A stretch of DNA of 64,000 nucleotides from Speluncibacter jeojiensis (GTDB lineage Bacteria; Actinomycetota; Actinomycetes; Mycobacteriales; Mycobacteriaceae): the NCBI RefSeq assembly GCF_029589495.1, contig NZ_JAAIVF010000003.1, positions 62,001 through 126,000 of the forward strand, given 5' to 3'. The notes under the pieces are model-generated. The model did no database searches and was not told the DNA's origin. It saw only the letters and a program-made list of their open reading frames with translations. Of the stretch, positions 1 through 64,000 are shown one piece after another; positions within the stretch are counted from its first letter, which is position 1, and each line of letters begins with the position of its first letter. Made by a program: the position numbers and the translations under genes.

Positions 1-1
1 C

Positions 2-400
2 GACGTGCTGCGCCCGACCACCGGGCTGCTCGCCGAATACTCGCCGGGGATCCCGTGCCTGTTCAAGGGCCTCGACGCGAGCAGCCGGATCGGGCACGAC
101 GCCTACAGCGCACAACCGGGGGTGAAGATGTCGTTCGGGCTGCTGATGGGGGCGCAGTCGTACCGGTACCCGCAGGACCTGCCCAAGGTCGCGGCCACCG
201 GCGGACCGCACTGTATGGGCCTGCCGGACATCTCCGCAGATCAGCACGCCAAGTATCTGGTCACCGACACCGGGGTCAACCCGCTCGCCCCCGACAACCA
301 GGGCCCGAAGGTCAACGCGCCCAGCGCCGCCGACCTGATGTCGTACCTGTTCGGGGTGCCGGTCGACCCCGCCGCGCTGCGCGCGAGGGCGGGCAAGTGA
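2..400 (+). CDS. mceA: MceA family protein, C-terminal part (5' end outside window)
   Basis: Only the last 132 codons are present; the reading frame is open to the left edge. The segment with LLAEYSPGIPCLFKGL, followed by a region holding PHCMGLPD and ending in a short charged tail, matches the C-terminal part of MceA-type substrate-binding subunits of Mce lipid transporters. MceA-F are anchored in the inner membrane and span the periplasm to deliver lipids to a YrbE permease. The stop overlaps the GTG start of mceB (GTGA), so translation is probably coupled. The yrbE genes expected upstream lie outside the window. Family assignment is firm because five further mce genes follow in canonical order; which Mce system this is cannot be told. 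Confidence 0.85.
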   Translation, partial: DVLRPTTGLLAEYSPGIPCLFKGLDASSRIGHDAYSAQPGVKMSFGLLMGAQSYRYPQDLPKVAATGGPHCMGLPDISADQHAKYLVTDTGVNPLAPDNQGPKVNAPSAADLMSYLFGVPVDPAALRARAGK

Positions 401-1440
401 GCAGCCCCCGTCGCAGGCGGCCGCGGCCGAACGCCGTCAAGTTCACCGTCTTCGTGGTGTGCATGCTGGTCGTCAACGCCGCGCTGGTCGCCGTGTTCCA
501 CCCGTTCCACGGCGGCGGGCGTGACGAATACACGGCCGTGTTCGTCGACGTGTCCGGGCTGCGCGCCGGCGACAAGGTCCGCCTCGCTGGGGTGCCGGTC
601 GGGTCGGTCGGGTCGGTCGAGATGGACCGCCGGCACCGGGTGCACGTGCGGTTCGCGGTGGACAAGGGCCAGCCGCTGACCACCACCACCCGCGCGGTCG
701 TGCGCTATCAGAACCTCGTCGGCGACCGCTATCTCGAACTGCAGCAGGGGGACACGGTCGGGACGCCGCTCGCCGACGGCGCCACCCTCGGACCCGACCG
801 CACCGTCCCGGCGCTGAACCTCGACGCACTCCTGGGCGGGTTCCGGCCACTGTTCCAGGCGCTCGACTCCGACCAGATCAACAGGCTGACCTCCTCGCTG
901 CTGACGATCTTCCAGGGGCAGGGCGGGACCGTGGCCGAACTGCTGCGCCGCATCGGCTCGGTCACCTCGACGCTGGCAGACCGCGACCAGGTCATCGGCC
1001 AGGTCATCGACAACCTCGACACCGCCCTCGGCACCATCTCCGCCAAGGGCGACCAATTCGACGCCACCCTGACCACCCTGCAGCAACTGGTCAGCGGCCT
1101 GGCCGCGGACCGCGGCATCCTCGGCCAGGCGGTCACCAGCATCGACGGCGCCACCGCCAGCTTCGCCGGCCTGCTCACCGCGACCCGCCCCGACATCGCC
1201 GGCACCCTCGGGCAACTCGACGCATCCCTGACCCCGGTCGTGAACCATCGCGACGAGTTCGACGGGCTGCTCCAGCGCATGCCGGGCAACTACCGCAAGC
1301 TCGTCCGCACCGGCGCGTACGGATCCTTCTTCAACTTCTACCTGTGCGGGCTGCAGATCAAGGTCACCGGTGCGGACGGACGGCCGGTCACCGCGAACCT
1401 GATCGACCAGAAGACGGGCAGGTGCGCATGGCCGCGGTAG
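397..1440 (+). CDS. mceB: MceB family protein
   Basis: The 347-residue protein has a basic N-terminus, one transmembrane anchor at about residues 14-34, and an MlaD/Mce domain beginning near residue 44 (segment with VSGLRAGDKVRLAGVPVGSV). A long helical region follows, rich in Leu, Asp and Thr, as in the needle-forming part of Mce proteins. It ends with a Cys-containing tail (LCGLQIKV near residue 310). The GTG start is chosen because it overlaps the mceA stop by 4 nt; longer upstream extensions of the frame only run antiparallel to or across mceA. Role: subunit of a hexameric Mce lipid-transport tube. The substrate is unknown from sequence. Confidence 0.92.
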   Translation: MSSPRRRRPRPNAVKFTVFVVCMLVVNAALVAVFHPFHGGGRDEYTAVFVDVSGLRAGDKVRLAGVPVGSVGSVEMDRRHRVHVRFAVDKGQPLTTTTRAVVRYQNLVGDRYLELQQGDTVGTPLADGATLGPDRTVPALNLDALLGGFRPLFQALDSDQINRLTSSLLTIFQGQGGTVAELLRRIGSVTSTLADRDQVIGQVIDNLDTALGTISAKGDQFDATLTTLQQLVSGLAADRGILGQAVTSIDGATASFAGLLTATRPDIAGTLGQLDASLTPVVNHRDEFDGLLQRMPGNYRKLVRTGAYGSFFNFYLCGLQIKVTGADGRPVTANLIDQKTGRCAWPR

Positions 1441-2468
1441 GACGGATGACCGGGCGAGGGGCCGTGCGGGCCGGGATCATCGGCATCACGCTCAGCGTGC
1501 TGGTCGTGCTCGCGGCCATGCAGTTCGGCCGGCTGTGGTTCGTCGAGCACACGCTGCCCTACGCCGCGGTCTTCGACGACGCGAGCGGACTGGCGAGCGG
1601 CGACGACGTCGAGGTGTCCGGCATGGTCGTCGGCAAGGTCGAGTCGATGCGGGTGTCCGGCGGCCGGGCACGTGTCGCGTTCACCGTCTACGAGAAGGTG
1701 CTCCTCGGCGCGGACACCTCCGCGAAGATCGAGACGACCTCGCTGCTCGGCAAACGGTCCATCGTGCTCGACCCCGGCACCACCGGCACCCTCACAGCCG
1801 GGTCGACGATCCCGTTGGCACACACCCGATCGGCCTATTCGCTCACCTCGGCGCTGGGCGACCTGACCACCGACGTGCGGGGCATGAACCTGGACACCGT
1901 CTCGCAGAGCCTCGACGCGGTGTCGTCGGTACTGCAGGCCGGGGCGCCGCAACTCGCGCCCGCCCTCGACGGGCTCAAGCGGATCTCGGACACCATCAAC
2001 ACCCGCAACCAGGCGCTGCTGACGTTGCTGCGCGAGGCCAACAGCGTCAGCAAGACGCTCGGGGCCCGCGGCTCGCGGGTCAATGCGCTGCTCGTCGACG
2101 GCAACGATCTGGTCGGCGAACTCAACACCCGCAAGATGGCGCTCTCGCAACTCATCTCGAACGTCGACGCGGTGGCGAAACAACTCAGCGGCGTGGTGCA
2201 CGACAACGAGGCGCAGATGGGTCCGGTGCTGACCAAACTCAACACCGTCGTGTCGATCCTGCAGAAGAACCGCGACAACATCAGTGCCGGGCTCGACGGG
2301 CTGGGCACCTACGCCGGCACCCTCGCCGACACGGTCGCGAGCGGGCCGTACTTCTACGCCTACATCCAGAACCTGATTCCCGCGCAGTACTCGCAGCCGC
2401 TGATGAACGCCGTGTTCGGGCTGCCGCCCGCGCCGCTGCCGATCCCGACCATCGAGGGGCCGAAATGA
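1428..2468 (+). CDS. mceC: MceC family protein
   Basis: The protein has 346 residues, with an N-terminal membrane anchor at about residues 12-33 and then the MlaD domain (AVFDDASGLASGDDVEVSG). A helical domain with repeated heptad-like Leu/Asn spacing follows, and the tail is Pro-rich. The ATG at 1428 overlaps the end of mceB by 13 nt; a second in-frame ATG at 1446 would remove six residues and is also possible. The stop overlaps the next ATG (ATGA). Its size, domain order and position between MceB and MceD identify it as the third Mce subunit. Confidence 0.9.
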   Translation: MAAVGRMTGRGAVRAGIIGITLSVLVVLAAMQFGRLWFVEHTLPYAAVFDDASGLASGDDVEVSGMVVGKVESMRVSGGRARVAFTVYEKVLLGADTSAKIETTSLLGKRSIVLDPGTTGTLTAGSTIPLAHTRSAYSLTSALGDLTTDVRGMNLDTVSQSLDAVSSVLQAGAPQLAPALDGLKRISDTINTRNQALLTLLREANSVSKTLGARGSRVNALLVDGNDLVGELNTRKMALSQLISNVDAVAKQLSGVVHDNEAQMGPVLTKLNTVVSILQKNRDNISAGLDGLGTYAGTLADTVASGPYFYAYIQNLIPAQYSQPLMNAVFGLPPAPLPIPTIEGPK

Positions 2469-3688
2469 GGATCACCCGCCGCAACCTCGCCCAGATCGCC
2501 CTCGCCGTGGTGCTCGTCGCGCTCGGGGTGAGCGGCTACCTCGTCGCGGTCCGGCTGCAGACGTACACGATCACCGCCGAATTCACCTCGGCCACCGGCA
2601 TCTACAAGGGAGACGACGTCCGGGTGGTCGGCGTGAAGGTCGGGTCGATCACCGGCATCGCGCCCGACGGCGACCGCACCCGGGTGACGATGCGTCTGGA
2701 CCGGAGCACCCACGTCCCGGCCGGCGCCAAGGCGGTGATCATCGCGCAGAACCTGGTCGCCTCCCGGTTCGTCCAGCTCACCCCCGCGTACACCGGGGGA
2801 CCGGCGCTGGCCGCGGGCACGACGATCGGACTCGACCGGACCGCGGTGCCGGTGGAATGGGACCAGGTCAAAACCGAACTGTCCCGGCTCGTCGACGCGA
2901 TGAGCCCGCACGCCGGCGATCCGCAGGGCACCTTCGGGCGGTTCCTCGACGCGGCGGGCACCGCCGTGCACGGCAACGGGGCGACCCTGCGCGGCAGCAT
3001 CGACGCGCTCTCCGCGACCATGGCCACCCTGTCGAAGGGCGGCGGCGACCTGTTCGACATCGTCCGTAACCTGCAGGCATTCGCGGCCGCCCTGTCGGCC
3101 AGCAACGAGCAGATCGTGCAGTTCCAGGGCCGGCTCGCCTCGGTCACCGACGTGCTCACCGACGGCCACGACCAACTGACCCAGGCCCTGACCGACCTCG
3201 ACGGCGCGGCCGGCGACATCCGACGTTTCGTCGACCAGAACCGCCAGGGCCTGACCGAGCAGGTGCAGCGCCTCGCCGACGCGACATCGATTCTCGCGCA
3301 GAAGGAACCGGCGATCGAGAAGGTGCTGCACATCGCGCCGACCGCGTTGGTCAACTACTACGACATCTATCACCCGGCCCAGGGGTCGTTCGTGGGCATG
3401 CCGGCGCTGCAGAACTTCGGCAATCCGGTGAACTTCGTGTGCGGCGCCATCGCCGGGCTCGCGCAGGCCTCCGCAGACCAGGGCGCGGCGCTGTGCGCGC
3501 AGTACCTCGGCCCGCTGCTGCGCACGGTGGTGATGAACTACCCGGACATCACCATCAACCCGACCACCGGGCGCGGCGTCGGCCCGGGCCAGACCGTCGA
3601 CAGCGTGCCCGGACTGTCCGGCCCGTCGGGATCGCCACCGGCGCACGGGCTCTCGAACCTGATGGCGCCGCAGGCGGGCACCCGATGA
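2465..3688 (+). CDS. mceD: MceD family protein
   Basis: The protein has 407 residues. An N-terminal hydrophobic anchor (about residues 8-28) precedes the MlaD domain (FTSATGIYKGDDVRVVGVKVGSI) and a long helical barrel region. The C-terminal portion carries VNFVCGAIAGL and a Gly/Pro/Ser-rich tail. It starts at the ATG of an ATGA overlap with mceC and ends in an ATGA overlap with mceE, so the block is translationally coupled. As a member of the Mce complex it should sit in the periplasm, anchored to the inner membrane. It is at the shorter end of the lengths usual for MceD proteins. Confidence 0.9.
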   Translation: MRITRRNLAQIALAVVLVALGVSGYLVAVRLQTYTITAEFTSATGIYKGDDVRVVGVKVGSITGIAPDGDRTRVTMRLDRSTHVPAGAKAVIIAQNLVASRFVQLTPAYTGGPALAAGTTIGLDRTAVPVEWDQVKTELSRLVDAMSPHAGDPQGTFGRFLDAAGTAVHGNGATLRGSIDALSATMATLSKGGGDLFDIVRNLQAFAAALSASNEQIVQFQGRLASVTDVLTDGHDQLTQALTDLDGAAGDIRRFVDQNRQGLTEQVQRLADATSILAQKEPAIEKVLHIAPTALVNYYDIYHPAQGSFVGMPALQNFGNPVNFVCGAIAGLAQASADQGAALCAQYLGPLLRTVVMNYPDITINPTTGRGVGPGQTVDSVPGLSGPSGSPPAHGLSNLMAPQAGTR

Positions 3689-4818
3689 GGGGTGCGGCGC
3701 GGGCGACGGCAGCCGTGGCCACGGTGCTGGCGGTGGCGGCGGCGACCGCCGGGTGTCAGTGGGACGGCGTGAACTCGCTGCCGCTGCCCGGAACCAGCGG
3801 CCACGGCGCCGGCAGCTTCCAGGTGACCGTCGAGATGCCGGACGTCTCGTCGATCACCCAGAACTCCCCGGTCATGGTCGACGACGTCACCGTCGGCAGC
3901 GTGTCGAAGATCCAGACCGAGGGGTGGCACGCAAAGCTCACCGTCACGCTCGGCCCCGGCGTCGACCTGCCCGCCGACGCCGTCGCGACGATCGGGCAGA
4001 CCAGCCTGCTCGGCTCTCAGCACCTCGAACTGGCGCCGCCGACCGACGCCCCCGCGCGGGGACGCCTGTCCGCAGGGAGCGTCATCCCGCTCGCACGGGC
4101 GGGCGCCTATCCGACCACCGAGCAGACCCTCTCGGCGCTGGCGGTCGTCCTCGACGGCGGGGGACTGGGCCAGGTCCAGTCCATCACCACCGAACTCAAC
4201 AACGCGTTCGGCGGCAACGACCGGCAGATCCGCGACCTGCTCACCCAGATCGACCAGCTCGCCGGAACTCTCGACCGACAGCGCACGGCGGTCGTCGCGA
4301 CGATCGACAACCTGCACCGCTTCGCCGGGGAGGTCGCCGGCGAGAACGACACCCTCACCCGGGCCCTCGACACGATGCCCACCGCGCTGCAGACCCTGGA
4401 CGACGAGCGGTCCGACTTCACCCGGGCCATGCAGGCGCTGACGGGGTTCAGCGACACCGGAACCCAATTGGTCCACGCCACCCGGTCCGACCTCGAGAAG
4501 AACCTCACGAGCCTGCGCACCACCTTGACCCAGGTGGCCGCCACCGGAGACTCGCTGATCAACAACCTCGGCACCATCACCACCTTCCCGTTCCCGCAGG
4601 TCACCATCGACAACGCCATGCGCGGCGACTACACGAACCTGTGGGCGGTCCTGGACCTGACCGTGCCCCGGCTGCGTGCCGGACTGGCCTACGGCACCCC
4701 GCTGGGTACGCCCGCGCCGGGCGCCACCCCGGCCGTGGCACCCGCGGGTCCCACGGCGCCGACCGGGACTCCGGTCGACCCGCTGCTCGCACCCCTGCAC
4801 ACCGGAGGCGCCCGATGA
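3685..4818 (+). CDS. mceE: MceE family lipoprotein (LprK-like)
   Basis: The protein has 377 residues. The N-terminus is a lipoprotein signal peptide with lipobox TAGC, placing the lipidated Cys at residue 24. MceE is the lipoprotein member of actinobacterial Mce sets, which agrees with its fifth position. The MlaD domain starts near residue 46 (VEMPDVSSITQNSPVMVDDVTVGSV). It is followed by a helical region, ending near residue 315, and a Pro/Ala/Thr-rich tail. The start codon overlaps the mceD stop, and the stop overlaps the mceF start region (ATGATG). The lipid anchor probably holds the complex at the inner membrane. Confidence 0.93.
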   Translation: MRGAARATAAVATVLAVAAATAGCQWDGVNSLPLPGTSGHGAGSFQVTVEMPDVSSITQNSPVMVDDVTVGSVSKIQTEGWHAKLTVTLGPGVDLPADAVATIGQTSLLGSQHLELAPPTDAPARGRLSAGSVIPLARAGAYPTTEQTLSALAVVLDGGGLGQVQSITTELNNAFGGNDRQIRDLLTQIDQLAGTLDRQRTAVVATIDNLHRFAGEVAGENDTLTRALDTMPTALQTLDDERSDFTRAMQALTGFSDTGTQLVHATRSDLEKNLTSLRTTLTQVAATGDSLINNLGTITTFPFPQVTIDNAMRGDYTNLWAVLDLTVPRLRAGLAYGTPLGTPAPGATPAVAPAGPTAPTGTPVDPLLAPLHTGGAR

Positions 4819-6158
4819 TGCTCACCAGGTTCGTCCGCGCGCAACTGGCGGTGTTCGCAGTGCTCGCGATCGTCGGCATGGCGCTGGTCGGGGTGGACTA
4901 CGTCAAGGTCCCGGCGGCGCTGGGCATCGGCAACTACACGGTCACCTTGAACCTGCCGGCTTCCGGTGGGCTGTACCGCTTCTCGAACGTCACCTACCGC
5001 GGCATCAACGTCGGTCAGGTCAGCGCCGTGTCGGTCGTCCCCGACGGGGTGCGCGCGACGCTGCGGCTACGCAGCTCGACGAAGATCCCCCGCTCGGTGC
5101 AGGTGCGGGTGCGCAGCATGTCCGCGATCGGCGAACAGTACGTGGACCTGCTGCCGAGCTCGACCGCCGGTCCCTACCTGCACGACGGCGAGGTCCTGAC
5201 GGTGCCGGCCACCGCGCTGCCCACCGCGATCGGGCCACTGCTCGACCGCGCGCAGACACTGCTGGACTCGGTGCCGCAGGACCGGCTCCGCGAGGTCATC
5301 GACGAGTCGTTCCGCGCGTTCGGCGGGCAGGCGCCCGCGATGTCGAAGCTGCTCGACTCGACGGTTTCGTTCGTGAACCAGACCTCCGATGCCGCCGAAC
5401 CGACCCGGGACCTGGTCCAGCGGCTCGGCCCGCTGCTCGATGACCAGGCGGTCACCAGCAGCGAGATCCGCACCTGGGTGTCGGGCCTGGCCGACATCAC
5501 CGGGCAGGTCCAGGCCGCCGACCCGCACGTGCAGTCGCTACTACAGAGCGGCCCGGCGACGGCACAATCGGCACAGGACCTGCTGGCCCAGGTGCAGCCG
5601 ACACTGCCCGTGCTGCTGAAGAACCTGACCAGCGTCGGGCAGGTGCTGCTGACCTACAACCCGGCGATCGAGCAGATCATGCTGCTGCTGCCGCCGCTCG
5701 AGGCCGCGCAGACGACGGTGGTGCAGACGGGGGCGCCCGACGGCGCCGCCGCCGTCGACTTCGTCATGGAGGCCAACGATCCCGCGGCCTGCACCACCGG
5801 CTACCTGCCGGCCTCCGCGCGCCGCAGTCCCACGGACTTCTCGATCCCCGACACCCCCTCCGACCTGTACTGCAAGGTGCCGCGCGACTCGAAGTTCGCG
5901 GTGCGCGGCAGCCGCAACCTGCCCTGCCTGGCGGTGCCCGGCAAACGCGCGCCCACCCCGCAGGAATGCGCGAGCGACAAGCCGTACACCGCCGCCGGCA
6001 CCAACGCGCCCGACGAGATCGATCCGGCACCGGCGGTGGGCACCACCGGCTACAACCCGGCCGACGGGACCTACGTGGGACCCGACGGCAAGACCTATCG
6101 GGTCGACACACCCCCCGACGGGAGGGCACCGGCATGGCCGTCGCTGCTGACCAAGTGA
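4815..6158 (+). CDS. mceF: MceF family protein
   Basis: The protein has 447 residues. An N-terminal transmembrane segment (about residues 5-24) is followed by the MlaD domain (LNLPASGGLYRFSNVTYRGINVGQV) and the helical domain. The long C-terminal region contains several Cys residues (AACTTGY, LYCKVP, NLPCLAVPG, QECASDK), typical of MceF tails, and ends with a repetitive Tyr/Gly/Pro/Asp stretch. Two in-frame ATGs (4815 and 4818) overlap the mceE stop; 4815 is used. It closes the six-gene mce set. The first Mas gene begins 25 nt before its stop, so the whole group reads as one operon. Confidence 0.92.
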   Translation: MMLTRFVRAQLAVFAVLAIVGMALVGVDYVKVPAALGIGNYTVTLNLPASGGLYRFSNVTYRGINVGQVSAVSVVPDGVRATLRLRSSTKIPRSVQVRVRSMSAIGEQYVDLLPSSTAGPYLHDGEVLTVPATALPTAIGPLLDRAQTLLDSVPQDRLREVIDESFRAFGGQAPAMSKLLDSTVSFVNQTSDAAEPTRDLVQRLGPLLDDQAVTSSEIRTWVSGLADITGQVQAADPHVQSLLQSGPATAQSAQDLLAQVQPTLPVLLKNLTSVGQVLLTYNPAIEQIMLLLPPLEAAQTTVVQTGAPDGAAAVDFVMEANDPAACTTGYLPASARRSPTDFSIPDTPSDLYCKVPRDSKFAVRGSRNLPCLAVPGKRAPTPQECASDKPYTAAGTNAPDEIDPAPAVGTTGYNPADGTYVGPDGKTYRVDTPPDGRAPAWPSLLTK

Positions 6159-6652
6159 CGGTCCGGCGGGTGCTTCGGCGGCGCTGGATGCTCCGCACAC
6201 TTGCGGCGGCCGTGCTGCTCGCCCTGGCCGCCGCGACCACCGTGCTTACAGTCGGTCATCGCGCCGACGACCGGCGGGAAGCCTTTGCGCGGCAAGCAGA
6301 GTCGACCGCGAGGCAGAGCGTGCTGGCGATCCTCGACATCGACGCGGGATCGGCCCGCGCCGACGCGCAGCGGTTCGTCGACGCGAGCGCGGGGGAGTTC
6401 CGCACCGCGATGTCCGCGCAACTCGACAACTATGTGCGGGCGCTGCAGCAGTCCCACGTCACCTCGACCGGGGAGGTGCCGGCCATCGGCATCGAAAGCC
6501 AGACAGAGGATTCGGCGGTCGTGCTCGTCGCCGCCCGCACCCATGTGTCCACGTCGGGCGGCGCGGCGCAGGACCGCAACGTGCGGCTGCTGGTGACCGT
6601 CACCCGCGACGGCGGCGCGGCGAAGCTGACCCGGCTGGAGTTCGTCTCGTGA
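6134..6652 (+). CDS. Mce-associated membrane protein (Mas)
   Basis: The protein has 172 residues. A short cytoplasmic N-terminus (Arg-rich, VRRVLRRRW) leads into one membrane segment at about residues 22-41. A soluble domain of alternating helices and strands follows, ending in a beta-rich part (VRLLVTVTRDGGAAKLTRLEF). This topology and the position directly after mceF are those of Mce-associated proteins, which in mycobacteria stabilise Mce complexes and belong to the same NTF2-like fold as the next gene. The start lies within the 3' end of mceF. The GTG start of the next gene overlaps its stop (GTGA). Confidence 0.82.
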   Translation: MAVAADQVTVRRVLRRRWMLRTLAAAVLLALAAATTVLTVGHRADDRREAFARQAESTARQSVLAILDIDAGSARADAQRFVDASAGEFRTAMSAQLDNYVRALQQSHVTSTGEVPAIGIESQTEDSAVVLVAARTHVSTSGGAAQDRNVRLLVTVTRDGGAAKLTRLEFVS

Positions 6653-7149
6653 CGGCGCGCCTTGTGCCGACACCGCAGCGGATCGGAGGACTCCTGGTGG
6701 TGTGCCTCGCGGTCGGGCTGGTCACGGCGTCGGCTCTGCTGTGGCAGGCGCGTGGCCACGCCGCGGCGGCTCAGGAGGCAAGGAGCGACGCGGTCGCCGC
6801 CGCGACGACCGTCGTCGAACAGATGCTGACCTACTCGGGCCAAACGGTCGACCACGACCTCGCCGCCGCGCAGGCCGGTTTGGCCGGGTCGTTCGCGAGC
6901 CGCTACAAGACGCTGGCGGACCGGACGATCGCGCCGGCGGCGAAGGCCCAGGGCATCGACACCAAGGCGACGGTCGCGCACGCCGGGGTCATCAGCGCCG
7001 ACACCGACCACGCCCAGGTGCTGCTGTTCGTCGACCAGCTCACCACCACCGCGGCCCAGCCCGCACCGACGGTCGCCGACAGCCGCGTGCGCGTCTCGCT
7101 CATCCGCGACGGCAACCGGTGGAAGGTGACCGGCTTCGATCCGCTGTGA
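6649..7149 (+). CDS. Mce-associated membrane protein (second Mas)
   Basis: The protein has 166 residues. One N-terminal membrane helix (about residues 12-31) is followed by an extracytoplasmic domain with a helical half (TTVVEQMLTYS, SRYKTLADRTIAP) and a C-terminal strand pair ending VRVSLIRDGNRWKVTGFDPL. That ending is the usual NTF2-like C-terminus of Mas proteins, in which the strand carries a Trp-Lys-Val motif. It is translationally coupled to the first Mas gene through a GTGA overlap and is the last gene of the mce operon; the next gene starts about 100 nt further on with its own possible promoter. Confidence 0.82.
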   Translation: MTARLVPTPQRIGGLLVVCLAVGLVTASALLWQARGHAAAAQEARSDAVAAATTVVEQMLTYSGQTVDHDLAAAQAGLAGSFASRYKTLADRTIAPAAKAQGIDTKATVAHAGVISADTDHAQVLLFVDQLTTTAAQPAPTVADSRVRVSLIRDGNRWKVTGFDPL

Positions 7150-7245
7150 CGCGCGCGCCTGCACTCGGGAATTTCTGTCACCGGATACGGGATTGACCGC
7201 GGCGTAAACTGAATCCCACAAGTGCCTGAGCGCGGGGGGTGCGCC

Positions 7246-8736
7246 ATGCCGGGGTTTTACCCTATGTGGGTCGTGGTGACCCATTGGTTGAACGTGCTGT
7301 TCATGATCATGATGGCCCGTAGCGGCATCGAGATCCTGTCGGCGTTTCCGAAGTTCTATTGGCGTGACGACTGTCCGCCGGGACGCGAATGGCTTCGCCT
7401 GTCCAAGAAGGTGTTCTCCTCCGAACCGCGCAGACCCTGGTCCTCGCTCGACGAGGAGGAGTCGTGGAATCCGGTGATCGCGCTCCCGGGCCGTAAGAAC
7501 CTGGGCCTGGGCCGGCACTGGCACTTCATGACGCTGCAGTTCTGGATCGCCACCGGCGCCGTGTACGTCGCCATGGTGTTCGCGACCGGGTACTGGCACT
7601 ACCTGATCCCGGACCACTGGTCGATCATTCCCGACGCGATCCGCCAGATCGGCACGTATCTGCACTTCGAGTTGGGCCAGCCGATCGCCGGTCAGCCGTT
7701 CAATCCGGCGCAGAAGCTCATGTACTTCACCGTGATCTTCGTGGTGTCGCCGCTGATGATCCTCGCCGGGGCAGCCATGTCGCCGGCCGTGATCGGTCGG
7801 TTCCCCTGGTACGGAAAGCTTTTCGGCGGCAAGCAGGGCGCGCGCAGCGTGCACTTCCTCGGCATGTGCTTCTTCGGCATGTTCGTCGTCGTGCACGTGC
7901 TGATGGTCATCCTGCACGGGCTGCCCAGCCAACTCACCAGGATCGTCCTCGGCAGCGGCCAGAAGGACACCACCTTGGGCCTCGCCCTCGGGTTGACGAT
8001 CCTGTTCGTCATCTTCGCCATCCAGGTGCCGCTGTCCATCGTGTCGCTGCGCCGACGCCGGCTGGTGCAACACCTGACCGGGCTGATGGTCGATCCGCCG
8101 CAGCGTGTGCTGAGCCGGTCGTTCAGTTCGCGCCAGCAGTACACCGACGCCGACATCTCCCCGTACCACCGCGTCAACGGCTATCCGCCCACGGATCCCG
8201 CGTACGAGGAGATGGCGCGCCACGAGTTCCGTGACTACCGGCTCGACGTGGGCGGCCTGGTCAAGCACCCGGTGTCGCTGTCGGTGGCCGATCTGCGCGC
8301 GCTGGGCACGGTCGCCTACATCGCCAAACACAACTGCATCCAGGGCTGGACGTCCATCGGCAAGTGGGGTGGCATCCCCGTGAGCACGATCATCGACCTG
8401 GTCGAGCCCGAGGACGAGGCGAAGGTCGCCGTCTTCTATGCCTTCGACGACAAGGGGCTGACCGAGGCCGAGGGACGCTACGGCCACTTCTACGGCAGCA
8501 TCCCGCTGTGGTTGGCGAGCAAACCGCAGACGATCCTGGCCGTCGACATGAACGGGGGACCGCTGCCGATCGAGCACGGGGCGCCGGTGCGGCTGCGGTG
8601 CGAGTCTCAGCTCGGCTTCAAGATGGTCAAGTGGGTGCGGGGGATCGAGTTCGTCGCCGACTACAGCCACGTCGGGATGGGGCAGGGCGGCTGGCGCGAG
8701 GACCAGCAGTTCTACTCGAACTCGGCCGGCATCTGA
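7246..8736 (+). CDS. Membrane cytochrome b561-type domain fused to sulfite-oxidase-like molybdopterin oxidoreductase
   Basis: The protein has 496 residues. Residues 1-275 form a multi-pass b-type cytochrome with candidate heme His residues in VTHWLN (near residue 13), GRHWHFM, RSVHFLGM and VVVHVLMVILHG. The C-terminal half (from about residue 310) is an oxidoreductase molybdopterin-binding domain: EFRDYRLDVGGLVKHP opens it, and the Mo-ligand Cys lies in AKHNCIQGWTSIGKWGG. The design suggests electron transfer between a cofactor site and the quinone pool within one chain. ATG 7246 follows a G-rich ribosome-binding site; a GTG at 7222 would add eight residues. A TAAACT -10-like hexamer lies at 7205-7210. 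The substrate cannot be inferred; sulfite, sulfoxide or another oxo-substrate are all possible. Confidence 0.85.
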   Translation: MPGFYPMWVVVTHWLNVLFMIMMARSGIEILSAFPKFYWRDDCPPGREWLRLSKKVFSSEPRRPWSSLDEEESWNPVIALPGRKNLGLGRHWHFMTLQFWIATGAVYVAMVFATGYWHYLIPDHWSIIPDAIRQIGTYLHFELGQPIAGQPFNPAQKLMYFTVIFVVSPLMILAGAAMSPAVIGRFPWYGKLFGGKQGARSVHFLGMCFFGMFVVVHVLMVILHGLPSQLTRIVLGSGQKDTTLGLALGLTILFVIFAIQVPLSIVSLRRRRLVQHLTGLMVDPPQRVLSRSFSSRQQYTDADISPYHRVNGYPPTDPAYEEMARHEFRDYRLDVGGLVKHPVSLSVADLRALGTVAYIAKHNCIQGWTSIGKWGGIPVSTIIDLVEPEDEAKVAVFYAFDDKGLTEAEGRYGHFYGSIPLWLASKPQTILAVDMNGGPLPIEHGAPVRLRCESQLGFKMVKWVRGIEFVADYSHVGMGQGGWREDQQFYSNSAGI

Positions 8737-8867
8737 CCGTGCAGGGAACCGGGGCGACGCTGGTGCCGTCACTGGTTCGGACGCCCGGTTCGACCGATTG
8801 GACGCGCTGGGCCTGCAACCCGAGGGCGAACTGCCCGTCGGGTTGCGCTCGGGCGCACGGTGGCGCG

Positions 8868-9128
8868 TCAGGTACGCGATCTGACGCTGTCGCGTGCCGC
8901 GGCCGCATCCTCGGCGACCGCGGGCGTGCCGCCCGCCTTCTCCGCGGCAGTGCGCCGGGCGAACTCGCTGAGCCGCTCGACGACCGGTTGCCCGGCGAAC
9001 ACCGATCGGTCCCGGGTCCACCTGTCGAAGGTGGCCTCGTCCGCACCGGGTCCGTACCCGCCGTAGATCCGGGCCCTGCACAGGGCCACTCGTTGCTGGA
9101 TTGCGCGCACGTCATCTGCCGTGGTCAT
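8868..9128 (-). CDS. Small uncharacterised protein
   Basis: The protein has 86 residues and no recognised family. The ATG at 9128 is well supported by GGGAGG seven bases upstream on the minus strand, which is why the longer in-frame extension to 9209 is not used. The protein is soluble and mostly helical in character, with charged segments (AIQQRVALCRARIY, TFDRWTRDRSVF, ERLSEFARRTAAEK) and an Ala-rich acidic end. It lies alone between the plus-strand molybdopterin enzyme and the minus-strand protease. Function unknown; it could be an orphan regulatory or stress protein. Confidence 0.6.
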   Translation of the reverse strand: MTTADDVRAIQQRVALCRARIYGGYGPGADEATFDRWTRDRSVFAGQPVVERLSEFARRTAAEKAGGTPAVAEDAAAARDSVRSRT

Positions 9129-9259
9129 CTCAGTGCCTCCCGTCACGCCCTGAAAAGACATGGTCGCCGAGAATTCCGTTCCCCGGCGTTCACTGCCCCC
9201 ACAGTCCACGGTTCCAGTCTAGTACCGCTGGACCGGTCGCGACCAGGGTCGACGACCGC

Positions 9260-10000
9260 TCACCCGACCGGCTGCGCCGCCGCGCTGCCTATCTGGTCGA
9301 CCGTCTGCAGCGCGCTGGTGATCGGGATCGCGTAGCCCTGCACGCCGGCCGGGTCGGGCATCGCTGCGGTGTCCATGCCGACGATCCTGCCGTCCGCGTC
9401 GACCAGCGGCCCACCGGAGTCACCGGCCTGGATGTCGGCGCTGACCTGGATCAGCCCGTGCAGGTACTCGAATCCGCCGCTGGTCGTGTCCATGATCGGC
9501 AGCGACTGGTCGAGTGCGGCGACCACGCCCGGCGCCGGTCGCGGTGGACCACCGCGACCACCGGCATTTCCCAGGCCGACGACGTGATCGCCCACGCGGA
9601 CGGACGTCGAATCGCCGAACGGCGGCGTCGGCAGCCCCGAGGCGCCGACCAACTGCACCACCGCGATGTCGCGTTTGCGGTCGACGCCCACCACCCGCGC
9701 CGGATAGGTCGCACCGTTGCCGAGGTCGGTGGCCGTCATGCTGACCGAGTCCTCGACGACGTGATAGTTCGTCAGCACCTCGCCACCCGAGCTGAGCACG
9801 ATGCCGGTGCCCGCCAGTTTCCCGAACTGGCTACCGCCCAGCACCGAGTTGATGTCGACCATGCCGGCGGTCACCGCCTGCAGATCCGGTGGGGCGGCCC
9901 CGGCCGGTGCGGCACCCACCGCCGTGCACAGCGCCGAGATCAGTGCTACGAACAACGTCCCACTCGCCAACGACCGCCCCGCAGCCCGACAAACCGGCAT
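9260..10000 (-). CDS. Exported trypsin-like serine protease (PepA-like)
   Basis: The protein has 246 residues. A signal peptide (hydrophobic core about residues 11-30, cleavage near AGAAP) precedes a chymotrypsin-fold protease. The catalytic triad is visible: His80 in TNYHVV, Asp111 in RKRDIAVVQL and Ser195 in QAGDSGGPL. The sequence around it (AGTGIVLSSGGEVLTN, GLGNAGG, PGVVAALDQS, GLIQVSADIQ) closely resembles mycobacterial PepA (Mtb32A), but the chain stops soon after the protease core, so the C-terminal PDZ domain is missing. The start at ATG 10000 follows a purine-rich stretch; upstream in-frame codons lack a plausible signal-peptide layout. The upstream region, facing the small peptide gene, contains three direct repeats. 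Confidence 0.9.
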   Translation of the reverse strand: MPVCRAAGRSLASGTLFVALISALCTAVGAAPAGAAPPDLQAVTAGMVDINSVLGGSQFGKLAGTGIVLSSGGEVLTNYHVVEDSVSMTATDLGNGATYPARVVGVDRKRDIAVVQLVGASGLPTPPFGDSTSVRVGDHVVGLGNAGGRGGPPRPAPGVVAALDQSLPIMDTTSGGFEYLHGLIQVSADIQAGDSGGPLVDADGRIVGMDTAAMPDPAGVQGYAIPITSALQTVDQIGSAAAQPVG

Positions 10001-10118
10001 GAGCACCCACCAGCTCTCCTCGACGCGAGCTTTCGTGGCGATCGCCGCGAAAGCGGCCCGAAACGACGGTAGCACCGGCTGACCTGCGCAGATGGCGATC
10101 CACACGGATCACGCCACG

Positions 10119-10159
10119 TCAAGAAGGAGTCGTACGGCATCAAGAAGGCATCAAGAAGG
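10119..10159 (+). repeat. Three direct TCAAGAAGG repeats in a divergent promoter region
   Basis: The 9-mer TCAAGAAGG occurs at 10119-10127, 10140-10148 and 10151-10159, with start-to-start distances of 21 and 11 bp, close to two and one helical turns. It sits between the divergent starts of the PepA-like protease (10000) and the 39-codon peptide gene (10303). Same-face direct repeats are typical of response-regulator or activator sites. That role is inference; the repeats themselves are exact. The remaining intergenic sequence from 10001 to 10302 shows no other clear feature. Confidence 0.6.
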
Positions 10160-10302
10160 CGGCGCCGGCCGCCGCCGCGTCCCTACCTTCGTGGTGTCCG
10201 GGGTTGCCCAGGTTTCGCCGGACGGCCGATCGAACCGGCACCCGGGACAGGACCCCGGCCGGCCGCGGCAAGCTTCCCGACCCGACGACACGAGGGCTTT
10301 CC

Positions 10303-10422
10303 ATGTCATCCACCGAATTCACAAGCCTGCTGACCGCCTTCACGACCATCCTGCAGTTCGCCAGTGGCTCAGCTTCCGGCTCCTCGGGAACCTCGCCCAC
10401 CGCAACCTCTCCGGCCGCATAG
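10303..10422 (+). CDS. 39-residue Ser/Thr-rich peptide
   Basis: The short ORF starts at an ATG five bases after GAGGG and ends 23 nt before a strong hairpin terminator, so it has the surroundings of a genuine small gene. The peptide has a helical amphipathic first half (FTSLLTAFTTILQFA) and a low-complexity Ser/Gly/Thr/Pro/Ala second half. It has no classical signal peptide. Tiny amphipathic proteins of similar size act as porins or envelope peptides in corynebacteria, but there is no sequence match to those that I can recognise. The position across from an exported protease and next to repeated upstream elements suggests a regulated, possibly secreted or membrane-active product. Function unknown. 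Confidence 0.5.
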   Translation: MSSTEFTSLLTAFTTILQFASGSASGSSGTSPTATSPAA

Positions 10423-10444
10423 CCGAACGCGACGCGACAACCGC

Positions 10445-10482
10445 CACTTCCTGCGGCCGCCCTCAGGTGGCCGCAGGAAGTG
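10445..10482. terminator. Bidirectional hairpin terminator
   Basis: A perfect 14-bp stem (CACTTCCTGCGGCC at 10445-10458 pairing with 10469-10482) encloses a 10-nt loop. It lies between the convergent ends of the 39-codon peptide (10422) and the PEBP gene (10486). A short CTTTC follows on the plus strand. It can serve both genes. Confidence 0.8.
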
Positions 10483-10485
10483 CTT

Positions 10486-11058
10486 TCAGCGCGTGTAGAA
10501 GCCGTCGAGCCGGCCGCGGCCCAGCACCGGACCGCGGACACCGGCCAGCACGGTCTTGGCGCGGGCGCTCTCGAGGTCCACACCGCCGTCGGCAGCCCGC
10601 AGTGGCTCGGCCAGCGCGAAGATCTGAAAGACGTAGCGGTGGGGGCCGTGCCCCCTGATCGGCATGGGACCCACATACCCGCGTCCCATGCCCGAACGCA
10701 GCACCCGCACACCGGCCGGGGCGGTGTCCGCACCCAGGGCGCCGCGCGCCAGCTGGACACGGTCGGCGTCGAGCAGGGCGACGCAGTGCACGAAGGGCAG
10801 CCGCGTGGGGGAGTCGACGTCCTGGATCACCAACAGCCACTGGGCTGTCCGACCCGGGGCCGCGGTCCACGACAGAGCGGGTGACAGGTTCTCGCCGCCC
10901 GCGCGACGACCCGCGTGCGCCCGGGAGAGGACGCCCTCGAGCTCGAAGTCGCTGCTGCGCAACCTCACCGAATCCGGGCCGGCGAACCCCGGCAGATTCC
11001 ACGCCAACCGGCCCTCGCCGGCGCGCCGATTGCGCAGCATTTGCCCGAGTATCGCCAT
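10486..11058 (-). CDS. YbhB/YbcL family (PEBP, Raf-kinase-inhibitor-like) protein
   Basis: The protein has 190 residues. Two family signatures are present: ENLSPALSWTAAPGRTAQWLLVIQDVDSPT with its ligand-binding Asp/Ser/Pro triad, and GYVGPMPIRGHGPHRYVFQIFAL, the conserved C-terminal block of bacterial PEBP proteins. No signal peptide or membrane segment is seen, so it is likely cytoplasmic. These proteins bind phosphate- or phosphoethanolamine-like anions; the bacterial role is mostly unknown. The frame ends directly before the shared terminator. It is about 30 residues longer at the N-terminus than the minimal family, a stretch with no recognised motif. Confidence 0.87.
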   Translation of the reverse strand: MAILGQMLRNRRAGEGRLAWNLPGFAGPDSVRLRSSDFELEGVLSRAHAGRRAGGENLSPALSWTAAPGRTAQWLLVIQDVDSPTRLPFVHCVALLDADRVQLARGALGADTAPAGVRVLRSGMGRGYVGPMPIRGHGPHRYVFQIFALAEPLRAADGGVDLESARAKTVLAGVRGPVLGRGRLDGFYTR

Positions 11059-11181
11059 GGCCCAGTACCTCGTTCGGCGGTCGGTGATGATGCGTCCCGA
11101 CGCCGCATTTTACGGTGTCGGCTTGGCGTCCAAGCGAGTTCGGCACCCGCTGTTTCCTGCGCGGTGATCGACTTCATCGCT

Positions 11182-11187
11182 TATAGT
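11182..11187 (+). promoter_or_regulatory. TATAGT -10 element upstream of GH25 lysozyme
   Basis: TATAGT is an excellent -10 hexamer and lies 6 nt before an in-frame ATG at 11194. No convincing -35 is seen. Transcription starting near 11194 would give either a leaderless mRNA or a leader of about 138 nt to the ATG at 11332. Confidence 0.5.
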
Positions 11188-11331
11188 CCCTGAATGATCA
11201 TGATCCGGTCGTTGATCGTCAAGCAATCGGGGATGCTGATGCGCAGCGGATATGGAAGACACGACTCCGGTCGGCAGCGTTTCGGGGTGCCGTATGCCGG
11301 ACGGCACCGGGTCGCGGCACCGCGGCCGAGA

Positions 11332-12264
11332 ATGCGGCGCCGCAGCACGGTCCTGGCCGCGCTGGCCGCCGCCGTCGTGCTCACCGGTGCCGGCGCCACC
11401 CACGCGGCCGCGGTCACCGGTCCCGACGTTTCTTCCTGGCAGCACCCCGGCGGGTCACTCATCAACTGGGGCGCCGTCAAGGCGGCCGGGCAGAGCTTCG
11501 CCATGGTCAAGGCCACCGAGGGCCTCGACTACGTCAACCCGTTCTTCGTCCCGGACGTGCTCGCCATGCGCGCGTCGGGCGTGGCCACCGGCACCTATCA
11601 CTACGCCGACGTCACGCTTCCGGCCGCACCGCAGGCGGCGTTCTTCTCGGCGATGACCTTCGGCCAGCACGGGCCGATGGACCTGCCGCCGGTGATCGAT
11701 TTCGAGGACGCCAAGGGCCAGTCGCCGGCGCAGTTGAAATCGTGGCTGCACCAGTACCTGGACGCGGTCCAGTCGCTGACCGGTAAGACGCCGATCATCT
11801 ACACCTATCAGAGCTTCTGGCGCAATCAGATGGCCAATACCACCGACTTCGCCAACTATCCGCTGTGGATCGCCGACTACAACGGCCAGAACCAACCGGG
11901 CGCGCTGCCCGGCGGCTGGAAGAACTGGACGTTCTGGCAGTACACCGACTCCGGGCACCTGCCGGGCGTGCAGGGCAACGTCGACCTGAACAAGTACAAC
12001 ACCTCGCTCGGGTCGTTCGCCGACTACATCAACTCGCCGGGGGTGACCAGCCCGCAGTCCGACGCCACCACGACGACGACCTCGCCGGACCAGAGCACCC
12101 CCGACCAGAACGCTGCACCGCAGCCCCAGGCCGCACCCGCCGAGCAGCAGGCCCCCAGCCAGGGGCAGGACGACGACGGCCAGTCGACGCTGACGCCCGA
12201 GGACATCGCGAAGATCGAGTCCCTGGCGACCACGCTGCTCAACACGCTGTCCAACTACTCGTAA
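11332..12264 (+). CDS. Secreted GH25 lysozyme-like hydrolase
   Basis: The protein has 310 residues from this start. A signal peptide (MRRRSTVLAALAAAVVLTGAG) is followed by a GH25 domain: GPDVSSWQHP opens the barrel, VIDFEDAKG carries the catalytic acids, and PLWIADYN, WTFWQYTDSG and NVDLNKYN close it. A Thr/Ser/Gln/Pro-rich linker of about 60 residues and a short helix (TPEDIAKIESLATTLLNTLSNYS) follow. Such enzymes cleave the MurNAc-GlcNAc bond in peptidoglycan. The frame extends to ATG 11194 just after a TATAGT hexamer, but that extra 46-codon stretch has clearly less GC-biased third positions, so the start remains uncertain. No strong ribosome-binding site precedes either ATG. Confidence 0.85.
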   Translation: MRRRSTVLAALAAAVVLTGAGATHAAAVTGPDVSSWQHPGGSLINWGAVKAAGQSFAMVKATEGLDYVNPFFVPDVLAMRASGVATGTYHYADVTLPAAPQAAFFSAMTFGQHGPMDLPPVIDFEDAKGQSPAQLKSWLHQYLDAVQSLTGKTPIIYTYQSFWRNQMANTTDFANYPLWIADYNGQNQPGALPGGWKNWTFWQYTDSGHLPGVQGNVDLNKYNTSLGSFADYINSPGVTSPQSDATTTTTSPDQSTPDQNAAPQPQAAPAEQQAPSQGQDDDGQSTLTPEDIAKIESLATTLLNTLSNYS

Positions 12265-12306
12265 ACGGGGTTTCGACGTAACCTCCGAGGGGCGGGGAGG
12301 TGAGCT

Positions 12307-13488
12307 GTGGTTCGCGGCCGTGCGGGATTGGTGGTCGCCGGCGCGGGTGCGCGCGGCGCCTATGAGGCTGGGGCACTGTCGGTGCTGTTGCCGTGGATGA
12401 GCCGCACCGGGCCCGCCCCTACCGTGCTCGTCGGCACCAGTGCGGGCGCCCTGAACGTGGTCGGGCTCGGCGGCATGGCGCACCTGCCGCCGTTCCAGGC
12501 TGCCGAACAACTCGTCGAAACCTGGTCGGCGGTGCAACTGCGGGACGTGTTCGGGTTGGCCAGCGGCCTCGAGACCGGACTGGGCTACCTGGGCCAGCTG
12601 GCGGGGCTTCCGGTGCGGTTGCCGAGCCTGCTCGACACCGAGCGGCTGCGGTCCCGGTTGACCGAGTGGCTGCCGCTGGAGTCGTTGCACGAGAACATCG
12701 ACGCCGGCCGGGTCGACGCGGTCGCGGTGGCCACCACCTCGACGGTCACCGGCGGCACGGTCGTATTCGTGGAGAAGAACGATGCGGTCGCTCTGCCGCC
12801 CAATGACGTCGGCCGCAACATCACCTACGTCGAGACCCGGCTGACCGTCGAACACGTGATGGCCTCCGCGGCGGTGCCACTGCTGTTCCGGCCCGTGCGG
12901 GTCACCGAACCGGCGCGCTGGGCCGGCTGGTACGTCGACGGCGGACTGCGGCTGAACACCCCGCTCAAACCCGCGCTCTCACTCGGCTGCACCCGGCTCG
13001 GTGTGGTCGCGACCCAGCCGATGACCTCCACGACGTCCCCGCCGCCGCGTGCGCACCGCCGCACCCGGGGCGAGCCGCCCGGCGACGCGATCGAACCCGA
13101 TGTGTATGCGGTGGCGGCGCTCTCGCTGCGGGTGCTGATGGCCGACCGCATGATCGAGGACCTGCACCGACTCGAGGAGTGGAATGCGGGGCTCGAACCG
13201 GGAGCAGCCTCCCGCGCCGTCGAGGTGATCTTCGCCGGGCCGGCCGCCGGGGAACGCGGCGACATCTCCGCGCTCGCCGACGCCGAGTTCCATCGGCGGT
13301 ACGGCGGGCTCGGCGGGCTGCGCAGCCCGTCGATGTGGATCCTCGAACGTCTCATCGGCGGCGACCCCGACGACCACGGGAACCTGCTCAGCTACCTGTT
13401 CTTCGACTCGGGATTCACCGACGCCGTCGCGAAACTCGGAGGCCGGCACGCCCGCGAGCGGCTGGGCGAGGGTGACCGCGACGGGTGA
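12307..13488 (+). CDS. Patatin-like phospholipase family protein
   Basis: The protein has 393 residues. The Gly-rich oxyanion-hole motif GAGARGAYEAG (residues 12-22), the nucleophile motif VGTSAG with Ser45, and the catalytic Asp211 in YVDGGLR form the Ser-Asp dyad of patatin-type acyl hydrolases. No signal peptide is visible, so it is probably cytosolic or membrane-associated. Likely activity is on phospholipid or acylglycerol esters. GTG 12307 is preceded by GGGGAGGTGAGCT, a good ribosome-binding site. A Pro/Arg-rich insert around residues 240-260 (SPPPRAHRRTRGE) interrupts the C-terminal half. It converges with the MocR gene. Confidence 0.87.
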   Translation: MVRGRAGLVVAGAGARGAYEAGALSVLLPWMSRTGPAPTVLVGTSAGALNVVGLGGMAHLPPFQAAEQLVETWSAVQLRDVFGLASGLETGLGYLGQLAGLPVRLPSLLDTERLRSRLTEWLPLESLHENIDAGRVDAVAVATTSTVTGGTVVFVEKNDAVALPPNDVGRNITYVETRLTVEHVMASAAVPLLFRPVRVTEPARWAGWYVDGGLRLNTPLKPALSLGCTRLGVVATQPMTSTTSPPPRAHRRTRGEPPGDAIEPDVYAVAALSLRVLMADRMIEDLHRLEEWNAGLEPGAASRAVEVIFAGPAAGERGDISALADAEFHRRYGGLGGLRSPSMWILERLIGGDPDDHGNLLSYLFFDSGFTDAVAKLGGRHARERLGEGDRDG

Positions 13489-13511
13489 GCTGCGCGCCGC
13501 AGCGCAGATCG

Positions 13512-14849
13512 CTATCGCACGGCCGAGACGATCGCGCCGAGCGCCTGTTCGAATTGCTCGTCGCTGATCCCGCCGAAGCCGAACACCACGCCATGCCGTT
13601 GCTGGGTGCGGGTGTAGTCGGAGAGCCTGGGCAGTTCGAGTCCGGCAGCCCGCGTTGCTCTTACGGCGGCGTTCGCCTGATCGGCGGAGAGTTCGATGGT
13701 CACGTACATCCCCGCCACCGGACCGGTGAGCAGTCCTGGTACGGCCTTCTGGATCGTCGCACCGCGTGCGGCATACACCTTGCGGGCCGAGCGGATCAGC
13801 CGGTCGACGTGACCGTCGCGCAGCATCGCGAGATAGGCCTGCTGGGTGGGCCAGGAAGGGAGGTCGTGGGTGCGTCGACGTAGTTCGTCGATGCGCTCGA
13901 CGATCTCCTGCGGGGCCACGAGCCAGCCCAGGCGCAGCCCCGGGGACACCGACTTCGACGCGGTGCCCAGGTAGATGCCCCGGTCGGGATCGAGCGCGGT
14001 CAACGCGGGCGGTGGCGCGACGTCGTAGCGGAACTCGGAGTCGTAGTCGTCCTCGACGATGAAGAAGTCGTGGTGGCGGGCGTGTTCGAGGAGTGTGACG
14101 CGAGCGGCCGCCGGCATGGCGATTCCGGTGGGGTGCTGATGCGCGGGGGTGACGTAGACCGCCGCGACACCGGGCGGGATCGCCGTCACGTCAAGGCCGT
14201 TCGGCGAAACCGGGACGTCCACGACGGTGCGTCCCATGCTCTCGGCAACGCGCACGGCGGCGCGGTAGCCGGGGTCCTCCACGGCGACCGACCCGGGCAC
14301 GATGACCGACAGCAGGTGCCGCAGTCCGTCGGTGGCTCCGGAGGTGAGCACAACGTGGTCGGGATCGCAGGACAGGCCGCGGGTACGGCGAAGCCGGTCG
14401 GCCAGTGCCCGGCGCAGCTCCGCCACCCCTCGGTGGTCGGGGTAGCCAGCCGGCGGGGTCAGTGTCGAGACCTGACGCCAGGCGCGGCGCCAACCGGTCT
14501 GATGCCGTGGGTCGATCCACGGTGTGCCGCTGTCGAGCCGGACCAGATCCGGCGCGTGGGAGGTCCGTTCGGTGCGGCGGCGAGACGTCCCGGTGCGCTG
14601 CGCCGTCGCGGCCACAAAGGTCCCCGATCCCCGACGCGCCTGCACCCAGCCCTCGGCGAGCAGCTGATCATAGGCCTGCTCGGCGACGCTGCGACTGACG
14701 CCCAGTTCGGTTGCGAGCGCGCGGGTGCTGGGCAGGCGGTCGCCGGTCCCCAACGTGGCATCCGTGATCAACCCGCGGATGCGGTCGGCGAGTTGCACGC
14801 CGAGAGGGATCGCCGCATGCCGGTCCAACGTCACGGTGAGGATGCTCAT
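13512..14849 (-). CDS. MocR/PdxR family transcriptional regulator (GntR HTH + aminotransferase fold)
   Basis: The protein has 445 residues. An N-terminal GntR winged helix (about residues 12-80, with STRALATELGVSRSVAEQAYDQL) joins a fold-type I aminotransferase domain. The PLP-binding Lys lies in TASKSVSPGLRLGW, and further cofactor contacts are recognisable in LTSGATDGLRHLL and EDDYDSEFRYD. MocR proteins sense PLP or amino-acid derivatives and usually control a divergently oriented neighbour. Here that neighbour is a PNPOx-like flavin-binding protein, 66 bp away with an inverted repeat between them. This suggests vitamin-B6- or flavin-related control, but the effector is not proven by sequence. 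Confidence 0.9.
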   Translation of the reverse strand: MSILTVTLDRHAAIPLGVQLADRIRGLITDATLGTGDRLPSTRALATELGVSRSVAEQAYDQLLAEGWVQARRGSGTFVAATAQRTGTSRRRTERTSHAPDLVRLDSGTPWIDPRHQTGWRRAWRQVSTLTPPAGYPDHRGVAELRRALADRLRRTRGLSCDPDHVVLTSGATDGLRHLLSVIVPGSVAVEDPGYRAAVRVAESMGRTVVDVPVSPNGLDVTAIPPGVAAVYVTPAHQHPTGIAMPAAARVTLLEHARHHDFFIVEDDYDSEFRYDVAPPPALTALDPDRGIYLGTASKSVSPGLRLGWLVAPQEIVERIDELRRRTHDLPSWPTQQAYLAMLRDGHVDRLIRSARKVYAARGATIQKAVPGLLTGPVAGMYVTIELSADQANAAVRATRAAGLELPRLSDYTRTQQRHGVVFGFGGISDEQFEQALGAIVSAVR

Positions 14850-14874
14850 GTGGCCTGTTCAGGTCGTCGACAAT

Positions 14875-14894
14875 TGGCCCGGGTCACCGGGCCA
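14875..14894. promoter_or_regulatory. Inverted repeat between MocR and PNPOx-like genes
   Basis: TGGCCCGG-GTCA-CCGGGCCA is a perfect 8-bp inverted repeat with a 4-nt centre. It is located in the 66-bp gap between the divergent start codons at 14849 and 14916. The position fits an operator for the MocR protein, though MocR sites are often direct repeats, so this is only a candidate. A hairpin in the leader of the plus-strand gene is the alternative. Confidence 0.4.
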
Positions 14895-14915
14895 CTCACG
14901 CGGGATCATGATGCC

Positions 14916-15584
14916 ATGGAAACGCTCTCACCGACCGCTCGGACGACACTGGGCCGCGGCCGCCGCCGGGCGGTGGAGGACCGGGCCGAGCTGTACGCCC
15001 TCCTCGCCGATGCGTTCGTCTGCCATCTGGGCATCACGCTGCCGGACCACCCGCTGGTGCTCCCCACCGCATTCGGGTTCGATCCCTCGGGTCCGGACGA
15101 CGGCGGATCCCTCTACGTCCACGGATCGGTGGCCGCGCGTTGGCTGGTCGCCTCGCCCGGCGCACAGCTGTGTGCCACGGTCACGATGCTGGACGGCCTG
15201 GTGGTGGGCCGGTCGGCGTTCCACCACTCGATGAACTACCGCTCGGCGGTGATCCTCGGCGCGGGCCGCCTGGTCGACGACCCGGCAGAGAAGGACCACG
15301 CCCTCGAGCTGGTCGTCGACCACATGATCCCCGGCCGCACGGCAACCCTGCGCCGGTCGACCCGAAAGGAACTGGCCGCGACCGCCGTCGTCGCCATACC
15401 GATGCGCGAGGCATCGGTGAAAGCCCGCGGCGGCGGACCGGGGGACGAGCCGGAGGATGTTGCCACGGGAACTTGGGGGGGACACATCCCGCTGCAGTTG
15501 GCCTCTTCCGCTCCGGTGCCGGACAACGACGCGACCGGTGAGGTGCCGGATGACGTCGCTGCCCGCGCCCGGTCGCTCGGGTAG
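14916..15584 (+). CDS. Pyridoxamine 5'-phosphate oxidase-like flavin-binding protein
   Basis: The protein has 222 residues. The N-terminal region has the split-barrel layout of PNPOx-like/Nim-related proteins: LYALLADAFVCHLGITLPDHPLVLPTAFGF, SLYVHGSVAARWLVASPGAQLCATVTMLDGLVVGRSAFHHSMNYRSAVI and the helix HALELVVDHMIPGRTATLR. Such proteins bind FMN, F420 or heme and reduce or sequester small molecules. Divergence from a MocR regulator suggests regulation by it. ATG 14916 is the only plausible start; the ribosome-binding site is poor. The last 40 residues are acidic and low in complexity. Confidence 0.82.
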   Translation: METLSPTARTTLGRGRRRAVEDRAELYALLADAFVCHLGITLPDHPLVLPTAFGFDPSGPDDGGSLYVHGSVAARWLVASPGAQLCATVTMLDGLVVGRSAFHHSMNYRSAVILGAGRLVDDPAEKDHALELVVDHMIPGRTATLRRSTRKELAATAVVAIPMREASVKARGGGPGDEPEDVATGTWGGHIPLQLASSAPVPDNDATGEVPDDVAARARSLG

Positions 15585-15610
15585 CGAGCTCGCCCGCGGT
15601 TGTCGGGGTA

Positions 15611-16480
15611 TCAGACCGCCGTCTGCGAGGCGGCGGCGCGGTCGCCGAGGTCGTCGAGCGTCATGCGGCGGCGCGGGGGCCGGTCGAGGATCATCGTCGA
15701 GGTCAGCTTGCGGTGGGAGTCGACGTGCAGCAGTTCGCCCGAGCGCACCTCACGCCAGTCCGGGTCCTCGTCCATCCGCTCGCTCGCGACGACGACCGCG
15801 CCGCGGCTCGACAGCGGCCCCGACCGGGCGCGGATCCGCCCGGCGGTGCTGGCCTGGTCCAGATGGCGGTCGCCGTGCGGCCCGCCGGGAACACGGGGAA
15901 GCACGAAGAGTCCGTGCGTGTCCGGGTAGCGCAGCGCCCACATCTCGGTTGCCGTGGTGACAATGAGGTTCAGCGAGAACACCGGGATCGTGTCGGCCAC
16001 CCAGCTCGCGGCGGCCGCGATGCCGGCACCGACATCGCCGTCGTTCGCGTCGATCCGCTTGGTGATCAACGCGAACAGTCGTTCGGAGTCGGTGTCGCCG
16101 TGCACCATCGACCGGTATTCGCCGAGTTCGTCGTCGAGCGTGGGGAGGTCCGCGATGACACCGTTGTGCGCGAACAGCCGGCCGTGTTGTTCGAACGGGT
16201 GGGTGTTGCGCGGCTCGACCGCACCGGTGGAGGCGTAGCGGATGTGCGCGAGGAAGGTCATCGACTCGCGATCCTTCGCCTCCTCGGCGAACCGGCGGTC
16301 GGCATAGGCGGCCAACGGCTGCTTCTCCACCAGCGGTTCGCCCTCGGGCGTGAAGGTGCCCAGGCCCGTGCCGTCGGGCTCGCGCCGGCTCTGCTGCGCG
16401 AGACTGTCCGGTGCCTCGAGCAGCCAGAACGTCGCGTGGACACGTCTCGGGGCGGCCGACAGTGCGAAGAGCCGACACAT
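15611..16480 (-). CDS. Class II glutamine amidotransferase (Ntn hydrolase, YafJ/EgtC-like)
   Basis: The protein has 289 residues. The start ATG 16480 places Cys at residue 2 (MCRLFALS), the N-terminal nucleophile of class II amidotransferases. A GTG three codons upstream would bury it, and GAAGGGGC lies at normal distance from 16480. Further conserved pieces are PDGTGLG, HIRYASTGAVEPRNTHPF, LFAHNGVIAD and HGDTDSERLFALI. The glutamine-hydrolysis site is complete, but there is no attached synthase domain, as in EgtC, where the enzyme removes a gamma-glutamyl group. It diverges from a gamma-glutamate ligase-type gene only 80 bp away, which makes a gamma-glutamyl substrate plausible. Confidence 0.87.
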   Translation of the reverse strand: MCRLFALSAAPRRVHATFWLLEAPDSLAQQSRREPDGTGLGTFTPEGEPLVEKQPLAAYADRRFAEEAKDRESMTFLAHIRYASTGAVEPRNTHPFEQHGRLFAHNGVIADLPTLDDELGEYRSMVHGDTDSERLFALITKRIDANDGDVGAGIAAAASWVADTIPVFSLNLIVTTATEMWALRYPDTHGLFVLPRVPGGPHGDRHLDQASTAGRIRARSGPLSSRGAVVVASERMDEDPDWREVRSGELLHVDSHRKLTSTMILDRPPRRRMTLDDLGDRAAASQTAV

Positions 16481-16560
16481 GATGGGCACGCCCCTTCCGA
16501 GAAGGACCGACAGGACTACGACTGATCACCATTGTGTCCCACCAGCGCTACGCTGAGTGG

Positions 16561-18912
16561 GTGAACGGCCGCCGCAAGGTCGGAGTCGAGGAAGAGTTCC
16601 AGCTCATCGACGTCAAGACCCGCCGGTTGACCCCTCGCGCGCACGAGTTACTGGCCCGTCTTCCCGACGATCGGTTCGTGGCCGAGCTGCAGCGCTGCGT
16701 GGTCGAGGTCAACGGCGGCGTGTTCGACGACTTGTCTTCTTTGCGAGCCGATCTCGTCGCCAATCGCACGCTTCTGGTGGACACCGCCGCCGAGCTCGGG
16801 GTGGGGGTCGCGGCGGCGGGTGCGATGCCGCTGGCCTTGCCCACCGAGTTGGAGGTCACCGGGTCGCCCCGCTACCGCCACATGTTGGCCGAGTACCAGT
16901 TGCTGGCGCGCGAACAGTTGATCTGCGGCACCCAGATCCACGTCAACCTGCCGGACCCGGACGAGGCTGTGCTGGTCGCCGGCCGCGTCGTGCCGTATCT
17001 GCCGATCTTCCTGGCCCTGAGCGCGAGCTCGCCGTTCTGGTCCGACGGCACCGACACCGGCTATGCGAGCGTGCGGGCGCTGGTGTGGCCGCGCTGGCCG
17101 AGCACCGGCCCTGCCGCCCAGGTCAGCACCGCGGCCGAGTACACCGCGCTGATCGACGACCTGGTCTCGAGCGGGGTGATCAGCGATCCGGGCATGGTGT
17201 ACTTCGACGTGCGACCGTCCGTGCACTGCCCGACGCTGGAGTTGCGGGTCTGCGACAGCTGCCCGCGGGTCGACTCGGTGACGTTGATCGCCACGCTGTT
17301 CCGGGCGCTCGTCGAGCACGAGGTCACCCGGCTGCGCGCCGGGGTGCCGCCGCCCCCGATCGCGCCGACGCTCGCCCGGGCGGCGCTGTGGCGGGCCGCG
17401 CGGTCGGGCCTCGAGCACGAACTCGTCGACGTCGAGCGCGCGGTGCCGCGTCCGGCCGGCGAGATGGTCGAGGCGCTGGTGAACCTGCTGCGGCCCGAAC
17501 TCGAGGACACCGGTGACTGGGACCTGACGACCGAACTGTGCGAGCGGGCGCTGCAGGACGGCAGTTCGGCGGCCCGTCAGCGGCGCGCGCTGCTGCGCCG
17601 CGGCAGGCTCACCGACGTGGTGGACCTGCTGGTCTCCGAAACTGCCGGCCGCCCGCAGTCGGTGCCGGCGGACGAGCCCGCCCCGGAGCGGCCCGCACCG
17701 GCGCCCGGCGCAGCGGCGACCACGCATCGGCGCCACCGAGGCCTCACGTCCGTCGGCGAGTCGACCGCCACCACGGCCGGGGTCGGCGAGGCCCAGGTCG
17801 TGGCGTGGCGCCGCGACCTGCACGCGCACCCGGAACTGTCGTTCGAGGAGCGGCGCACCACGGCGGTGGTCGCCGAGCATCTGCGCGGACTGGGCCTGTC
17901 GCCGGTGCTCCAGCCGGGTGGCGCCGGGCTGTGGTGCGATCTCGGCGCGGACACCGACCGCGCGGTCGCGCTGCGGGCCGACCTCGATGCGCTGCCGCTG
18001 TCCGAGGCCACCGGGCTGCCCTATGCATCGACCGTGCCGGGCGTGTGCCACGCGTGCGGCCACGACGCGCACACCGCGATGCTGATGGGTGCGGCCGCGA
18101 TGCTGGTGGGGGACCCGCCACCGCATCGGGTCCGGTTGGTGTTCCAGCCGGCCGAGGAGACCACCCCGGGCGGGTCGCTCGACACCATCGCGGCGGGCGC
18201 GCTCGACGGGGTGGCGAAGATCTTTGCGCTGCACTGTGATCCGCACCTGGAGGTCGGCAAGCTGGCCACCCGCGAGGGGCCGATCACCTCGTCGAACGCC
18301 GCGGTGACGGTGCGGCTGTGGTCGGCCGGCGGGCACACCGCCCGCCCGCACCTGACCGGCGACCTCATCCACGCGGCGGCGGTGCTGGTCACCGGGTTGG
18401 CGTCGGTGCTCGACCGCCGGCTCGACGCGCGCACCGCGACAATTCTGACCTGGGGCAAGGTCGCAGCCGGGCAGGTCGGCAACTCGGTGCCCGAGTCGGG
18501 GGAGTTGGTGGGGACGCTGCGCAGCGCGTCGCACGAGACGTGGGCGACGCTCGAACCGTTGGTGGCGCACACCATCGGGCAACTACTGGCGCCGTACGGC
18601 GTGCGCCACGAGCTGTCGTATCAGCAGGGGGTGCCGCCGGTCGTCAACGAGCCCGGGTGCACCGAGGACCTGCGCGAGGCGATCGGCGCGGTGGTCGGGT
18701 ACGACAACCTGGTGGAGGCGTCGCAGTCCAGCGGCGGCGAGGACTTTGCGTGGTACCTCGAGCACGTGCCGGGGGCGATGGGCCGGCTCGGCGTGTGGAA
18801 CGGGGTCGACCGCCGGGAGGACCTGCACCAGCCGTCGTTCACGCTCGACGAGCGCGCGCTGATGTACGGCGTGCGCACCTTCGTCGCCGTGGCGCACAGC
18901 GGACTCGACTGA
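16561..18912 (+). CDS. Fusion of GCS2-family carboxylate-amine ligase and M20D amidohydrolase
   Basis: The protein has 783 residues. Residues 1-360 are a glutamate-cysteine ligase type 2 domain: RRKVGVEEEFQLID opens it, with AELQRCVVEVNGG, GTQIHVNLPD and TLELRVCDSCPRVDS as further blocks, as in YbdK and EgtA. A Pro/Ala-rich linker spans about 362-412. Residues 415-783 are an M20D peptidase/amidohydrolase: DLHAHPELSFEE, metal-site motif VCHACGHDAHTA (near 498), FQPAEETTPGG, ALHCDPHLEVGK and SGGEDFAWYL. One chain could thus make and break amide bonds on related substrates. GTG 16561 is used because a TACGCT hexamer ends 6 nt before it; GTG 16534 would add nine residues. The frame runs without interruption through both domains. 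Confidence 0.85.
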   Translation: MNGRRKVGVEEEFQLIDVKTRRLTPRAHELLARLPDDRFVAELQRCVVEVNGGVFDDLSSLRADLVANRTLLVDTAAELGVGVAAAGAMPLALPTELEVTGSPRYRHMLAEYQLLAREQLICGTQIHVNLPDPDEAVLVAGRVVPYLPIFLALSASSPFWSDGTDTGYASVRALVWPRWPSTGPAAQVSTAAEYTALIDDLVSSGVISDPGMVYFDVRPSVHCPTLELRVCDSCPRVDSVTLIATLFRALVEHEVTRLRAGVPPPPIAPTLARAALWRAARSGLEHELVDVERAVPRPAGEMVEALVNLLRPELEDTGDWDLTTELCERALQDGSSAARQRRALLRRGRLTDVVDLLVSETAGRPQSVPADEPAPERPAPAPGAAATTHRRHRGLTSVGESTATTAGVGEAQVVAWRRDLHAHPELSFEERRTTAVVAEHLRGLGLSPVLQPGGAGLWCDLGADTDRAVALRADLDALPLSEATGLPYASTVPGVCHACGHDAHTAMLMGAAAMLVGDPPPHRVRLVFQPAEETTPGGSLDTIAAGALDGVAKIFALHCDPHLEVGKLATREGPITSSNAAVTVRLWSAGGHTARPHLTGDLIHAAAVLVTGLASVLDRRLDARTATILTWGKVAAGQVGNSVPESGELVGTLRSASHETWATLEPLVAHTIGQLLAPYGVRHELSYQQGVPPVVNEPGCTEDLREAIGAVVGYDNLVEASQSSGGEDFAWYLEHVPGAMGRLGVWNGVDRREDLHQPSFTLDERALMYGVRTFVAVAHSGLD

Positions 18913-18920
18913 GAACGGGG

Positions 18921-19349
18921 TCAGCCCTGCTCGATGTACGACTCGAGCTGGTCGCGTTCGATCTGCAGCTCGGTGATCCTGCTCTTGACTATGTCGCCGA
19001 TGCTGACGATCCCGACCAGTTTCCCCGCGTCCAGCACCGGCAGATGCCGGATCCGCCGTTCGGTCATCGTCAACGCCAGGCTGTCGATGGTGTCCTCGGG
19101 AGCACAGATGAAGACGGTCTTCGACATGATGTCGCCGACCCGCGCGCACAACAGTTCCGGACCACGCTCGTGCAACTGACGCACCACGTCGCGCTCGGAG
19201 ATGATGCCGATGACCGCGTCGTTGTCGACCACCACCACCGCGCCGACGTTGTGGCGCGCCAGGTCGCCCACCAGCTCACTGACCGAAATGTCCGGGTCGA
19301 CCGTGGCGACCGCCGAACCCTTGTTCCGCAATACCTCCGAGATCTGCAT
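18921..19349 (-). CDS. CBS-domain pair protein
   Basis: The protein has 142 residues and consists of two CBS motifs (about residues 8-62 and 72-128) with the usual signatures: VVVVDNDAVIGIISERDVVR in the first and RRIRHLPVLDAGKLVGIVSIGDIVK in the second. It ends in a charged helix (ELQIERDQLESYIEQG). Stand-alone CBS pairs bind adenine nucleotides and modulate partner enzymes; mycobacterial relatives such as Hrp1 are stress-induced. It is convergent with the ligase/hydrolase fusion with only 8 nt between their ends. The partner is not evident from the neighbourhood. Confidence 0.9.
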   Translation of the reverse strand: MQISEVLRNKGSAVATVDPDISVSELVGDLARHNVGAVVVVDNDAVIGIISERDVVRQLHERGPELLCARVGDIMSKTVFICAPEDTIDSLALTMTERRIRHLPVLDAGKLVGIVSIGDIVKSRITELQIERDQLESYIEQG

Positions 19350-19615
19350 GGAACAGCTCCGATCGATCGGCTCTTGCGTCCGGTTCGATCATAAGACGTC
19401 GGAGGTGCGCTGCTGTGTCGTCGAGGCGGGTCCATGACACACAGGACTCCTCGCAGATCGGCCCCGCCTCCCCGGATGATCTTCGTCCAGTGGCGGTGGT
19501 TCGGGCCCGTCCGGTTCACGTGACCCGCTGGGTGTTTTCGGCTCGCCGGAGATCTGTTGGACCGATGTCTGCTCCGGCTTCCAGGCTTCGGTCCACATCG
19601 AGGGAAGGGGTTGGG

Positions 19616-20194
19616 GTGCGGCGTGTTCGATATCGGCGTAACGGCGGTCCGGAGGTGTTGTTCCTCGAACAGGTGCCGGAGCCCACCGCTGGGGTCGGAG
19701 AGTTGGTGGTCCGCACTGAGGCGATCGGGGTGACGTTGCCGGTCGTGCGCAAGGTTCGCGAGGGATCCGGGCCGGCGCCGCTGGGTGGCGAGGTTGCCGG
19801 TGAGGTGGGTTCGGGTGAGGGCGTCGACGGTTTCGCAGTCGGTGACCGGGTCACCGGATTGTGCTTCGGCCATGACTACGGCGATCTGCTCGGCCCCTCC
19901 GTCGCCGCGCTCGATGCCGGCGGTCGGTTGGTCGCCTACAGTTCCGGCGGCGGCACCGTCAATGCCTACGATCTGCTGGTGGGCGCCAAGTCGGTGATCG
20001 GGTTCCAGATGGCGCGCATTGCGTTGCGCCGGCCCGAGCTCTACGAGGCGTGGCGCCAAGAACCCTGGGCGCTGTTCGGTGCAGGCAGGATACGACCGGT
20101 CGTACATGCCACGTTCGCGCTGGCCGATACATCGGCCGCCCACTCCGTCATCGAATCCCATGCCAACCGCGGCAAAGTGGTCCTCGTTCCCTGA
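19616..20194 (+). CDS. Internally deleted quinone-oxidoreductase-like (MDR) protein, probably non-functional
   Basis: The protein has 192 residues. GTG 19616 follows GGGAAGGGG. Residues 1-75 match the GroES-like half of NADPH:quinone oxidoreductases (VRYRRNGGPEVLFLEQVPEPTAGVGELVVRT, then GGEVAGEV and GFAVGDRVTGL). Near 19,865-19,885 the sequence jumps directly to SVAALDAGGRLVAYSSGGGTVNAYDLL, which normally comes after the nucleotide-binding Rossmann segment. Roughly 120-150 residues, including the NADPH-binding Gly motif, are absent although the frame is intact. The C-terminus is complete, ending in the usual HSVIESHANRGKVVLVP. This reads as an in-frame deletion derivative; loss of catalysis is an inference. 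The 266 nt upstream contain no gene I can support. Confidence 0.7.
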   Translation: MRRVRYRRNGGPEVLFLEQVPEPTAGVGELVVRTEAIGVTLPVVRKVREGSGPAPLGGEVAGEVGSGEGVDGFAVGDRVTGLCFGHDYGDLLGPSVAALDAGGRLVAYSSGGGTVNAYDLLVGAKSVIGFQMARIALRRPELYEAWRQEPWALFGAGRIRPVVHATFALADTSAAHSVIESHANRGKVVLVP

Positions 20195-20255
20195 CCTGTC
20201 CGACTCTGACGAGACGGCGTGTCGTGTCACGGTGTGACGGCCGATTCGCGGGCCG

Positions 20256-20648
20256 TCAGCTTCCGACGAAAACCTGCGCGTCGCCGGTGTCCGTGAAGGG
20301 GCCGTGCTGCGGGCCGCAGGTGAAGCCCACCTCGCGCGTGCGGGATCCGGGCAGGACGACCACTGCGGCACCCAACGGACTGACGATCACCTGCCCGAAC
20401 TCGTCCGTGGCGCCGACGTAGGGGCCTTCCGGCCAACTGCGGCACACGTATCCGGCGACCGCGTTGGTCACCGCCGCATACGTCATGCCCCCGACCGAGA
20501 CCGCGACAACCTTCAACGTCCGTGCCGGCGCACGGAAATTCGGTCCGGCGTCGGCGATTCCGGCCGCCGGCACCATCAGGGCGAAAGCTGCGGCACCCAC
20601 CGCGAGGACACGCGCTCCAGACTTGATCACAGTTGTGGACTCTCTCAT
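20256..20648 (-). CDS. Exported protein of unknown function
   Basis: The protein has 130 residues. A clear signal peptide (Lys/Arg start, hydrophobic ARVLAVGAAAFALMVPAAGI, cleavage near ADA) precedes a short mature domain with two Cys residues (YVCRSWPEG and GFTCGPQHG) that may form a disulphide. The ribosome-binding site GAGGTGG is good. The gene begins only 6 nt after the RES toxin stop, so it is in the same minus-strand operon, an unusual companion for a toxin-antitoxin pair. No family is recognised. Confidence 0.65.
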   Translation of the reverse strand: MRESTTVIKSGARVLAVGAAAFALMVPAAGIADAGPNFRAPARTLKVVAVSVGGMTYAAVTNAVAGYVCRSWPEGPYVGATDEFGQVIVSPLGAAVVVLPGSRTREVGFTCGPQHGPFTDTGDAQVFVGS

Positions 20649-20654
20649 GCCACC

Positions 20655-21278
20655 TCAGTTCGTGGGTGGCGAGATGATGCGCACCGACCGGGGCGGACCG
20701 GCGACGGTGAAGCCGCAGCGAAGTGCGGCCGCGGTCAACGGCACAGGACTCGGGTCGGTCGGCCAGTCAGCCTCTCCCGCCTCACCGAACAGGCCGACCG
20801 CGTTCGGGTTCGGCCCGGTGGTGAACCGGGTCTGGTACAGAATCCCTGCGAAGGTAGCGGCATCGAAGGCTGCGGCCCACTCCTGCGGCACAGCGTACGG
20901 CGTCATGGACGTCAGCTCTCGCGTCAGGCCGAAGTCCGCTGCCTTGGCTGTGCAGGTGTCGGCCAGCTGATGAGCATGCGGCACGGTCAGAGTCGACAGC
21001 CGCCGGGTGGCGGCGAAGTCCGTGCTGATCACCCCAGCTGTGGCCAGGGCTTCGCCGACCGTCTCCCGGATTGCGGTGTCCTCGTCGAATGCGAGGTAAC
21101 AGGTTCCCCGTGGCGGTGTCAGGTCGAAGCGGCCGCCGCCGGAGGAGGAGGAGAACCACCACGGGCCGTTCGCCACCTGATGTCCGCGGATGAGCGACTG
21201 GTCTGGGGTGAGCGCGTGGCTCGGGAAATTCTGTAGCGGCCGGGCCGGTGGTCGCAGGGCGATGGAGTCCCGGCTCAC
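20655..21278 (-). CDS. RES-domain toxin (NAD+-degrading family)
   Basis: The protein has 207 residues. The RES core shows Arg50 in SGGGRFDL, Tyr61 in GTCYLAFD and Glu72 in TAIRETVGEAL. The Arg-Tyr-Glu spacing of 11 and 11 residues is that of RES toxins such as MbcT, which consume NAD+ (phosphorolysis or hydrolysis). It lies directly behind a gene with a Xre/MbcA/ParS-type C-terminus. The GTG at 21278 makes a GTGA overlap with the antitoxin stop and is preferred; a GTG at 21287 would add three residues. Role: NAD+-depleting toxin of a type II system. Confidence 0.8.
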   Translation of the reverse strand: MSRDSIALRPPARPLQNFPSHALTPDQSLIRGHQVANGPWWFSSSSGGGRFDLTPPRGTCYLAFDEDTAIRETVGEALATAGVISTDFAATRRLSTLTVPHAHQLADTCTAKAADFGLTRELTSMTPYAVPQEWAAAFDAATFAGILYQTRFTTGPNPNAVGLFGEAGEADWPTDPSPVPLTAAALRCGFTVAGPPRSVRIISPPTN

Positions 21279-21799
21279 GCGCTCCACCGCGCCACGTCGG
21301 CGCGGGCGAGTTCCAGGGCCGCCTCGACAGGCTCGCCGCTGATGACCCAGTCCGCGACGCTGCGGTCACCGAGTTCGGCCTGCGGGCTGCGCAGCCATAC
21401 CGCACAGGTCCACGGGTCGGCGGCACCGCGGAGCGCCTTCCACAGGGTGATCAGGTGCGGATGGACCGTTGCGGCGGCTGTGAACTGCCAGGTGGGGTAG
21501 ACCCACTGGCCGTCGTCTAGCCGGCAGGCGATCACGGAGCCGGCGGCGACGGACTTGTTGACCGATTGGCGGCTGATTCCCCACCACCGGGTCAGGCCGG
21601 AAGTGTCGTAGAACGGGCCCACCAGTTGGTCGTAGACATGTGTGGCGGGCAGTGCAGCGGCCATCGATGCGGCGATCGATTCGACGTCGTCGAAGACCTC
21701 GACGGGAACGCCGGCCGCGCGCGCGTCGGCGAACGTCTTGTGGACACGGCGGGTGAGCAGGTCCATGAGCTTGCGTTCCTGCTCGACCAGGGTGTTCAT
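21275..21799 (-). CDS. Xre/MbcA/ParS-type antitoxin, partner of the RES toxin
   Basis: The protein has 174 residues. The N-terminal half is helical (MNTLVEQERKLMDLLTRRVHKTFADARAAG). The middle contains a helix-turn-helix-like stretch (LTRWWGISRQSVNKSVAAG) followed by a strand-rich patch (VIACRLDDGQWVYPTWQF). The C-terminus (PWTCAVWLRSPQAELGDRSVADWVISGEPVEAALELARAD) is the toxin-binding domain found in antitoxins of RES toxins. ATG 21799 is chosen; the frame runs further upstream only through a repeat-rich region and into the PdxH-like gene. It overlaps the toxin by 4 nt. It probably represses its own operon through the GTCAAC repeats just upstream. Confidence 0.8.
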   Translation of the reverse strand: MNTLVEQERKLMDLLTRRVHKTFADARAAGVPVEVFDDVESIAASMAAALPATHVYDQLVGPFYDTSGLTRWWGISRQSVNKSVAAGSVIACRLDDGQWVYPTWQFTAAATVHPHLITLWKALRGAADPWTCAVWLRSPQAELGDRSVADWVISGEPVEAALELARADVARWSA

Positions 21800-21817
21800 G
21801 CGAGACCGTCCTATCTC

Positions 21818-21865
21818 GTCAACTGTGTCAACCTCAGTGTTCCTGGCTGCGTCAACCATGTCAAC
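21818..21865. promoter_or_regulatory. Four GTCAAC (GTTGAC) half-sites, probable operator of the RES/Xre operon
   Basis: GTCAAC occurs at 21818, 21827, 21851 and 21860: two pairs, each with 9-bp spacing, separated by 33 bp (about three helical turns). All four are in the same orientation and lie 19-66 bp upstream of the antitoxin start on the minus strand. TTGACA, 17 bp, AACACT can also be read on the minus strand here as a promoter. Binding by the antitoxin is inference. The remaining sequence to 22092 shows no gene. Confidence 0.55.
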
Positions 21866-22092
21866 GGCTGTGGTTACGGCCTCACCGGCATCCGGCGCCG
21901 CAGTTGTCCTGTTCGACGAAATCGGCGTTCTGTCACTCGCACTTGCGAGGTGGAGATGTCTGCGCGTAGCCGGCCGAGTCCAGTCGACACTCGCGCCGGG
22001 GTAGGGGTGAGCAGACAGTGGGTTCGTATCACTCGTTCGCTCGATGCTCACGGTGCCCGGGTCTGCGTGCTGGTGCGCAGTGCCGAGAACGG

Positions 22093-22767
22093 TCATGGCC
22101 ACAATCGGGTTCGAGTCCAGGATCGGTCTACCGCGTCGTAGCGGATGCGCTGGTGTCGCCGGGTGGGGTCGCCTTGCCAGAACTCGACTCGCTCGGGCCG
22201 TACGGCGTACGACACCCACTCATCGGGTACTCCGTTCGGCGACGAGTCCAGCTCGGACCGTGCCTGGTCCAACGCCGCGTCGAGTTCCGCCGGGTCGAGG
22301 AACGGCTGGCTCTGGCGTCTGGTCAGTGCCATTGCTTTCGAACCGGTGGGCCGAGCGAGGAAGTCCGCCCCGGTCACCTCCGCCGGATCCGCTACCACCG
22401 GGCCGCTGATGCGGACCTGGCGAACAAGCTCGGGCCAGTAGAACGTCAACGCCGCAACCGGGCGGGCTGCCAGGTCCCGGCCCTTCTGACTGTCCGCGTT
22501 GACCCCGAAGTGCCAGCCCGACGCGTCGACATCCTTCAGGATCAGTACCCGAGCTGACGGCCGCCCGTCGTTGTCTACGGTCGACAGCGTCATCGTGTGC
22601 GGCTCAACGGCGTTCGATCGGATCGCCAGCAGGAGCCAGTCGACGAACAGCTCGACCGGATTGTCCGGTGTAGCCAACGGGTCGAACGGTGGGCCGGCGC
22701 CGTTCAACACCGGAAGCCCACGCAACATCGAACGCATACCGCCCGCGGGTACCGCTTGGCTCAGCAT
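22093..22767 (-). CDS. Pyridoxamine 5'-phosphate oxidase family protein (PdxH-like)
   Basis: The protein has 224 residues. The PNPOx layout is present in order: NPVELFVDWLLLAIRSNAVEPHTMTLSTVDNDGRPSARVLILKDVD (FMN and substrate region), NADSQKGRDLAARPVAALTFYWPELVRQVRISG, the Ser-rich helix with RRQSQPF, and a C-terminal dimerisation domain ending RRHQRIRYDAVDRSWTRTRLWP. Canonical PdxH oxidises PNP/PMP to PLP with FMN. The C-terminal Arg-x-His substrate motif is modified here (RRHQR), so a broader alkylamine or B6-like substrate is possible. It lies between the TA operon and the SUKH gene in a patch of somewhat lower GC. Confidence 0.85.
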   Translation of the reverse strand: MLSQAVPAGGMRSMLRGLPVLNGAGPPFDPLATPDNPVELFVDWLLLAIRSNAVEPHTMTLSTVDNDGRPSARVLILKDVDASGWHFGVNADSQKGRDLAARPVAALTFYWPELVRQVRISGPVVADPAEVTGADFLARPTGSKAMALTRRQSQPFLDPAELDAALDQARSELDSSPNGVPDEWVSYAVRPERVEFWQGDPTRRHQRIRYDAVDRSWTRTRLWP

Positions 22768-22851
22768 CGCGACCTCCCCAGGTTTACTGTCGTCGCTCTG
22801 GTTGGTGTTCCTGCGTAAACGTGACCTTCCAGGCCCGGCATTCGTGAGAGT

Positions 22852-22880
22852 GACTCTGCCGCAATCAGGGCGGCAGAGTC
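22852..22880. terminator. Hairpin downstream of the SUKH gene
   Basis: A perfect 11-bp stem (GACTCTGCCGC at 22852-22862 with 22870-22880) has a 7-nt loop and lies between the end of the SUKH gene (22964, minus strand) and the start of the PdxH-like gene (22767). There is no U-tract, as is common in actinobacteria. Confidence 0.55.
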
Positions 22881-22963
22881 AGACCCTCGACGAAGCACGC
22901 GCCGCGAGAGGGACTGTCTGCCGAATAGCCGCGAATGAGCGCAGCGATTGAATGACCCGCATT

Positions 22964-24070
22964 TCAGGCTTGGTCGGTCCACACCAATCGGCCTTCCTCG
23001 ACGGACGGTGTCCAGTCGGTCATGAACGGTGTGCCGTTGGTGATGGAGTCGGCGAGGTCGGTGACCATGTGGGCGAGTGATGCCCAGTACGGGGCGAGGA
23101 TGTCGGCGTCCTCGCGCCGATGCTCGCTGATGCAGCCGTGTCGTGGTCCGGGCCGGGTGTCGCAGAACAGGATGTAGGCGTCGCGTTCGGCGATCGGAAA
23201 GTATTGCGGCAGAAACGTTCCGGTGCTCTCGCCTGCCTGGGCGCCCTCATAGGTTGCGGGATCGTCGAACTCGCCCCAGATCGCCGAGGTTTCCCGGCGT
23301 AGCTGATCGGCGGCGGCGATCGAGAGAACGTCGTGCTGGGGCAGCAGCTGTGTCCATTCCTGCAGGCCGTCGTGCAGGGCATAGAACTCGGCGAGTTGGT
23401 GCGGCCAGTTCAGTCCTGAGCCGTCGCGTATCCCGTCCAAGAGTTGCGGGGACACGGGCGGAGCGATGGACGTCAGCGTTGTGTGGGCACCACAAGCGCT
23501 CAACGCATCGACCAGTTGCTGCCATGCGGCTGCGAGCGGCAGCCGCGCCGCATCGGGCTTTTGATTTGCGTGCCGCGTTCTGTCCGAGTGTCGGCGGGGC
23601 TGGATCGAGTACAGATCACGGATGCGCACGTTGTCGCCATCGGCGATCAGCGTCAGTTCGCGCGGGGCTTCGGCTCGTTCGATTTCGATGTGGCAGGCGA
23701 CGTCGTCTCGGGTGCGGTCGCGACCACGTGCATAGACGCGGACGTGGTGCAGGCCTGTGGTTACCGCGTCCAGTTCGGGGACACCCTCGATGACCTCGCC
23801 GTGAACCTGGACGAGTTGCACGGGCGCGTCCAGCCAGACAGAGGCCTCCTCGACCGTTTCCCACTGATCGACGGTCGTTGCAGGTGCCGCGCCATCGGCG
23901 AGAACCTGAATCGACAGGTCCGTGGGCCCGAACGTCAGCCCGGTACAGATGATGACCTGCCGGCCGCAGACGGCGAGGATCTTGCCCTCCGCCAACCATT
24001 GCGGATCGAAGCGGTCACCGAGTTGGATCCGTGGGAAATACAGATCACGCGTGTGGACTGTGCGGTGCAC
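22964..24070 (-). CDS. SMI1/KNR4 (SUKH) family protein with an extra N-terminal domain
   Basis: The protein has 368 residues. Residues 1-150 form a beta-rich domain of unknown type (QVIICTGLTFGPTDLSIQVLADGA, HHVRVYARGRDRTRDDVACHIEIE). The C-terminal half (from about 190) has the SMI1/KNR4 pattern: PVSPQLLDGIRDGSGLNWPHQLAEFYALHDGLQEW, then an Asp/Arg-rich middle and a late YWASLAHMVTDLADSI helix. SUKH proteins often serve as immunity proteins against toxins. The start GTG 24070 is preceded by GAAAGGAAG; a GTG at 24091 has no such site. The gene follows the phage-type endolysin gene after 27 nt on the same strand. Confidence 0.7.
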   Translation of the reverse strand: MHRTVHTRDLYFPRIQLGDRFDPQWLAEGKILAVCGRQVIICTGLTFGPTDLSIQVLADGAAPATTVDQWETVEEASVWLDAPVQLVQVHGEVIEGVPELDAVTTGLHHVRVYARGRDRTRDDVACHIEIERAEAPRELTLIADGDNVRIRDLYSIQPRRHSDRTRHANQKPDAARLPLAAAWQQLVDALSACGAHTTLTSIAPPVSPQLLDGIRDGSGLNWPHQLAEFYALHDGLQEWTQLLPQHDVLSIAAADQLRRETSAIWGEFDDPATYEGAQAGESTGTFLPQYFPIAERDAYILFCDTRPGPRHGCISEHRREDADILAPYWASLAHMVTDLADSITNGTPFMTDWTPSVEEGRLVWTDQA

Positions 24071-24097
24071 CGGCTTCCTTTCGAGATCCACGACCCG

Positions 24098-24973
24098 TCA
24101 GGCCTTGGTGTCGAACGTGCCCGGCACCTTCAGCGCCGCGGCGATCGCCGCGATCAGGTCGGTGTCGGTGCGACCGCCGGTCTGCGGCCATCCGGCGAAC
24201 GCCGCCGGGTCCTGCCCGGTCAGCTGCGTCAGCACCACCGCCAGCGCGTCGACGAGCGTGCGGTTGCCGAGTTGGGGCCAGCCCCTGCCGTTCGGCCCGA
24301 GCAGCTGCACCCAGATGTCCTGAAGTTGTTGCGCCTGTGCGGGGGTCACGTCGTCTCCTGACGGGGTGAGTAGTTGCTGGAGCTGTGCGGCGGTGCCACG
24401 GAAGGCGTCGGCGTCGACGGTCTGCCCGGCGACCTGGGCGGCATCGGTGAACTGCAGCACGACCGGTGTGGCGCCGCCGTAGGCGAACCAGTTGCCCGAC
24501 TGGTCACCCGGATACAGGTCGCTGGCGTAGCCGGTGCCGGACACGTAGTCCGACGCGACCAGCCCCGGCACCGCGGACAGGTCGGGGGAGCCGATCTGCT
24601 GCCAATACCAGTGCGGGATGTACGACAACGCGACGTGCCCGCCCGCAGCGGTGATCGCGTTCAGGACGGCCCAGAAGTTCGCGATGTCGCCGGAGTTCGC
24701 CTCGAAGTCGAGCATCACCGGGATCGACGTGTCGCCCAGATGGCTGACCAGGTTGTTCGCCTGCGCGGCCGGATCGTCGCCGGTGACGTAGTGGTACCCG
24801 GCCAGGATCAGGCCGGCGGCGCGCGCGGCGTCCCGGAACCCAGGCCAGGTCGGGTTCACGTAGCCGCTGCCCTCGGACACCTTGACGAACACGAAGTCGA
24901 ACCCCTCGGCCTTGACCTCGGCGAGGTTCAGTCCCGCCTGGTAGCTGGAGATGTCGATGCCGTACAGGGTCAC
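24098..24973 (-). CDS. Phage-type GH25 endolysin-like protein
   Basis: The protein has 291 residues. GH25 signatures: LYGIDISSYQAG near the N-terminus, VFVKVSEGSGYVNP, GYHYVTG and the catalytic block VMLDFEANSG, followed by LVASDYVSG and the barrel end. The C-terminal about 90 residues (QQLQDIWVQLLGPNGRGWPQLGNRTLVDALAVVL) resemble the tail seen in lysins of actinobacteriophages. There is no signal peptide, again as in phage lysins, which need a holin. GTG 24973 is used since the barrel starts immediately after it; longer starts lack a ribosome-binding site. It lies 142 bp from the divergent AraC gene. Probably a prophage remnant or a domesticated lysin. Confidence 0.78.
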   Translation of the reverse strand: MTLYGIDISSYQAGLNLAEVKAEGFDFVFVKVSEGSGYVNPTWPGFRDAARAAGLILAGYHYVTGDDPAAQANNLVSHLGDTSIPVMLDFEANSGDIANFWAVLNAITAAGGHVALSYIPHWYWQQIGSPDLSAVPGLVASDYVSGTGYASDLYPGDQSGNWFAYGGATPVVLQFTDAAQVAGQTVDADAFRGTAAQLQQLLTPSGDDVTPAQAQQLQDIWVQLLGPNGRGWPQLGNRTLVDALAVVLTQLTGQDPAAFAGWPQTGGRTDTDLIAAIAAALKVPGTFDTKA

Positions 24974-25115
24974 ACGCCTCGCCGACCTTCCCGGGTCTTC
25001 GATTCCGTTCTGCCACATCGTGCGTGGCGCGGAGTATTCCACGCGCATCGCGTCGATCGGTTCCGCCGCGCGGTGTGCGCCGCGGAACCGCCGGTGAGAT
25101 GGCAGCATCGCATGG

Positions 25116-25559
25116 GTGACCGACACCCCCGCCACGTCGCAACGCCTGCGCGACCTCGCCCTGCTGCGCAAGGTGCGCGACCGGATCGACCGCGACCACG
25201 CCCAGCCGCTGGACGTCGAGGCGCTCGCCCGCGGTGTGCACATGTCCGCCGGGCACCTGAGCCGGCAGTTCCGGCTGGCCTACGGCGAATCGCCGTACTC
25301 GTACCTGATGACGCGGCGGATCGAACGGGCGATGTCGCTGCTGCTGCGCGGCGACCTGAGCGTCACGGAGGTGTGCTTCGCGGTCGGCTTCTCCTCGCTG
25401 GGCACGTTCAGCACCCGGTTCACCGAACTGGTCGGCATGCCGCCGAGCGTCTACAAGCGCGAGGCCGCACACTCGACCGCCGGGATCCCGCCGTGCGTGG
25501 TCAAGCAGGTGACCAGACCGATCAGGAATCGAGAAGCGCCGAGCGCCGACGGTCCCTAG
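25116..25559 (+). CDS. AraC family transcriptional regulator (DNA-binding domain only)
   Basis: The protein has 147 residues. It contains essentially only the paired helix-turn-helix of AraC proteins: first HTH with VEALARGVHMSAGHLSRQFRLAYGESPYSYL, second with VTEVCFAVGFSSLGTFSTRFTELVGMPPSVYK. There is no effector-binding domain, so control may rest on expression level or a partner protein. It is followed by two VOC-fold genes in the same direction, the first only 10 nt downstream, so it probably regulates them and itself. The GTG start has no Shine-Dalgarno sequence but follows a CAGCAT hexamer at suitable distance for a leaderless transcript. Confidence 0.88.
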   Translation: MTDTPATSQRLRDLALLRKVRDRIDRDHAQPLDVEALARGVHMSAGHLSRQFRLAYGESPYSYLMTRRIERAMSLLLRGDLSVTEVCFAVGFSSLGTFSTRFTELVGMPPSVYKREAAHSTAGIPPCVVKQVTRPIRNREAPSADGP

Positions 25560-25569
25560 CGTTGTCGCC

Positions 25570-25980
25570 ATGGACATCACCATTGCGAACGCCTTCCTCC
25601 CACACACCGACCGCGATGCGACGCTCGCCTTCTACCGCGACCTCCTCGGCTACGAGGTCCGCAAGGAGGTCGGCTACAACGACATGTACTGGATCACCGT
25701 CGGCCACCCGGACCAGCCCGGCGTCTCGCTGGTGCTGCACCCGCCGGCCGCGGACCCCGGCGTCACCGACGAGGAGCGCCGCGTGATCACCGAGATGATG
25801 GCCAAGGGCACCTACGCGATCCTGACCCTGGCCACCCCGGACCTGGACAAGACGTTCGCGCAGCTCGAGGCCGCCGGCGCCGACATCGTCCAGGAACCCA
25901 TCGACCAGCCGTACGGCATCCGCGACTGCGCCGTGCGCGACCCTGCCGGAAACCTGCTGCGCATCAACGAGGAGCACTGA
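25570..25980 (+). CDS. VOC (glyoxalase/bleomycin resistance) family protein
   Basis: The protein has 136 residues with two beta-alpha-beta-beta-beta modules of the VOC fold: ITIANAFLPHTDRDATLAFYRDLLGYEVRKEV at the start and YAILTLATPDLDKTFAQLEAAGADIVQEP with DCAVRDPAGNLLRINEE at the end. Such proteins use a divalent metal for isomerase, dioxygenase or resistance functions, or bind drugs. A TAGCGT hexamer overlapping the previous stop lies 7 nt before the ATG, so it may have its own leaderless transcript. One nucleotide separates it from the next VOC gene, indicating co-expression. Substrate unknown. Confidence 0.88.
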   Translation: MDITIANAFLPHTDRDATLAFYRDLLGYEVRKEVGYNDMYWITVGHPDQPGVSLVLHPPAADPGVTDEERRVITEMMAKGTYAILTLATPDLDKTFAQLEAAGADIVQEPIDQPYGIRDCAVRDPAGNLLRINEEH

Positions 25981-25981
25981 C

Positions 25982-26623
25982 ATGACCACCACCACGTCCA
26001 CCGTGATCACCTCCGTCGTCCTCGACGCGGACGACCCGGCCGCCGGGCAGGCGTTCTACGCGGCGCTCGGGGTCGCCGACCGCATCTCCGTGCGCGCCGC
26101 CCAGGTGCCGTCGACGGGCTTTCGTGGGTACACGCTCTCGATCGTCGTCGCCCAGCCCAACGACGTCGACGCCTTCGTCGACACCGCCGTGTCCGCCGGC
26201 GCCACCGTCGTCACGCCGGTGAAAAAGTCTCTGTGGGGTTACGGCGGCGTCGTGCAGGCCCCCGACGGGGCGGTCTGGAAGGTCGCCAGTTCGTCGAAGA
26301 AGAACACCGGCCCGGCCACCGGGCGCATCGAGTCGCTGGTGTTGCTGCTCGGCGTCGACGATGTCAAGGCCACCAAGGCGTTCTACGTCGACCGCGGACT
26401 GTCCGTGGCGAAGAGCTTCGGCCGCAAGTATGTCGAGTTCACCGCACCGGAGTCGGCGGTCACGCTGGCTCTGCTCGGTCGCGCCGCGCTGGCCAAGGAC
26501 GCCGGCACCGACCCCGCCGGCACGGGTTCGCACCGGATCACCATCGTCTCCGACGGCGGCTCGTTCACGGACCCCGACGGATTCGTCTGGGATGCCCTTG
26601 ATTCAGCACCCCGAGAGCCGTAG
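25982..26623 (+). CDS. Two-domain VOC/glyoxalase family protein
   Basis: The protein has 213 residues with a duplicated VOC architecture. The first half (ITSVVLDADDPAAGQAFYAALGVADRI through GGVVQAPDGAVWKVASS) and the second (IESLVLLLGVDDVKATKAFYVDRGLSVAKSF through GGSFTDPDGFVWDAL) repeat the same beta-alpha plan with the terminal DPDG/APDG turn. It starts one base after the preceding VOC stop. Proteins of this type are common in actinobacteria as uncharacterised glyoxalase-like proteins. The catalytic metal ligands cannot be assigned with confidence. Confidence 0.86.
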   Translation: MTTTTSTVITSVVLDADDPAAGQAFYAALGVADRISVRAAQVPSTGFRGYTLSIVVAQPNDVDAFVDTAVSAGATVVTPVKKSLWGYGGVVQAPDGAVWKVASSSKKNTGPATGRIESLVLLLGVDDVKATKAFYVDRGLSVAKSFGRKYVEFTAPESAVTLALLGRAALAKDAGTDPAGTGSHRITIVSDGGSFTDPDGFVWDALDSAPREP

Positions 26624-26680
26624 AACTTGGGGAGCTGATCGTCAGCGGAAGCACTTCCTGGTCGCAAAGGAGTTGTCGCG

Positions 26681-27751
26681 GTGAGCAAACGGGTCGTGGT
26701 GTGGGGGACCGGCGTCGTCGGGAAGATGGTCATCGCCGAGATCGTGCGGAGCCAGGCGTTCGAACTGGCCGGCGTCGGGGTGAGCAACCCCGACAAGGTC
26801 GGCCGCGACGCCGGCGACATCTGCGGAATCGCGCCGACCGGGGTGATCGCCACCGACGACGTCGACGCGCTGATCGCGCTGCGGCCGGACGCGCTGGTGC
26901 ACTTCGGCCCGACCGCGAAGTACGCCGACGCCAACATCGCGCTGATCACCGCCTTCCTGCGTGCGGGCATCGACGTCGCCTCGACCGCGATGACCCCGTG
27001 GGTGTGGCCGGCGATGCGGCAGATCCCCGCCGTGTGGACCGAGCCGATCGCCGCCGCGTGCGCGGAGGGCGGTGCGCGCTGCTTCACCACCGGCATCGAC
27101 CCGGGCTTCGCGAACGACCTGTTCCCGTTGACGCTCATGGGTTTGTGCGGGGAGGTGACGTCGGTGCGCGCCTCGGAGCTGCTCGACTACACCGACTACG
27201 AGGGCGACTACGAGGACGAGATGGGCATCGGCCGCCCGCCCGAGTTCACCGCGCTGCTCGAGTATCCCGACATCCTGATCATGTCGTGGGGCGCGACCGT
27301 GCCGATGATCGCGCACGCGGCGGGCATCGAGCTCGACGACATCACCACGACGTGGGAGAAGTGGGTGACCCCGCAGGACCGCAAGAGTGTCAAGGGCGTC
27401 GTCAAGGCCGGCGAGGTCGCGGCGATCCGGTTCACCATCAACGGTATCTACCGCGGCCGCGAGGTCATCACCCTCGAACACGTCAACCGGATCGGCAGTG
27501 ATGCCGCGCCCGAGTGGCCGTCGGGCACGCAGGACGATGTGTACCGCGTGGACATCGAGGGATCCCCGTCGATCAGCCAGGAAACCGCCTTCCGCTTCAC
27601 CGACCGGTCGGGCCGGGCACCCGCGGTCGCCGGTTGCCTCGCCACCGGCATGCGGGCGCTGAACGCGGTGCCCGCCCTGGCCGACCTCCCACCCGGCTGG
27701 GTGACCGCGCTCGACCTGCCGCTGATCCCCGGGGTCGGCGCGATCCGCTGA
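26681..27751 (+). CDS. DapB-N-like NAD(P)H-dependent reductase/dehydrogenase
   Basis: The protein has 356 residues. An N-terminal Rossmann domain (RVVVWGTGVVGKMVIAEIV, with the expected Gly motif) is followed by regions typical of dihydrodipicolinate-reductase-like or 2,4-diaminopentanoate-dehydrogenase-like proteins: VHFGPTAKYADANIALITAFLRAGIDVASTAMTP and TTGIDPGFANDLFPLTLMGLCG. It is widespread in mycolic-acid bacteria. The physiological substrate is unknown, and a role in lysine synthesis is unlikely because it lacks the DapB C-terminal domain. GTG 26681 is preceded by AAAGGAG at ideal distance. Confidence 0.8.
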   Translation: MSKRVVVWGTGVVGKMVIAEIVRSQAFELAGVGVSNPDKVGRDAGDICGIAPTGVIATDDVDALIALRPDALVHFGPTAKYADANIALITAFLRAGIDVASTAMTPWVWPAMRQIPAVWTEPIAAACAEGGARCFTTGIDPGFANDLFPLTLMGLCGEVTSVRASELLDYTDYEGDYEDEMGIGRPPEFTALLEYPDILIMSWGATVPMIAHAAGIELDDITTTWEKWVTPQDRKSVKGVVKAGEVAAIRFTINGIYRGREVITLEHVNRIGSDAAPEWPSGTQDDVYRVDIEGSPSISQETAFRFTDRSGRAPAVAGCLATGMRALNAVPALADLPPGWVTALDLPLIPGVGAIR

Positions 27752-27787
27752 CCGCGCCGCCGCACACACCGATCCGAACGAAACGAG

Positions 27788-30220
<2,433 letters not shown>

Positions 30221-30267
30221 CAGATTGCTACACTGGTGGGACAGTGGCGACTGCCGGAGGAGGAGTC

Positions 30268-30645
30268 ATGACGAACGTTGCAGACAGGGTGACCCGGTTC
30301 TCCTCGGATCTCGTCGACGCGGCCGCCACTGAGGGGGAGCGCGAGAACCGCTCGGCCCGCCAGCAGCTCGAACACTGGGCCCGTGTCGGCCGCGAGGTGT
30401 CCAGCCAGCGCAAGGTGCCGCGCCGCCGCGTCGAGGCCGCCCTCGCCGGGCGCCTGCCGCTGCGCGAACTGTCCGACGAAGAGGGCGTCGTGTTCAACGC
30501 CGAGATCGCCGCCAAGCTCGAGGAATCGCTGGCCACCGGCAACCACGCCGCCGACCGCGCCGCACAGGGCCGCGCGACGATCTCGCTCGATGAGAAGGGC
30601 CGGGTTGTCAAGCACCTGCCGGACGGCACCCAGATCGTCCTGTGA
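30268..30645 (+). CDS. ParD-like antitoxin of the zeta toxin
   Basis: The protein has 125 residues. Conserved pieces of the ParD-like family are visible: the helix with RQQLEHWARVGREVSSQ, the linker AALAGRLPLRELSDEEGVVFNAEI, and a C-terminal strand (ATISLDEKGRVVKHLPDGTQIVL) that may reach the toxin. ATG 30268 has a strong GGAGGAGG ribosome-binding site, and a TACACT -10 hexamer lies at 30229-30234. Its stop overlaps the toxin start (GTGA), the classic translational coupling of TA pairs. Role: neutralises the zeta-like kinase downstream and probably represses the promoter. Confidence 0.8.
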   Translation: MTNVADRVTRFSSDLVDAAATEGERENRSARQQLEHWARVGREVSSQRKVPRRRVEAALAGRLPLRELSDEEGVVFNAEIAAKLEESLATGNHAADRAAQGRATISLDEKGRVVKHLPDGTQIVL

Positions 30646-31208
30646 GACGACTCGACCTCGTCGTCGGGCCGAACGGCGCCGGCAAATCCACCTTCATCGA
30701 CCAACGCCTCGCGCCGCTGCTCCCCGGCAGCCTGTTCGTCAACGCCGACGTCATCGCCAAGGACCGCTGGCCGGACGCGCCCGAGGAACACTCCTACGAG
30801 GCCGCGCGCATCGCCGCGACCATCCGTGACGCGCTCATCGCGCAGGGGGAGTCGTTCATCGCCGAGACGGTGTTCTCGCACCCGTCGAAGCTCGGCCTCA
30901 TCGACCGCGCCCACCGGGCGGGCTACGTGGTCGTGCTGCACGTGGTACTGGTGCCGGTCGAACTGTCGGTCGCGCGCGTCGCCGAACGCGTGATCGAAGG
31001 CGGGCACCGGGTGCCCGAGGACAAGATCCGCGGCCGCTTCGAGCGGTTGTGGCCGCTGGTCGCCGACGCGATCGCGCGTGTGGACCACGCCACCGTCTAC
31101 GACAACACCGCACCCGACGTCACACGCATCGTCGCGCGATACGTCGACGGCGATCCGGTCGGCGCGGCCGAATGGCCCAGGTGGGCGCCGGCGGAGCTGG
31201 TCGGCTGA
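30642..31208 (+). CDS. Zeta-toxin family P-loop kinase
   Basis: The protein has 188 residues. Walker A GPNGAGKST is at residues 9-17, followed by the substrate-binding segment FVNADVIAKDRWPDAPEEHSYEAARIAATIRDALI and AETVFSHPSKL, then YVVVLHVVLVPVELSVARVAERVIEGGHRVPEDKIRGRFER. Zeta toxins phosphorylate UDP-N-acetylglucosamine and block peptidoglycan synthesis; the GGHxVPEDKI-type motif is typical of the chromosomal branch. GTG 30642 overlaps the antitoxin stop. It forms a TA module behind the UvrA paralogue, 48 nt downstream of it at the antitoxin. Activity is inferred from motifs only. Confidence 0.83.
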   Translation: MRRLDLVVGPNGAGKSTFIDQRLAPLLPGSLFVNADVIAKDRWPDAPEEHSYEAARIAATIRDALIAQGESFIAETVFSHPSKLGLIDRAHRAGYVVVLHVVLVPVELSVARVAERVIEGGHRVPEDKIRGRFERLWPLVADAIARVDHATVYDNTAPDVTRIVARYVDGDPVGAAEWPRWAPAELVG

Positions 31209-31596
31209 CTCGCCGCCAACCCATTAAAACGTCACAGTGACGTATTGAGGTGGTGTGGCCGGAGGTCGAGAGCGGTAGTGGCCGTGTGGATTTCGCGCCG
31301 AAACGGTCGATTGACAACAAGATTGCCGGGGCGCAGATCTCAGGCGCCCAAGGGCCCGAGCGCCGTGTGAGTTGGAGGTGCCACAACGGACGTGCCAGAC
31401 GCGCCGGCGACGCACACGACGTCACGTGTCGCACACCGGCGATCCGACGAACGACCGACGGCCGCGAATCACATTGACGCAGAGTCGACGCCGAACAACG
31501 TCAAACGAGACCCGCGCCAGCACATATCAAATGATCCGATAATCGACATTATGACATTACGGCCCGATATTGCCGGCGGACCGGCGCCTGAGCGCT
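31209..31596. other. Gene-free stretch between zeta toxin and hydroxylase
   Basis: This 388-nt stretch lies between two convergent genes. Short open frames exist, but none has a ribosome-binding site, a recognisable motif or the codon bias of the neighbours. It holds a perfect palindrome at 31229-31243 and a clearly AT-richer patch around 31,490-31,560. It may be a degraded insertion. Confidence 0.5.
31229..31243. promoter_or_regulatory. Perfect 15-bp palindrome
   Basis: ACGTCAC-A-GTGACGT has perfect 7-bp arms around a single base. It stands alone 20 bp after the zeta stop codon with no gene starting nearby, so it may be an orphan operator or a very short hairpin. TetR- or GntR-type regulators use palindromes of this size. 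Confidence 0.4.
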
Positions 31597-32727
31597 CTAC
31601 CCGAGTGCCGGCGCGCGGTGCTCGTACGCCCAACCTGGTCCGCGCAGCAGAAACGACCATCGGTCCCGCCAGGTGTCCGCGCCGGCGACGTCCCTTGCGA
31701 TGGAGATCCATTCGGCGGCAAAGATCTTCAGCGGGTTGAACGTGCCGACGTTGCTGGTCAGTCCGTAGACCGGCCGGGCCATTTCGGGTTCGAAAGTGCC
31801 GAACAGCTTGTCCCAGACGATCAGGATGCTGCCGTGATTACGATCCAGGTACTCCCGGTTCACGCCGTGATGGGCGCGATGGTGCGACGGCGTGTTCAGC
31901 ACCTTCTCCCACCACCCGAGCGTGCGGATCGCCTCGGTGTGGATCCAGAACTGATAGATCAGGTTGACGGCGCGTGCGTCGGCGATCATGGCGGGACGCA
32001 CCCCCAGCACCGCGAGCAACGAGTACGGCACATACAGGGTGAGCGCCTCGACCCACGGCTGACGCAGTGCCGTCGACAGGTTGTACCGCTCACTGGAGTG
32101 ATGCACCGAGTGCATAGCCCACATCCATCGGACCTCGTGGTCGAGGCGGTGATTCCAGTAGTAGATGAAATCCCATCCGAGGATTGCCACCGCACCCGCC
32201 GCCACCCCGGAACCGAGGTCGAGCGGTGTGCGCACGAACAGGCGCTCCCCGGCGGTGCGTGCGCCCCATTCGGTGGCGACGACCAATGCCGAGGTCGCCA
32301 CCGCAGCCACCGCAGCGCCACGGCCGATCCGCGCGAGCACAGGTGGCAACGGCTGGAGATCCTCAGCCACAGCACAGTCGGCGCGAGCGGAAGCACCCCC
32401 GTCCACCACCCCGGCATCGGCGAGCTCGCCACGCCGGTGCCGTCGGACGACGTCGGCCGCCGTCGCGACGGCCCCCGTCCCGACGGCAACCGCCATCGCC
32501 GCCTTCGCATAGCGCCCGCGGCTGGCCAGCGGGCCGAGCAGCGCCTTCGTCACGAACGGCGCCGCGAGGCTGCCCAGCCCCATGGACAGGCTCGCCATGG
32601 TGTCCTTGAACTCGTAGTCGCCCGCACGTGAGCCCTCGGCGACCGGATGCCGACGCTGCCACCGGTATTCGGCGATCATCGCCCCGACGTACGCGGGGAT
32701 GGCGACGACCGTCAGATCCACCTTCAT
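31597..32727 (-). CDS. Sterol desaturase/fatty acid hydroxylase family membrane protein
   Basis: The protein has 376 residues. The di-iron His clusters of the family are visible: WNHRLDHE, MHSVHHSSERYN and, later, TPSHHRAHHGVNREYLDRNHG. Several hydrophobic segments (around residues 1-20, 45-75, 150-175 and 195-215) and the aromatic YQFWIHTEAI region fit an integral membrane oxygenase that hydroxylates or desaturates lipid or sterol-like substrates. ATG 32727 follows GGGAAGAG; in-frame codons upstream would run into the operator region. The gene diverges from a nitronate-monooxygenase-like gene across two KstR-type boxes, which points to sterol or lipid catabolism control. Confidence 0.87.
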   Translation of the reverse strand: MKVDLTVVAIPAYVGAMIAEYRWQRRHPVAEGSRAGDYEFKDTMASLSMGLGSLAAPFVTKALLGPLASRGRYAKAAMAVAVGTGAVATAADVVRRHRRGELADAGVVDGGASARADCAVAEDLQPLPPVLARIGRGAAVAAVATSALVVATEWGARTAGERLFVRTPLDLGSGVAAGAVAILGWDFIYYWNHRLDHEVRWMWAMHSVHHSSERYNLSTALRQPWVEALTLYVPYSLLAVLGVRPAMIADARAVNLIYQFWIHTEAIRTLGWWEKVLNTPSHHRAHHGVNREYLDRNHGSILIVWDKLFGTFEPEMARPVYGLTSNVGTFNPLKIFAAEWISIARDVAGADTWRDRWSFLLRGPGWAYEHRAPALG

Positions 32728-32771
32728 CTGCCGACTCTTCCCATGCTGTTGATGTGAGGTGCACCACAGGA

Positions 32772-32801
32772 TAGAACAGGTTCCAGTTAGAACGTGTTTC
32801 A
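32772..32801. promoter_or_regulatory. Two tandem KstR-type operator boxes
   Basis: TAGAACAGGTTCCA (32772-32785) and TAGAACGTGTTTCA (32788-32801) both fit the KstR consensus TNNAACNNGTTNNA exactly and are 16 bp apart start to start. They lie 45 bp upstream of the hydroxylase start (minus strand) and 29 bp upstream of the monooxygenase start (plus strand), a position suited to repress both promoters. KstR is the TetR-family repressor of cholesterol catabolism in mycolic-acid bacteria. That this site binds KstR rather than another TetR regulator is inference. Confidence 0.7.
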
Positions 32802-32829
32802 TTCTGGCCACCCTCTACCAGGAGCATGC

Positions 32830-33960
32830 ATGCACACTCCGCTCTGTGACGACCTCGGGATCGAGTTCCCGATCTTCGCCTTCACCCACTGCCGCGACGT
32901 CGTGGTGGCAGTGAGCAAGGCGGGCGGCTTCGGGGTCCTCGGCGCAGTCGGCTTCACCCCCGAAGAGCTCGAGATCGAGCTGAACTGGATCGACGAGCAC
33001 ATCGGCGACCGCCCGTACGGCGTCGACATCGTCATCCCGAACAAGTACGAGGGCATGGACTCGGACATGTCCGGCGACGACCTGACGAAGATGCTGCAGT
33101 CGATGGTGCCGCAGCAGCACCTCGACTTCGCACACAAGATCCTCGCCGACCACGGCCTGCCCGCGGACGACCTCGACCAGAACGCGTTGCAATTGCTCGG
33201 CTGGACCGAGGCCACCGCGACCCCCCAGGTCGAGGTCGCGTTGCAGCACCCCAAGGTCACGCTCATCGCGAACGCGCTGGGCACGCCGCCTGCCGACATG
33301 ATCGAGCACATCCATGCCGCCGGCCGCAAGGTCGCGGCGCTCTGCGGGTCGCCGTATCAGGCACGCAAGCACGCCGACGCGGGAGTCGACATCATCATCG
33401 CCCAGGGCGGCGAGGGCGGCGGACACTGCGGCGAGGTCGGCTCGATCGTGCTGTGGCCGCAGGTCGTCAAGGAGGTCGCGCCCGTCCCTGTGCTGGCCGC
33501 CGGCGGCATCGGTAGTGGCCAGCAGATCGCCGCGGCCCTCGCACTGGGCGCCCAAGGCGCCTGGTCCGGCTCGCAGTGGCTGATGGTCGAGGAGGCGCAG
33601 AACACCGCCGTGCAGCAGGACGCCTACGTCAAGGCGACCAGCCGCGACACCGTGCGCAGCCGCTCGTTCACCGGCAAGCCGTGCCGCATGCTGCGCAACG
33701 AGTGGACCGAGGCGTGGGCCCAGGAGGACAACCCGGATCCGCTCGGAATGCCGTTGCAATACATGGTGTCCGGCATGGCGGTCGCCGCGACCCACAAGTA
33801 CCCGGACCAGAGCGTCGACGTCGCGTTCAACCCGGTCGGGCAGGTCGTCGGGCAGTTCACCAAGGTCGAGAAGACCGCTGCCGTGGTCGAGCGCTGGGTC
33901 CAGGAATATCTCGACGCCACAGGGACGCTCGAGCGTCTGAACGACGCCGCGTCGGTGTGA
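32830..33960 (+). CDS. Nitronate monooxygenase/2-nitropropane dioxygenase family FMN protein
   Basis: The protein has 376 residues and a TIM-barrel FMN fold: IEFPIFAFTHCRDVVVAVSKAGGFGVLGAVGFTPEEL at the start, then GVDIIIAQGGEGGGHCGEVGSIVLWPQVV (the Gly-rich FMN loop with the conserved His) and VPVLAAGGIGSGQQIAAALALGAQGAWSGSQWL. Members oxidise nitronates, or act as oxidoreductases or enoyl reductases in lipid and steroid pathways. ATG 32830 has AGGAG six nt upstream. The promoter contains two KstR-type boxes shared with the divergent hydroxylase. A substrate within sterol breakdown is plausible but unproven. Confidence 0.87.
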   Translation: MHTPLCDDLGIEFPIFAFTHCRDVVVAVSKAGGFGVLGAVGFTPEELEIELNWIDEHIGDRPYGVDIVIPNKYEGMDSDMSGDDLTKMLQSMVPQQHLDFAHKILADHGLPADDLDQNALQLLGWTEATATPQVEVALQHPKVTLIANALGTPPADMIEHIHAAGRKVAALCGSPYQARKHADAGVDIIIAQGGEGGGHCGEVGSIVLWPQVVKEVAPVPVLAAGGIGSGQQIAAALALGAQGAWSGSQWLMVEEAQNTAVQQDAYVKATSRDTVRSRSFTGKPCRMLRNEWTEAWAQEDNPDPLGMPLQYMVSGMAVAATHKYPDQSVDVAFNPVGQVVGQFTKVEKTAAVVERWVQEYLDATGTLERLNDAASV

Positions 33961-33983
33961 CCGAATCGGTCTGATACGCACGA

Positions 33984-34022
33984 GTTCCGGGTGGGCACGC
34001 CGCGAGTGTGCCCACCCGGAAC
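33984..34022 (+). terminator. Strong hairpin terminator after the monooxygenase gene
   Basis: A perfect 15-bp stem (GTTCCGGGTGGGCAC at 33984-33998 with 34008-34022) has a 9-nt loop and begins 23 nt after the monooxygenase stop codon. It has no U-tract, but its length and GC content make it a convincing terminator. Confidence 0.8.
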
Positions 34023-34087
34023 CGCTCTCGGCGGGCGGGTAACCCCTCTCCCGACCGCGAAACCCCTTTCCTGCGTCAATTTTTGCG

Positions 34088-34105
34088 AGATAATCGCAAT
34101 TATCT
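34088..34105. promoter_or_regulatory. AT-rich palindrome, metalloregulator-like
   Basis: AGATAAT-CGCA-ATTATCT is a perfect 7-bp inverted repeat in otherwise GC-rich DNA. It resembles Fur/Zur-type GATAAT palindromes in base content, though the 4-nt centre differs from classical boxes. No start codon with supporting evidence lies close by on either strand. Confidence 0.4.
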
Positions 34106-34289
34106 ATGGTGATACACAAACGCTTCCCCACCCCGGCGGGATCTGTTTGCCGCCAACGACTCTCCGAGTCACCACGCCATCGGCGCTACCTCGGGGTACA
34201 GATGGCCTACCCCACTACACCGCTCGCCGGTAACCGCGGGCGAGCCTTCTCACATCTCCTTCGGTCGGCTCCTGCTCCCCCGTTGCCCA

Positions 34290-34622
34290 CTACCCCCGGG
34301 GCGCATACATGATCACCGCCATGCCCGCCAGGCAGATCAATGCCCCGACGACGTCGAAACGATCCGGCCGGTATCCGTCCGCCACCGCCGCCCAGAGGAT
34401 GGACCCCGCGACGAAGATGCCGCCGTAGGCGGCCAGAATCCGACCGAATTCGGCATCCGGTTGCATCGTGGCCACACAGCCGTACAAGCCGAGGGCGACG
34501 ACGCCACCACCGACCCACAGCCATCCCCTGTGTTCGCGCAGACCCTGCCAGACCAGCCACGCACCGCCGATCTCGAACAGCGCCGCAAGAACATACAACG
34601 CGACGGAGCGGGCGATGATCAC
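34290..34622 (-). CDS. YnfA family (UPF0060) small membrane protein
   Basis: The protein has 110 residues, the family size. Four membrane helices are seen: [70 protein letters not shown] and [21 protein letters not shown]. The [10 protein letters not shown] and [10 protein letters not shown] motifs are characteristic. YnfA proteins belong to the drug/metabolite (SMR-like) transporter group, possibly multidrug or metal efflux. GTG 34622 has GAGAGG eight nt upstream; a longer ATG start at 34652 would add ten unsupported residues. It diverges from the recombinase gene. Confidence 0.88.
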
Positions 34623-34749
34623 GTGAAGGCCTCTCTGTACCGACGCCCACATCGGGCGCCGTGTCCGATCAAGTGGCGCCCACCACCAGACTCTCATCCG
34701 GTCGCCGCGAAAGAACCCGCTGTCGGCACCTCGCTGTAGCTTGACGTAC

Positions 34750-35787
34750 GTGGCGACCGGTGGCGGACTCGAGGCGTGTTTCGGTGATTTTCTGATCTAC
34801 CGGAGCACCGCCAAGCCCTCGCCGCACACGCTCAAGGCATACCGTCAGGACTTCGATGCGATCGTGGCGAATCTCGCGTCCGACACCGGCGTTCCGATCG
34901 AGGAACTGACCACCGAGATCATCGCCAAGGACCCGCTGCGCTCGGCCTTCGCCGGGTTCGCCCGCACCCACCGCGAGGCCTCTATCCGGCGCTGCTGGTC
35001 CACCTGGAACGCGCTGTGCGAGTTCCTGTTCAGCTCTGACCGCATCGTCGCGAACCCGATGTCCGCGGTGCAGCGACCCAAGATGCCCAAGCAGGTGCCC
35101 AAGTCCTTCGACTCGGCCGCGATCACCCGGCTGATGTCCTCACTGCGCGAACCCGACGACGCCAACGCCCGCGCCTGGCAGGAACGCGACCTCGCCATCG
35201 TGCTCACCGCACTGCTCACCGGGTGCCGGCTCGCCGAGCTGACGGCGCTGAACCTCGGCGACCTGCGCGATGTCGACGACAGCGCGCAGGTCAAGGCCGT
35301 GACCGTGCACGGCAAGGGCAACAAGCAACGCGTGCTCACCGCCGAGCCCGCACTGGTGGCCACACTCACCGAGTACCTGGTCTCGCGGGTCGTCCGCTTC
35401 CCCGGCTCCGTACGGCCCCGATCCAAGCCGACGGACTCCCCCTGGCGCCGCTTCCGGGCCACCGATCCCCTGTTCGTCGGACACGACGGAGCCCGGATCA
35501 CCCACAGCACCGTCCAGTATCGCGTCGAACGGGCCTACCGCCGCGCCGGCATCAACGGACAGCGCGCGAAAGGCGCACTGGTGCACCAACTCCGGCACAC
35601 CTTCGCCACTTCGCTGGCCGACAGCGACGTCAACGTGTACACGCTCATGCGGCTGCTCGGTCACGAGTCGATGTCGACCACCCAGCGGTACACCGCCGGC
35701 GCAGGCCGCGAGACGCGAGCGGCCGCCGCACAGAACCCGGTCTACGCACTGCTCGAGGGCGTCGACACGCCCCACCGTACCGCCTGA
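34750..35787 (+). CDS. Tyrosine recombinase/integrase (XerC/D-like)
   Basis: The protein has 345 residues. An N-terminal core-binding SAM-like domain ([25 protein letters not shown]) precedes the catalytic domain. The active-site set is complete: Arg in [11 protein letters not shown], Lys in [10 protein letters not shown], His-x-x-Arg in [11 protein letters not shown], His in LLGHESM, and the nucleophile Tyr in TTQRYTAG. No excisionase, tRNA or att repeat was seen next to it, so it could be a solitary chromosomal recombinase or the last gene of an eroded element. GTG 34750 lies 7 nt after TAGCTT; TTG 34741 is the alternative. An inverted repeat, GGGCGCC and GGCGCCC (34654-34681), sits between it and YnfA. 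Confidence 0.87.
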
Positions 35788-35838
35788 GCACCGTCGATTA
35801 CCCGCCGCGGGCGGGCCGTCGCGGCTTACCATCGGCCA

Positions 35839-36225
35839 GTGACCGACATGCCCGCGCTGCGCGTCCTCGTCTACAGCGACAACCGCCGCACACGCGAGCA
35901 GGTGCTGCAGGCGCTGGGCACGCGCCCACACCCCGATCTGCCCGCATTCGAGTACCTCGAGGTGGCGACGGCGCCCATGGTGCTGCGCCGGATCGATTCC
36001 GGCGACATCGATCTCGCCATTCTCGACGGCGAGGCGACGCCGGCCGGAGGCATGGGCGTGGCCAAGCAGCTCAAGGACGAGTACCGCCGCTGTCCCCCGA
36101 TCGTCGTGCTCACCGGACGGCCGGACGACGCCTGGCTCGCGCACTGGTCGCGGGCCGAGGCAGCGGTGCCGCACCCCATCGACCCCTTTCGGCTGACCGA
36201 GGCCGTCGTCGCCGTGCTGCGGTGA
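35839..36225 (+). CDS. Stand-alone receiver-domain protein (Rv3143-like)
   Basis: The protein has 128 residues, a receiver domain without an output domain: RVLVYSDNRRTREQVLQAL (acidic pocket reduced to one Asp), LAILDGEATPAGGMGVAKQLKDEY (phospho-acceptor Asp) and PPIVVLTGRPDD (the Thr). The final conserved Lys-Pro is replaced by VPHPIDPFRL, so phosphotransfer may be impaired. In mycobacteria the comparable gene Rv3143 lies near nuoA. Here the nuo operon lies 4.6 kb downstream, separated by an alcohol-dehydrogenase group. GTG 35839 follows TACCAT by 6 nt without a Shine-Dalgarno sequence, indicating a leaderless mRNA. Confidence 0.8.
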   Translation: MTDMPALRVLVYSDNRRTREQVLQALGTRPHPDLPAFEYLEVATAPMVLRRIDSGDIDLAILDGEATPAGGMGVAKQLKDEYRRCPPIVVLTGRPDDAWLAHWSRAEAAVPHPIDPFRLTEAVVAVLR

Positions 36226-36509
36226 TGAGCCGCCGATTGGCGCGGCCACCCACGTGATCGGTGCTGCTTGGTCTTTTGGTCGGGTGGCGCCCTGTTTCGC
36301 CACGGACAGTGGTTCGGCATTTCCCAATGTTCCGTACGGTCCAGAGTTCTGTACCCGGTGTGCGCTCGCGGCGGCCGCACGGACTTGCCGTCGCAGGACC
36401 TGCGAGAAGAACGCGCGCGGCCGCCGGCACGTCACTCAGCGGCCGCGACGACCCGGTCTCCCCTGCCGGCCGCGCAGTCGGATCCGCACCTGCTCTCCCC
36501 TAAGCCGGT
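36226..36509. other. Intergenic stretch between receiver gene and cupin gene
   Basis: The 284 nt between two convergent genes contain no supported ORF, tRNA or obvious hairpin with a U-tract. Frames spanning it are Arg/Pro-rich shadows. Confidence 0.4.
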
Positions 36510-36929
36510 TCAGCGCCGTCCGCGGACAGCGCTCTGCGCGGCGTCGTAGTCCTCGGCGGAGACGGCTTCGAACCAGTCAGTGCCGCCGTGGCCCTCGCCC
36601 GCGACGACGGCTGCGATGTGCACGGCGAGTGTTCCGGACGTGGCCCCGTGCCAGTGCTCGACGTCGGGGTCGCAGGTGACGGTCTCGCCGGGGCGCGCGG
36701 CGACCACGGTGCCGTCCCGGGTACCGACCAGCGCGATCCCCTCCAGCACGTGCAGGGTCTGGCCGTTCGGGTGGACGTGCCAGTTGGTGTGCGCTCCCGG
36801 GGCGAAGTGAACGATCCCCGCGGACAGGTACGACGGCGCCGTCGGCGCCGAGATCGGTGTGATGTAGACGTCGCCGGTGAACCTGTCGGCAGGCCCCTTC
36901 GCCGATTCCGTGATCGGGGTCAATTCCAT
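36510..36929 (-). CDS. Cupin-domain protein
   Basis: The protein has 139 residues with a single cupin barrel: APGAHTNWHVHPNGQTLHVLEGIALVGTRDG contains the first motif with two metal-binding His and a Glu position, and DPDVEHWHGATSGTLAVHIAAV the second. The start is preceded by AAAGGA seven nt upstream. The sequence pattern is that of carboxymuconolactone/quercetinase-like small cupins that often accompany dehydrogenases. It follows the alcohol dehydrogenase by 56 nt on the same strand, so they are probably co-transcribed. A metal-dependent isomerase or lyase role is plausible but not shown. Confidence 0.87.
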   Translation of the reverse strand: MELTPITESAKGPADRFTGDVYITPISAPTAPSYLSAGIVHFAPGAHTNWHVHPNGQTLHVLEGIALVGTRDGTVVAARPGETVTCDPDVEHWHGATSGTLAVHIAAVVAGEGHGGTDWFEAVSAEDYDAAQSAVRGRR

Positions 36930-36985
36930 GGTCGGTCCTTTCGGGATGTGCTGGGCCAGAACGGTGTTGCGGGTGCGATGGTGAC

Positions 36986-38023
36986 CTACGGCCGGACGAG
37001 GACCTTCAGTGCACGTCGGGCGTCCATGTCGGCGTAGCCGCGGGCGACGTCGTCCAACGGCACTTCGCTGTCGAAGACCCGACCGGGGTCGACGGTCCCG
37101 TCGAGCACGCCGGGCAGCAGCGTGTCGATGTAGGCCCGCACCGGAGCCGGTCCCCCGGTCAGCGTGATGTTCGGTCCGAACAGCCCGGCGAACCCGACCG
37201 GCGCGTCCTCGTATTGCGGCACGCCGACACGGCTGATCACCCCACCGGGCCTGACCACGCCGACGGCCTGGGTGTAGGCGGGCATGTGCCCGACCGCCTC
37301 GAGCACGACGTGGGTCCCGTCGCCGCCGGTGAGCTCGCGCACCCGGGCGATCCCCTCCTCCCCACGTTCGGCCACGACATCCGTCGCCCCGTAGTCCCGC
37401 CCCAGATCCGTGCGATCGGCGTGGCGACCCATCAGGATGATCCGTTCGGCGCCGAGTTGCCGGGCCGAGAGCACGGCCATCAGCCCGACGGCCCCGTCGC
37501 CGATCACCGTCACGGTGGTCTGCGGGTTGACGCCGCCTCTGATGGCGGCGTGGTATCCGGTGCCGTACACGTCCGAAAGCGTCAGCAGCGACGGGATCAG
37601 CGGCGAGCCCTCCTCGACCGGAACCGGGAAGAGGGTGCCGTCCGCCAGTGGAACCCGGACCGCCTCGGCCTGCAGACCGCCGACGCCGCCGGCATTCCAG
37701 AACCCGCCGTGGCGGCACGAGGTCTGCAGGCCTTCGGCACAGAACTCGCAGGTGCCGTCGGACCAGGCGAACGGCGTGATGACGACGTCGCCCTTGCGCA
37801 CCGTGGCGACCTCGCTGCCGACGTCTTCGACGACACCGATGCATTCGTGCCCCATCGAGCTGCCCTGCGATGTGGCCGACATCGAGTGGTACGGGTGCAG
37901 GTCGGATCCGCAGATACACGCGCGGACCACCCGGATGACCGCGTCGGTCCGATGTTCGACGACCGGGTCCGGAACGTGGATGACGCGGACGTCGCCCGGT
38001 CCGTACATGAACGTTGCTCGCAT
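36986..38023 (-). CDS. Zinc-dependent alcohol dehydrogenase (MDR family)
   Basis: The protein has 345 residues. The catalytic-zinc ligands are recognisable: Cys38 in RACICGSD, and His59 with Glu60 in MGHECIGVV. A structural-zinc-like Cys cluster follows (GTCEFCAEGLQTSCRHGG), then the Rossmann domain (TVIGDGAVGLMAVLSARQLGAERIILMGRH) and VLEAVGHMPAYTQAV. It is an NAD(P)-dependent oxidoreductase of alcohols or aldehydes. ATG 38023 has GAGAGG six nt upstream. It is divergent from the HTH regulator, which likely controls it, and the cupin gene follows. Confidence 0.88.
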   Translation of the reverse strand: MRATFMYGPGDVRVIHVPDPVVEHRTDAVIRVVRACICGSDLHPYHSMSATSQGSSMGHECIGVVEDVGSEVATVRKGDVVITPFAWSDGTCEFCAEGLQTSCRHGGFWNAGGVGGLQAEAVRVPLADGTLFPVPVEEGSPLIPSLLTLSDVYGTGYHAAIRGGVNPQTTVTVIGDGAVGLMAVLSARQLGAERIILMGRHADRTDLGRDYGATDVVAERGEEGIARVRELTGGDGTHVVLEAVGHMPAYTQAVGVVRPGGVISRVGVPQYEDAPVGFAGLFGPNITLTGGPAPVRAYIDTLLPGVLDGTVDPGRVFDSEVPLDDVARGYADMDARRALKVLVRP

Positions 38024-38100
38024 GAGAGCCTCTCGTTGTCCAAGGGGTGCCGATGACAGTCAAGACGCTGCCACCGGCCTCCGGCAGTGTCTGCCCTTCC

Positions 38101-38117
38101 AGGTAACGCCAGTACCT
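38101..38117. promoter_or_regulatory. Inverted repeat in the divergent ADH/HTH promoter region
   Basis: AGGTA-ACGCCAG-TACCT is a 5-bp inverted repeat with a 7-nt centre. It lies 78 bp upstream of the alcohol dehydrogenase start and about 37 bp upstream of the HTH regulator start. It is a candidate operator for that regulator; the arms are short, so support is modest. Confidence 0.35.
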
Positions 38118-38153
38118 CCCTGACCCGCCACCGGCCGACCTACGGTGGACGGT

Positions 38154-39050
38154 ATGGACAACCGAGACCAGGTCAGGGAGTTCCTCCGCTCGCGGCGTGA
38201 GCGCATCACCCCTGATCAGGCGGGTCTGCCGGCATACGGCGGCAACCGTCGGGTCAAAGGGCTTCGACGCGAGGAGGTGGCATTGCTCGCGGGCGTCAGC
38301 ATCGACTACTACGTGCGCATGGAACGCGGCAACCTGGCCGGCGCTTCCGATACGGTCCTCGACGGCGTCGCTTCCGCGCTCCGACTCGACGAGGCCGAAC
38401 GCACTCATCTGTTCGACCTCGCCCGCGCGGCTCAACCGAGTCCGGCCCGTCGACGCCGAACCAAGCCGTCCGGCGTCACCAGCGGCATCCAGCAGGTACT
38501 CGACGCGATTCCGGACGCCCCGGCGTGGGTGCGCAATGCCCGCCACGACATGCTCGCGGCCAACCGGATGGCGCGGGCCCTCTACGCACCGGTCCTGGCC
38601 GACCCGCGGCGCCCCGCCAACAACGCGCGCTTCATCTACCTCGACCCCGCCGCCCACGACTTCTATGCCGACTGGGAGCGCGCCGCCGACGACATCGCGG
38701 CGATGCTTCGCTCGGAGGCCGGCCGCAACCCGTACGACAAGCAGCTCACCGAACTGATCGGGGAACTGTCCACCCGCAGCGAGGATTTCCGCACCCGGTG
38801 GGCCGCCCACAACGTCCGCTTCCACCGCACCGGCCGCAAACGCCTCCACCACCCCACGGTCGGCGACCTCGATCTCGACTTCGAGGCGATGGAGTTCCCG
38901 TCGCGCCCGGGGCTCACGCTGCTCGTCTACACGGCTCCCGCCGGCACGCCGACCGCCGATGCGCTCACACTGCTCGGCAGTTGGGCCGCGACCGAGGCAG
39001 CTCCGACCGGCCGCGTCGATTCGGGGCACGGTGACGAACCGGACGCATGA
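38154..39050 (+). CDS. HTH transcriptional regulator with MmyB-like ligand-binding domain
   Basis: The protein has 298 residues. The N-terminal XRE-type helix-turn-helix (RRVKGLRREEVALLAGVSIDYYVRMERGNLAGASDTVLDGVASAL) is followed by the MmyB-like domain (PAWVRNARHDMLAANRMARALYAPV, FIYLDPAAHDFYADWERAADDIAAMLRSEAGRNPYD, RSEDFRTRWAAHNVRFHRTGRKRLHHPTVG). Members often bind fatty acids and regulate a divergent oxidoreductase, which fits the ADH upstream. ATG 38154 follows a TACGGT hexamer by 7 nt; the GTG nine bases upstream is less likely. It is probably autoregulated from the same intergenic region. Confidence 0.9.
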   Translation: MDNRDQVREFLRSRRERITPDQAGLPAYGGNRRVKGLRREEVALLAGVSIDYYVRMERGNLAGASDTVLDGVASALRLDEAERTHLFDLARAAQPSPARRRRTKPSGVTSGIQQVLDAIPDAPAWVRNARHDMLAANRMARALYAPVLADPRRPANNARFIYLDPAAHDFYADWERAADDIAAMLRSEAGRNPYDKQLTELIGELSTRSEDFRTRWAAHNVRFHRTGRKRLHHPTVGDLDLDFEAMEFPSRPGLTLLVYTAPAGTPTADALTLLGSWAATEAAPTGRVDSGHGDEPDA

Positions 39051-39077
39051 GCGGGCCTTCCGAGGAACGTCGCCCGG

Positions 39078-39515
39078 TCAGCTCTTGCCCAGCTCCTCGG
39101 CGAGCATCACGATGATGCCGCTGGGACCGCGGACGTAGGTGAGCCGGTAGGCGTCCCGATAGGTCGCCACACCGCGCAGCGGGTGGCAGCCGTGCCGCGC
39201 GGCGATCGCCAGGGCCTCGTCGAGGTCGTCGACCGAGAAGGCGACGCGGTGCATGCCGATCTCGTTGGGGAGCGTAGGCGCCGTCTCGATCGCATCGGGG
39301 TGGAGGTATTCGAAGAGTTCGAGGCGACCGTCACCGGCCGGCGTCTCGAGCATGGCGATGCGTGCATGGTTGCCGTCGAGCCCGACGGCGGTGTCGGTCC
39401 ACTCGCCGCTGACGGTGTCACGGCCGACGACGGACAGCCCGAGGTCGGTGAAGAACGCGATCGCCGCGTCGAGATCGCGGACCGCGATGCCGACGTTCTC
39501 GAGTTTGATGGGCAC
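39078..39515 (-). CDS. VOC family protein (glyoxalase-like)
   Basis: The protein has 145 residues with two VOC modules: IKLENVGIAVRDLDAAIAFFTDLGLSVVGRDTVSGEW and GMHRVAFSVDDLDEALAIAARHGCHPLRGVATYRDAYRLTYVRGPSGIIVMLAEEL. The candidate metal residues (His of GMHRVAF, Glu of RLELFEYL and of MLAEEL) fit the methylmalonyl-CoA epimerase/glyoxalase I superfamily. GTG 39515 lies 7 nt after TAGAGT on the minus strand and has no Shine-Dalgarno sequence, indicating a leaderless transcript. Longer starts would reach into the divergent cyclase promoter. It converges on the HTH regulator gene. Confidence 0.87.
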   Translation of the reverse strand: MPIKLENVGIAVRDLDAAIAFFTDLGLSVVGRDTVSGEWTDTAVGLDGNHARIAMLETPAGDGRLELFEYLHPDAIETAPTLPNEIGMHRVAFSVDDLDEALAIAARHGCHPLRGVATYRDAYRLTYVRGPSGIIVMLAEELGKS

Positions 39516-39603
39516 CCGTCGCACTCTAGCGAGGCGCGGCCTGATGAACTGCCAACAGCGCGTGCGACACCCGACGAGTGCGACGGTGAGGTAGGAGGCG
39601 ACA

Positions 39604-40527
39604 GTGACCGACTTCCGGGAGATCGGCAAGCGGCTGAGCAACTGGGGACGATGGGACCGCGACGGGGTGAAGGACGAGCGGGGAACGACGAACCTGCTCA
39701 CGCCCGACCGGATCGCGCAGGCCGCGCAGGAGATCGTGCGCGGTCAGGTGTTCGACCTCGGGATACCGTTCGGATCCGATGGCCCGCAGCGCGGTCCGTT
39801 CCGGACGAACCCGAAGCTGCTGGTCTCCGAGACCGGCGAGGGACAGCGGTTCCCCGGGGCCTTTCGCTATGCGGACGACTACGTCTTCATGCCGCTGCAG
39901 AGCGCCTCGCAATGGGACGCGCTGGCGCACGTGTACTACGACGACCTGCTCTACAACGGATTCCCCGCCTCGTCGATCACCCCGCACGGCGCGACGCATT
40001 GCGCGATCGACAAGCAGGCCAAGGGGATCACCGGGCGTGGGGTCCTCATCGACGTGGCCCGCCACCGGGGTGTCGACTGGATGATGCCGGGCGAGGTCAT
40101 CACCCCAGAAGACCTGGACGCGGCCTGCGAGAAGCAGGGAACGACGGTGCTGCCCGGCGACATCGTGGCGGTCCGGACCGGCTGGCGCAAGAAGTTCCTC
40201 GATGACGGCGACGCCGCGGCGTTCATGGCCGGCGAGCCCGGCCTGGGGCTGGCGTGCTGCGACTGGTTGCACCGCCACGACATCGCCGCGGTGTGTTCGG
40301 ACAACTGGGGTGTCGAGGTGTCCCCCGGCGAGATCGACGGCGAGATGATGCCGGTGCACATGGTGCTCATCCGCGACATGGGCATGACGCTCGGCGAGAT
40401 CCTGGACCTCGAGGAACTCGCCGACGACTGCGCCCGCGACGGCCGCTACTCGTTCTTCCTGAGCGCCCCGCCGATCAAGTTCCGTCGCGGACTCGGCTCC
40501 CCGACCAATCCACTGGCCATCAAATAG
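39604..40527 (+). CDS. Cyclase family protein (kynurenine formamidase-like)
   Basis: The protein has 307 residues. The metal-binding motif of the cyclase family appears as SITPHGATHCAIDKQAKG, a long-form variant of the usual H-x-GTH-x-D motif. Other blocks are GTTNLLTPDRIAQAA, SQWDALAHVYYDD, GRGVLIDVAR and GDIVAVRTGWRKKFLDD. Such enzymes hydrolyse N-formylkynurenine, isatin or related cyclic amides, or act on polyketide-like substrates. The start has GGAGG upstream. It is the last gene before the nuo operon, with 340 nt between; no shared function with respiration is evident. Confidence 0.87.
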   Translation: MTDFREIGKRLSNWGRWDRDGVKDERGTTNLLTPDRIAQAAQEIVRGQVFDLGIPFGSDGPQRGPFRTNPKLLVSETGEGQRFPGAFRYADDYVFMPLQSASQWDALAHVYYDDLLYNGFPASSITPHGATHCAIDKQAKGITGRGVLIDVARHRGVDWMMPGEVITPEDLDAACEKQGTTVLPGDIVAVRTGWRKKFLDDGDAAAFMAGEPGLGLACCDWLHRHDIAAVCSDNWGVEVSPGEIDGEMMPVHMVLIRDMGMTLGEILDLEELADDCARDGRYSFFLSAPPIKFRRGLGSPTNPLAIK

Positions 40528-40867
40528 CTGATCGCACCACACACAGCGCCGCCCCCGATCGACGCGGCTTTTTCCTGTGCCCCACTTCGGCGAGATTCGA
40601 GCGGGCCACAGTTCGGTAATATACGTCGTTCCGTCCGACACCGATTCAAGAACCGGCACGGCGACACCGGGACGCCATCCGTGCCCGTCCTCGGCTGCCG
40701 CACACCCTCCTGCGTGCCCCCCGCGCCGCCGTCACCCCTCCGCCGTCGGCACGGCCGCGGCAAGTCCGGCGGGCCTGCCCCACAGCGCTCCCCTCCCCGA
40801 GTACCGTGAGGCCTGCGTCACACTTCGCCGTGTCGGGATCCGCTCTCGTGGAGGGACTCAGGACGCC
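40528..40867. other. Leader and promoter region of the nuo operon
   Basis: This 340-nt stretch contains a weak terminator for the upstream cyclase gene and, further on, a TAATAT -10-like hexamer at 40617-40622 with no good -35. A TACCGT hexamer near 40801 is a second candidate. No supported ORF is seen. The 5' leader would be long (more than 200 nt) if the first is used. Confidence 0.4.
40548..40573 (+). terminator. Weak hairpin with T-tract after the cyclase gene
   Basis: GCCGC (40548-40552) pairs with GCGGC (40564-40568) across an 11-nt loop, followed immediately by TTTTT. The stem is short, so efficiency is uncertain, but the T-run is unusual in this GC-rich window. Confidence 0.5.
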
Positions 40868-41227
40868 ATGAACGTTTACGTACCGATCCTGGTGCTCGGG
40901 GCGATCGCGGCCGCGTTCGCGGTGTTCTCGGTGGGGGTTGCCACTTTCGTCGGCCCGCGCCGGTACAACCGGGCGAAACTCGAGGCCTACGAGTGTGGCA
41001 TCGAACCGACACCGCAACCGGTCGGCCGCGGCCGCTTCCCCGTGAAGTACTACCTGACCGCGATGCTGTTCATCATCTTCGACATCGAGATCGTCTTCCT
41101 GTACCCGTGGGCCGTGCACTTCGACGCGCTCGGCTGGTTCGGCGTGGGCGCGATGGCACTGTTCCTCTTCAACGTCTCGGTGGCGTACGCCTACGAGTGG
41201 CGCCGCGGCGGTCTGAGTTGGGACTGA
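40868..41227 (+). CDS. nuoA: NADH-quinone oxidoreductase subunit A
   Basis: The 119-residue protein is a small membrane subunit of respiratory complex I. Three transmembrane helices are seen (about residues 5-27, 60-82 and 88-110). The conserved loop [12 protein letters not shown] contains the Cys characteristic of NuoA, followed by [21 protein letters not shown]. It is the first gene of a complete 14-gene operon (nuoA to nuoN). ATG 40868 is used because the NuoA N-terminus (MNVYVPILV) starts here and no other ATG fits. Confidence 0.95.
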
Positions 41228-41298
41228 CGCCGGCGGCGACCGGTCACGTTGTCCGCGAAAGCAATCCGCCACGTGCGGGAAAGTGATAGGACTCGGAC

Positions 41299-41853
41299 AT
41301 GGGTCTCGAGGAGAAGCTGCCCAGCGGCTTTCTTTTGACCACGGTCGAAGAGGTCGCGGGCTACGCGCGCAAGGGCTCGCTGTGGCCGGCCACCTTCGGC
41401 CTGGCCTGCTGCGCCATCGAGATGATGTCCACGGTCGGCGGCCGCTTCGACATCGCCCGCTTCGGGATGGAGGCATTCCGGGCCTCGCCACGCCAGGCCG
41501 ACCTGATGATCGTCGCAGGGCGGGTCAGCCAGAAGATGGCCCCGGTGCTACGGCAGGTCTACGACCAGATGGTCGAGCCGAAGTGGGTGCTGGCCATGGG
41601 CGTGTGCGCCTCCTCCGGCGGCATGTTCAACAACTACGCGGTGCTGCAGGGCGTCGACCACGTCGTCCCCGTCGACATCTACCTGCCCGGCTGTCCCCCG
41701 CGCCCGGAGATGCTGCTCAACGCGATCCTCATGCTGCACGAGAAGATCCAGCAGATGCCGCTGGGCGCCAACCGGGAACAGGCCGTCCGCGAGGCGGAAC
41801 AGGCGGCGCTCGCCTCCCGCCCGACCATCGAGTTCAAGGGGCTGCTCCGGTGA
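41299..41853 (+). CDS. nuoB: NADH-quinone oxidoreductase subunit B
   Basis: The protein has 184 residues. It binds the terminal [4Fe-4S] cluster N2 that passes electrons to the quinone: [11 protein letters not shown] supplies two adjacent Cys, [18 protein letters not shown] the third and [11 protein letters not shown] the fourth. It sits at the junction of the peripheral arm and the membrane. The gap of 71 nt to nuoA is the largest within the first half of the operon. Its stop overlaps the GTG of nuoC. Confidence 0.96.
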
Positions 41854-42542
41854 CCGACGAGCCGGGCCGCGACCGCGACGCCGCCGAGAAGATCTCGGTC
41901 CAGCACGGCATGTTCGGTGTCAGCGGCACCGGCGACACCTCCGGGTACGGGCGTCTGGTCGCCCCGATCGCACTGCCGAACAGCACGTCCCGACCGTACG
42001 GCGGGTACTTCGACGCGGTCGTCGACGCGCTCATCGAGGGGCTGCACGCCGCGGGCGTCGCCGCCGACCGCGCCGTCGAGCAGGTCGTCGTCTTCCGCGA
42101 CCAGTTGACGCTGCACATCGCCGCGGAGCAGCTGCCGCTGGTGGCCCGCACCCTGCGCGACCGGGACGATCTGCGCTTCGAGCTGTGCCACGGCGTGAGC
42201 GGGGTGCACTATCCGGACGACACCGGACGGGAACTGCACGCGGTGTACCCTCTGCAGTCGCTGACGTGGGGGCGTCGGGTGACGCTCGAGGTGTCGGTTC
42301 CGGACGCCAACCGGCACGTCCCGTCGCTGTACGGGATCTACCCCACCACCGACTGGCACGAGCGCGAGGCCTACGACTTCTTCGGCCTGATCTTCGACGG
42401 GCATCCGGCGCTGACCCGCATCCAGATGCCCGACGACTGGGTGGGGCACCCGCAGCGCAAGGACTATCCGCTCGGTGGGATCCCGGTCGAGTACAAGGGC
42501 GCCCAGATCCCCGCTCCGGACGAGCGCAGGGCCTACCGATGA
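41850..42542 (+). CDS. nuoC: NADH-quinone oxidoreductase subunit C
   Basis: The protein has 230 residues. The conserved 30-kDa motif is present ([32 protein letters not shown]). It forms part of the hydrophilic arm next to NuoD and NuoB and carries no cofactor. The GTG start overlaps the nuoB stop, and the stop overlaps the nuoD start (ATGA), so translation is coupled. C and D are separate genes here, unlike the fused NuoCD of enterobacteria. Confidence 0.95.
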
Positions 42543-43834
42543 GCGAACCCGCCGCCGTGTACACAGCCACCGGCCAGGACTGGGACCGGATCGTCGCCGA
42601 CGCCACCGAGGCCGGCGAGGATCGCATCGTGGTGAACATGGGTCCGCAGCACCCGTCCACCCACGGCGTGCTGCGCCTGGTACTCGACATCGAGGGCGAG
42701 ACGGTCACCCAGGCGCGCTGCGGGATCGGCTACCTGCACACCGGGATCGAGAAGAATCTCGAGTACCGAAGCTGGACGCAGGGGGTCACGTTCGTCACCC
42801 GGATGGACTATCTCTCGCCGTTCTTCAACGAGGCCGCCTACTGCCTCGCGGTCGAGAAACTGCTCGACATCACCGACCAGATCCCGGAGCGCGCGAACGT
42901 CATCCGTGTGCTGCTGATGGAGCTCAACCGCATCTCCTCGCACCTGGTCGCGCTGGCGACCGGCGGCATGGAACTGGGCGCGCTGACCACCATGCTGTTC
43001 GGGTTCCGCGAACGCGAGCTGATCCTCGAGGTGTTCGAGCAGATCACCGGGCTGCGGATGAACCACAGCTACATCCGGCCCGGCGGGGTGGTGGCGGACC
43101 TGCCGGACGGTGCGGTCGAGAAGGCACGCGAGGTCCTGGCGCTGCTGCCCAAGCGGATCCGTGACATCGAGAACCTGCTCGATGCGAACCCGATCTGGAA
43201 GGCGCGCACCGAGGGTGTCGGGTATCTGGACCTGACCGGGTGCATGGCCCTCGGCATCACCGGGCCGATCCTGCGCGCGACCGGGCTCCCCCACGACCTG
43301 CGCAAGAGCGAACCGTACTGCGGCTACGAGAACTACGAGTTCGAGGTGGCCACCGGCACCGGATGCGACTGTTACAGCCGCTATCTCATCCGCGTCGAGG
43401 AGATGAAGCAGTCGATCTCGATCGCCGAGCAGTGCCTGGACCGGCTGCGGCCCGGCCCGGTCATGGTGGACGACAAGAAGATCGCCTGGCCCGCGCAGCT
43501 CGCGCTCGGCCCGGACGGTCAGGGCAACTCCGCCGCGCACATCAAGCACATCATGGGCGAGTCGATGGAGGCGCTGATCCACCACTTCAAGATCGTCACC
43601 GAGGGATTCCGGGTGCCGGCCGGTCAGGTGTACGTGCCGGTCGAGTCGCCGCGCGGCGAGGTGGGCGTGCACATGGTCTCCGACGGCGGCACCCGCCCCT
43701 ACCGCGTGCACTACCGCGACCCGTCGTTCACGAATCTGCAGGCGGTCGCCGCAATGTGCGAGGGCGGCATGGTCGCGGACGTGATCGCGTCGGTCGCGAG
43801 CATCGACCCGGTGATGGGGGGTGTCGACCGATGA
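42539..43834 (+). CDS. nuoD: NADH-quinone oxidoreductase subunit D
   Basis: The protein has 431 residues. It is homologous to the large subunit of [NiFe] hydrogenases but without metal ligands, and forms the quinone-binding cavity with NuoB. Blocks: [22 protein letters not shown] (with the quinone-contacting His), [16 protein letters not shown], and [20 protein letters not shown] near the end. It overlaps nuoC by 4 nt at its start and nuoE by 4 nt at its end. Confidence 0.97.
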
Positions 43835-44652
43835 GCACTCCCCCGCTCCCCCCGTCGTCCGGTAACGGCCCGGTTTTCCTGAGCCTCGGGCCGGGACCGG
43901 ACGAGCAGACGCAGCTGGTCCGCCCCGGCGCCCGCGCCGACTACCCGCCGGCGGTGCTCGAACGGCTCAGCGCCGACGCCGCGGCGATCGTGGCCCGCTA
44001 CCCGCAGTCGAGGTCCGCACTGATCCCGCTGCTGCACCTGGTGCAGGCGGAGGACGGCTACCTCACACCCGCGGGGATCGACTTCTGCGCAGCGCAACTC
44101 GGCCTCAGCGGCGCCGAGGTGGCCGCCGTCGCCACGTTCTACACGATGTACCGGCGCGAGCCGACCGGCGACTACTACGTGGGCGTGTGCACCAACACGC
44201 TGTGCGCGGTCCTGGGCGGCGACGCGATCCTCGACACGCTGCGCGAGCACCTCGGGGTCGAACCCGGGCAGACCACCACCGACGGCACGGTCACGCTCGA
44301 TCACCTCGAGTGCAACGCGGCCTGCGACTTCGCGCCGGTCATCATGGTCAACTGGGAGTTCTTCGACAACCAGACCCCGCTGTCCGCACGCGAACTCGTC
44401 GACGCGTTGCGTTCGGGCGAGCAGGTGATCCCCACCCGCGGGGCGCCGCCGTGCACGTTCCGACAGACGGCGCGGATCCTCGCGGGCTTCCCCGACGACC
44501 GTCCCGGCGCACTCGACGGCGGCGGGGGCGGCGGCGAGGCCACGCGGGTGGGGTTGCGCGTCGCCCGTGAACGCGGCATGGCCGCTCCCGACGAGCCCGA
44601 GGCAGCCGCTTCCGGCCCAGCGGAGGCCGGGCCGGATCGGGAAGGGAGCTGA
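43831..44652 (+). CDS. nuoE: NADH-quinone oxidoreductase subunit E
   Basis: The protein has 273 residues. It binds the [2Fe-2S] cluster N1a through [11 protein letters not shown] and CNAACDFAP, following the thioredoxin-like fold block [18 protein letters not shown]. Compared with the typical length of about 170, it has a leader of about 40 residues and a long C-terminal extension ([16 protein letters not shown], then a Gly-run and an acidic tail) as seen in actinobacteria. It is part of the NADH-input module with NuoF and NuoG. Confidence 0.95.
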
Positions 44653-44653
44653 C

Positions 44654-45970
44654 ATGCCGCTGACCCCCGTGCTGACCCGCAACTGGGACGACCCGCAGTG
44701 CTGGACGCTCGCGTCGTACCTGGGCCGGGGCGGCTATCGGGGGTTGCGCGCGGCGTTGGCGATGTCCGCCGAGGAGGTGGTCGGGGCGGTCAAGGACGCG
44801 GGGCTGCGCGGCCGCGGCGGCGCAGGCTTCCCGACCGGCACCAAATGGTCGTTCCTGCCGCCGCTCGACCCGGAGCACCCCAAACCGCACTATCTGGTCG
44901 TCAACGCCGACGAGTCGGAACCGGGTACCTGCAAGGACATTCCGCTGATGTTCGCCAGCCCGCACACCCTCGTCGAGGGGGCGATCATCACCGCGTACGC
45001 CATCGGCTGCCACCACGCGTTCATCTACGTGCGCGGCGAGGTGGTCCCGGTGCTGCGACGACTGCAGGCCGCGGTCGCCGAGGCCTACGCCGCCGGGTAT
45101 CTCGGCGCGAACGTCTGCGGCTCCGGGTTCGACCTGGAACTGATCGTCCACGCGGGCGCGGGCGCCTACATCTGCGGCGAGGAGACCGCGCTGCTCGACT
45201 CGCTGGAGGGCCGACGCGGCCAGCCCCGGCTGCGCCCGCCGTTTCCCGCCACCGAGGGCCTGTACGCCTGCCCGACGGTGGTCAACAACGTCGAGTCGAT
45301 CGCGAGTGTCCCGGCGATCCTGCGGGCCGGGGTCGACTGGTTCCGGTCGATGGGCACCGAGAAGTCGCCGGGGTTCACGATCTATTCGTTGTCCGGGCAC
45401 GTGCAGCGTCCCGGACAGTACGAGGCGCCGCTGGGAATCACGCTGCGCGAGTTGCTCGACTACGCCGGCGGGGTGCGTGCGGGTCACCGGCTGAAGTTCT
45501 GGACGCCCGGCGGCTCGTCGACGCCGATCCTCACCGACGCACATCTGGACGTGCCGCTGGACTACGAGGGTGTCGCAGCCGCAGGGTCGATGCTGGGCAC
45601 CAAGGCGCTGCAGATCTTCGACGAGACCACCTGCGTGGTGCGGGCCGTCTCGCGCTGGACGCGGTTCTATGCGCACGAGTCGTGCGGCAAGTGCACGCCG
45701 TGCCGTGAGGGCACCTACTGGCTGGTGCAGATCTTCGACCGGCTCGAACGCGGCGACGGCACCGAGGCGGATCTCGACAAGCTCCTCGACATCGCCGACA
45801 ACATGTTCGGGCGGGTGTTCTGCGCGCTCGGTGACGGGGCGACCAGCCCGATCACGTCCTCGCTCGAGCATTTCGTCGACGAGTACCGCGCGCACCTGAC
45901 ACCGCAGGGCTGCCCGTTCGACCCGATCGCGTCGATGCCGAACGGAGGTGCCGGAGCATGGGCGCAGTGA
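44654..45970 (+). CDS. nuoF: NADH-quinone oxidoreductase subunit F (NADH-binding)
   Basis: The protein has 438 residues. The FMN/NADH site is marked by [18 protein letters not shown], and [12 protein letters not shown] and [16 protein letters not shown] are further FMN contacts. The [4Fe-4S] cluster N3 is bound through [12 protein letters not shown] plus a later Cys in GRVFCALGD. It is the entry point for electrons from NADH. GAAGGGAGCTGAC upstream of ATG 44654 supports the start. Its end overlaps nuoG by 13 nt. Confidence 0.97.
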
Positions 45971-48372
45971 CCGGTGGCGAGCCCGGCGGCGGGCCGGACA
46001 GCCGTGGCACGGACACCGTGCACGTGACGATCGACGGCGTCGAACTCGACGTGCCGAAGGGCACCTTGATCATCCGGGCGGCCGAGATGATCGGCCGGGC
46101 CATCCCCCGCTTCTGCGACCATCCCCTACTCGACCCGGCCGGGGCGTGCCGGCAGTGCCTGGTCGAGGTCGACGGCCAACGCAAGCCGGTCGCCTCGTGC
46201 ACGATGGCCGTCGCCGACGACATGGTGGTGCACACCCAGGCCAGTTCACCGGTCGCCGAGAAGGCGCAGCGCGGGGTGATGGAGTTCCTGCTGATCAACC
46301 ACCCGCTGGACTGCCCGATGTGCGACAAGGGCGGCGAATGCCCGCTGCAGAACCAGGCGATGTCCAACGGCCAGGGCGAAACCCGTTTCACCGACGTCAA
46401 GCGGACCTATCCGAAGCCGATCAACATCTCCGCCGAGGTGCTGCTCGACCGCGAGCGCTGCATCCTGTGCGCCCGGTGCACCCGGTTCTCGCAGCAGATC
46501 GCGGGAGATCCGTTCATCGACATGCTCGAACGCGGCGCCCTCCAGCAGGTGGGTATCTACGCGTCCGAACCGTTCGAGTCGTACTTCTCCGGCAACACCG
46601 TGCAGATCTGCCCGGTCGGCGCGTTGACGGGCGCCACCTACCGGTTCCGGGCCCGCCCCTTCGATCTGGTCTCGTCGCCGAGCGTGTGCGAGCACTGCGC
46701 GTCCGGTTGCGCGCAGCGCACCGATCACCGCCGCGGCGCGGTGCTGCGCCGGCTCGCGGGCGAGGACGCGGACGTCAACGAGGAGTGGAACTGCGACAAG
46801 GGCCGTTGGGCCTTCACCTATGCGACCGCGCCCGACCGGATCACCGCGCCGATGGTGCGCCGCGACGGCACACTGGTCGCGGTCTCGTGGTCGGAGGCGT
46901 TGTCCGAGGCCGCCCAGGGCCTGGCCGCGGCGGCCGCACCGGCGGTGCTGACCGGTGGACGGCTCACCGTCGAGGACGCCTATGCGTATGCGAAGTTCGC
47001 GCGGATCGGGTTGCACACCAACGACATCGACTTCCGGGCCCGTGCGCATTCGGCCGAGGAGGCACAGTTCCTGGCCGACCGTGTCGCCGGCCGCGGCGTC
47101 ACGGCCTCGTACCGCGACCTCGAGTGCGCGCCCGTCGTGCTGCTCGTCGGGTTCGAACCCGAGGAGGAGTCGCCGATCGTGTTCCTGCGGCTGCGCAAGG
47201 GTGTGCGCAGCCGCGGGGTGCGGGTGCGCACGATCGCGCCGTTCGCCAGTCGCGGCAGTGTCCGGCTGGACGCGGAGGTGGTGGTCACCGAGCCGGGTGG
47301 CGAACCGGACGCGCTCGACGCGTTGGCCGATTCCGAGGAGTTGCGGCGCCCGGGCGCGGTGATCCTCGTCGGTGAGCGGCTCGCGGCGGTCCCCGGTGGG
47401 ATGAGCGCCGCGGCGCGGCTCGCGGACGCCACCGGGGCCCGGGTCGCGTGGATTCCGCGCCGGGCCGGTGAGCGCGGGGCGCTGGAGGCGGGGGCGCTGC
47501 CGAACCTGCTGCCCGGTGGTCACCCGGTCGACGACGAGCAGGCCCGCCGCCACGTCGCGGGCGTGTGGGGTGCGGACGTGCCGACCACCCCCGGGCGGGA
47601 CACCGCCGCGATCCTGCGCGCCTCCCGTGACGGCGCCGTCGACGCGCTCGTGGTCGCCGGACTGGACCCGGACGACCTGCCCGATCCGGCCGCCGCGCTG
47701 GCGGCGCTGGACGCGGCACCGTTCGTGGTGAGCCTCGAGTTGCGGCACAGTGCGGTGACCGACCGCGCCGACGTGGTGTTCCCCGTCGCCCCGGTGGTGG
47801 AGAAATCGGGCAGCTTCCTCGACTGGGAGGGCCGCGCCCGCGTCTTCGGCGCCGCCCTGGCCGACACCGGCGCGCTGCCCGACCATCGGGTCCTCGCCGC
47901 GCTCGCCGGCGCGATGCGGGTCCCGTTCAGCCCCGCGGATCCGGTGGGCCTGCGGGCGCAGCTGCGCACCCTCGGCGCCTGGATGGGCGAGCGCGCCGCC
48001 CCCGCGCCGGTGTCCCCTCCGGCGCCCCGGCCCGCCCCCGGTTTCGGTGAGGCGCGGCTGGCGGCGTGGCGGATGCTGCTCGACGAGGGCAGCCTGCAGG
48101 ACGGCGAACCGCACCTGGCCGGCACCGCGCGGCGTCCGGTGGTCCGGTTGTCCGCCGCGACCGCCGCGGAGATCCGTGCCGCCGAGGGTGATCCGGTGAC
48201 GGTCCGCACCGGCCGGGGTGCGGTCACGCTGCCGCTGGCGGTGACCGATATGCCGGAGCGGGTCGTGTGGCTGCCGATGAACTCCCGCGGCAGCGCGGTG
48301 CACCGGCAACTTGGCGTCACCGCGGGCGCGGTGGTCCGGCTCTCGTCCGGGGCGGGGGTGGACGAATCGTGA
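45958..48372 (+). CDS. nuoG: NADH-quinone oxidoreductase subunit G
   Basis: The protein has 804 residues. The N-terminal ferredoxin-like part has [17 protein letters not shown] and CTMAVADD (N1b), the His-Cys cluster region [14 protein letters not shown] (N5) and [13 protein letters not shown] with CPVGALTG (N4). A further cluster, N7, is indicated by [10 protein letters not shown] plus WNCDKGRW. The C-terminal two-thirds is a degenerate molybdopterin-oxidoreductase fold with a Pro/Ala-rich insert. It links the NADH module to the quinone module. Its stop overlaps the GTG of nuoH. Confidence 0.96.
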
Positions 48373-49649
48373 ACCCGCTCATCACCTCACGAACGACAGC
48401 GGCCTCCGGGTACACGGACCTGTCGGCGTTCGGCCGCGACCCGTGGTGGCTGGTCATCGTCAAGGCGCTGGCGGTGTTCGTGTACCTGGTGCTCACGGTG
48501 CTGGTCGCGATCTATGTCGAGCGGAAGATCCTCGCGCGCATGCAGATGCGGGTCGGCCCGAACCGAGTGGGTCCGCGCGGGATCCTGCAGTCGCTGATGG
48601 ACGGCATCAAGCTGGCGCTCAAGGAGGGCATCACGCCGACCGGGGTGGACCGTCCGGTGTATCTGTTGGCCCCGATCATCGCTGTCGTGCCGGCGTTCAT
48701 GGCGTTCGCGGTCATCCCGTTCGGTCCGCTGGTGTCGGTCGGCGGCACCCACACGCCGCTGCAGTTGACCGACCTGCCGGTGGCGGTGCTGTACATCCTG
48801 GCGGTCACCTCGATCGGCGTGTACGGCATCGTGCTGGCCGGCTGGGCCTCGGGCTCGACGTACCCGCTGCTCGGTGGGTTGCGCTCGACCGCGCAGGTCA
48901 TCTCCTACGAGGTCGCGATGGGGCTCACGTTCGCGGCGGTGTTCCTCGAGGCGGGCACCATGGCCACCTCGGGGATCGTCAAGGCGCAGTACGGCACCTG
49001 GTTCGCGTTCCTGCTGCTGCCGTCGTTCGTCATCTACGTCACCTCGATGGTCGGCGAGACCAACCGCGCGCCGTTCGACCTGCCCGAGGCCGAGGGCGAA
49101 CTGGTCGGCGGCTTCCACACCGAGTACTCGTCGCTGAAGTTCGCGATGTTCATGCTCGCCGAATACGTGAACATGACCACCGTGTCGGCGTTGGCCACGA
49201 CGCTGTTCCTCGGCGGCTGGCACGCCCCGTGGCCGCTGAACCTGTGGTCCGGCGCGAACTCGGGTTGGTGGCCGGTGCTGTGGTTCACGCTCAAGGTCTG
49301 GGGATTCCTGTTCGTGTTCATGTGGTTGCGCGCCACACTGCCGCGGCTGCGTTACGACCAGTTCATGAACCTCGGCTGGAAGCTGCTGATCCCGTTCGCG
49401 CTCGTGTGGGTGATGCTGGTCGCCGTCTACCGGGGCCTGCGCACCGGTGGCCACGACGTGCACCCGGGGGTCCTGATCGCCGTCGGGGTTCTCGTATCCC
49501 TGGTGCTGCTGGCGCTGCTGCTGCGCAGCGGCCGCCGCCCACGCGAAGCGCAGCGCCCGACCGCCCCACGTCTTACCGACGACGATGCGACGGCCGGCGG
49601 CTTCCCCGTGCCTCCGCTGCGCGCCACCAAGGAGGATGCAGATGCCTGA
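48369..49649 (+). CDS. nuoH: NADH-quinone oxidoreductase subunit H
   Basis: The protein has 426 residues and is a membrane subunit with about eight helices, forming the quinone channel entrance. Hallmarks: [83 protein letters not shown] and [13 protein letters not shown]. The C-terminus is extended by about 60 residues with a Pro/Arg-rich cytosolic tail. GTG 48369 overlaps the nuoG stop, and the stop overlaps the start of nuoI by 8 nt. Confidence 0.97.
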
Positions 49650-50202
49650 GTTCCTCGACCGTCTCGCGGGTTTCGGTGTGACCTTCGCGACGATGTTCAA
49701 GAAACCGAACACCGAGTTCTATCCGGAGCACAAGCGGCCCACCGCCCCCCGCTATCACGGCCGTCACCAGCTCAACCGCTATCCGGACGGTCTCGAGAAG
49801 TGCATCGGGTGCGAGTTGTGCGCGTGGGCGTGCCCCGCCGACGCGATCTACGTCGAGGGCGCCGACAACACCGAGGAGGAGCGCTATTCGCCCGGCGAAC
49901 GGTACGGGCGCGTCTACCAGATCAACTATCTGCGGTGCATCGGGTGCGGGCTGTGCATCGAGGCGTGCCCCACCCGGGCGCTGACGATGACCAACGACTA
50001 CGAACTCGCCGACGACAACCGCGCGGATCTGATCTACGAGAAGGACCGACTGCTCGCCCCGATGGAACCGGGCATGATCGCGCCGCCGCACCCGATGTAT
50101 CCGGGCACCACCGAGCGCGACTACTACCGGGGCACGATCCCCGAGGACGCGCCGGCGAGCGGCCCGGCACCCGGCGACGCGGGACGGGAGGCGGGGCGGT
50201 GA
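49642..50202 (+). CDS. nuoI: NADH-quinone oxidoreductase subunit I
   Basis: The protein has 186 residues with two [4Fe-4S] ferredoxin motifs: [12 protein letters not shown] and [12 protein letters not shown] (clusters N6a and N6b). The N-terminal amphipathic helix ([18 protein letters not shown]) lies on the membrane. It transfers electrons from NuoG to NuoB. The start ATG 49642 has AAGGAGG within 10 nt. The tail ([15 protein letters not shown]) is typical of the actinobacterial form. Confidence 0.97.
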
Positions 50203-51032
50203 CGGCCGACCTCGCGCTGACCACCACCTCCACCGGCGAGGCCGTGCAGTTCTACGTGCTCGGCGCGGTCGCCGTGGCCGGCGCCATCGGGATGGTCTGG
50301 GCGCGCAAGGCCGTGCACTCGGCGATCTTCCTGGCGCTGATCATGATCATCCTGGCCGTGTTCTACATCGCGCAGGACGCGCTGTTCCTCGGTGTCGTGC
50401 AGATCGTCGTCTACACCGGCGCGGTGATGATGCTGTTCCTGTTCGTGCTGATGCTCGTCGGCGTCGATTCCGGTGTGTCGCTGGTGGAGACGCTGCGCGG
50501 GCAGCGGGTGGCGGCGGTGTTGACGGGGATCGGGTTCGGGGTCCTGCTGATCGGCGGCATCGGCCGGGCGTCGGTCGGCGGGTTCCGCGGGCTCGACGGC
50601 GCCAACCACGCCTCGCCCGACGGCAACGTCGGCGGGCTCGCCGACCTGATCTTCGTTCGGTACGTGTGGGCGTTCGAACTGACCGGCGCGCTGTTGATCA
50701 CCGCGACGCTCGGCTCGATGGTGCTGGCGCACCGGGAACGCTTCGAGCGCCGCAAGACCCAGCGCGAACTGTCCCAGCAGCGGTTCCGCGAGGGTCGGCA
50801 GGTCACACCGCTGCCCACGCCCGGCGTCTACGCCCGGCACGACGCGGTCGACTTGCCCGCGCGGTTGCCCGACGGCACGTTCGCACCGATGTCGGTCAGC
50901 GCCGTCTACCGTGCCGGCACGACAGCCGCCGGCATCTCCTCACCAGACGACCTCCTCGACCGCATCGAGGCGCACGGGCAGCCGGGCGATTCCGGCGGCG
51001 ACGGGACCACAACGGAGGGCGGACCGGCATGA
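50199..51032 (+). CDS. nuoJ: NADH-quinone oxidoreductase subunit J
   Basis: The protein has 277 residues with five transmembrane helices in the first 190 residues, including [48 protein letters not shown], which carries the conserved Tyr and the pi-bulge region of TM3. A cytosolic extension of about 90 residues follows (Arg-rich, then Asp/Gly-rich), not found in enterobacterial NuoJ. GTG 50199 overlaps the nuoI stop, and the stop overlaps the nuoK start. It takes part in proton-pump coupling. Confidence 0.94.
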
Positions 51033-51328
51033 ACCCGGCGAACTATCTGTATCTGTCGGCCCTGCTGTTCACGATCGGTGGGGCCGGAGTGTTGCTGCGG
51101 CGCAACGCCATCATCGTGTTCATGTGCGTCGAGCTGATGCTCAACGCGGTGAACCTCTCGTTCGTGACGTTCGCGCGCATGCACGGCAACCTCGACGGCC
51201 AGGTGTTCGCGTTCTTCACGATGGTCGTCGCCGCCGCCGAGGTGGTCGTCGGACTGGCCGTCATCGTCACCATCTTCCGCGCCCGCCGCTCGGCCTCGGT
51301 CGACGACGCCCACCTGCTCAGGCACTGA
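51029..51328 (+). CDS. nuoK: NADH-quinone oxidoreductase subunit K
   Basis: The protein has 99 residues with three helices. The conserved Glu of helix 2 is in [16 protein letters not shown], and a second one is in [15 protein letters not shown]. These Glu residues are part of the proton path in complex I (homologue of MrpC/ND4L). It overlaps nuoJ by 4 nt and precedes nuoL by one base. Confidence 0.97.
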
Positions 51329-51329
51329 C

Positions 51330-53216
51330 ATGACCACCGCGCTGTGGTCGGTGCCGGCCCTGCCGCTGTTCGGGGCCGCGGTGCTGATGCTGCTCGGCCG
51401 TCGGGCGAACCGGTGGGGGCATCTGCTCGGCTGCGCCGCCGCGATTGCCGCGTTCGCGGTCGGACTGGTGCTGTTGGTGCACCTGCTGGGACTGCCGGCC
51501 GACGACCGGGTGCTGCACGTGGGCGGCTTCCGCTGGGTGCCGGTCGCCGGGTTGCAGGTCGACTTCGGTCTGCTGCTCGATCCGCTGTCGCTGTGCTTCG
51601 TGCTGCTGATCACCGGCGTCGGCTCGCTGATCCACCTGTACTCGATCGGCTACATGAGCGCCGATCCGGAGCGGCGGCTGTTCTTCGGCTACCTCAACCT
51701 GTTCCTGGCCGCGATGCTCGTGCTGGTGCTCGCCGACAACTACCTGGGCCTGTATCTGGGCTGGGAGGGGGTCGGGCTGGCCTCCTATCTGCTGATCGGG
51801 TTCTGGCAGCACAAGCCGAGCGCGGCGACCGCGGCGAAGAAGGCGTTCGTGGTCAACCGGGTCGGCGACGTCGGCCTGGTGATCGCCATGATGATCCTGT
51901 TCCGGACGGTCGGGTCGCTCTCGTTCGCGGACGTGTTCCCGGCCGCCGCGCGCATCGGTGAGGGCACGTCGACCGCGATCGGGTTGATGCTGCTGGTCGC
52001 CGCGTGCGCGAAGTCGGCGCAGGTGCCGCTGCAGTCGTGGCTCGGCGACGCGATGGAGGGTCCCACGCCGGTCTCGGCGCTGATCCACGCCGCGACGATG
52101 GTCACCGCCGGGGTGTATCTGATCTGCCGGTCCAACCCGATCTTCGACCACGCGCCCGGCGCGCGGTTGGCGGTCGCGATCGTCGGTGCGATCACGCTGC
52201 TGTTCGGCGCGATCATCGGCTGCGCGAAGGACGACATCAAACGCGCGCTGGCCGCGTCGACGATCAGCCAGATCGGCTACATGGTGCTCGCCGCGGGCCT
52301 GGGCCCGGCCGGGTACGTGTTCGCGATCATGCATCTGCTCACACACGGGTTCTTCAAGGCCGGCCTGTTCCTCGGGGCCGGCTCGATCATGCACGCCATG
52401 GACGACGAGGTGGACATGCGGCGGTACGGCGGGCTGCGCACGGTCATGCCGATCACGTTCGCCACGTTCGGTTTCGGCTACCTGGCGATCATCGGGATCC
52501 CCCCGTTCTCGGGCTTCTTCTCCAAGGACAAGATCATCGAGGCGAGTTTCGCCGCGGGCGACGGCAAGGGGGCGGCGCTGGGGATCGTCGCGGTGCTCGG
52601 CGCCGGGCTGACCGCCTACTACATGAGCCGGGTGATGCTGATGACGTTCTTCGGCGAGCGGCGCTGGAAGTCCCGGGCCCACCCGCACGAGTCGCCCACC
52701 GTCATGACCGCGCCGATGGTCGTGCTGGCGGTCGGGTCGATCGCCGCCGGCGGACTGCTCGCCCTCGGGTCGTCGCTGGAGCGCTGGCTCGAACCGGTCG
52801 TCGGCGCGCCGCCGCCGCACTCGGGCGGCATGCCGTCGTGGCTGGTGTCGGTGATCACGCTGGTGGTCGTGCTGGCCGGGGTGGCGGTCGCCTACCGGCA
52901 GTACGCGCGCCGGGAGATCCCGGTCACCGCACCGGAACCGGTGTCGGCGCTCACGACCGCGGCCCGCCGGGACCTGTACGGCGACACCGTCAACGAGTCG
53001 ATGTTCGTGCACGGCGGCGGCGCGCTGACCCGTACGCTGGTGCAGGTCGACGACCGGGGCATCGACGGTGCGGTGAGTGCGCTGGCCGCCTTCGTCTCCG
53101 CCGCGTCGAGCGCGATGCGCCGCCTGCAGACCGGTTTCGTCCGGTCGTATGCGTTGACGACGTTCGTCGGCGCCGTCGCGCTGATCGTGGTCATCGTCCT
53201 GGTGGGGTGGTCATGA
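51330..53216 (+). CDS. nuoL: NADH-quinone oxidoreductase subunit L
   Basis: The protein has 628 residues and is an antiporter-like proton-pumping subunit. It contains 14 or more helices with the conserved Glu/Lys sites: [74 protein letters not shown] and [21 protein letters not shown]. The C-terminus includes the lateral helix region and a final membrane anchor. ATG 51330 starts one base after the nuoK stop. It ends by overlapping nuoM (ATGA). Confidence 0.97.
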
Positions 53217-54835
53217 ACGGGTTCCCGTGGCTGAGCGTGTTGTGGCTGGTGCCGCTGGCCGGTTCCGCGCTGGTGCTGGCGGTACCGGCGGGCAGGGCCG
53301 CGCTCGCCCGGAGCCTGGGTGTGGTGGTGTCGCTGGCGGTGCTGGCCGTCGCGGTCGTGCTGGGGGTACGTTTCGACACCGCCGGGCCGCAGTTCCAGTT
53401 CGTCGAGTCGCACGAGTGGATGCCGTCCTTCGGCGCGAGCTACAGCCTCGGTCTCGACGGCATCGGGCTGGTGCTGGTGCTGCTGACCGCGGTGCTGGTG
53501 CCGCTGCTGTTGCTCGCCGGCTGGCACGACGGCAGCGGGCTGCCCGGCTACGGTCACCGGCGCATCGCGCACACCTACGTGGCGCTCACGCTGCTGGTCG
53601 AGTCGATGGTGCTGATCTCGTTCGCCTCGCTGGACATCCTGCTGTTCTACGTGTTCTTCGAGGCGATGCTGGTGCCGCTGTACTTCCTCATCGGCGGCTT
53701 CGGCGAGGGCGACGACCCGCGCCGCCGCGCGCGGGCCGCGGTGAAGTTCCTGCTGTACAACCTGTTCGGCGGGTTGATCATGCTGGCTGCCGTGATCGGA
53801 CTGTACGTGGTCACCGCCGGCCACGGCAGCCCGTTCGCCTCCGGCACGTTCGACTTCCGCGCGATCGTCGACGCGGTGAGTTCCGGACAGCTGCACATCG
53901 ATCCGGGCGTCGCCAAGGCACTGTTCGGCGGATTCATGTTCGCGTTCGCGGTCAAGGCGCCGCTGTGGCCCTTCCACACCTGGCTGCCCGACGCCGCGGT
54001 CGAGTCCACCCCGGCCACCGCGGTGCTGATGATGTGTGTGGTCGACAAGGTGGGCACCTTCGGGATGCTGCGCTACTGTCTGCCGCTGTTCCCCGACGCC
54101 GCGAAGTACTTTGCACCGCTGATCATCACGCTCGCGGTCATCGGGATCCTCTACGGGGCGATCCTGGCGGTCGGGCAGACCGACATCATGCGGCTGATCG
54201 CCTACACGTCGATCTCCCACTTCGGGTTCATCGTGTTGGGAATCTTCGCGATGACCAGCCAGGCGCAGGCCGGGTCGGCGCTGTACATGGTCAACCACGG
54301 TCTCTCCACCGCCGCGCTGTTCCTGATCGCGGGCTTCCTGGTCAGCCGCCGCGGCAGCCGGATGATCGCCGCGTTCGGCGGGGTCCGCAAGGTCGCGCCG
54401 GTGCTGGCCGGCACGTTCCTCATCGCCGGGCTCGCCACGCTGTCGCTGCCCGGGCTCGCGCCGTTCATCAGCGAATTCCTGGTGCTGATCGGCACGTTCA
54501 CGCGATACCCGGCGGCCGCGATCGTCGCGTCGATCGTCATCGTGCTGGCCGCGCTGTATGTGCTGTGGCTGTATCAGCGCACGATGGGCGGGCCGGTTGC
54601 CGAGCACAACGAGAAGGTCACCGATCTGGTGCCGCGCGAGCTCGTCGTCGTCGTCCCGCTGGTGGTGCTGCTGATCGGGCTCGGCTTCTACCCGAAGCCC
54701 GCGCTGGACCTGATCGACCCGGCGGTCCGGCAGACGATGAGCACCGCACACCTGCACGATCCGGGACCGACGCTGCCCCCGCCTGCCACCGCCACCGCCG
54801 GCGCCGGCCCGCACGCAGGAGGTGGGCACCGATGA
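53213..54835 (+). CDS. nuoM: NADH-quinone oxidoreductase subunit M
   Basis: The protein has 540 residues. This second antiporter-like subunit has the conserved blocks [76 protein letters not shown] and [24 protein letters not shown]. It pumps one of the protons of the complex I cycle. It has ATGA overlaps with nuoL and nuoN. The His/Gly/Ala-rich tail ([19 protein letters not shown]) is not conserved. Confidence 0.97.
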
Positions 54836-56463
54836 GGACCGTGGCCCCGTCGATCGAGTACAGCCTGCTGGTGCCGATGCTCGTCGTGTTCGGGGTTGCC
54901 GTCGCGGGCGTGCTGGTCGAGGCGTTCGCGCCCAGAAGGTTCCGCTACGGGGGCCAGCTGGCGCTCACCGTGGGCGGGCTGGCCGGCGCGTTCGTCGCGG
55001 TCGCGTTGCTCACGGGGACCCGCCGGATGACGGTGATGGGGGCGGTCGCGGTCGACGGGCCGACGCTGACGCTGCAGGGCGTGATCGTGCTCGTCGCGCT
55101 GGTGGCGGTGCCGTTTCTCGCCGAGCGCCAGCGACTCTCGGCGGTGGGTGCCGGCGCGTCGGTGGCGGCGGCATCGGTGACCGCACCGGCCGGTGTCGCG
55201 ACCGCCGGTGTCCCGACAGGCCGCCTCGGGGGCGCCGATGCGTTCACCGGGCAGGCCGCCGCGGTGCCCGGCAGCGCCGCCGAACGCGCGGCCACCGAGT
55301 CCGGCCGCATGCACACCGAGGTGTTCCCGCTGACCATGTTCGCGGTCGGCGGCATGATGCTGTTCCCCGCCGCGAGCGATCTGCTGACGATGTTCGTGGC
55401 GCTCGAGGTGCTCTCGCTGCCGCTGTACCTGCTGTGCGGCCTGGCGCGCGGGCGCCGGCTCCGCTCACAGGAGGCGGCGCTGAAATATTTTCTGCTGGGC
55501 GCGTTCTCGTCGGCGTTCTTCCTGTACGGCGTCGCGCTGCTGTACGGATTCGCCGGCACGGTGAACCTCGCCGGCATCGCGGCGGCGCTCGAGCGTCAGC
55601 ACGACAACCGCACACTGGCGATCATCGGCATCGCCGTGCTGTGCGTCGGCCTGTTCTTCAAGATCAGTGCCGTCCCATTCCACGCCTGGACGCCGGACGT
55701 CTATCAGGGGGCGCCGACCCCGATCACCGCATTCATGTCGGCGGCCACGAAGATCGCGGCGTTCGGGGCGCTGCTGCGCGTGCTCTACGTGGCCGTGCCC
55801 TCCCTCGCCGACGACTGGCGGCCGATGTTGTGGGTGGTCGCGATCGCCACCATGGTGGTCGGCGTGGTCATGGCCGTCACCGCGACCGATGTCAAACGGA
55901 TGCTGGCGTACTCGTCGATCTCGCACACCGGGTTCATCCTCACCGCGGTGATCGCGCTCGACCGGGACGGGTTGTCGTCGTCGATGTTCTATCTGATCGC
56001 CTACGGCTTCAGCACGCTCGGCGCCTTCGCGATCACCGGCATGGTGCGCTCGCGAACCGATCCGGCGCGGGAGGTCACCGACCTGGCCGCGTGGACCGGC
56101 GTCGGCCGGCGCTCACCCGCCCTGGGCGCATGCTTCTCGATACTGCTGCTCTCGTTCGCGGGCATCCCGCTCACCAGTGGTTTCGTCAGCAAGTTCGCGG
56201 TGTTCCAGGCGGCACTGTCGGCGGGCGGGCTCGCGCTGGTCATCGTGGGTGTCATCTGCAGCGCGGTCGCCGCCTACTTCTACATCCGGGTGATCGTGCT
56301 GATGTTCTTCGCCGAGCCGCCCGAGGACGGCCCGGTCATCGTCGTCCCGTCCGTCGCCACCCGCGCCTCGATCGCGCTGACCGCGGCGGTGACGGTCGTG
56401 CTGGGCATCTGGCCGCAGCCGTTGCTGGACCTGGTGAATCGGGCCGCCGAGTTCCTGCACTGA
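54832..56463 (+). CDS. nuoN: NADH-quinone oxidoreductase subunit N
   Basis: The protein has 543 residues. This third antiporter-like subunit contains MFVALEVLSLPLYLLCG, SQEAALKYFLLGAFSSAFFLYGVALLYG, FKISAVPFHAWTPDVYQGAPTPITAFMSAATKIAAFG, DVKRMLAYSSISHTGFIL and FAGIPLTSGFVSKFAVF. After residue 95 it carries an Ala/Val/Gly-rich insertion of about 65 residues (RLSAVGAGASVAAASVTAP and onward) before the conserved core, as in other actinobacteria. It is the last gene of the operon and is followed by a hairpin. Confidence 0.97.
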   Translation: MRTVAPSIEYSLLVPMLVVFGVAVAGVLVEAFAPRRFRYGGQLALTVGGLAGAFVAVALLTGTRRMTVMGAVAVDGPTLTLQGVIVLVALVAVPFLAERQRLSAVGAGASVAAASVTAPAGVATAGVPTGRLGGADAFTGQAAAVPGSAAERAATESGRMHTEVFPLTMFAVGGMMLFPAASDLLTMFVALEVLSLPLYLLCGLARGRRLRSQEAALKYFLLGAFSSAFFLYGVALLYGFAGTVNLAGIAAALERQHDNRTLAIIGIAVLCVGLFFKISAVPFHAWTPDVYQGAPTPITAFMSAATKIAAFGALLRVLYVAVPSLADDWRPMLWVVAIATMVVGVVMAVTATDVKRMLAYSSISHTGFILTAVIALDRDGLSSSMFYLIAYGFSTLGAFAITGMVRSRTDPAREVTDLAAWTGVGRRSPALGACFSILLLSFAGIPLTSGFVSKFAVFQAALSAGGLALVIVGVICSAVAAYFYIRVIVLMFFAEPPEDGPVIVVPSVATRASIALTAAVTVVLGIWPQPLLDLVNRAAEFLH

Positions 56464-56467
56464 GGGG

Positions 56468-56493
56468 TCGGGCAGGGACCGCGGGTCCCCCGA
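56468..56493 (+). terminator. Hairpin at the end of the nuo operon
   Basis: Nested complementarity follows the nuoN stop within five bases: TCGG (56468-56471) with CCGA (56490-56493), and inside it GGGACC (56475-56480) with GGTCCC (56484-56489) around a 3-nt loop. There is no U-tract. Confidence 0.6.
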
Positions 56494-56539
56494 TCGCCGA
56501 TCCCTGGTGCGCCGCAGCGACGTCCGCCAGAATCGGTGA

Positions 56540-57304
56540 ATGCACATCAGCGGAAACACGATCTTCATCCCGGGTTCGACCAGCGGTATCGGACTGGCGC
56601 TGGCCCGGCGTCTGCAGGCCGAGGGCAACACGGTCATCATCGGTGGCCGCCGCACCGATCTGCTCGAGCAGATCGGGCGCGAGAACCCCGGCCTGCACAC
56701 GGTGGCCATCGACGTCGCCGAGCAGGCGAGCATCGACGCCGCAGCCGCGCAGGTGCTGTCCGCGCACCCCGATCTGAATGTCATCGTGGCGATGGCGGGG
56801 ATCATGCGCATCGAGGACTGGCACCGGCCAGAGTCGTTCCTCGCCTCCGCCGAGTCGATCATCACCACCAACGTGCTCGGTCCGATCCGCCTGATCGCCG
56901 CGTTCATCGAGCACCTGCGCTCCCGCCCGGAGGCCACCATCGTCACCGTGTCCTCCGGGCTGGCCTTCGTCCCGCTGCGGGTCACACCGAGCTACAACGC
57001 GTCCAAGGCCGCGATCCACATGCTCAGCGAGTCGATCCGGCTGCAACTGGCCGACACCGGAGTGCAGGTCGTCGAACTGGTGCCGCCGGCGGTGCGCACC
57101 GAGTTGCTCCCCGGCCAGCAGGACAGCGAGTTCGCGATGCCGCTGGACGAGTTCGTCGACGAGGTCGTCACCTTGCTGCGGGACCAGCCTGACGCGACGG
57201 AGATCCGGGTCGAGCGGGTCGAGTTCCTGCGCCATGCCGAGGCCCGCGGCGATTACGACCAGGTGGTCGCTTCGCTCAATGCCGCGGACCCGCACGGCAA
57301 CTAG
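56540..57304 (+). CDS. Short-chain dehydrogenase/reductase (DltE-like)
   Basis: The protein has 254 residues. The NAD(P)-binding motif is PGSTSGIGLALARRL, the second motif VIVAMAGIM (in place of NNAG), and the catalytic Ser, Tyr and Lys are in VTVSSGLAFVPLRVTPSYNASKAAI. The C-terminal region is typical of the DltE/YciK-type SDRs, with loss of the Asn of the NNAG motif. The start ATG 56540 lies 6 nt after CAGAAT and has no Shine-Dalgarno sequence, so it is probably leaderless. Substrate unknown. Confidence 0.88.
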   Translation: MHISGNTIFIPGSTSGIGLALARRLQAEGNTVIIGGRRTDLLEQIGRENPGLHTVAIDVAEQASIDAAAAQVLSAHPDLNVIVAMAGIMRIEDWHRPESFLASAESIITTNVLGPIRLIAAFIEHLRSRPEATIVTVSSGLAFVPLRVTPSYNASKAAIHMLSESIRLQLADTGVQVVELVPPAVRTELLPGQQDSEFAMPLDEFVDEVVTLLRDQPDATEIRVERVEFLRHAEARGDYDQVVASLNAADPHGN

Positions 57305-57315
57305 CACCCGCCCGG

Positions 57316-57341
57316 TGCCCGCCTCGGCGATGCGGCGGGCA
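57316..57341. terminator. Hairpin between convergent genes
   Basis: TGCCCGCC (57316-57323) pairs perfectly with GGCGGGCA (57334-57341) around a 10-nt loop. It is placed between the end of the SDR gene (57304) and the end of the adenosine-specific kinase gene (57363), and may work for both. Confidence 0.7.
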
Positions 57342-57362
57342 TCCCCTGCTTGGCGTCAACCC

Positions 57363-57845
57363 TCAGAGCTTGTAGCCAATGGTGCGCAGCAATGATTTGC
57401 GCTCCGCCACATCGGCGCTCGTCTCCACGCCGGCGGGAGGGCGACCGTCGATCACACCGGCGATGCCCCGGCCTCGGTCCGTCTCGACGACGATGATCTC
57501 CAGCGGGTTGGCCGTGGCGCAATAGATCCCGCACACCTCGGGCACCTGTTTGATCGTGTTCAGGACGTTGACCGGATAGCCGTCCTCCAAGAACACGAAG
57601 AACGAGTGGCCCGCGCCGACCGCGGCCGCGTTGCGCGTGGCCAGGTCGACGAGACGGTCGTCGTTGCCCGAACAGCGCACCAGGCGGGGTCCGGAGGCCT
57701 CGCAGAACGCCACACCGAACCTCAGGTGTGGCCCCACCCCCACCAGCGCCTCGTGCAGGTCTTCGACGGTCTTGATGAAGTGGGATTGCCCGACGATGAC
57801 GTTCATGTCGTCGGGCTTGTCGACCGCGACGATGTGCAACTCCAC
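57363..57845 (-). CDS. Adenosine-specific kinase family protein (PF04008-type)
   Basis: The protein has 160 residues, the usual length. The family pattern is recognisable: DDMNVIVGQSHFIKTVEDLHEALVGVGPHLRFGVAFCEASGPRLVRCSGNDDRLVDLA, then AGHSFFVFLEDGYPVNVLNTIKQVPEVCGIYCATANPLEIIVVETDRGRGIAGVIDG. The family is named from an archaeal protein with adenosine/ADP binding; the physiological role is unclear. GTG 57845 is preceded by GAGGAGG at proper distance, so the 35-codon upstream extension is not used. It is soluble, with no signal peptide. Confidence 0.85.
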   Translation of the reverse strand: MELHIVAVDKPDDMNVIVGQSHFIKTVEDLHEALVGVGPHLRFGVAFCEASGPRLVRCSGNDDRLVDLATRNAAAVGAGHSFFVFLEDGYPVNVLNTIKQVPEVCGIYCATANPLEIIVVETDRGRGIAGVIDGRPPAGVETSADVAERKSLLRTIGYKL

Positions 57846-57989
57846 GATGACCTCCTCAATTACCGGTGGACGAGCAGAGGACGTGCCCGTCAGTCTGCTC
57901 CGTCGCCGGTCGGGTCGGCAATGCCCGTCACGCCGCAGCAACCGAGGCACCGGTACCTCCCCCAGCGCACAGGGATCCCCAAGGATCGT

Positions 57990-58016
57990 TACCTACTGTC
58001 TCGGAAGTAGTAGGTA
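57990..58016. promoter_or_regulatory. Inverted repeat upstream of COG4705 gene
   Basis: TACCTACT (57990-57997) and AGTAGGTA (58009-58016) are perfect inverted arms with an 11-nt spacer, in a locally AT-richer stretch 38 bp before the start of the COG4705 gene. A regulatory-protein site or a leader hairpin are both possible. Confidence 0.5.
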
Positions 58017-58053
58017 GTCGGCGGTCGCCGCACCGCCGGGCGAAGGGAGCACC

Positions 58054-58896
58054 GTGACCGGCCCGATCCGCAGCTCGTCCACCGGCGACCGACCCGTCGA
58101 TCCGGTCGCCCGACCGGACCCGGCCGCGGTCGGCCGGTACGTCGCCGCGAAGGTCCCGGCGGTCACCGCCGCGTTCTGGATCATCAAGATCCTCACCACC
58201 GGCATGGGCGAGACCATCTCGGATTACCTTGTCTTCCACATGGACCCGGTGCTCGCGGTCGCCCTGACCGGGATCCTGCTCGCCGTGGCACTGGCGGCCC
58301 AGTTCGCGGTGCGCCGCTACCTCGCGGGCGTGTACTGGTTCGCCGTGGTGATGGTCAGCGTGTTCGGCACGATGGTCGCCGACGCGATCCACGTGGTGCT
58401 CGGCGTCCCCTACGTGGTGTCGGTGCTCGTGTTCGCGATCATGCTGACGATCGTGCTCGTGGCCTGGCACCGCAGCGAGAAGACGCTCTCGATCCACAGC
58501 ATCCACACGCCGCGCCGCGAGGCGTTCTACTGGCTGACGGTGGTGACGACGTTCGCGCTCGGCACCGCTGTCGGCGACATGACCGCGACCACGCTGCACC
58601 TGGGCTACCTCGCCTCGGGTCTGCTGTTCGCGGTCGTCATCGTCATCCCGTGGATCGCGCACGCCCGCTTCGGATTCGCCGCGGTGCCGGCGTTCTGGGC
58701 GGCCTACATCGTGACCCGACCGCTGGGCGCGTCGTTCTCGGACTGGGCCGCGGTCTCACACGAGCGCGGCGGCCTGAACCTGGGCACCGGCGCGGTCAGC
58801 ATCGCGCTCGCCATCGCGATCGCCGTGTGCGTGGGCTACCTGGCCGTCACCCACGCGGATGCGCAGCCGGCCGAGGTGGAGCCGCGCGTTCACTGA
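58054..58896 (+). CDS. COG4705/DUF347-type multipass membrane protein
   Basis: The protein has 280 residues with about eight transmembrane helices. The family's duplicated motif is visible: KVPAVTAAFWIIKILTTGMGETISDYLVFHMD in the first half and FYWLTVVTTFALGTAVGDMTATTLHLGYLASG in the second, with IVTRPLGASFSDWAAVS near the C-terminus. These proteins are predicted membrane-anchored regulators or transporters of unknown function. GTG 58054 has AAGGGAG at good distance. An inverted repeat lies just upstream. Confidence 0.85.
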   Translation: MTGPIRSSSTGDRPVDPVARPDPAAVGRYVAAKVPAVTAAFWIIKILTTGMGETISDYLVFHMDPVLAVALTGILLAVALAAQFAVRRYLAGVYWFAVVMVSVFGTMVADAIHVVLGVPYVVSVLVFAIMLTIVLVAWHRSEKTLSIHSIHTPRREAFYWLTVVTTFALGTAVGDMTATTLHLGYLASGLLFAVVIVIPWIAHARFGFAAVPAFWAAYIVTRPLGASFSDWAAVSHERGGLNLGTGAVSIALAIAIAVCVGYLAVTHADAQPAEVEPRVH

Positions 58897-58920
58897 GTCC
58901 GTGGAGTGGCGGTCACGGAT

Positions 58921-59108
58921 TCAGTGAACACGGACGGGGTACCGCGGGTGCAGGGCGCGGCGTCCCTGGATGACGATCGGATCGTCGAGGAGCTGGTGGC
59001 CCGTGCCGGTTTCGCGAAGTACGGGATCCCCTCGCCGAACAGCACCGGCACGAGGCTGACGCACACCTCGTCGACCACACCGAGGGCGAGCGCACAGAGT
59101 CCGGGCAC
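58921..59108 (-). pseudogene. Remnant of a dihydrofolate-reductase-family (RibD C-terminal) gene
   Basis: Two frames on the minus strand together give the end of a RibD-C/DHFR-like protein. One frame reads ALALGVVDEVCVSLVPVLFGEGIPYFAKPAR, and the sequence then continues in another frame as LLDDPIVIQGRRALHPRYPVR followed by a stop at 58921. The join requires a frameshift near 59,005. The N-terminal part of the enzyme (NADPH-binding region) is missing altogether. This is therefore a decayed fragment between the COG4705 gene and ctpJ. The left boundary of homology is approximate. Confidence 0.65.
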
Positions 59109-59141
59109 AGATTCTCGAGCGGCGAGCCACTCACGGCCGGT

Positions 59142-61100
59142 TCACACCGCGCGCCAGGCCTTCCGTCGGAGCAGGCGGAGTCCGTTGAGGCCGACGATGA
59201 TCGTCGACCCCTCGTGGCCGGCGACGCCGAGCGGCAGCGGAAGGTGCCCGGTCAGGTCCCAGATCACCAGTGCCGCGATGAAACCGGCCGCGATGACCAG
59301 GTTCGCTGCGACGACCCGTTTGGCGCGCCGCGACAACGCGATCACCGCCGGGATCGCGGCGAGTTCGTCGCGGACGATCACCGCGTCCGCGGTGTGCAGG
59401 GTCAGGTCGGCACCGGCCCGGCCCATCGCGATGCCGGTGTGCGCGGCCGCCAGCGCGGGGGCGTCGTTGACGCCGTCGCCGACGACGAGCACCCGGTGCC
59501 CCGCCGACTCGAGCTCCCGCACGGCGGCGACCTTCGCGTCCGGCAGCAGGCCCGGCCGCACATCGGTGATCGCGATCTGCCGGGCGAGGTTCTCTGCCGC
59601 GGCGCGATTGTCGCCCGTCAGCAGCACCGGTCCGGCGCCCGTCAGCGCGGTCAGTGCGGCGGTGGTGGCCGCGGCGCCGGGGCGCAGCCGGTCGGCGAGT
59701 GCGAGCACCCCGGCGGGGGCGCCGTCGACGGTGACGATCACCGCGGTGCGCCCGCCCGCCTCGAGCTCCGCGACGATCGCGGCGGCGTCGCCGGACAGAT
59801 CGTGGGGACCGGCGACCTCGATCCGCCGGCCCCCGACGGTGGCGGTCACCCCGCGGCCGGGTAGCGACGCGAACTCCGCCACGGGGCCGAGCGTGAGGTC
59901 GCGGTCGCGGGCTGCCGCGACGACGGCGCGGCCGAGCGGATGCTCGCTGGGCCGCTCCGCGGAGGCGGCCAGGCGCAGCAACTCGGCCTCCTCGAACGAG
60001 GCGTCCGGCAGTGCCTCGACCGCAGTCAGCCGCGGGGTGCCCTCGGTGAGGGTGCCGGTCTTGTCGAAGGCGACGACGTCGGTCTGGCCGAGCCGTTCCA
60101 TCACCACGGCGGACTTCACGAGCACTCCGTGGCGGCCGGCGTTCGCGATCGCCGAGAGCAGCGGCGGCATCGTCGCGAGCACCACCGCGCACGGCGAGGC
60201 GACGATCATGAACGTCATCGCCCGCAGCAATGTCGGCTCGAATGCCGCGCCGAACGCGAGCGGCAGGGCGAACAACGCGAGGGTCGCGACGACGACGCCG
60301 ATCGAGTAGCGCTGCTCGACCTTCTCGATGAACAGTTGGGTGCGGGCCTTGGTGTCCGACGCCTGCCGCACCAGCGCGACGATCCGCGCGATGACGGTGT
60401 CGGCGGGATCGCGCTCGACGCGGACGGTCAGCGCGCCGGTGGTGTTGACGGTGCCGGCGAACACGTCGTCGCCGGCCGTCTTGGCCACCGGCAGCGGTTC
60501 CCCGGTGATCGAAGCCTGGTCGACCTCGCTCGACCCGGCCACGACCAGTCCGTCGGCGCCGATCCGCTCGCCGGGACGCACCAGCACGATCTGCCCGACC
60601 CGCAGGGAGGCGGTGTCGACGCGCTGCTCACCGTCCCCGTCGAGAACCGTGGCCTGCTCCGGCGCGAGGTCGAGCAGGTCGCCGACGGCGTCCTCGGTGC
60701 GTTGCGTCGCGACCGCCTCCAGCGCGCCCGAGGTCGCGAAGATGACGATCAGCAGCGCGCCGTCGAGGACCTGCCCGATCGCCGCCGCGCCGATCGCCGC
60801 GACGATCATCAGCAGGTCCACGTCCAGGGTCTTCTCGCGTAGTGCCCGCAGGCCCGCGAGGGCCGGCTCCCAGCCGCCGGCGGCGTAGCAGGCCAGATAC
60901 AACGCCCAGCACGCCCACGCCGGCCCGCCCGCGAACTGCACCATCAATCCGGCGAGGAACAGCACGGTCGCCGCGGCGGCCCAGCGCACCTCGGGGACCC
61001 GCCACATCCGCCCCCACCGCGGCCCGGCCGGCACAACGTGCACAGAGGCGCCGACCGCCGCCGAGGTGGGTGCCGGAGCGGTTGTCGGGGGCGGGGCCAT
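59142..61100 (-). CDS. ctpJ: P1B-4-type metal-exporting ATPase (CtpJ-like)
   Basis: The protein has 652 residues. P-type ATPase motifs in order: SITGEPLP (actuator), SPC at residues 302-304 in the membrane metal site, DKTGT with phosphorylated Asp346, SEHPLG in the nucleotide domain, GDGVNDAPAL, and HEGST at 629-633. SPC plus HEGxT marks P1B-4 pumps for Co2+, Ni2+, Fe2+ or Zn2+; there is no N-terminal heavy-metal-associated domain. ATG 61100 has GGAGG seven nt upstream. It diverges from an NmtR-like regulator, the same arrangement as M. tuberculosis nmtR/ctpJ. Role: efflux of cobalt and/or nickel. Confidence 0.9.
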   Translation of the reverse strand: MAPPPTTAPAPTSAAVGASVHVVPAGPRWGRMWRVPEVRWAAAATVLFLAGLMVQFAGGPAWACWALYLACYAAGGWEPALAGLRALREKTLDVDLLMIVAAIGAAAIGQVLDGALLIVIFATSGALEAVATQRTEDAVGDLLDLAPEQATVLDGDGEQRVDTASLRVGQIVLVRPGERIGADGLVVAGSSEVDQASITGEPLPVAKTAGDDVFAGTVNTTGALTVRVERDPADTVIARIVALVRQASDTKARTQLFIEKVEQRYSIGVVVATLALFALPLAFGAAFEPTLLRAMTFMIVASPCAVVLATMPPLLSAIANAGRHGVLVKSAVVMERLGQTDVVAFDKTGTLTEGTPRLTAVEALPDASFEEAELLRLAASAERPSEHPLGRAVVAAARDRDLTLGPVAEFASLPGRGVTATVGGRRIEVAGPHDLSGDAAAIVAELEAGGRTAVIVTVDGAPAGVLALADRLRPGAAATTAALTALTGAGPVLLTGDNRAAAENLARQIAITDVRPGLLPDAKVAAVRELESAGHRVLVVGDGVNDAPALAAAHTGIAMGRAGADLTLHTADAVIVRDELAAIPAVIALSRRAKRVVAANLVIAAGFIAALVIWDLTGHLPLPLGVAGHEGSTIIVGLNGLRLLRRKAWRAV

Positions 61101-61163
61101 CGGAATCCTCCAGGGTCGGGCGCGCCCTCGCTTTCGGGCGTCATCCTCGCCATTAGAGCACAA

Positions 61164-61179
61164 ATGAAGATCTCTTCAT
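61164..61179. promoter_or_regulatory. Palindromic operator candidate for NmtR
   Basis: ATGAAGA-TC-TCTTCAT is a 7-2-7 inverted repeat between the divergent ctpJ (start 61100) and nmtR (start 61207) genes. It covers the region just upstream of the nmtR -10 hexamer TAGAAT (61194-61199), suited to repression of both genes. ArsR-family operators have this size. Confidence 0.65.
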
Positions 61180-61206
61180 GTGTGACGTAGGTTTAGAATT
61201 CGTGCC

Positions 61207-61563
61207 ATGGGTCATGGCGTGCAAGGCAAGGTGACGTCGGCGGCGGCGCTGGATGCGGCCTCGGCCGCGACGGTCGCGGAGACGTTGCAGGCGTTGGCGA
61301 CGCCGAGCCGGCTGCTGATGCTCACCCGCTTGCGGCAGGGGCCGTGCTCGGTCGGCGAACTGGCCGACGCGGTCGGCATGGAGCAATCGGCGGTCTCGCA
61401 CCAGTTGCGGCTGCTGCGCGCGCTCGGACTGGTCACCGGCACCCGATCCGGGCGCAGCATCGTCTACAGCCTCTACGACAACCACGTCGCCGAACTGCTC
61501 GACCACGCCGTCTATCACATCGAGCACCTGCGGCTGGGCCTGCACGACGAGGGCACCGCCTGA
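61207..61563 (+). CDS. nmtR: Nickel/cobalt-sensing ArsR-family repressor (NmtR)
   Basis: The protein has 118 residues and is highly similar to M. tuberculosis NmtR over its length: MGHGV at the N-terminus (Gly2 and His3 metal ligands), LQALATPSRLLMLTRLRQGP, the recognition helix GMEQSAVSHQLRLLRALGLV, and the wing GRSIVYSLYD. The alpha-5 ligands Asp91, His93, His104 and His107 fall at exactly the NmtR positions, while His109 is Arg. Loss of Ni/Co binding is not expected, but affinity may differ. ATG 61207 lies 7 nt after TAGAAT, so the mRNA is probably leaderless. It represses itself and ctpJ until metal binds. Confidence 0.92.
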   Translation: MGHGVQGKVTSAAALDAASAATVAETLQALATPSRLLMLTRLRQGPCSVGELADAVGMEQSAVSHQLRLLRALGLVTGTRSGRSIVYSLYDNHVAELLDHAVYHIEHLRLGLHDEGTA

Positions 61564-61695
61564 CCGACCCCGTCACGGCCGGCGCCGGCTTCAGCGCGCC
61601 CTCAGCCGGGCACAGCGCCCTCTCAGCGACCGCTCGGCATCGTTGCGGGCAGTCCGATCGAACCCGACGGACGACCCTCGACGAAAGGACGATCG

Positions 61696-61992
61696 ATGCC
61701 CAAGCTCACCGTCTCCCGTAAGGTCGTCGCCGCGGCGGCCACCGTGCTCGCGCTCGGCGGCGTCGGCGCCGGAGTGGCCACCGCCGCAACCCTTTCCACC
61801 GGCTCCACCGGTCCGTCGCACCACCTCTCCTCGCAGGTGGACACGCCGGAGCCGGGCGACACCCCGGACCAGCCGGGCGTCGCCGACCAACAGGACCAGC
61901 GCGGCCCCGGCGACACCGCCGATCATCACGGTCAGGTCGACACCCCCGAGCCGGGCGACACCCCGGACCAGCCGGGCCAGGCCGCGAACTGA
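61696..61992 (+). CDS. Small exported protein with tandem acidic repeats
   Basis: The protein has 98 residues. A signal peptide (KVVAAAATVLALGGVGAGVATA, cleavage near residue 31) leaves a mature chain of about 67 residues dominated by Pro, Asp, Gly and Gln. The 15-residue unit QVDTPEPGDTPDQPG occurs twice (47-61 and 80-94), with two short His pairs (SHHL and DHHG) that could bind metal. AAAGGA precedes the ATG. It lies 98 nt upstream of a sensor histidine kinase in the same direction and may be its ligand or target. No family recognised. Confidence 0.6.
   Translation: MPKLTVSRKVVAAAATVLALGGVGAGVATAATLSTGSTGPSHHLSSQVDTPEPGDTPDQPGVADQQDQRGPGDTADHHGQVDTPEPGDTPDQPGQAAN
61834..61977 (+). repeat. 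Two near-identical 45-bp repeats in the small exported protein gene
   Basis: Positions 61834-61878 and 61933-61977 encode the same 15 residues with only a few base changes, 99 bp apart. Recombination between them could delete or duplicate the unit in frame. Confidence 0.8.
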
Positions 61993-62090
61993 CCACGAAC
62001 CCCCGTGGCGCGGCGCCGATCCCCCGACCCGCCCGGTCGGGGGATCGGTCATGTCCGCCTCCGACGATCCACAGAGGGGAGAATGCCCGG

Positions 62091-63497
62091 GTGACGACGA
62101 ATCGACTGCCGGAGCCGTTGCGCCCGTCGCGCTGGCCGCTGCGGGTGCGCTCGGCGCTGGCGGCGGCCGTGGTGGTCGGACTGGCCCTGCTGGTCGGCGC
62201 CGGCGCGCTGCTGTGGATGCTCGACCGCTCCCTGGTCGGCGCGGTGGACTCGGCGGCGACCGCACGGGCGACCGACATCGCCAACCAGCTCACCCACGAC
62301 AGTCCCGCCGACCTCGACGCCGCGCTGTTCACCACCGACAGCCGGATCTCCGGGGTGCAGATCGTTTCTCCGTCCGGACAGGTCGTGCGCACCTCCAGCC
62401 AATCGTGGCGCGCCCCGCTGATCGACCTGCGACTCGATCCCGGCCAGGCACCGGTGAGCGGCGTGAGCGCCACATCCGGGCCGGAGTCGGACCTGCGGGT
62501 CTCGGCACGGCCGGCGGTGTCGACGACGGGGCCGGTGACGGTGCTGGTGGCGGCGAGCAAGGAGTCCGTCGAGACCACGCTGATCACGGTGGCGGTGCTG
62601 CTGGCGGTCGGCGGGCCGCTGATCGTGCTGGTGGCCGCGGCCGCGACCTGGGCGCTCGTCGGCCGCTCGCTGGGCTCGGTCGAAGCGATCCGCTCGCAGG
62701 TCGCCGCGATCGGCGCGGCCCAGTTGTCCGAACGGGTACCCGTTCCCCCGGCGCGGGACGAGATCGCGCGCCTGGCGACGACGATGAACGCGATGCTCGC
62801 CCGCATCGAGGCCGGGCACCTGGCCCAGCGCCGCTTCGTCGGCGACGCCTCACACGAACTGCGCAGCCCGCTGGCGACGCTGACCGCCGCGCTCGAGGTG
62901 GCCCGCGAACGGCCCGAGGCCTTCGACCGCGCCCTGCTCACCGACACACTGCTTCCGGAAACCGAACGCATGCGCGACCTCGTCGAGGACCTGCTCATCC
63001 TCGCCCGCGCCGACGAGACCGGCATCGCGCTGCGCGTCGGCGACGTCGACCTCGACGATCTCGCCGATGGCGAGGCCCGCCGGCTACGCCTGCGCGGCGA
63101 CGTCACCGTCCACACCGTCACCGCGCCCGTCCGGATCCGCGGCGACCGCGAACGCCTGGCCCGTGTCGTGCGCAACCTCGTCGACAATGCCGCGGCGCAC
63201 GCGGCGTCGACGGTGGCGTTGACCACCGAGACGAGCGAGCCGACCGCCCGCATCGTCGTCGACGACGACGGGCCCGGCATCCCGGACTCCGAGCGAGAGC
63301 GGGTGTTCGAACGGTTCGTGCGCCTGCAGGACGACCGCTCCCGCGCCACCGGCGGCAGCGGTCTGGGGCTGGCCATCGTCACCGAAATCGTTGCCGCCCA
63401 CGGCGGATCGGTGACCATCGGCGACTCCCCACTCGGTGGTGCGCGCTTCGTGGTCGAACTTCCGTCGGAAGGTCCCGATCACCGCTCGGCGAGCTGA
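62091..63497 (+). CDS. Two-component sensor histidine kinase
   Basis: The protein has 468 residues. Two membrane helices (about residues 19-42 and 164-189) flank an extracytoplasmic sensor domain of about 120 residues with no obvious ligand motif. A HAMP linker is followed by the phosphorylated His255 in FVGDASHELRSPLATL, and the ATPase domain with VRNLVDNAAAHA (N box), VDDDGPGIPD (G1), FERFVRL (F) and GGSGLGLAIV (G2). GTG 62091 is chosen; AGAGGGGAG lies 11 nt upstream. Unusually, it converges with the neighbouring response-regulator gene, overlapping it by 19 nt at the 3' ends. Confidence 0.92.
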   Translation: MTTNRLPEPLRPSRWPLRVRSALAAAVVVGLALLVGAGALLWMLDRSLVGAVDSAATARATDIANQLTHDSPADLDAALFTTDSRISGVQIVSPSGQVVRTSSQSWRAPLIDLRLDPGQAPVSGVSATSGPESDLRVSARPAVSTTGPVTVLVAASKESVETTLITVAVLLAVGGPLIVLVAAAATWALVGRSLGSVEAIRSQVAAIGAAQLSERVPVPPARDEIARLATTMNAMLARIEAGHLAQRRFVGDASHELRSPLATLTAALEVARERPEAFDRALLTDTLLPETERMRDLVEDLLILARADETGIALRVGDVDLDDLADGEARRLRLRGDVTVHTVTAPVRIRGDRERLARVVRNLVDNAAAHAASTVALTTETSEPTARIVVDDDGPGIPDSERERVFERFVRLQDDRSRATGGSGLGLAIVTEIVAAHGGSVTIGDSPLGGARFVVELPSEGPDHRSAS

Positions 63498-64000
63498 GCC
63501 CCGCCGTCGGCGCGGAGCCGGTAGCCGACGCCCCGGAGCGTGTCGATGCTCGAGCGGCCGAACGGCGCGTCGATCTTCTTGCGCAGGTAGCCGACATACA
63601 CCTCGACGACGTTCTCGGCGCCGTCGTAGTGCGCGTCCCAGACGCTGTGCAGGATGGCGGTCTTGGTGACGACGGTGCCCATGTGCCGCATGAGGTATTC
63701 GAGCAGACCGAATTCCCTTGGCGTGAGCACGATCTCGACGTCGTCGCGGAACACCCGATGTCCGGCCGGGTCGAGCGTCAGGTCTCCCGCGGCGAGCACC
63801 ACCGGCCGCTGCGGCGCGCCGCGGCGTAGCAGCGCGCGCAATCGGGCGACCAGCACCACGAACGAGAACGGCTTGGTCAGATAGTCGTCGGCACCCAGGT
63901 CGAACGCGTCGGCCTCCTCGTAGTCGCCGTCCTTCGCGGTGAGCATCAACACCGGCGTCCACACCTCGGCGGCGCGGATACGGCGCAACACCTCGTAACC
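63479..64000 (-). CDS. OmpR-family response regulator (5' end outside window)
   Basis: The 173 C-terminal residues are visible. They show the late part of the receiver (VLMLTAKDGDYEEADAFDLGADDYLTKPFSFVVLVARLRALLRR, with the conserved Thr and Lys-Pro) and the complete OmpR winged helix (LTLDPAGHRVFRDDVEIVLTPREFGLLEYLMRHMGTVVTKTAILHSVWD and VVEVYVGYLRKKID, ending GVGYRLRA). The phospho-accepting Asp lies outside the window. It is likely the partner of the convergent kinase, given adjacency, but the antiparallel arrangement precludes a shared operon. Confidence 0.88.
   Translation of the reverse strand, partial: GYEVLRRIRAAEVWTPVLMLTAKDGDYEEADAFDLGADDYLTKPFSFVVLVARLRALLRRGAPQRPVVLAAGDLTLDPAGHRVFRDDVEIVLTPREFGLLEYLMRHMGTVVTKTAILHSVWDAHYDGAENVVEVYVGYLRKKIDAPFGRSSIDTLRGVGYRLRADGGAQLAER

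Follow-up and report, generated by a model that had tools for sequence, protein, structure and literature searches.

Three described operators of the OmpR/PhoB response-regulator class come close to the locus reported here, and all are cited from excerpts of the source papers. The PhoP sites of Mycobacterium tuberculosis consist of a 7-bp motif with a 4-bp spacer, and arrays of three and four motifs were bound better than two (excerpt of PMC4832192). The motif TKTTAAGAAM was published for MprA of C. glutamicum, which binds the htrA promoter (excerpt of PMC12113857), while CiaR uses the direct repeat TTTAAG-N5-TTTAAG, has htrA among its most strongly regulated genes and drives csRNAs as well (excerpt of PMC3091779). 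For small envelope proteins, the closest systems are PorA, PorH and ProtX of Corynebacterium, which are small, helical and devoid of an identifiable signal sequence (excerpt of PMC12632848), and O-mycoloylation was located mostly on Ser in flexible Ser/Gly/Ala stretches (excerpt of PMC11066868).

The DNA analysed here is a stretch of 64,000 nucleotides (the window) on contig 13 of the 4.87-Mb genome of Speluncibacter jeojiensis, and its G+C content is 69.6%. The host, a relative of the mycobacteria, presumably produces mycolic acids, an assumption based on its relatives and on Mce-like neighbours recognised by eye. A gene for a cytochrome b561/molybdopterin oxidoreductase fusion (7222-8736, plus) is followed by an ORF of 113 aa that matched no family (8868-9209, minus) and by the gene of a serine protease of 246 aa (9260-10000, minus, ATG at 10000). 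A gap of 302 bp separates the protease gene from the 39-codon ORF MSSTEFTSLLTAFTTILQFASGSASGSSGTSPTATSPAA on the plus strand (10303-10422 with the stop; its 39 codons are as first annotated). Behind it come a hairpin (10445-10482), a convergent gene for a YbhB/YbcL-like PEBP protein of 190 aa (10486-11058, minus; PF01161, 1e-18) and a GH25 lysozyme gene (11194-12264, plus).

The divergent gene had been called an exported serine protease of PepA type, and this call held: the product matched Trypsin_2 at 1.1e-27, with an exported-looking N-terminus judged by eye. Its catalytic domain is trypsin-like (PF13365, 98 bits against a cut-off of 27.6), its best PDB match was the HtrA protease 1l1j, and the NCBIfam Do/HtrA models matched it with scores under their cut-offs. 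It resembles PepA/HtrA-type exported proteases in the Trypsin_2 domain, in the His, Asp and GDSGGP motifs (by eye) and in the N-terminus, but it is only 246 aa long and matched no PDZ model, whereas a paralog in the same genome (L142) has a PDZ domain. In a sample of 300 other genomes of the family, the match with the highest score was 57% identical and one partial match reached 63% over 172 residues; a contig scan with the protease gave a single distant relative with 33% identity (L032). A protease of the same kind is paired with a cytochrome b561/molybdopterin oxidoreductase gene twice in the genome (window 7222-10000 and L098:4204-7033), the two proteases being 51% identical; this pairing may be a sign that protease and redox enzyme are connected.

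The three repeats of the gap

The word TCAAGAAGG stands three times on the plus strand of the gap, at 10119-10127, 10140-10148 and 10151-10159, and the exact repeats and their steps of 21 and 11 bp were as the initial annotation had given them. These 3 copies are the only ones in the 64-kb window, where 0.07 were expected, and none of 100 shuffles gave at least three. It is also the sole 9-mer of the window with three copies within 60 bp, while 0 of 60 Markov-1 windows contained any such word. The steps place all three boxes on one face of the helix. Tandem direct repeats at a step of about 11 bp, by which OmpR/PhoB operators are recognised, were thus found here (steps 21 and 11), and TCAAGAA-N4-TCAAGAA has the geometry of the M. 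tuberculosis PhoP sites, a 7-bp motif with a 4-bp spacer (PMC4832192, in excerpt). The locus shares with the PhoP, MprA and CiaR operators the head-to-tail half-sites, the 11-bp step and the location in the intergenic region upstream of an HtrA-type protease gene. It differs from them in the third copy at 21 bp and in the half-site TCAAGAAGG itself, which is distinct from TCACAGC (PhoP), TTTAAG (CiaR) and the MprA-like box of this genome (TCTCAG).

Genome-wide search of the pair with an 11-bp step found this locus alone, even when 3 mismatches were allowed, and no second exact pair was found at any gap from 0 to 26. The family sample comprised 301 genomes across 31 genera, in which the genus of the window is represented by this genome alone. 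In a box search of 351 family genomes, 31 had a match at no more than 2 mismatches; because the reversed-pattern control gave more genomes (about 65, counted by hand), these matches are background, and the box is real here but private. Exact TCAAGAAGG in other loci examined was a single copy in L019 and a single copy in L039, the latter a protease-like match in the same genome, and in none was it tandem. Of the six other protease-like matches, two of which are on contigs 17 and 18, the four on contig 13 (250 kb), contig 14 and contig 1 were scanned and had no exact 9-mer repeats at steps of 10, 11, 21 or 22 bp. A narrow literature search did not meet TCAAGAAGG, which carries little weight. A coding remnant was ruled out as the origin of the repeats, since the 11-bp step is not divisible by 3.

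On the minus strand, positions 10158-10178 resemble a terminator, a GC-rich hairpin with a T-rich tail that is repeat 3 read backwards. The terminator scan of the 2-kb region gave 2 overlapping matches there against 0.6 expected, and the structure may be due to chance.

As a positive control, we examined a response-regulator/kinase/trypsin-like gene cluster on contig 17, the order of which we take to be mprA-mprB-pepD. Two TCTCAG-N5-TCTCAG boxes, which also have an 11-bp step, are present in it, one immediately ahead of where the first gene probably starts and within that gene's longest ORF, and one ahead of the third gene, within the final codons of the kinase ORF. The whole genome has 11 such sites at no more than 1 mismatch, 3 of them exact, and the reversed control gave 0. 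Six of the 11 adjoin mprA-, pepD-, sigB-, sigE-, PDZ-protease- and MmpL-like genes, and the other five were assessed by ORF listing alone. One of the sigma factors has regions 1.2-4 and one is ECF-like; in the case of the PDZ-bearing trypsin-like protease, the longest ORF extends with its 5' end into the site. These MprA-type box loci (L134-L145) are distributed over contigs 17, 14, 18, 7 and others. Since the TCTCAG box stands by regulator, protease and sigma genes, 11-bp-step direct repeats mark such promoters in this genome, and TCAAGAAGG represents another specificity.

No cognate regulator of TCAAGAAGG was found among 13 Trans_reg_C loci: within about 1.5 kb, they had no TCAAGAAGG-like pair at an 11-bp step when as many as 5 of 18 positions could differ, and five weak pairs with 4-5 mismatches stood at other steps (12 or 21). 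BldC was rejected, its published repeat AATTXXXX(C) being unlike TCAAGAAGG (excerpt of PMC5859096). The motif of C. glutamicum MprA does share T-N-AAGAA with TCAAGAAGG (PMC12113857, in excerpt), and the mprA/pepD-like region of this genome contained no TTAAGAA, with its two TNAAGAA inside called genes. MprA was rejected too: its likely box here is TCTCAG-N5-TCTCAG, of which none is at this locus, and the window has just two 2-mismatch matches (61610 and 61621), which is within chance.

A second target was also considered and dropped. TCACGAA-N4-TCACGAA stands before a gene for a secreted SpoIID-domain protein (L149:1300-1740) among several GTCACA-like words, and a relaxed search returned 4 sites including the present locus, against 3 in the reversed control. 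The GTCACA-like words represent an MtrA-type motif, and the L149 region is possibly an MtrA-type control region.

The rarity of the repeats, their one-turn helical phasing and the 11-bp-step box of the positive control support the earlier suggestion that they are a regulator site. We consider it probable that the three repeats form a direct-repeat operator, and its class would be that of the OmpR/PhoB response regulators, with a private specificity.

Candidate promoters and the genes possibly served by the repeats

The gap has one TANNNT hexamer on each strand, both found by consensus match only: TACCTT (10184-10189, plus), the candidate -10 of the peptide gene, and TACCGT (10066-10071, minus), the candidate -10 of the protease gene. 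The first is 24 bp from repeat 3 and the second 47 bp from repeat 1. Simulated gaps had 0.36 such hexamers on the plus and 0.56 on the minus strand by chance; 29% of them contained one or more on the plus strand and 44% on the minus strand. With a 17-bp spacer from TACCTT, the predicted plus-strand -35 falls at 10161-10166, one base past repeat 3, where an activator of the OmpR/PhoB class could stand. This spacing favours the peptide gene as principal target of the repeats, but only weakly, because TANNNT is common by chance and the gap contained no promoter in a generic sigma-70 scan. The initial annotation had proposed a common regulator of both genes, and control of the protease by the same operator is a tentative reading that we would not bet on.

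Alternatively, the repeats could be an operator of the envelope-stress type for the protease only, as with pepD/htrA, and the 39-codon ORF a chance frame behind the PEBP gene. The binding of C. glutamicum MprA to the htrA promoter (PMC12113857, in excerpt) and the strong control of htrA by CiaR through TTTAAG-N5-TTTAAG (PMC3091779, in excerpt) fit this reading, and so do the pepD-like gene and the PDZ-bearing protease of this genome, which adjoin the TCTCAG box. The hexamer distances go against it, the boxes being closer to the plus-strand TANNNT than to the minus-strand one, though both hexamers may be chance. Taken with the evidence on the ORF and the hairpin given below, we think a protease-only operator unlikely but still worth serious attention.

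The 39-codon ORF and the neighbouring hairpin

No stop interrupts the frame of the ORF over 139 codons, and a different frame of the gap contains a 188-aa ORF, so the length of the 39-codon ORF is worthless as coding evidence in such DNA. The ribosome-binding site, earlier called good, does exist as the Shine-Dalgarno sequence GAGG at 7 nt, but it is moderate. The codon usage was compared with a reference set of 24 ORFs that we chose ourselves. The synonymous codon score was -4.0 against a gene mean of +7.4; 1.5% of 39-codon gene windows were this low, and 12% of wrong frames reached it. For full codons, the ORF scored -7.4 while genes averaged +11.8; 1.0% of gene windows were this low, and 0.8% of wrong frames were this high. 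Under the local base composition, the full-codon score of the ORF was -5.2 and that of one antisense frame of the same stretch +2.8, but the antisense frame had the worse synonymous score (-6.6 against -4.3). Codon usage that is not gene-like, with an antisense frame scoring better, speaks for the chance frame required if the operator serves the protease only. GC3 minus GC2, a measure that was applied to novel M. tuberculosis ORFs, was about +0.03, and the same study found pervasive translation of short ORFs that are unlikely to be functional (PMC9094748, in excerpt). A Ser/Thr-rich protein by itself depresses GC3 minus GC2.

The amino-acid composition points the other way, being very unlikely for a chance frame. 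The peptide has no Lys, Arg or His in 38 residues, and among 20000 open reads from each of three composition models, this was seen at a frequency of 0.00015 (dinucleotides of the ORF itself), 0.00015 (local stretch) and 0.00005 (stretch 10001-10485), for a feature picked after the peptide had been seen. The window contains 1137 ORFs of 25-80 aa that start with ATG or GTG, nested starts included; 8 of them lack these three residues, and 3 of the 8 are nested in the protease frame. When at most 3% Lys/Arg/His, at least 50% Ser/Gly/Thr/Ala and an SD of at least 4 were combined, with thresholds likewise picked after the peptide had been seen, the MSSTEFTSLLTAFTTILQFASGSASGSSGTSPTATSPAA ORF was left alone among the 1137. 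On balance, we lean towards a real, translated peptide.

The hairpin at 10445-10482 has 14 Watson-Crick pairs, then a G-T pair and 2 more, which gives 17-nt arms with a loop of 4 and -35.6 kcal/mol. Among the 15 hairpins of the window with a stem of at least 12 and no more than 1 mismatch, it is the strongest, jointly with one at 33984. The perfect 14-bp stem of the terminator that had been annotated therefore stands, but the terminator assignment is qualified: the hairpin has no T-run, the terminator scan did not list it (the only site listed was 10158-10178 on the minus strand, overlapping repeat 3), and it adjoins the PEBP gene, absent from the initial annotation, as well. Since it lies 3 nt past the PEBP stop and 22 nt past the peptide stop, it is probably a terminator common to the two convergent genes. 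The hairpin is real and could equally belong to the PEBP gene, which alone can explain it, and this again suits a protease-only operator with no peptide gene. The best full-length relative of the PEBP protein (43%, from another family of the order, L102) had no convergent gene of at least 60 aa called behind its gene, and a plasmid DNA search gave one match, in a Streptomyces record, covering 24% of the query and lying inside the PEBP gene. The second 17-bp hairpin of equal strength, at 33984-34022, stands 24 nt after a gene stop and also has no T-run.

The plus-strand transcript might instead be a small regulatory RNA ended by the hairpin, in which the ORF is incidental. CiaR, itself a direct-repeat regulator, drives csRNAs as well as htrA (PMC3091779, in excerpt), the hairpin is strong, the RNA including it folded better than shuffles (z -2.9), and the codon usage of the ORF is poor. 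However, the leader and ORF without the hairpin folded no better than shuffles (z +1.0), as expected of an mRNA; Rfam gave no match up to E 5 in 8000-13000, and the composition of the ORF speaks against an incidental frame. We judge a small RNA improbable.

The putative peptide and the envelope

Single-sequence AlphaFold2, to which we give modest weight, predicted a helix at residues 3-25 (pLDDT about 91 over residues 1-20, mean 76) followed by a flexible tail, which is the Ser/Gly/Thr tail of the peptide. The hydrophobic moment was larger than that of shuffles (p 0.001 to 0.011). The ORF product would most likely be a lineage-specific small protein with a nearly uncharged, predicted amphipathic helix (residues 3-25) and a flexible tail.

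Homologs of the peptide were searched in overlapping sets of genomes. None of the matches at E up to 1 in 61 relatives survived reading, 5 other matches in 401 family genomes (E 0.014-0.041) were judged unrelated frames, and 397 genomes of the order gave none at E up to 0.01; all look-alikes at E 0.014-1 proved to be unrelated frames on reading. Plasmids, Pfam, NCBIfam and PHROGs gave no match either. The conservation of ORF and repeats, which had been proposed as a check, was therefore negative in other genera, which does not decide the matter, since the window's own genus is represented by this genome alone. The best-scoring match of the protease in other genera is itself just 57% identical, so that the absence of the peptide there says little for or against the gene.

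That the peptide serves the protease system as its substrate, its ligand or a membrane-active effector, as first proposed, is very unlikely in our view: adjacency and the predicted amphipathic helix suit it, and a membrane-active peptide as such is compatible with that helix, but no evidence for a substrate or ligand was obtained, the best other match of the peptide in its own genome (E 0.78) lying inside a 415-codon frame, so that no homologous peptide accompanies the six other protease-like matches (a comparison of homologous peptides only, with a gene listing that covers genes of at least 60 aa).

As a lineage-specific small protein, the peptide resembles PorA, PorH and ProtX in its length of tens of residues, its predicted helix, its Ser/Gly-rich flexible stretch, its lack of a signal sequence (read by eye) and its origin in the same order by kinship. 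The prediction is one of a short alpha-helical protein without signal peptide, as in the PorA/PorH type (helix 3-25 as predicted, signal judged by eye). Unlike these proteins, it is an orphan that matches no sequence family, and no partner gene was recognised beside it. No Pfam or NCBIfam match to E 1, in libraries that may lack PorA/PorH models, and no homolog in the 401 family genomes pointed to PorA/PorH homology. The likeness is one of functional analogy, and membership in a sequence family is without support. By this analogy, an envelope location of the peptide is conceivable, but we hold it to be rather unlikely than likely.

The reading that we prefer would run as follows. The gap would be a divergent control region in which the three TCAAGAAGG boxes act as head-to-tail half-sites, two helical turns and one helical turn apart on one DNA face. 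An activated regulator would bind the boxes cooperatively and bring RNA polymerase to a promoter immediately beyond them, with the candidate -35/-10 at 10161-10189. The resulting short mRNA would begin with a leader of some 105 nt and end with the hairpin, the 39-codon ORF lying in between, and its product would be a lineage-specific envelope (mycomembrane) peptide, perhaps acting like PorA/PorH/ProtX. The repeats, their phasing and uniqueness, the composition and the hairpin were computed and the helix was predicted; from these we infer the regulator class, the activation, the promoter, the translation and the location. Taken as a whole, from the direct-repeat operator through the short mRNA to a lineage-specific amphipathic small protein, probably of the envelope, the scheme is a working proposal with somewhat less than even chances. 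Its boldest extension, a possibly mycoloylated mycomembrane peptide, unrelated in sequence to PorA/PorH, that shares a dedicated response-regulator operator with the divergent exported protease so that the surface peptide and the quality-control protease are co-induced, is a long shot.

To our knowledge, few short helical envelope proteins have been described in mycolate bacteria. If the proposal is true, an independently arisen one would be added for these organisms, along with a direct-repeat specificity to which this analysis could assign no regulator. The peptide also suggests that the absence of basic residues together with an amphipathic helix may serve as a cheap hint for separating real tiny genes from noise in GC-rich DNA, where codon bias fails.

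Follow-up and report, generated by a model that had tools for sequence, protein, structure and literature searches.

A GCS2-M20D fusion protein in Speluncibacter jeojiensis, a candidate make-and-break enzyme for a small glutamate- or glutamine-derived amide

What might a bacterium gain from a single polypeptide that carries both an amide-forming ligase and an amide-cleaving hydrolase, and does the amidotransferase encoded next to it take part in the same chemistry? The question is raised by a locus of Speluncibacter jeojiensis within the 64,000-nucleotide stretch of contig NZ_JAAIVF010000003.1 analysed here (the window). An earlier sequence-only reading of this DNA proposed a gamma-glutamyl-type pathway, in which a ligase-hydrolase fusion and a divergently encoded amidotransferase would be paired in the manner of EgtA and EgtC of ergothioneine synthesis. 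Here we describe the two halves of the fusion, the fate of the proposed pairing, the operon from which the fusion appears to descend, and the function that its ancestry suggests.

The fusion protein and its two halves

According to the open reading frame list, the fusion occupies one stop-free frame of 792 aa (16534-18912, plus strand), with an alternative GTG start at 16561, in which a GCS2/YbdK-fold ligase is followed by an M20D amidohydrolase. Its parts and its neighbour are as follows.

16534..18912, plus strand: GCS2-M20D fusion protein, 792 aa (open reading frame, profile matches, conserved in L008-L014 and L087)
16573..17649, plus strand: ligase half, aa 14-372, YbdK/GCS2 fold (motifs, structural superposition)
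17650..17787, plus strand: variable linker, about aa 373-418 (predicted disordered, pLDDT <50 at aa 378-415)
17788..18909, plus strand: M20D amidohydrolase half, aa 419-792 (profile, motifs, structural superposition)
15611..16480, minus strand: class II amidotransferase-fold protein (GATase_4), 289 aa from its ATG (neighbour, judged outside the system)

The continuous frame with an intact HACGHDAH motif, as first read from the sequence, is borne out by matches to both profiles and by the position of that motif at aa 506-513. The fusion recurs in independent assemblies (L008-L014 and L087), among them those of Prescottella subtropica (L008, 79%) and of R. opacus, R. koreensis, R. wratislaviensis and R. 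tibetensis, and a family survey places it in 7/221 genomes from 3/31 genera, the R. opacus group among them. The joined ligase-hydrolase protein is thus real and no product of misassembly. In the linkers of the fusions, internal M20 start codons inspected by eye lack a clear ribosome-binding site. In Rhodococcus sp. JCM 9791 (L013) the fusion is frameshifted in the draft assembly, and a second GCS2 gene of HxH type (4521-5828, 41% identical) lies directly upstream of it. Elsewhere in the S. jeojiensis genome, GCS2 fragments in two short frames (G000:C13:248879-249522, L186) apparently represent a broken gene.

In a profile search, the ligase half matched GCS2 (PF04107) over aa 16-293 (2.8e-54), and it passed family model NF010041 with 360.7 bits (cut-off 332). 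The published motif list of the GS-fold ligase superfamily, which tolerates a glutamine in strand 4, as in PafA (PMC2588565), is represented by GhExE in strand 1 (GVEEE, aa 17-21), [HDQ]x[NH] in strand 4 (QIH, aa 134-136) and Ex[RK]x2D in strand 6 (ELRVCD, aa 236-241). Further motifs are YASVR (aa 177-181) and DVRP (aa 225-228), and every motif checked for the active site of the ligase is present. In an AlphaFold2 model of the fusion (mean pLDDT 72.6, linker disordered at 378-415), residues 6-371 superpose on 1tt4 (Z 38.6) and YbdK 1r8g (Z 38.0) over 345-347 residues, which places the modelled half in the YbdK fold. With these YbdK/GCS2 carboxylate-amine ligases it has in common the fold (Z 38), GhExE, ExRxxD and both arginines; unlike them, it has QxH and not HxH in strand 4, carries an attached M20D domain and is only ~22% identical. 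The QxH form was seen in 13/14 checked GCS2 proteins linked to AsnO, whereas YbdK-type GCS2s have HxH. Motifs and model together predict a complete GCS2/YbdK-fold carboxylate-amine ligase. The fold alone does not prove ligase chemistry of the fusion, because its GS-fold relatives include the hydrolase Dop.

In the second half, Peptidase_M20 matched aa 479-787 of the fusion (1.9e-36), the TIGR01891 family model was passed with 303 bits (cut-off 154), and the metal and catalytic motifs RADLDALP (481-488), HACGHDAH and PAEET (539-543) are accompanied by ALHCDP (565-570), GGHTARPH (599-606) and DLHQP (763-767). Model residues 414-792 superpose on the N-alpha-acylglutamine aminoacylase 6slf (Z 23.0). 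The fold, all metal and catalytic motifs and 26-31% identity link this half to the M20D amidohydrolases YxeP (1ysj), AcyX (6slf) and ILL2 (1xmb), in none of which, unlike here, M20D forms the C-terminal half of a ligase fusion. Motifs and model likewise predict a complete M20D amidohydrolase. The genome also holds an M20D paralogue (56%; L188, contig C1, 4400-7043) that adjoins a gene of the AIG2/GGACT family and a putative lpdA.

The divergent amidotransferase and ergothioneine

The neighbouring gene is, as had been claimed, a divergently oriented class II amidotransferase with Cys2: its longest frame (15611-16489, minus strand) matches GATase_4 at 1e-18, and an ATG at codon 4 gives the start MCRLF, with Cys2 correctly placed. 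The 80 bp first reported between the two genes holds if the starts are the GTG at 16561 and the amidotransferase ATG at 16480; the longest frames are ~44 bp apart.

A system in which the fusion and this amidotransferase make and use a gamma-glutamyl thiol could draw on the divergent arrangement in this genome and on a likeness at the level of folds, since the superfamilies of EgtA and EgtC are those of the ligase half and of the amidotransferase, respectively. The curated models separate them. The amidotransferase scored 83.9 bits against a cut-off of 218.65 for EgtC (TIGR03442), and EgtA (TIGR03444, cut-off 370.8 bits) was absent among the matches of the ligase half down to 0.001. Bona fide egtA-egtB-egtC-egtD genes stand in a row on another contig of the same genome (C17), and their products exceed all cut-offs (EgtA 444, EgtB 446, EgtC 272 and EgtD 359 bits).

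Nor is the pair conserved. Orthologues of the amidotransferase (64-68%) occur in other genomes, including every fusion genome tested, and blastp found none of them beside the fusion at the other fusion loci; in R. koreensis the two genes lie on the same contig about 2 Mb apart (2.27 Mb and ~4.34 Mb). The surroundings of the amidotransferase in seven genomes held no further homologue of the tested window genes (up to position 30000). A conserved linkage was rejected, as the orthologue contexts share no neighbour among the genes tested, and the side-by-side arrangement is therefore peculiar to this genome. Judged by profiles and gene order, the fusion is unrelated to ergothioneine, the EgtA/EgtC-like system is largely refuted already, and we consider it highly improbable. 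What survives of the earlier proposal is that the fusion itself plausibly both makes and releases an amide, of Glu or Gln; the amidotransferase as its partner does not.

Probable descent from a four-gene operon

A more informative context was found in R. zopfii, R. phenolicus, R. aetherivorans and R. sp. HM1, in which an operon encodes, in this order, a GCS2 domain fused to CP_ATPgrasp_2 (PF14403), AsnO, an S9 peptidase and an M20 protein. The first gene specifies the same ligase as the fusion (73-75% identical) and the last the same M20 (72-76%). The operon AsnO scores 927-959 bits (three proteins scanned) with the model for N-acetylglutaminylglutamine amidotransferase, TIGR03104, the cut-off of which is 570. 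Gordonia, Williamsia and Aldersonia carry genes for GCS2-CP_ATPgrasp, AsnO and S9 with no accompanying M20; frames of 863-974 aa were counted as GCS2-CP_ATPgrasp in the family survey, and the alignment check covers the fetched loci. The R. opacus group does have CP_ATPgrasp_2 proteins, which are different paralogues. One further locus (L196, genome G003, 5429-13774) has two tandem GCS2-CP_ATPgrasp genes followed by S9 and M20, without AsnO; by regular expression neither GCS2 has a complete motif set, and both may lack ligase activity.

Most Prescottella have a GCS2 without the CP_ATPgrasp domain. In two of them, the stand-alone GCS2 still ends in a relic of the CP_ATPgrasp C-terminus, with APAGSSITNSLRGGGGKDTW as its last 20 residues, and 0/2000 shuffles scored as high:

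L017 1046-2278 and L029 about 1054-2292: stand-alone GCS2 with a 20-residue CP_ATPgrasp relic

The double ligase is therefore the older form, from which the domain was excised. In the fusion genomes tested, S. jeojiensis included, no protein exceeded the TIGR03104 cut-off, and CP_ATPgrasp_2 was absent from the S. jeojiensis and L008 genomes.

In phylogenetic trees, all fusions form a single clade both for GCS2 (SH-aLRT 96) and for M20 (SH-aLRT 92), the latter beside the operon M20s. These comparisons indicate that the fusion arose once and that it descends from the GCS2 and M20 families forming the two ends of the operon. The simplest history, as judged by comparison, would be a deletion that removed all that lay between GCS2 domain and M20 and so joined the ends. 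The two nearest fusions are split by genus, that of S. jeojiensis belonging to g1 and that of G163/G216 to g10, a genus in which the unfused operon prevails among the other members; because g10 contains both forms, transfer or differential loss is suggested to complicate this history. An 872-aa frame in G028, considered as an independent fusion, was rejected as two separate adjacent genes.

With AsnO, S9 and CP_ATPgrasp gone, the fusion might be thought a functionless remnant in decay. Its frame is free of stop codons, its catalytic motifs are intact, and Nei-Gojobori omega across species is low in both halves (0.11-0.27 in GCS2 and 0.06-0.16 in M20, with 0.3-1.1 in the linker), so that both are maintained by purifying selection. 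Decay is thus a very unlikely explanation.

The presence of AsnO connects the operon with N-acetylglutaminylglutamine amide (NAGGN), an osmolyte that Ngg and AsnO produce (PMC8070244). In common with that pathway, the operon has an AsnO orthologue above the curated cut-off and a logic of ligase, amidotransferase and peptidase; unlike it, the operon lacks Ngg (TIGR03103), has GCS2(-CP_ATPgrasp) instead, and has S9 and M20 as its peptidases, while the fusion genomes also lack AsnO. Ngg was over its cut-off of 569 bits in 0/17 genomes, S. jeojiensis included, and the positive controls passed (L231, 873 bits; L246, 840 bits). AsnO orthologues were sampled in 43/396 Actinomycetota, and 20 of the regions were read. 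Canonical Ngg accompanied AsnO in L231 and L246, an M42 peptidase in L237, GCS2-CP_ATPgrasp with S9 in L228, L230 and L232, GCS2 alone with S9 in L241 and L242, and CP_ATPgrasp alone in L236 and L240. On this gene content, the operon looks like a ligase-swapped relative of the NAGGN pathway. A Frankia asnO cluster, in which the "Ngg" is <15% identical to known Ngg and a dipeptidase lies in between (PMC5563000), may by analogy represent the same kind of swap. If the ligase-swap reading of the operon holds, labelling actinobacterial clusters as NAGGN by their AsnO gene alone may misname the product.

A possible make-and-break enzyme

We propose that the YbdK/GCS2-fold domain would phosphorylate a glutamate-type carboxylate with ATP and join it to an amine, while the flexibly tethered M20D domain would hydrolyse the ligase product or a close derivative, such as an N-acyl or glutamyl amide. 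Both halves would act on the same metabolite, and one polypeptide could in this way set the pool of a small amide or peptide derived from Glu or Gln. The product of the ancestral operon would have been a NAGGN-related osmolyte consisting of an amidated peptide, and the reduced enzyme would make a simpler, non-amidated one. An amide ligase and an amidase also share a chain in glutathionylspermidine synthetase/amidase; unlike the fusion, that enzyme is built from the unrelated ATP-grasp and CHAP folds, and the precedent is an analogy only.

Making and recycling a single amide is favoured because GCS2 and M20 shared an operon before their fusion and because other GCS2-M20D pairs are adjacent elsewhere: different, unrelated GCS2 and M20D genes are neighbours in Nocardiopsis and in other orders. 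We rate such a bifunctional enzyme at about an even chance, and hold the descent from the operon with greater confidence than this. The wider claim, of a new single-chain class controlling a new Glu/Gln-derived amide, with NAGGN-like ancestry and a GCS2-CP_ATPgrasp double ligase replacing Ngg, is more tentative, and we incline somewhat against it.

The two halves might also act on different compounds. A YbdK-like ligase and an aminoacylase for the recycling of acyl-amino acids could have been joined by accident, both keeping house-keeping roles without a common metabolite, a view in line with the diverse acyl-amino acids hydrolysed by M20D relatives and with the long, variable linker. The earlier operon partnership of these very families and the adjacency of other GCS2 and M20D families in unrelated orders argue against accident, which we regard as improbable. 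Slightly less so, though still unlikely, is a cycle of protection and deprotection of the Puu or Egt type, in which the ligase would add glutamate to an amine, other enzymes would modify the conjugate, and M20, not the amidotransferase, would deglutamylate it. Such logic is known for gamma-glutamyl pathways, and both this precedent and the union of ligase and amidase in a single chain would suit it, as would the AIG2/GGACT gene adjoining the M20D paralogue; against it, no conserved modifying enzyme lies beside the fusion, and the flanks of L008-L011 and of the window have no gene in common among those tested.

Were the make-and-recycle reading correct, orphan ligases (AsnO-linked GCS2 and CP-ATP-grasp) would be assigned to a pathway and a type of product that can be defined, a natural fusion would tell which ligase and hydrolase have a metabolite in common, and R. 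opacus would offer an organism in which that metabolite can be sought directly. Our literature search found no paper on a GCS2-M20 fusion; an earlier account of the related operon may exist.

Several further observations were made along the way. Members of another GCS2 subfamily (the one scanned matches PRK13517.1-3) stand directly before M20D in several actinobacterial orders (L024-L034, L187, L189-L193), and the Nocardiopsis pair (L024) has an AIG2/GGACT gene and a putative lpdA a few genes away. Elsewhere in the window are a MocR-type PdxR-like regulator (13512-14849, minus strand; 371 bits, cut-off 320) and, not adjacent to it, a pyridoxamine phosphate oxidase family protein (22093-22767, minus strand). 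Two GH25-type lysozyme-like proteins lie ~12 kb apart (11194-12264, plus strand, recognized by eye only; 24098-25243, minus strand). An 810-aa protein (27788-30220, plus strand) matches ABC ATPase, DnaJ-type zinc and, weakly, UvrA DNA-binding profiles and is probably a UvrA-like paralogue.
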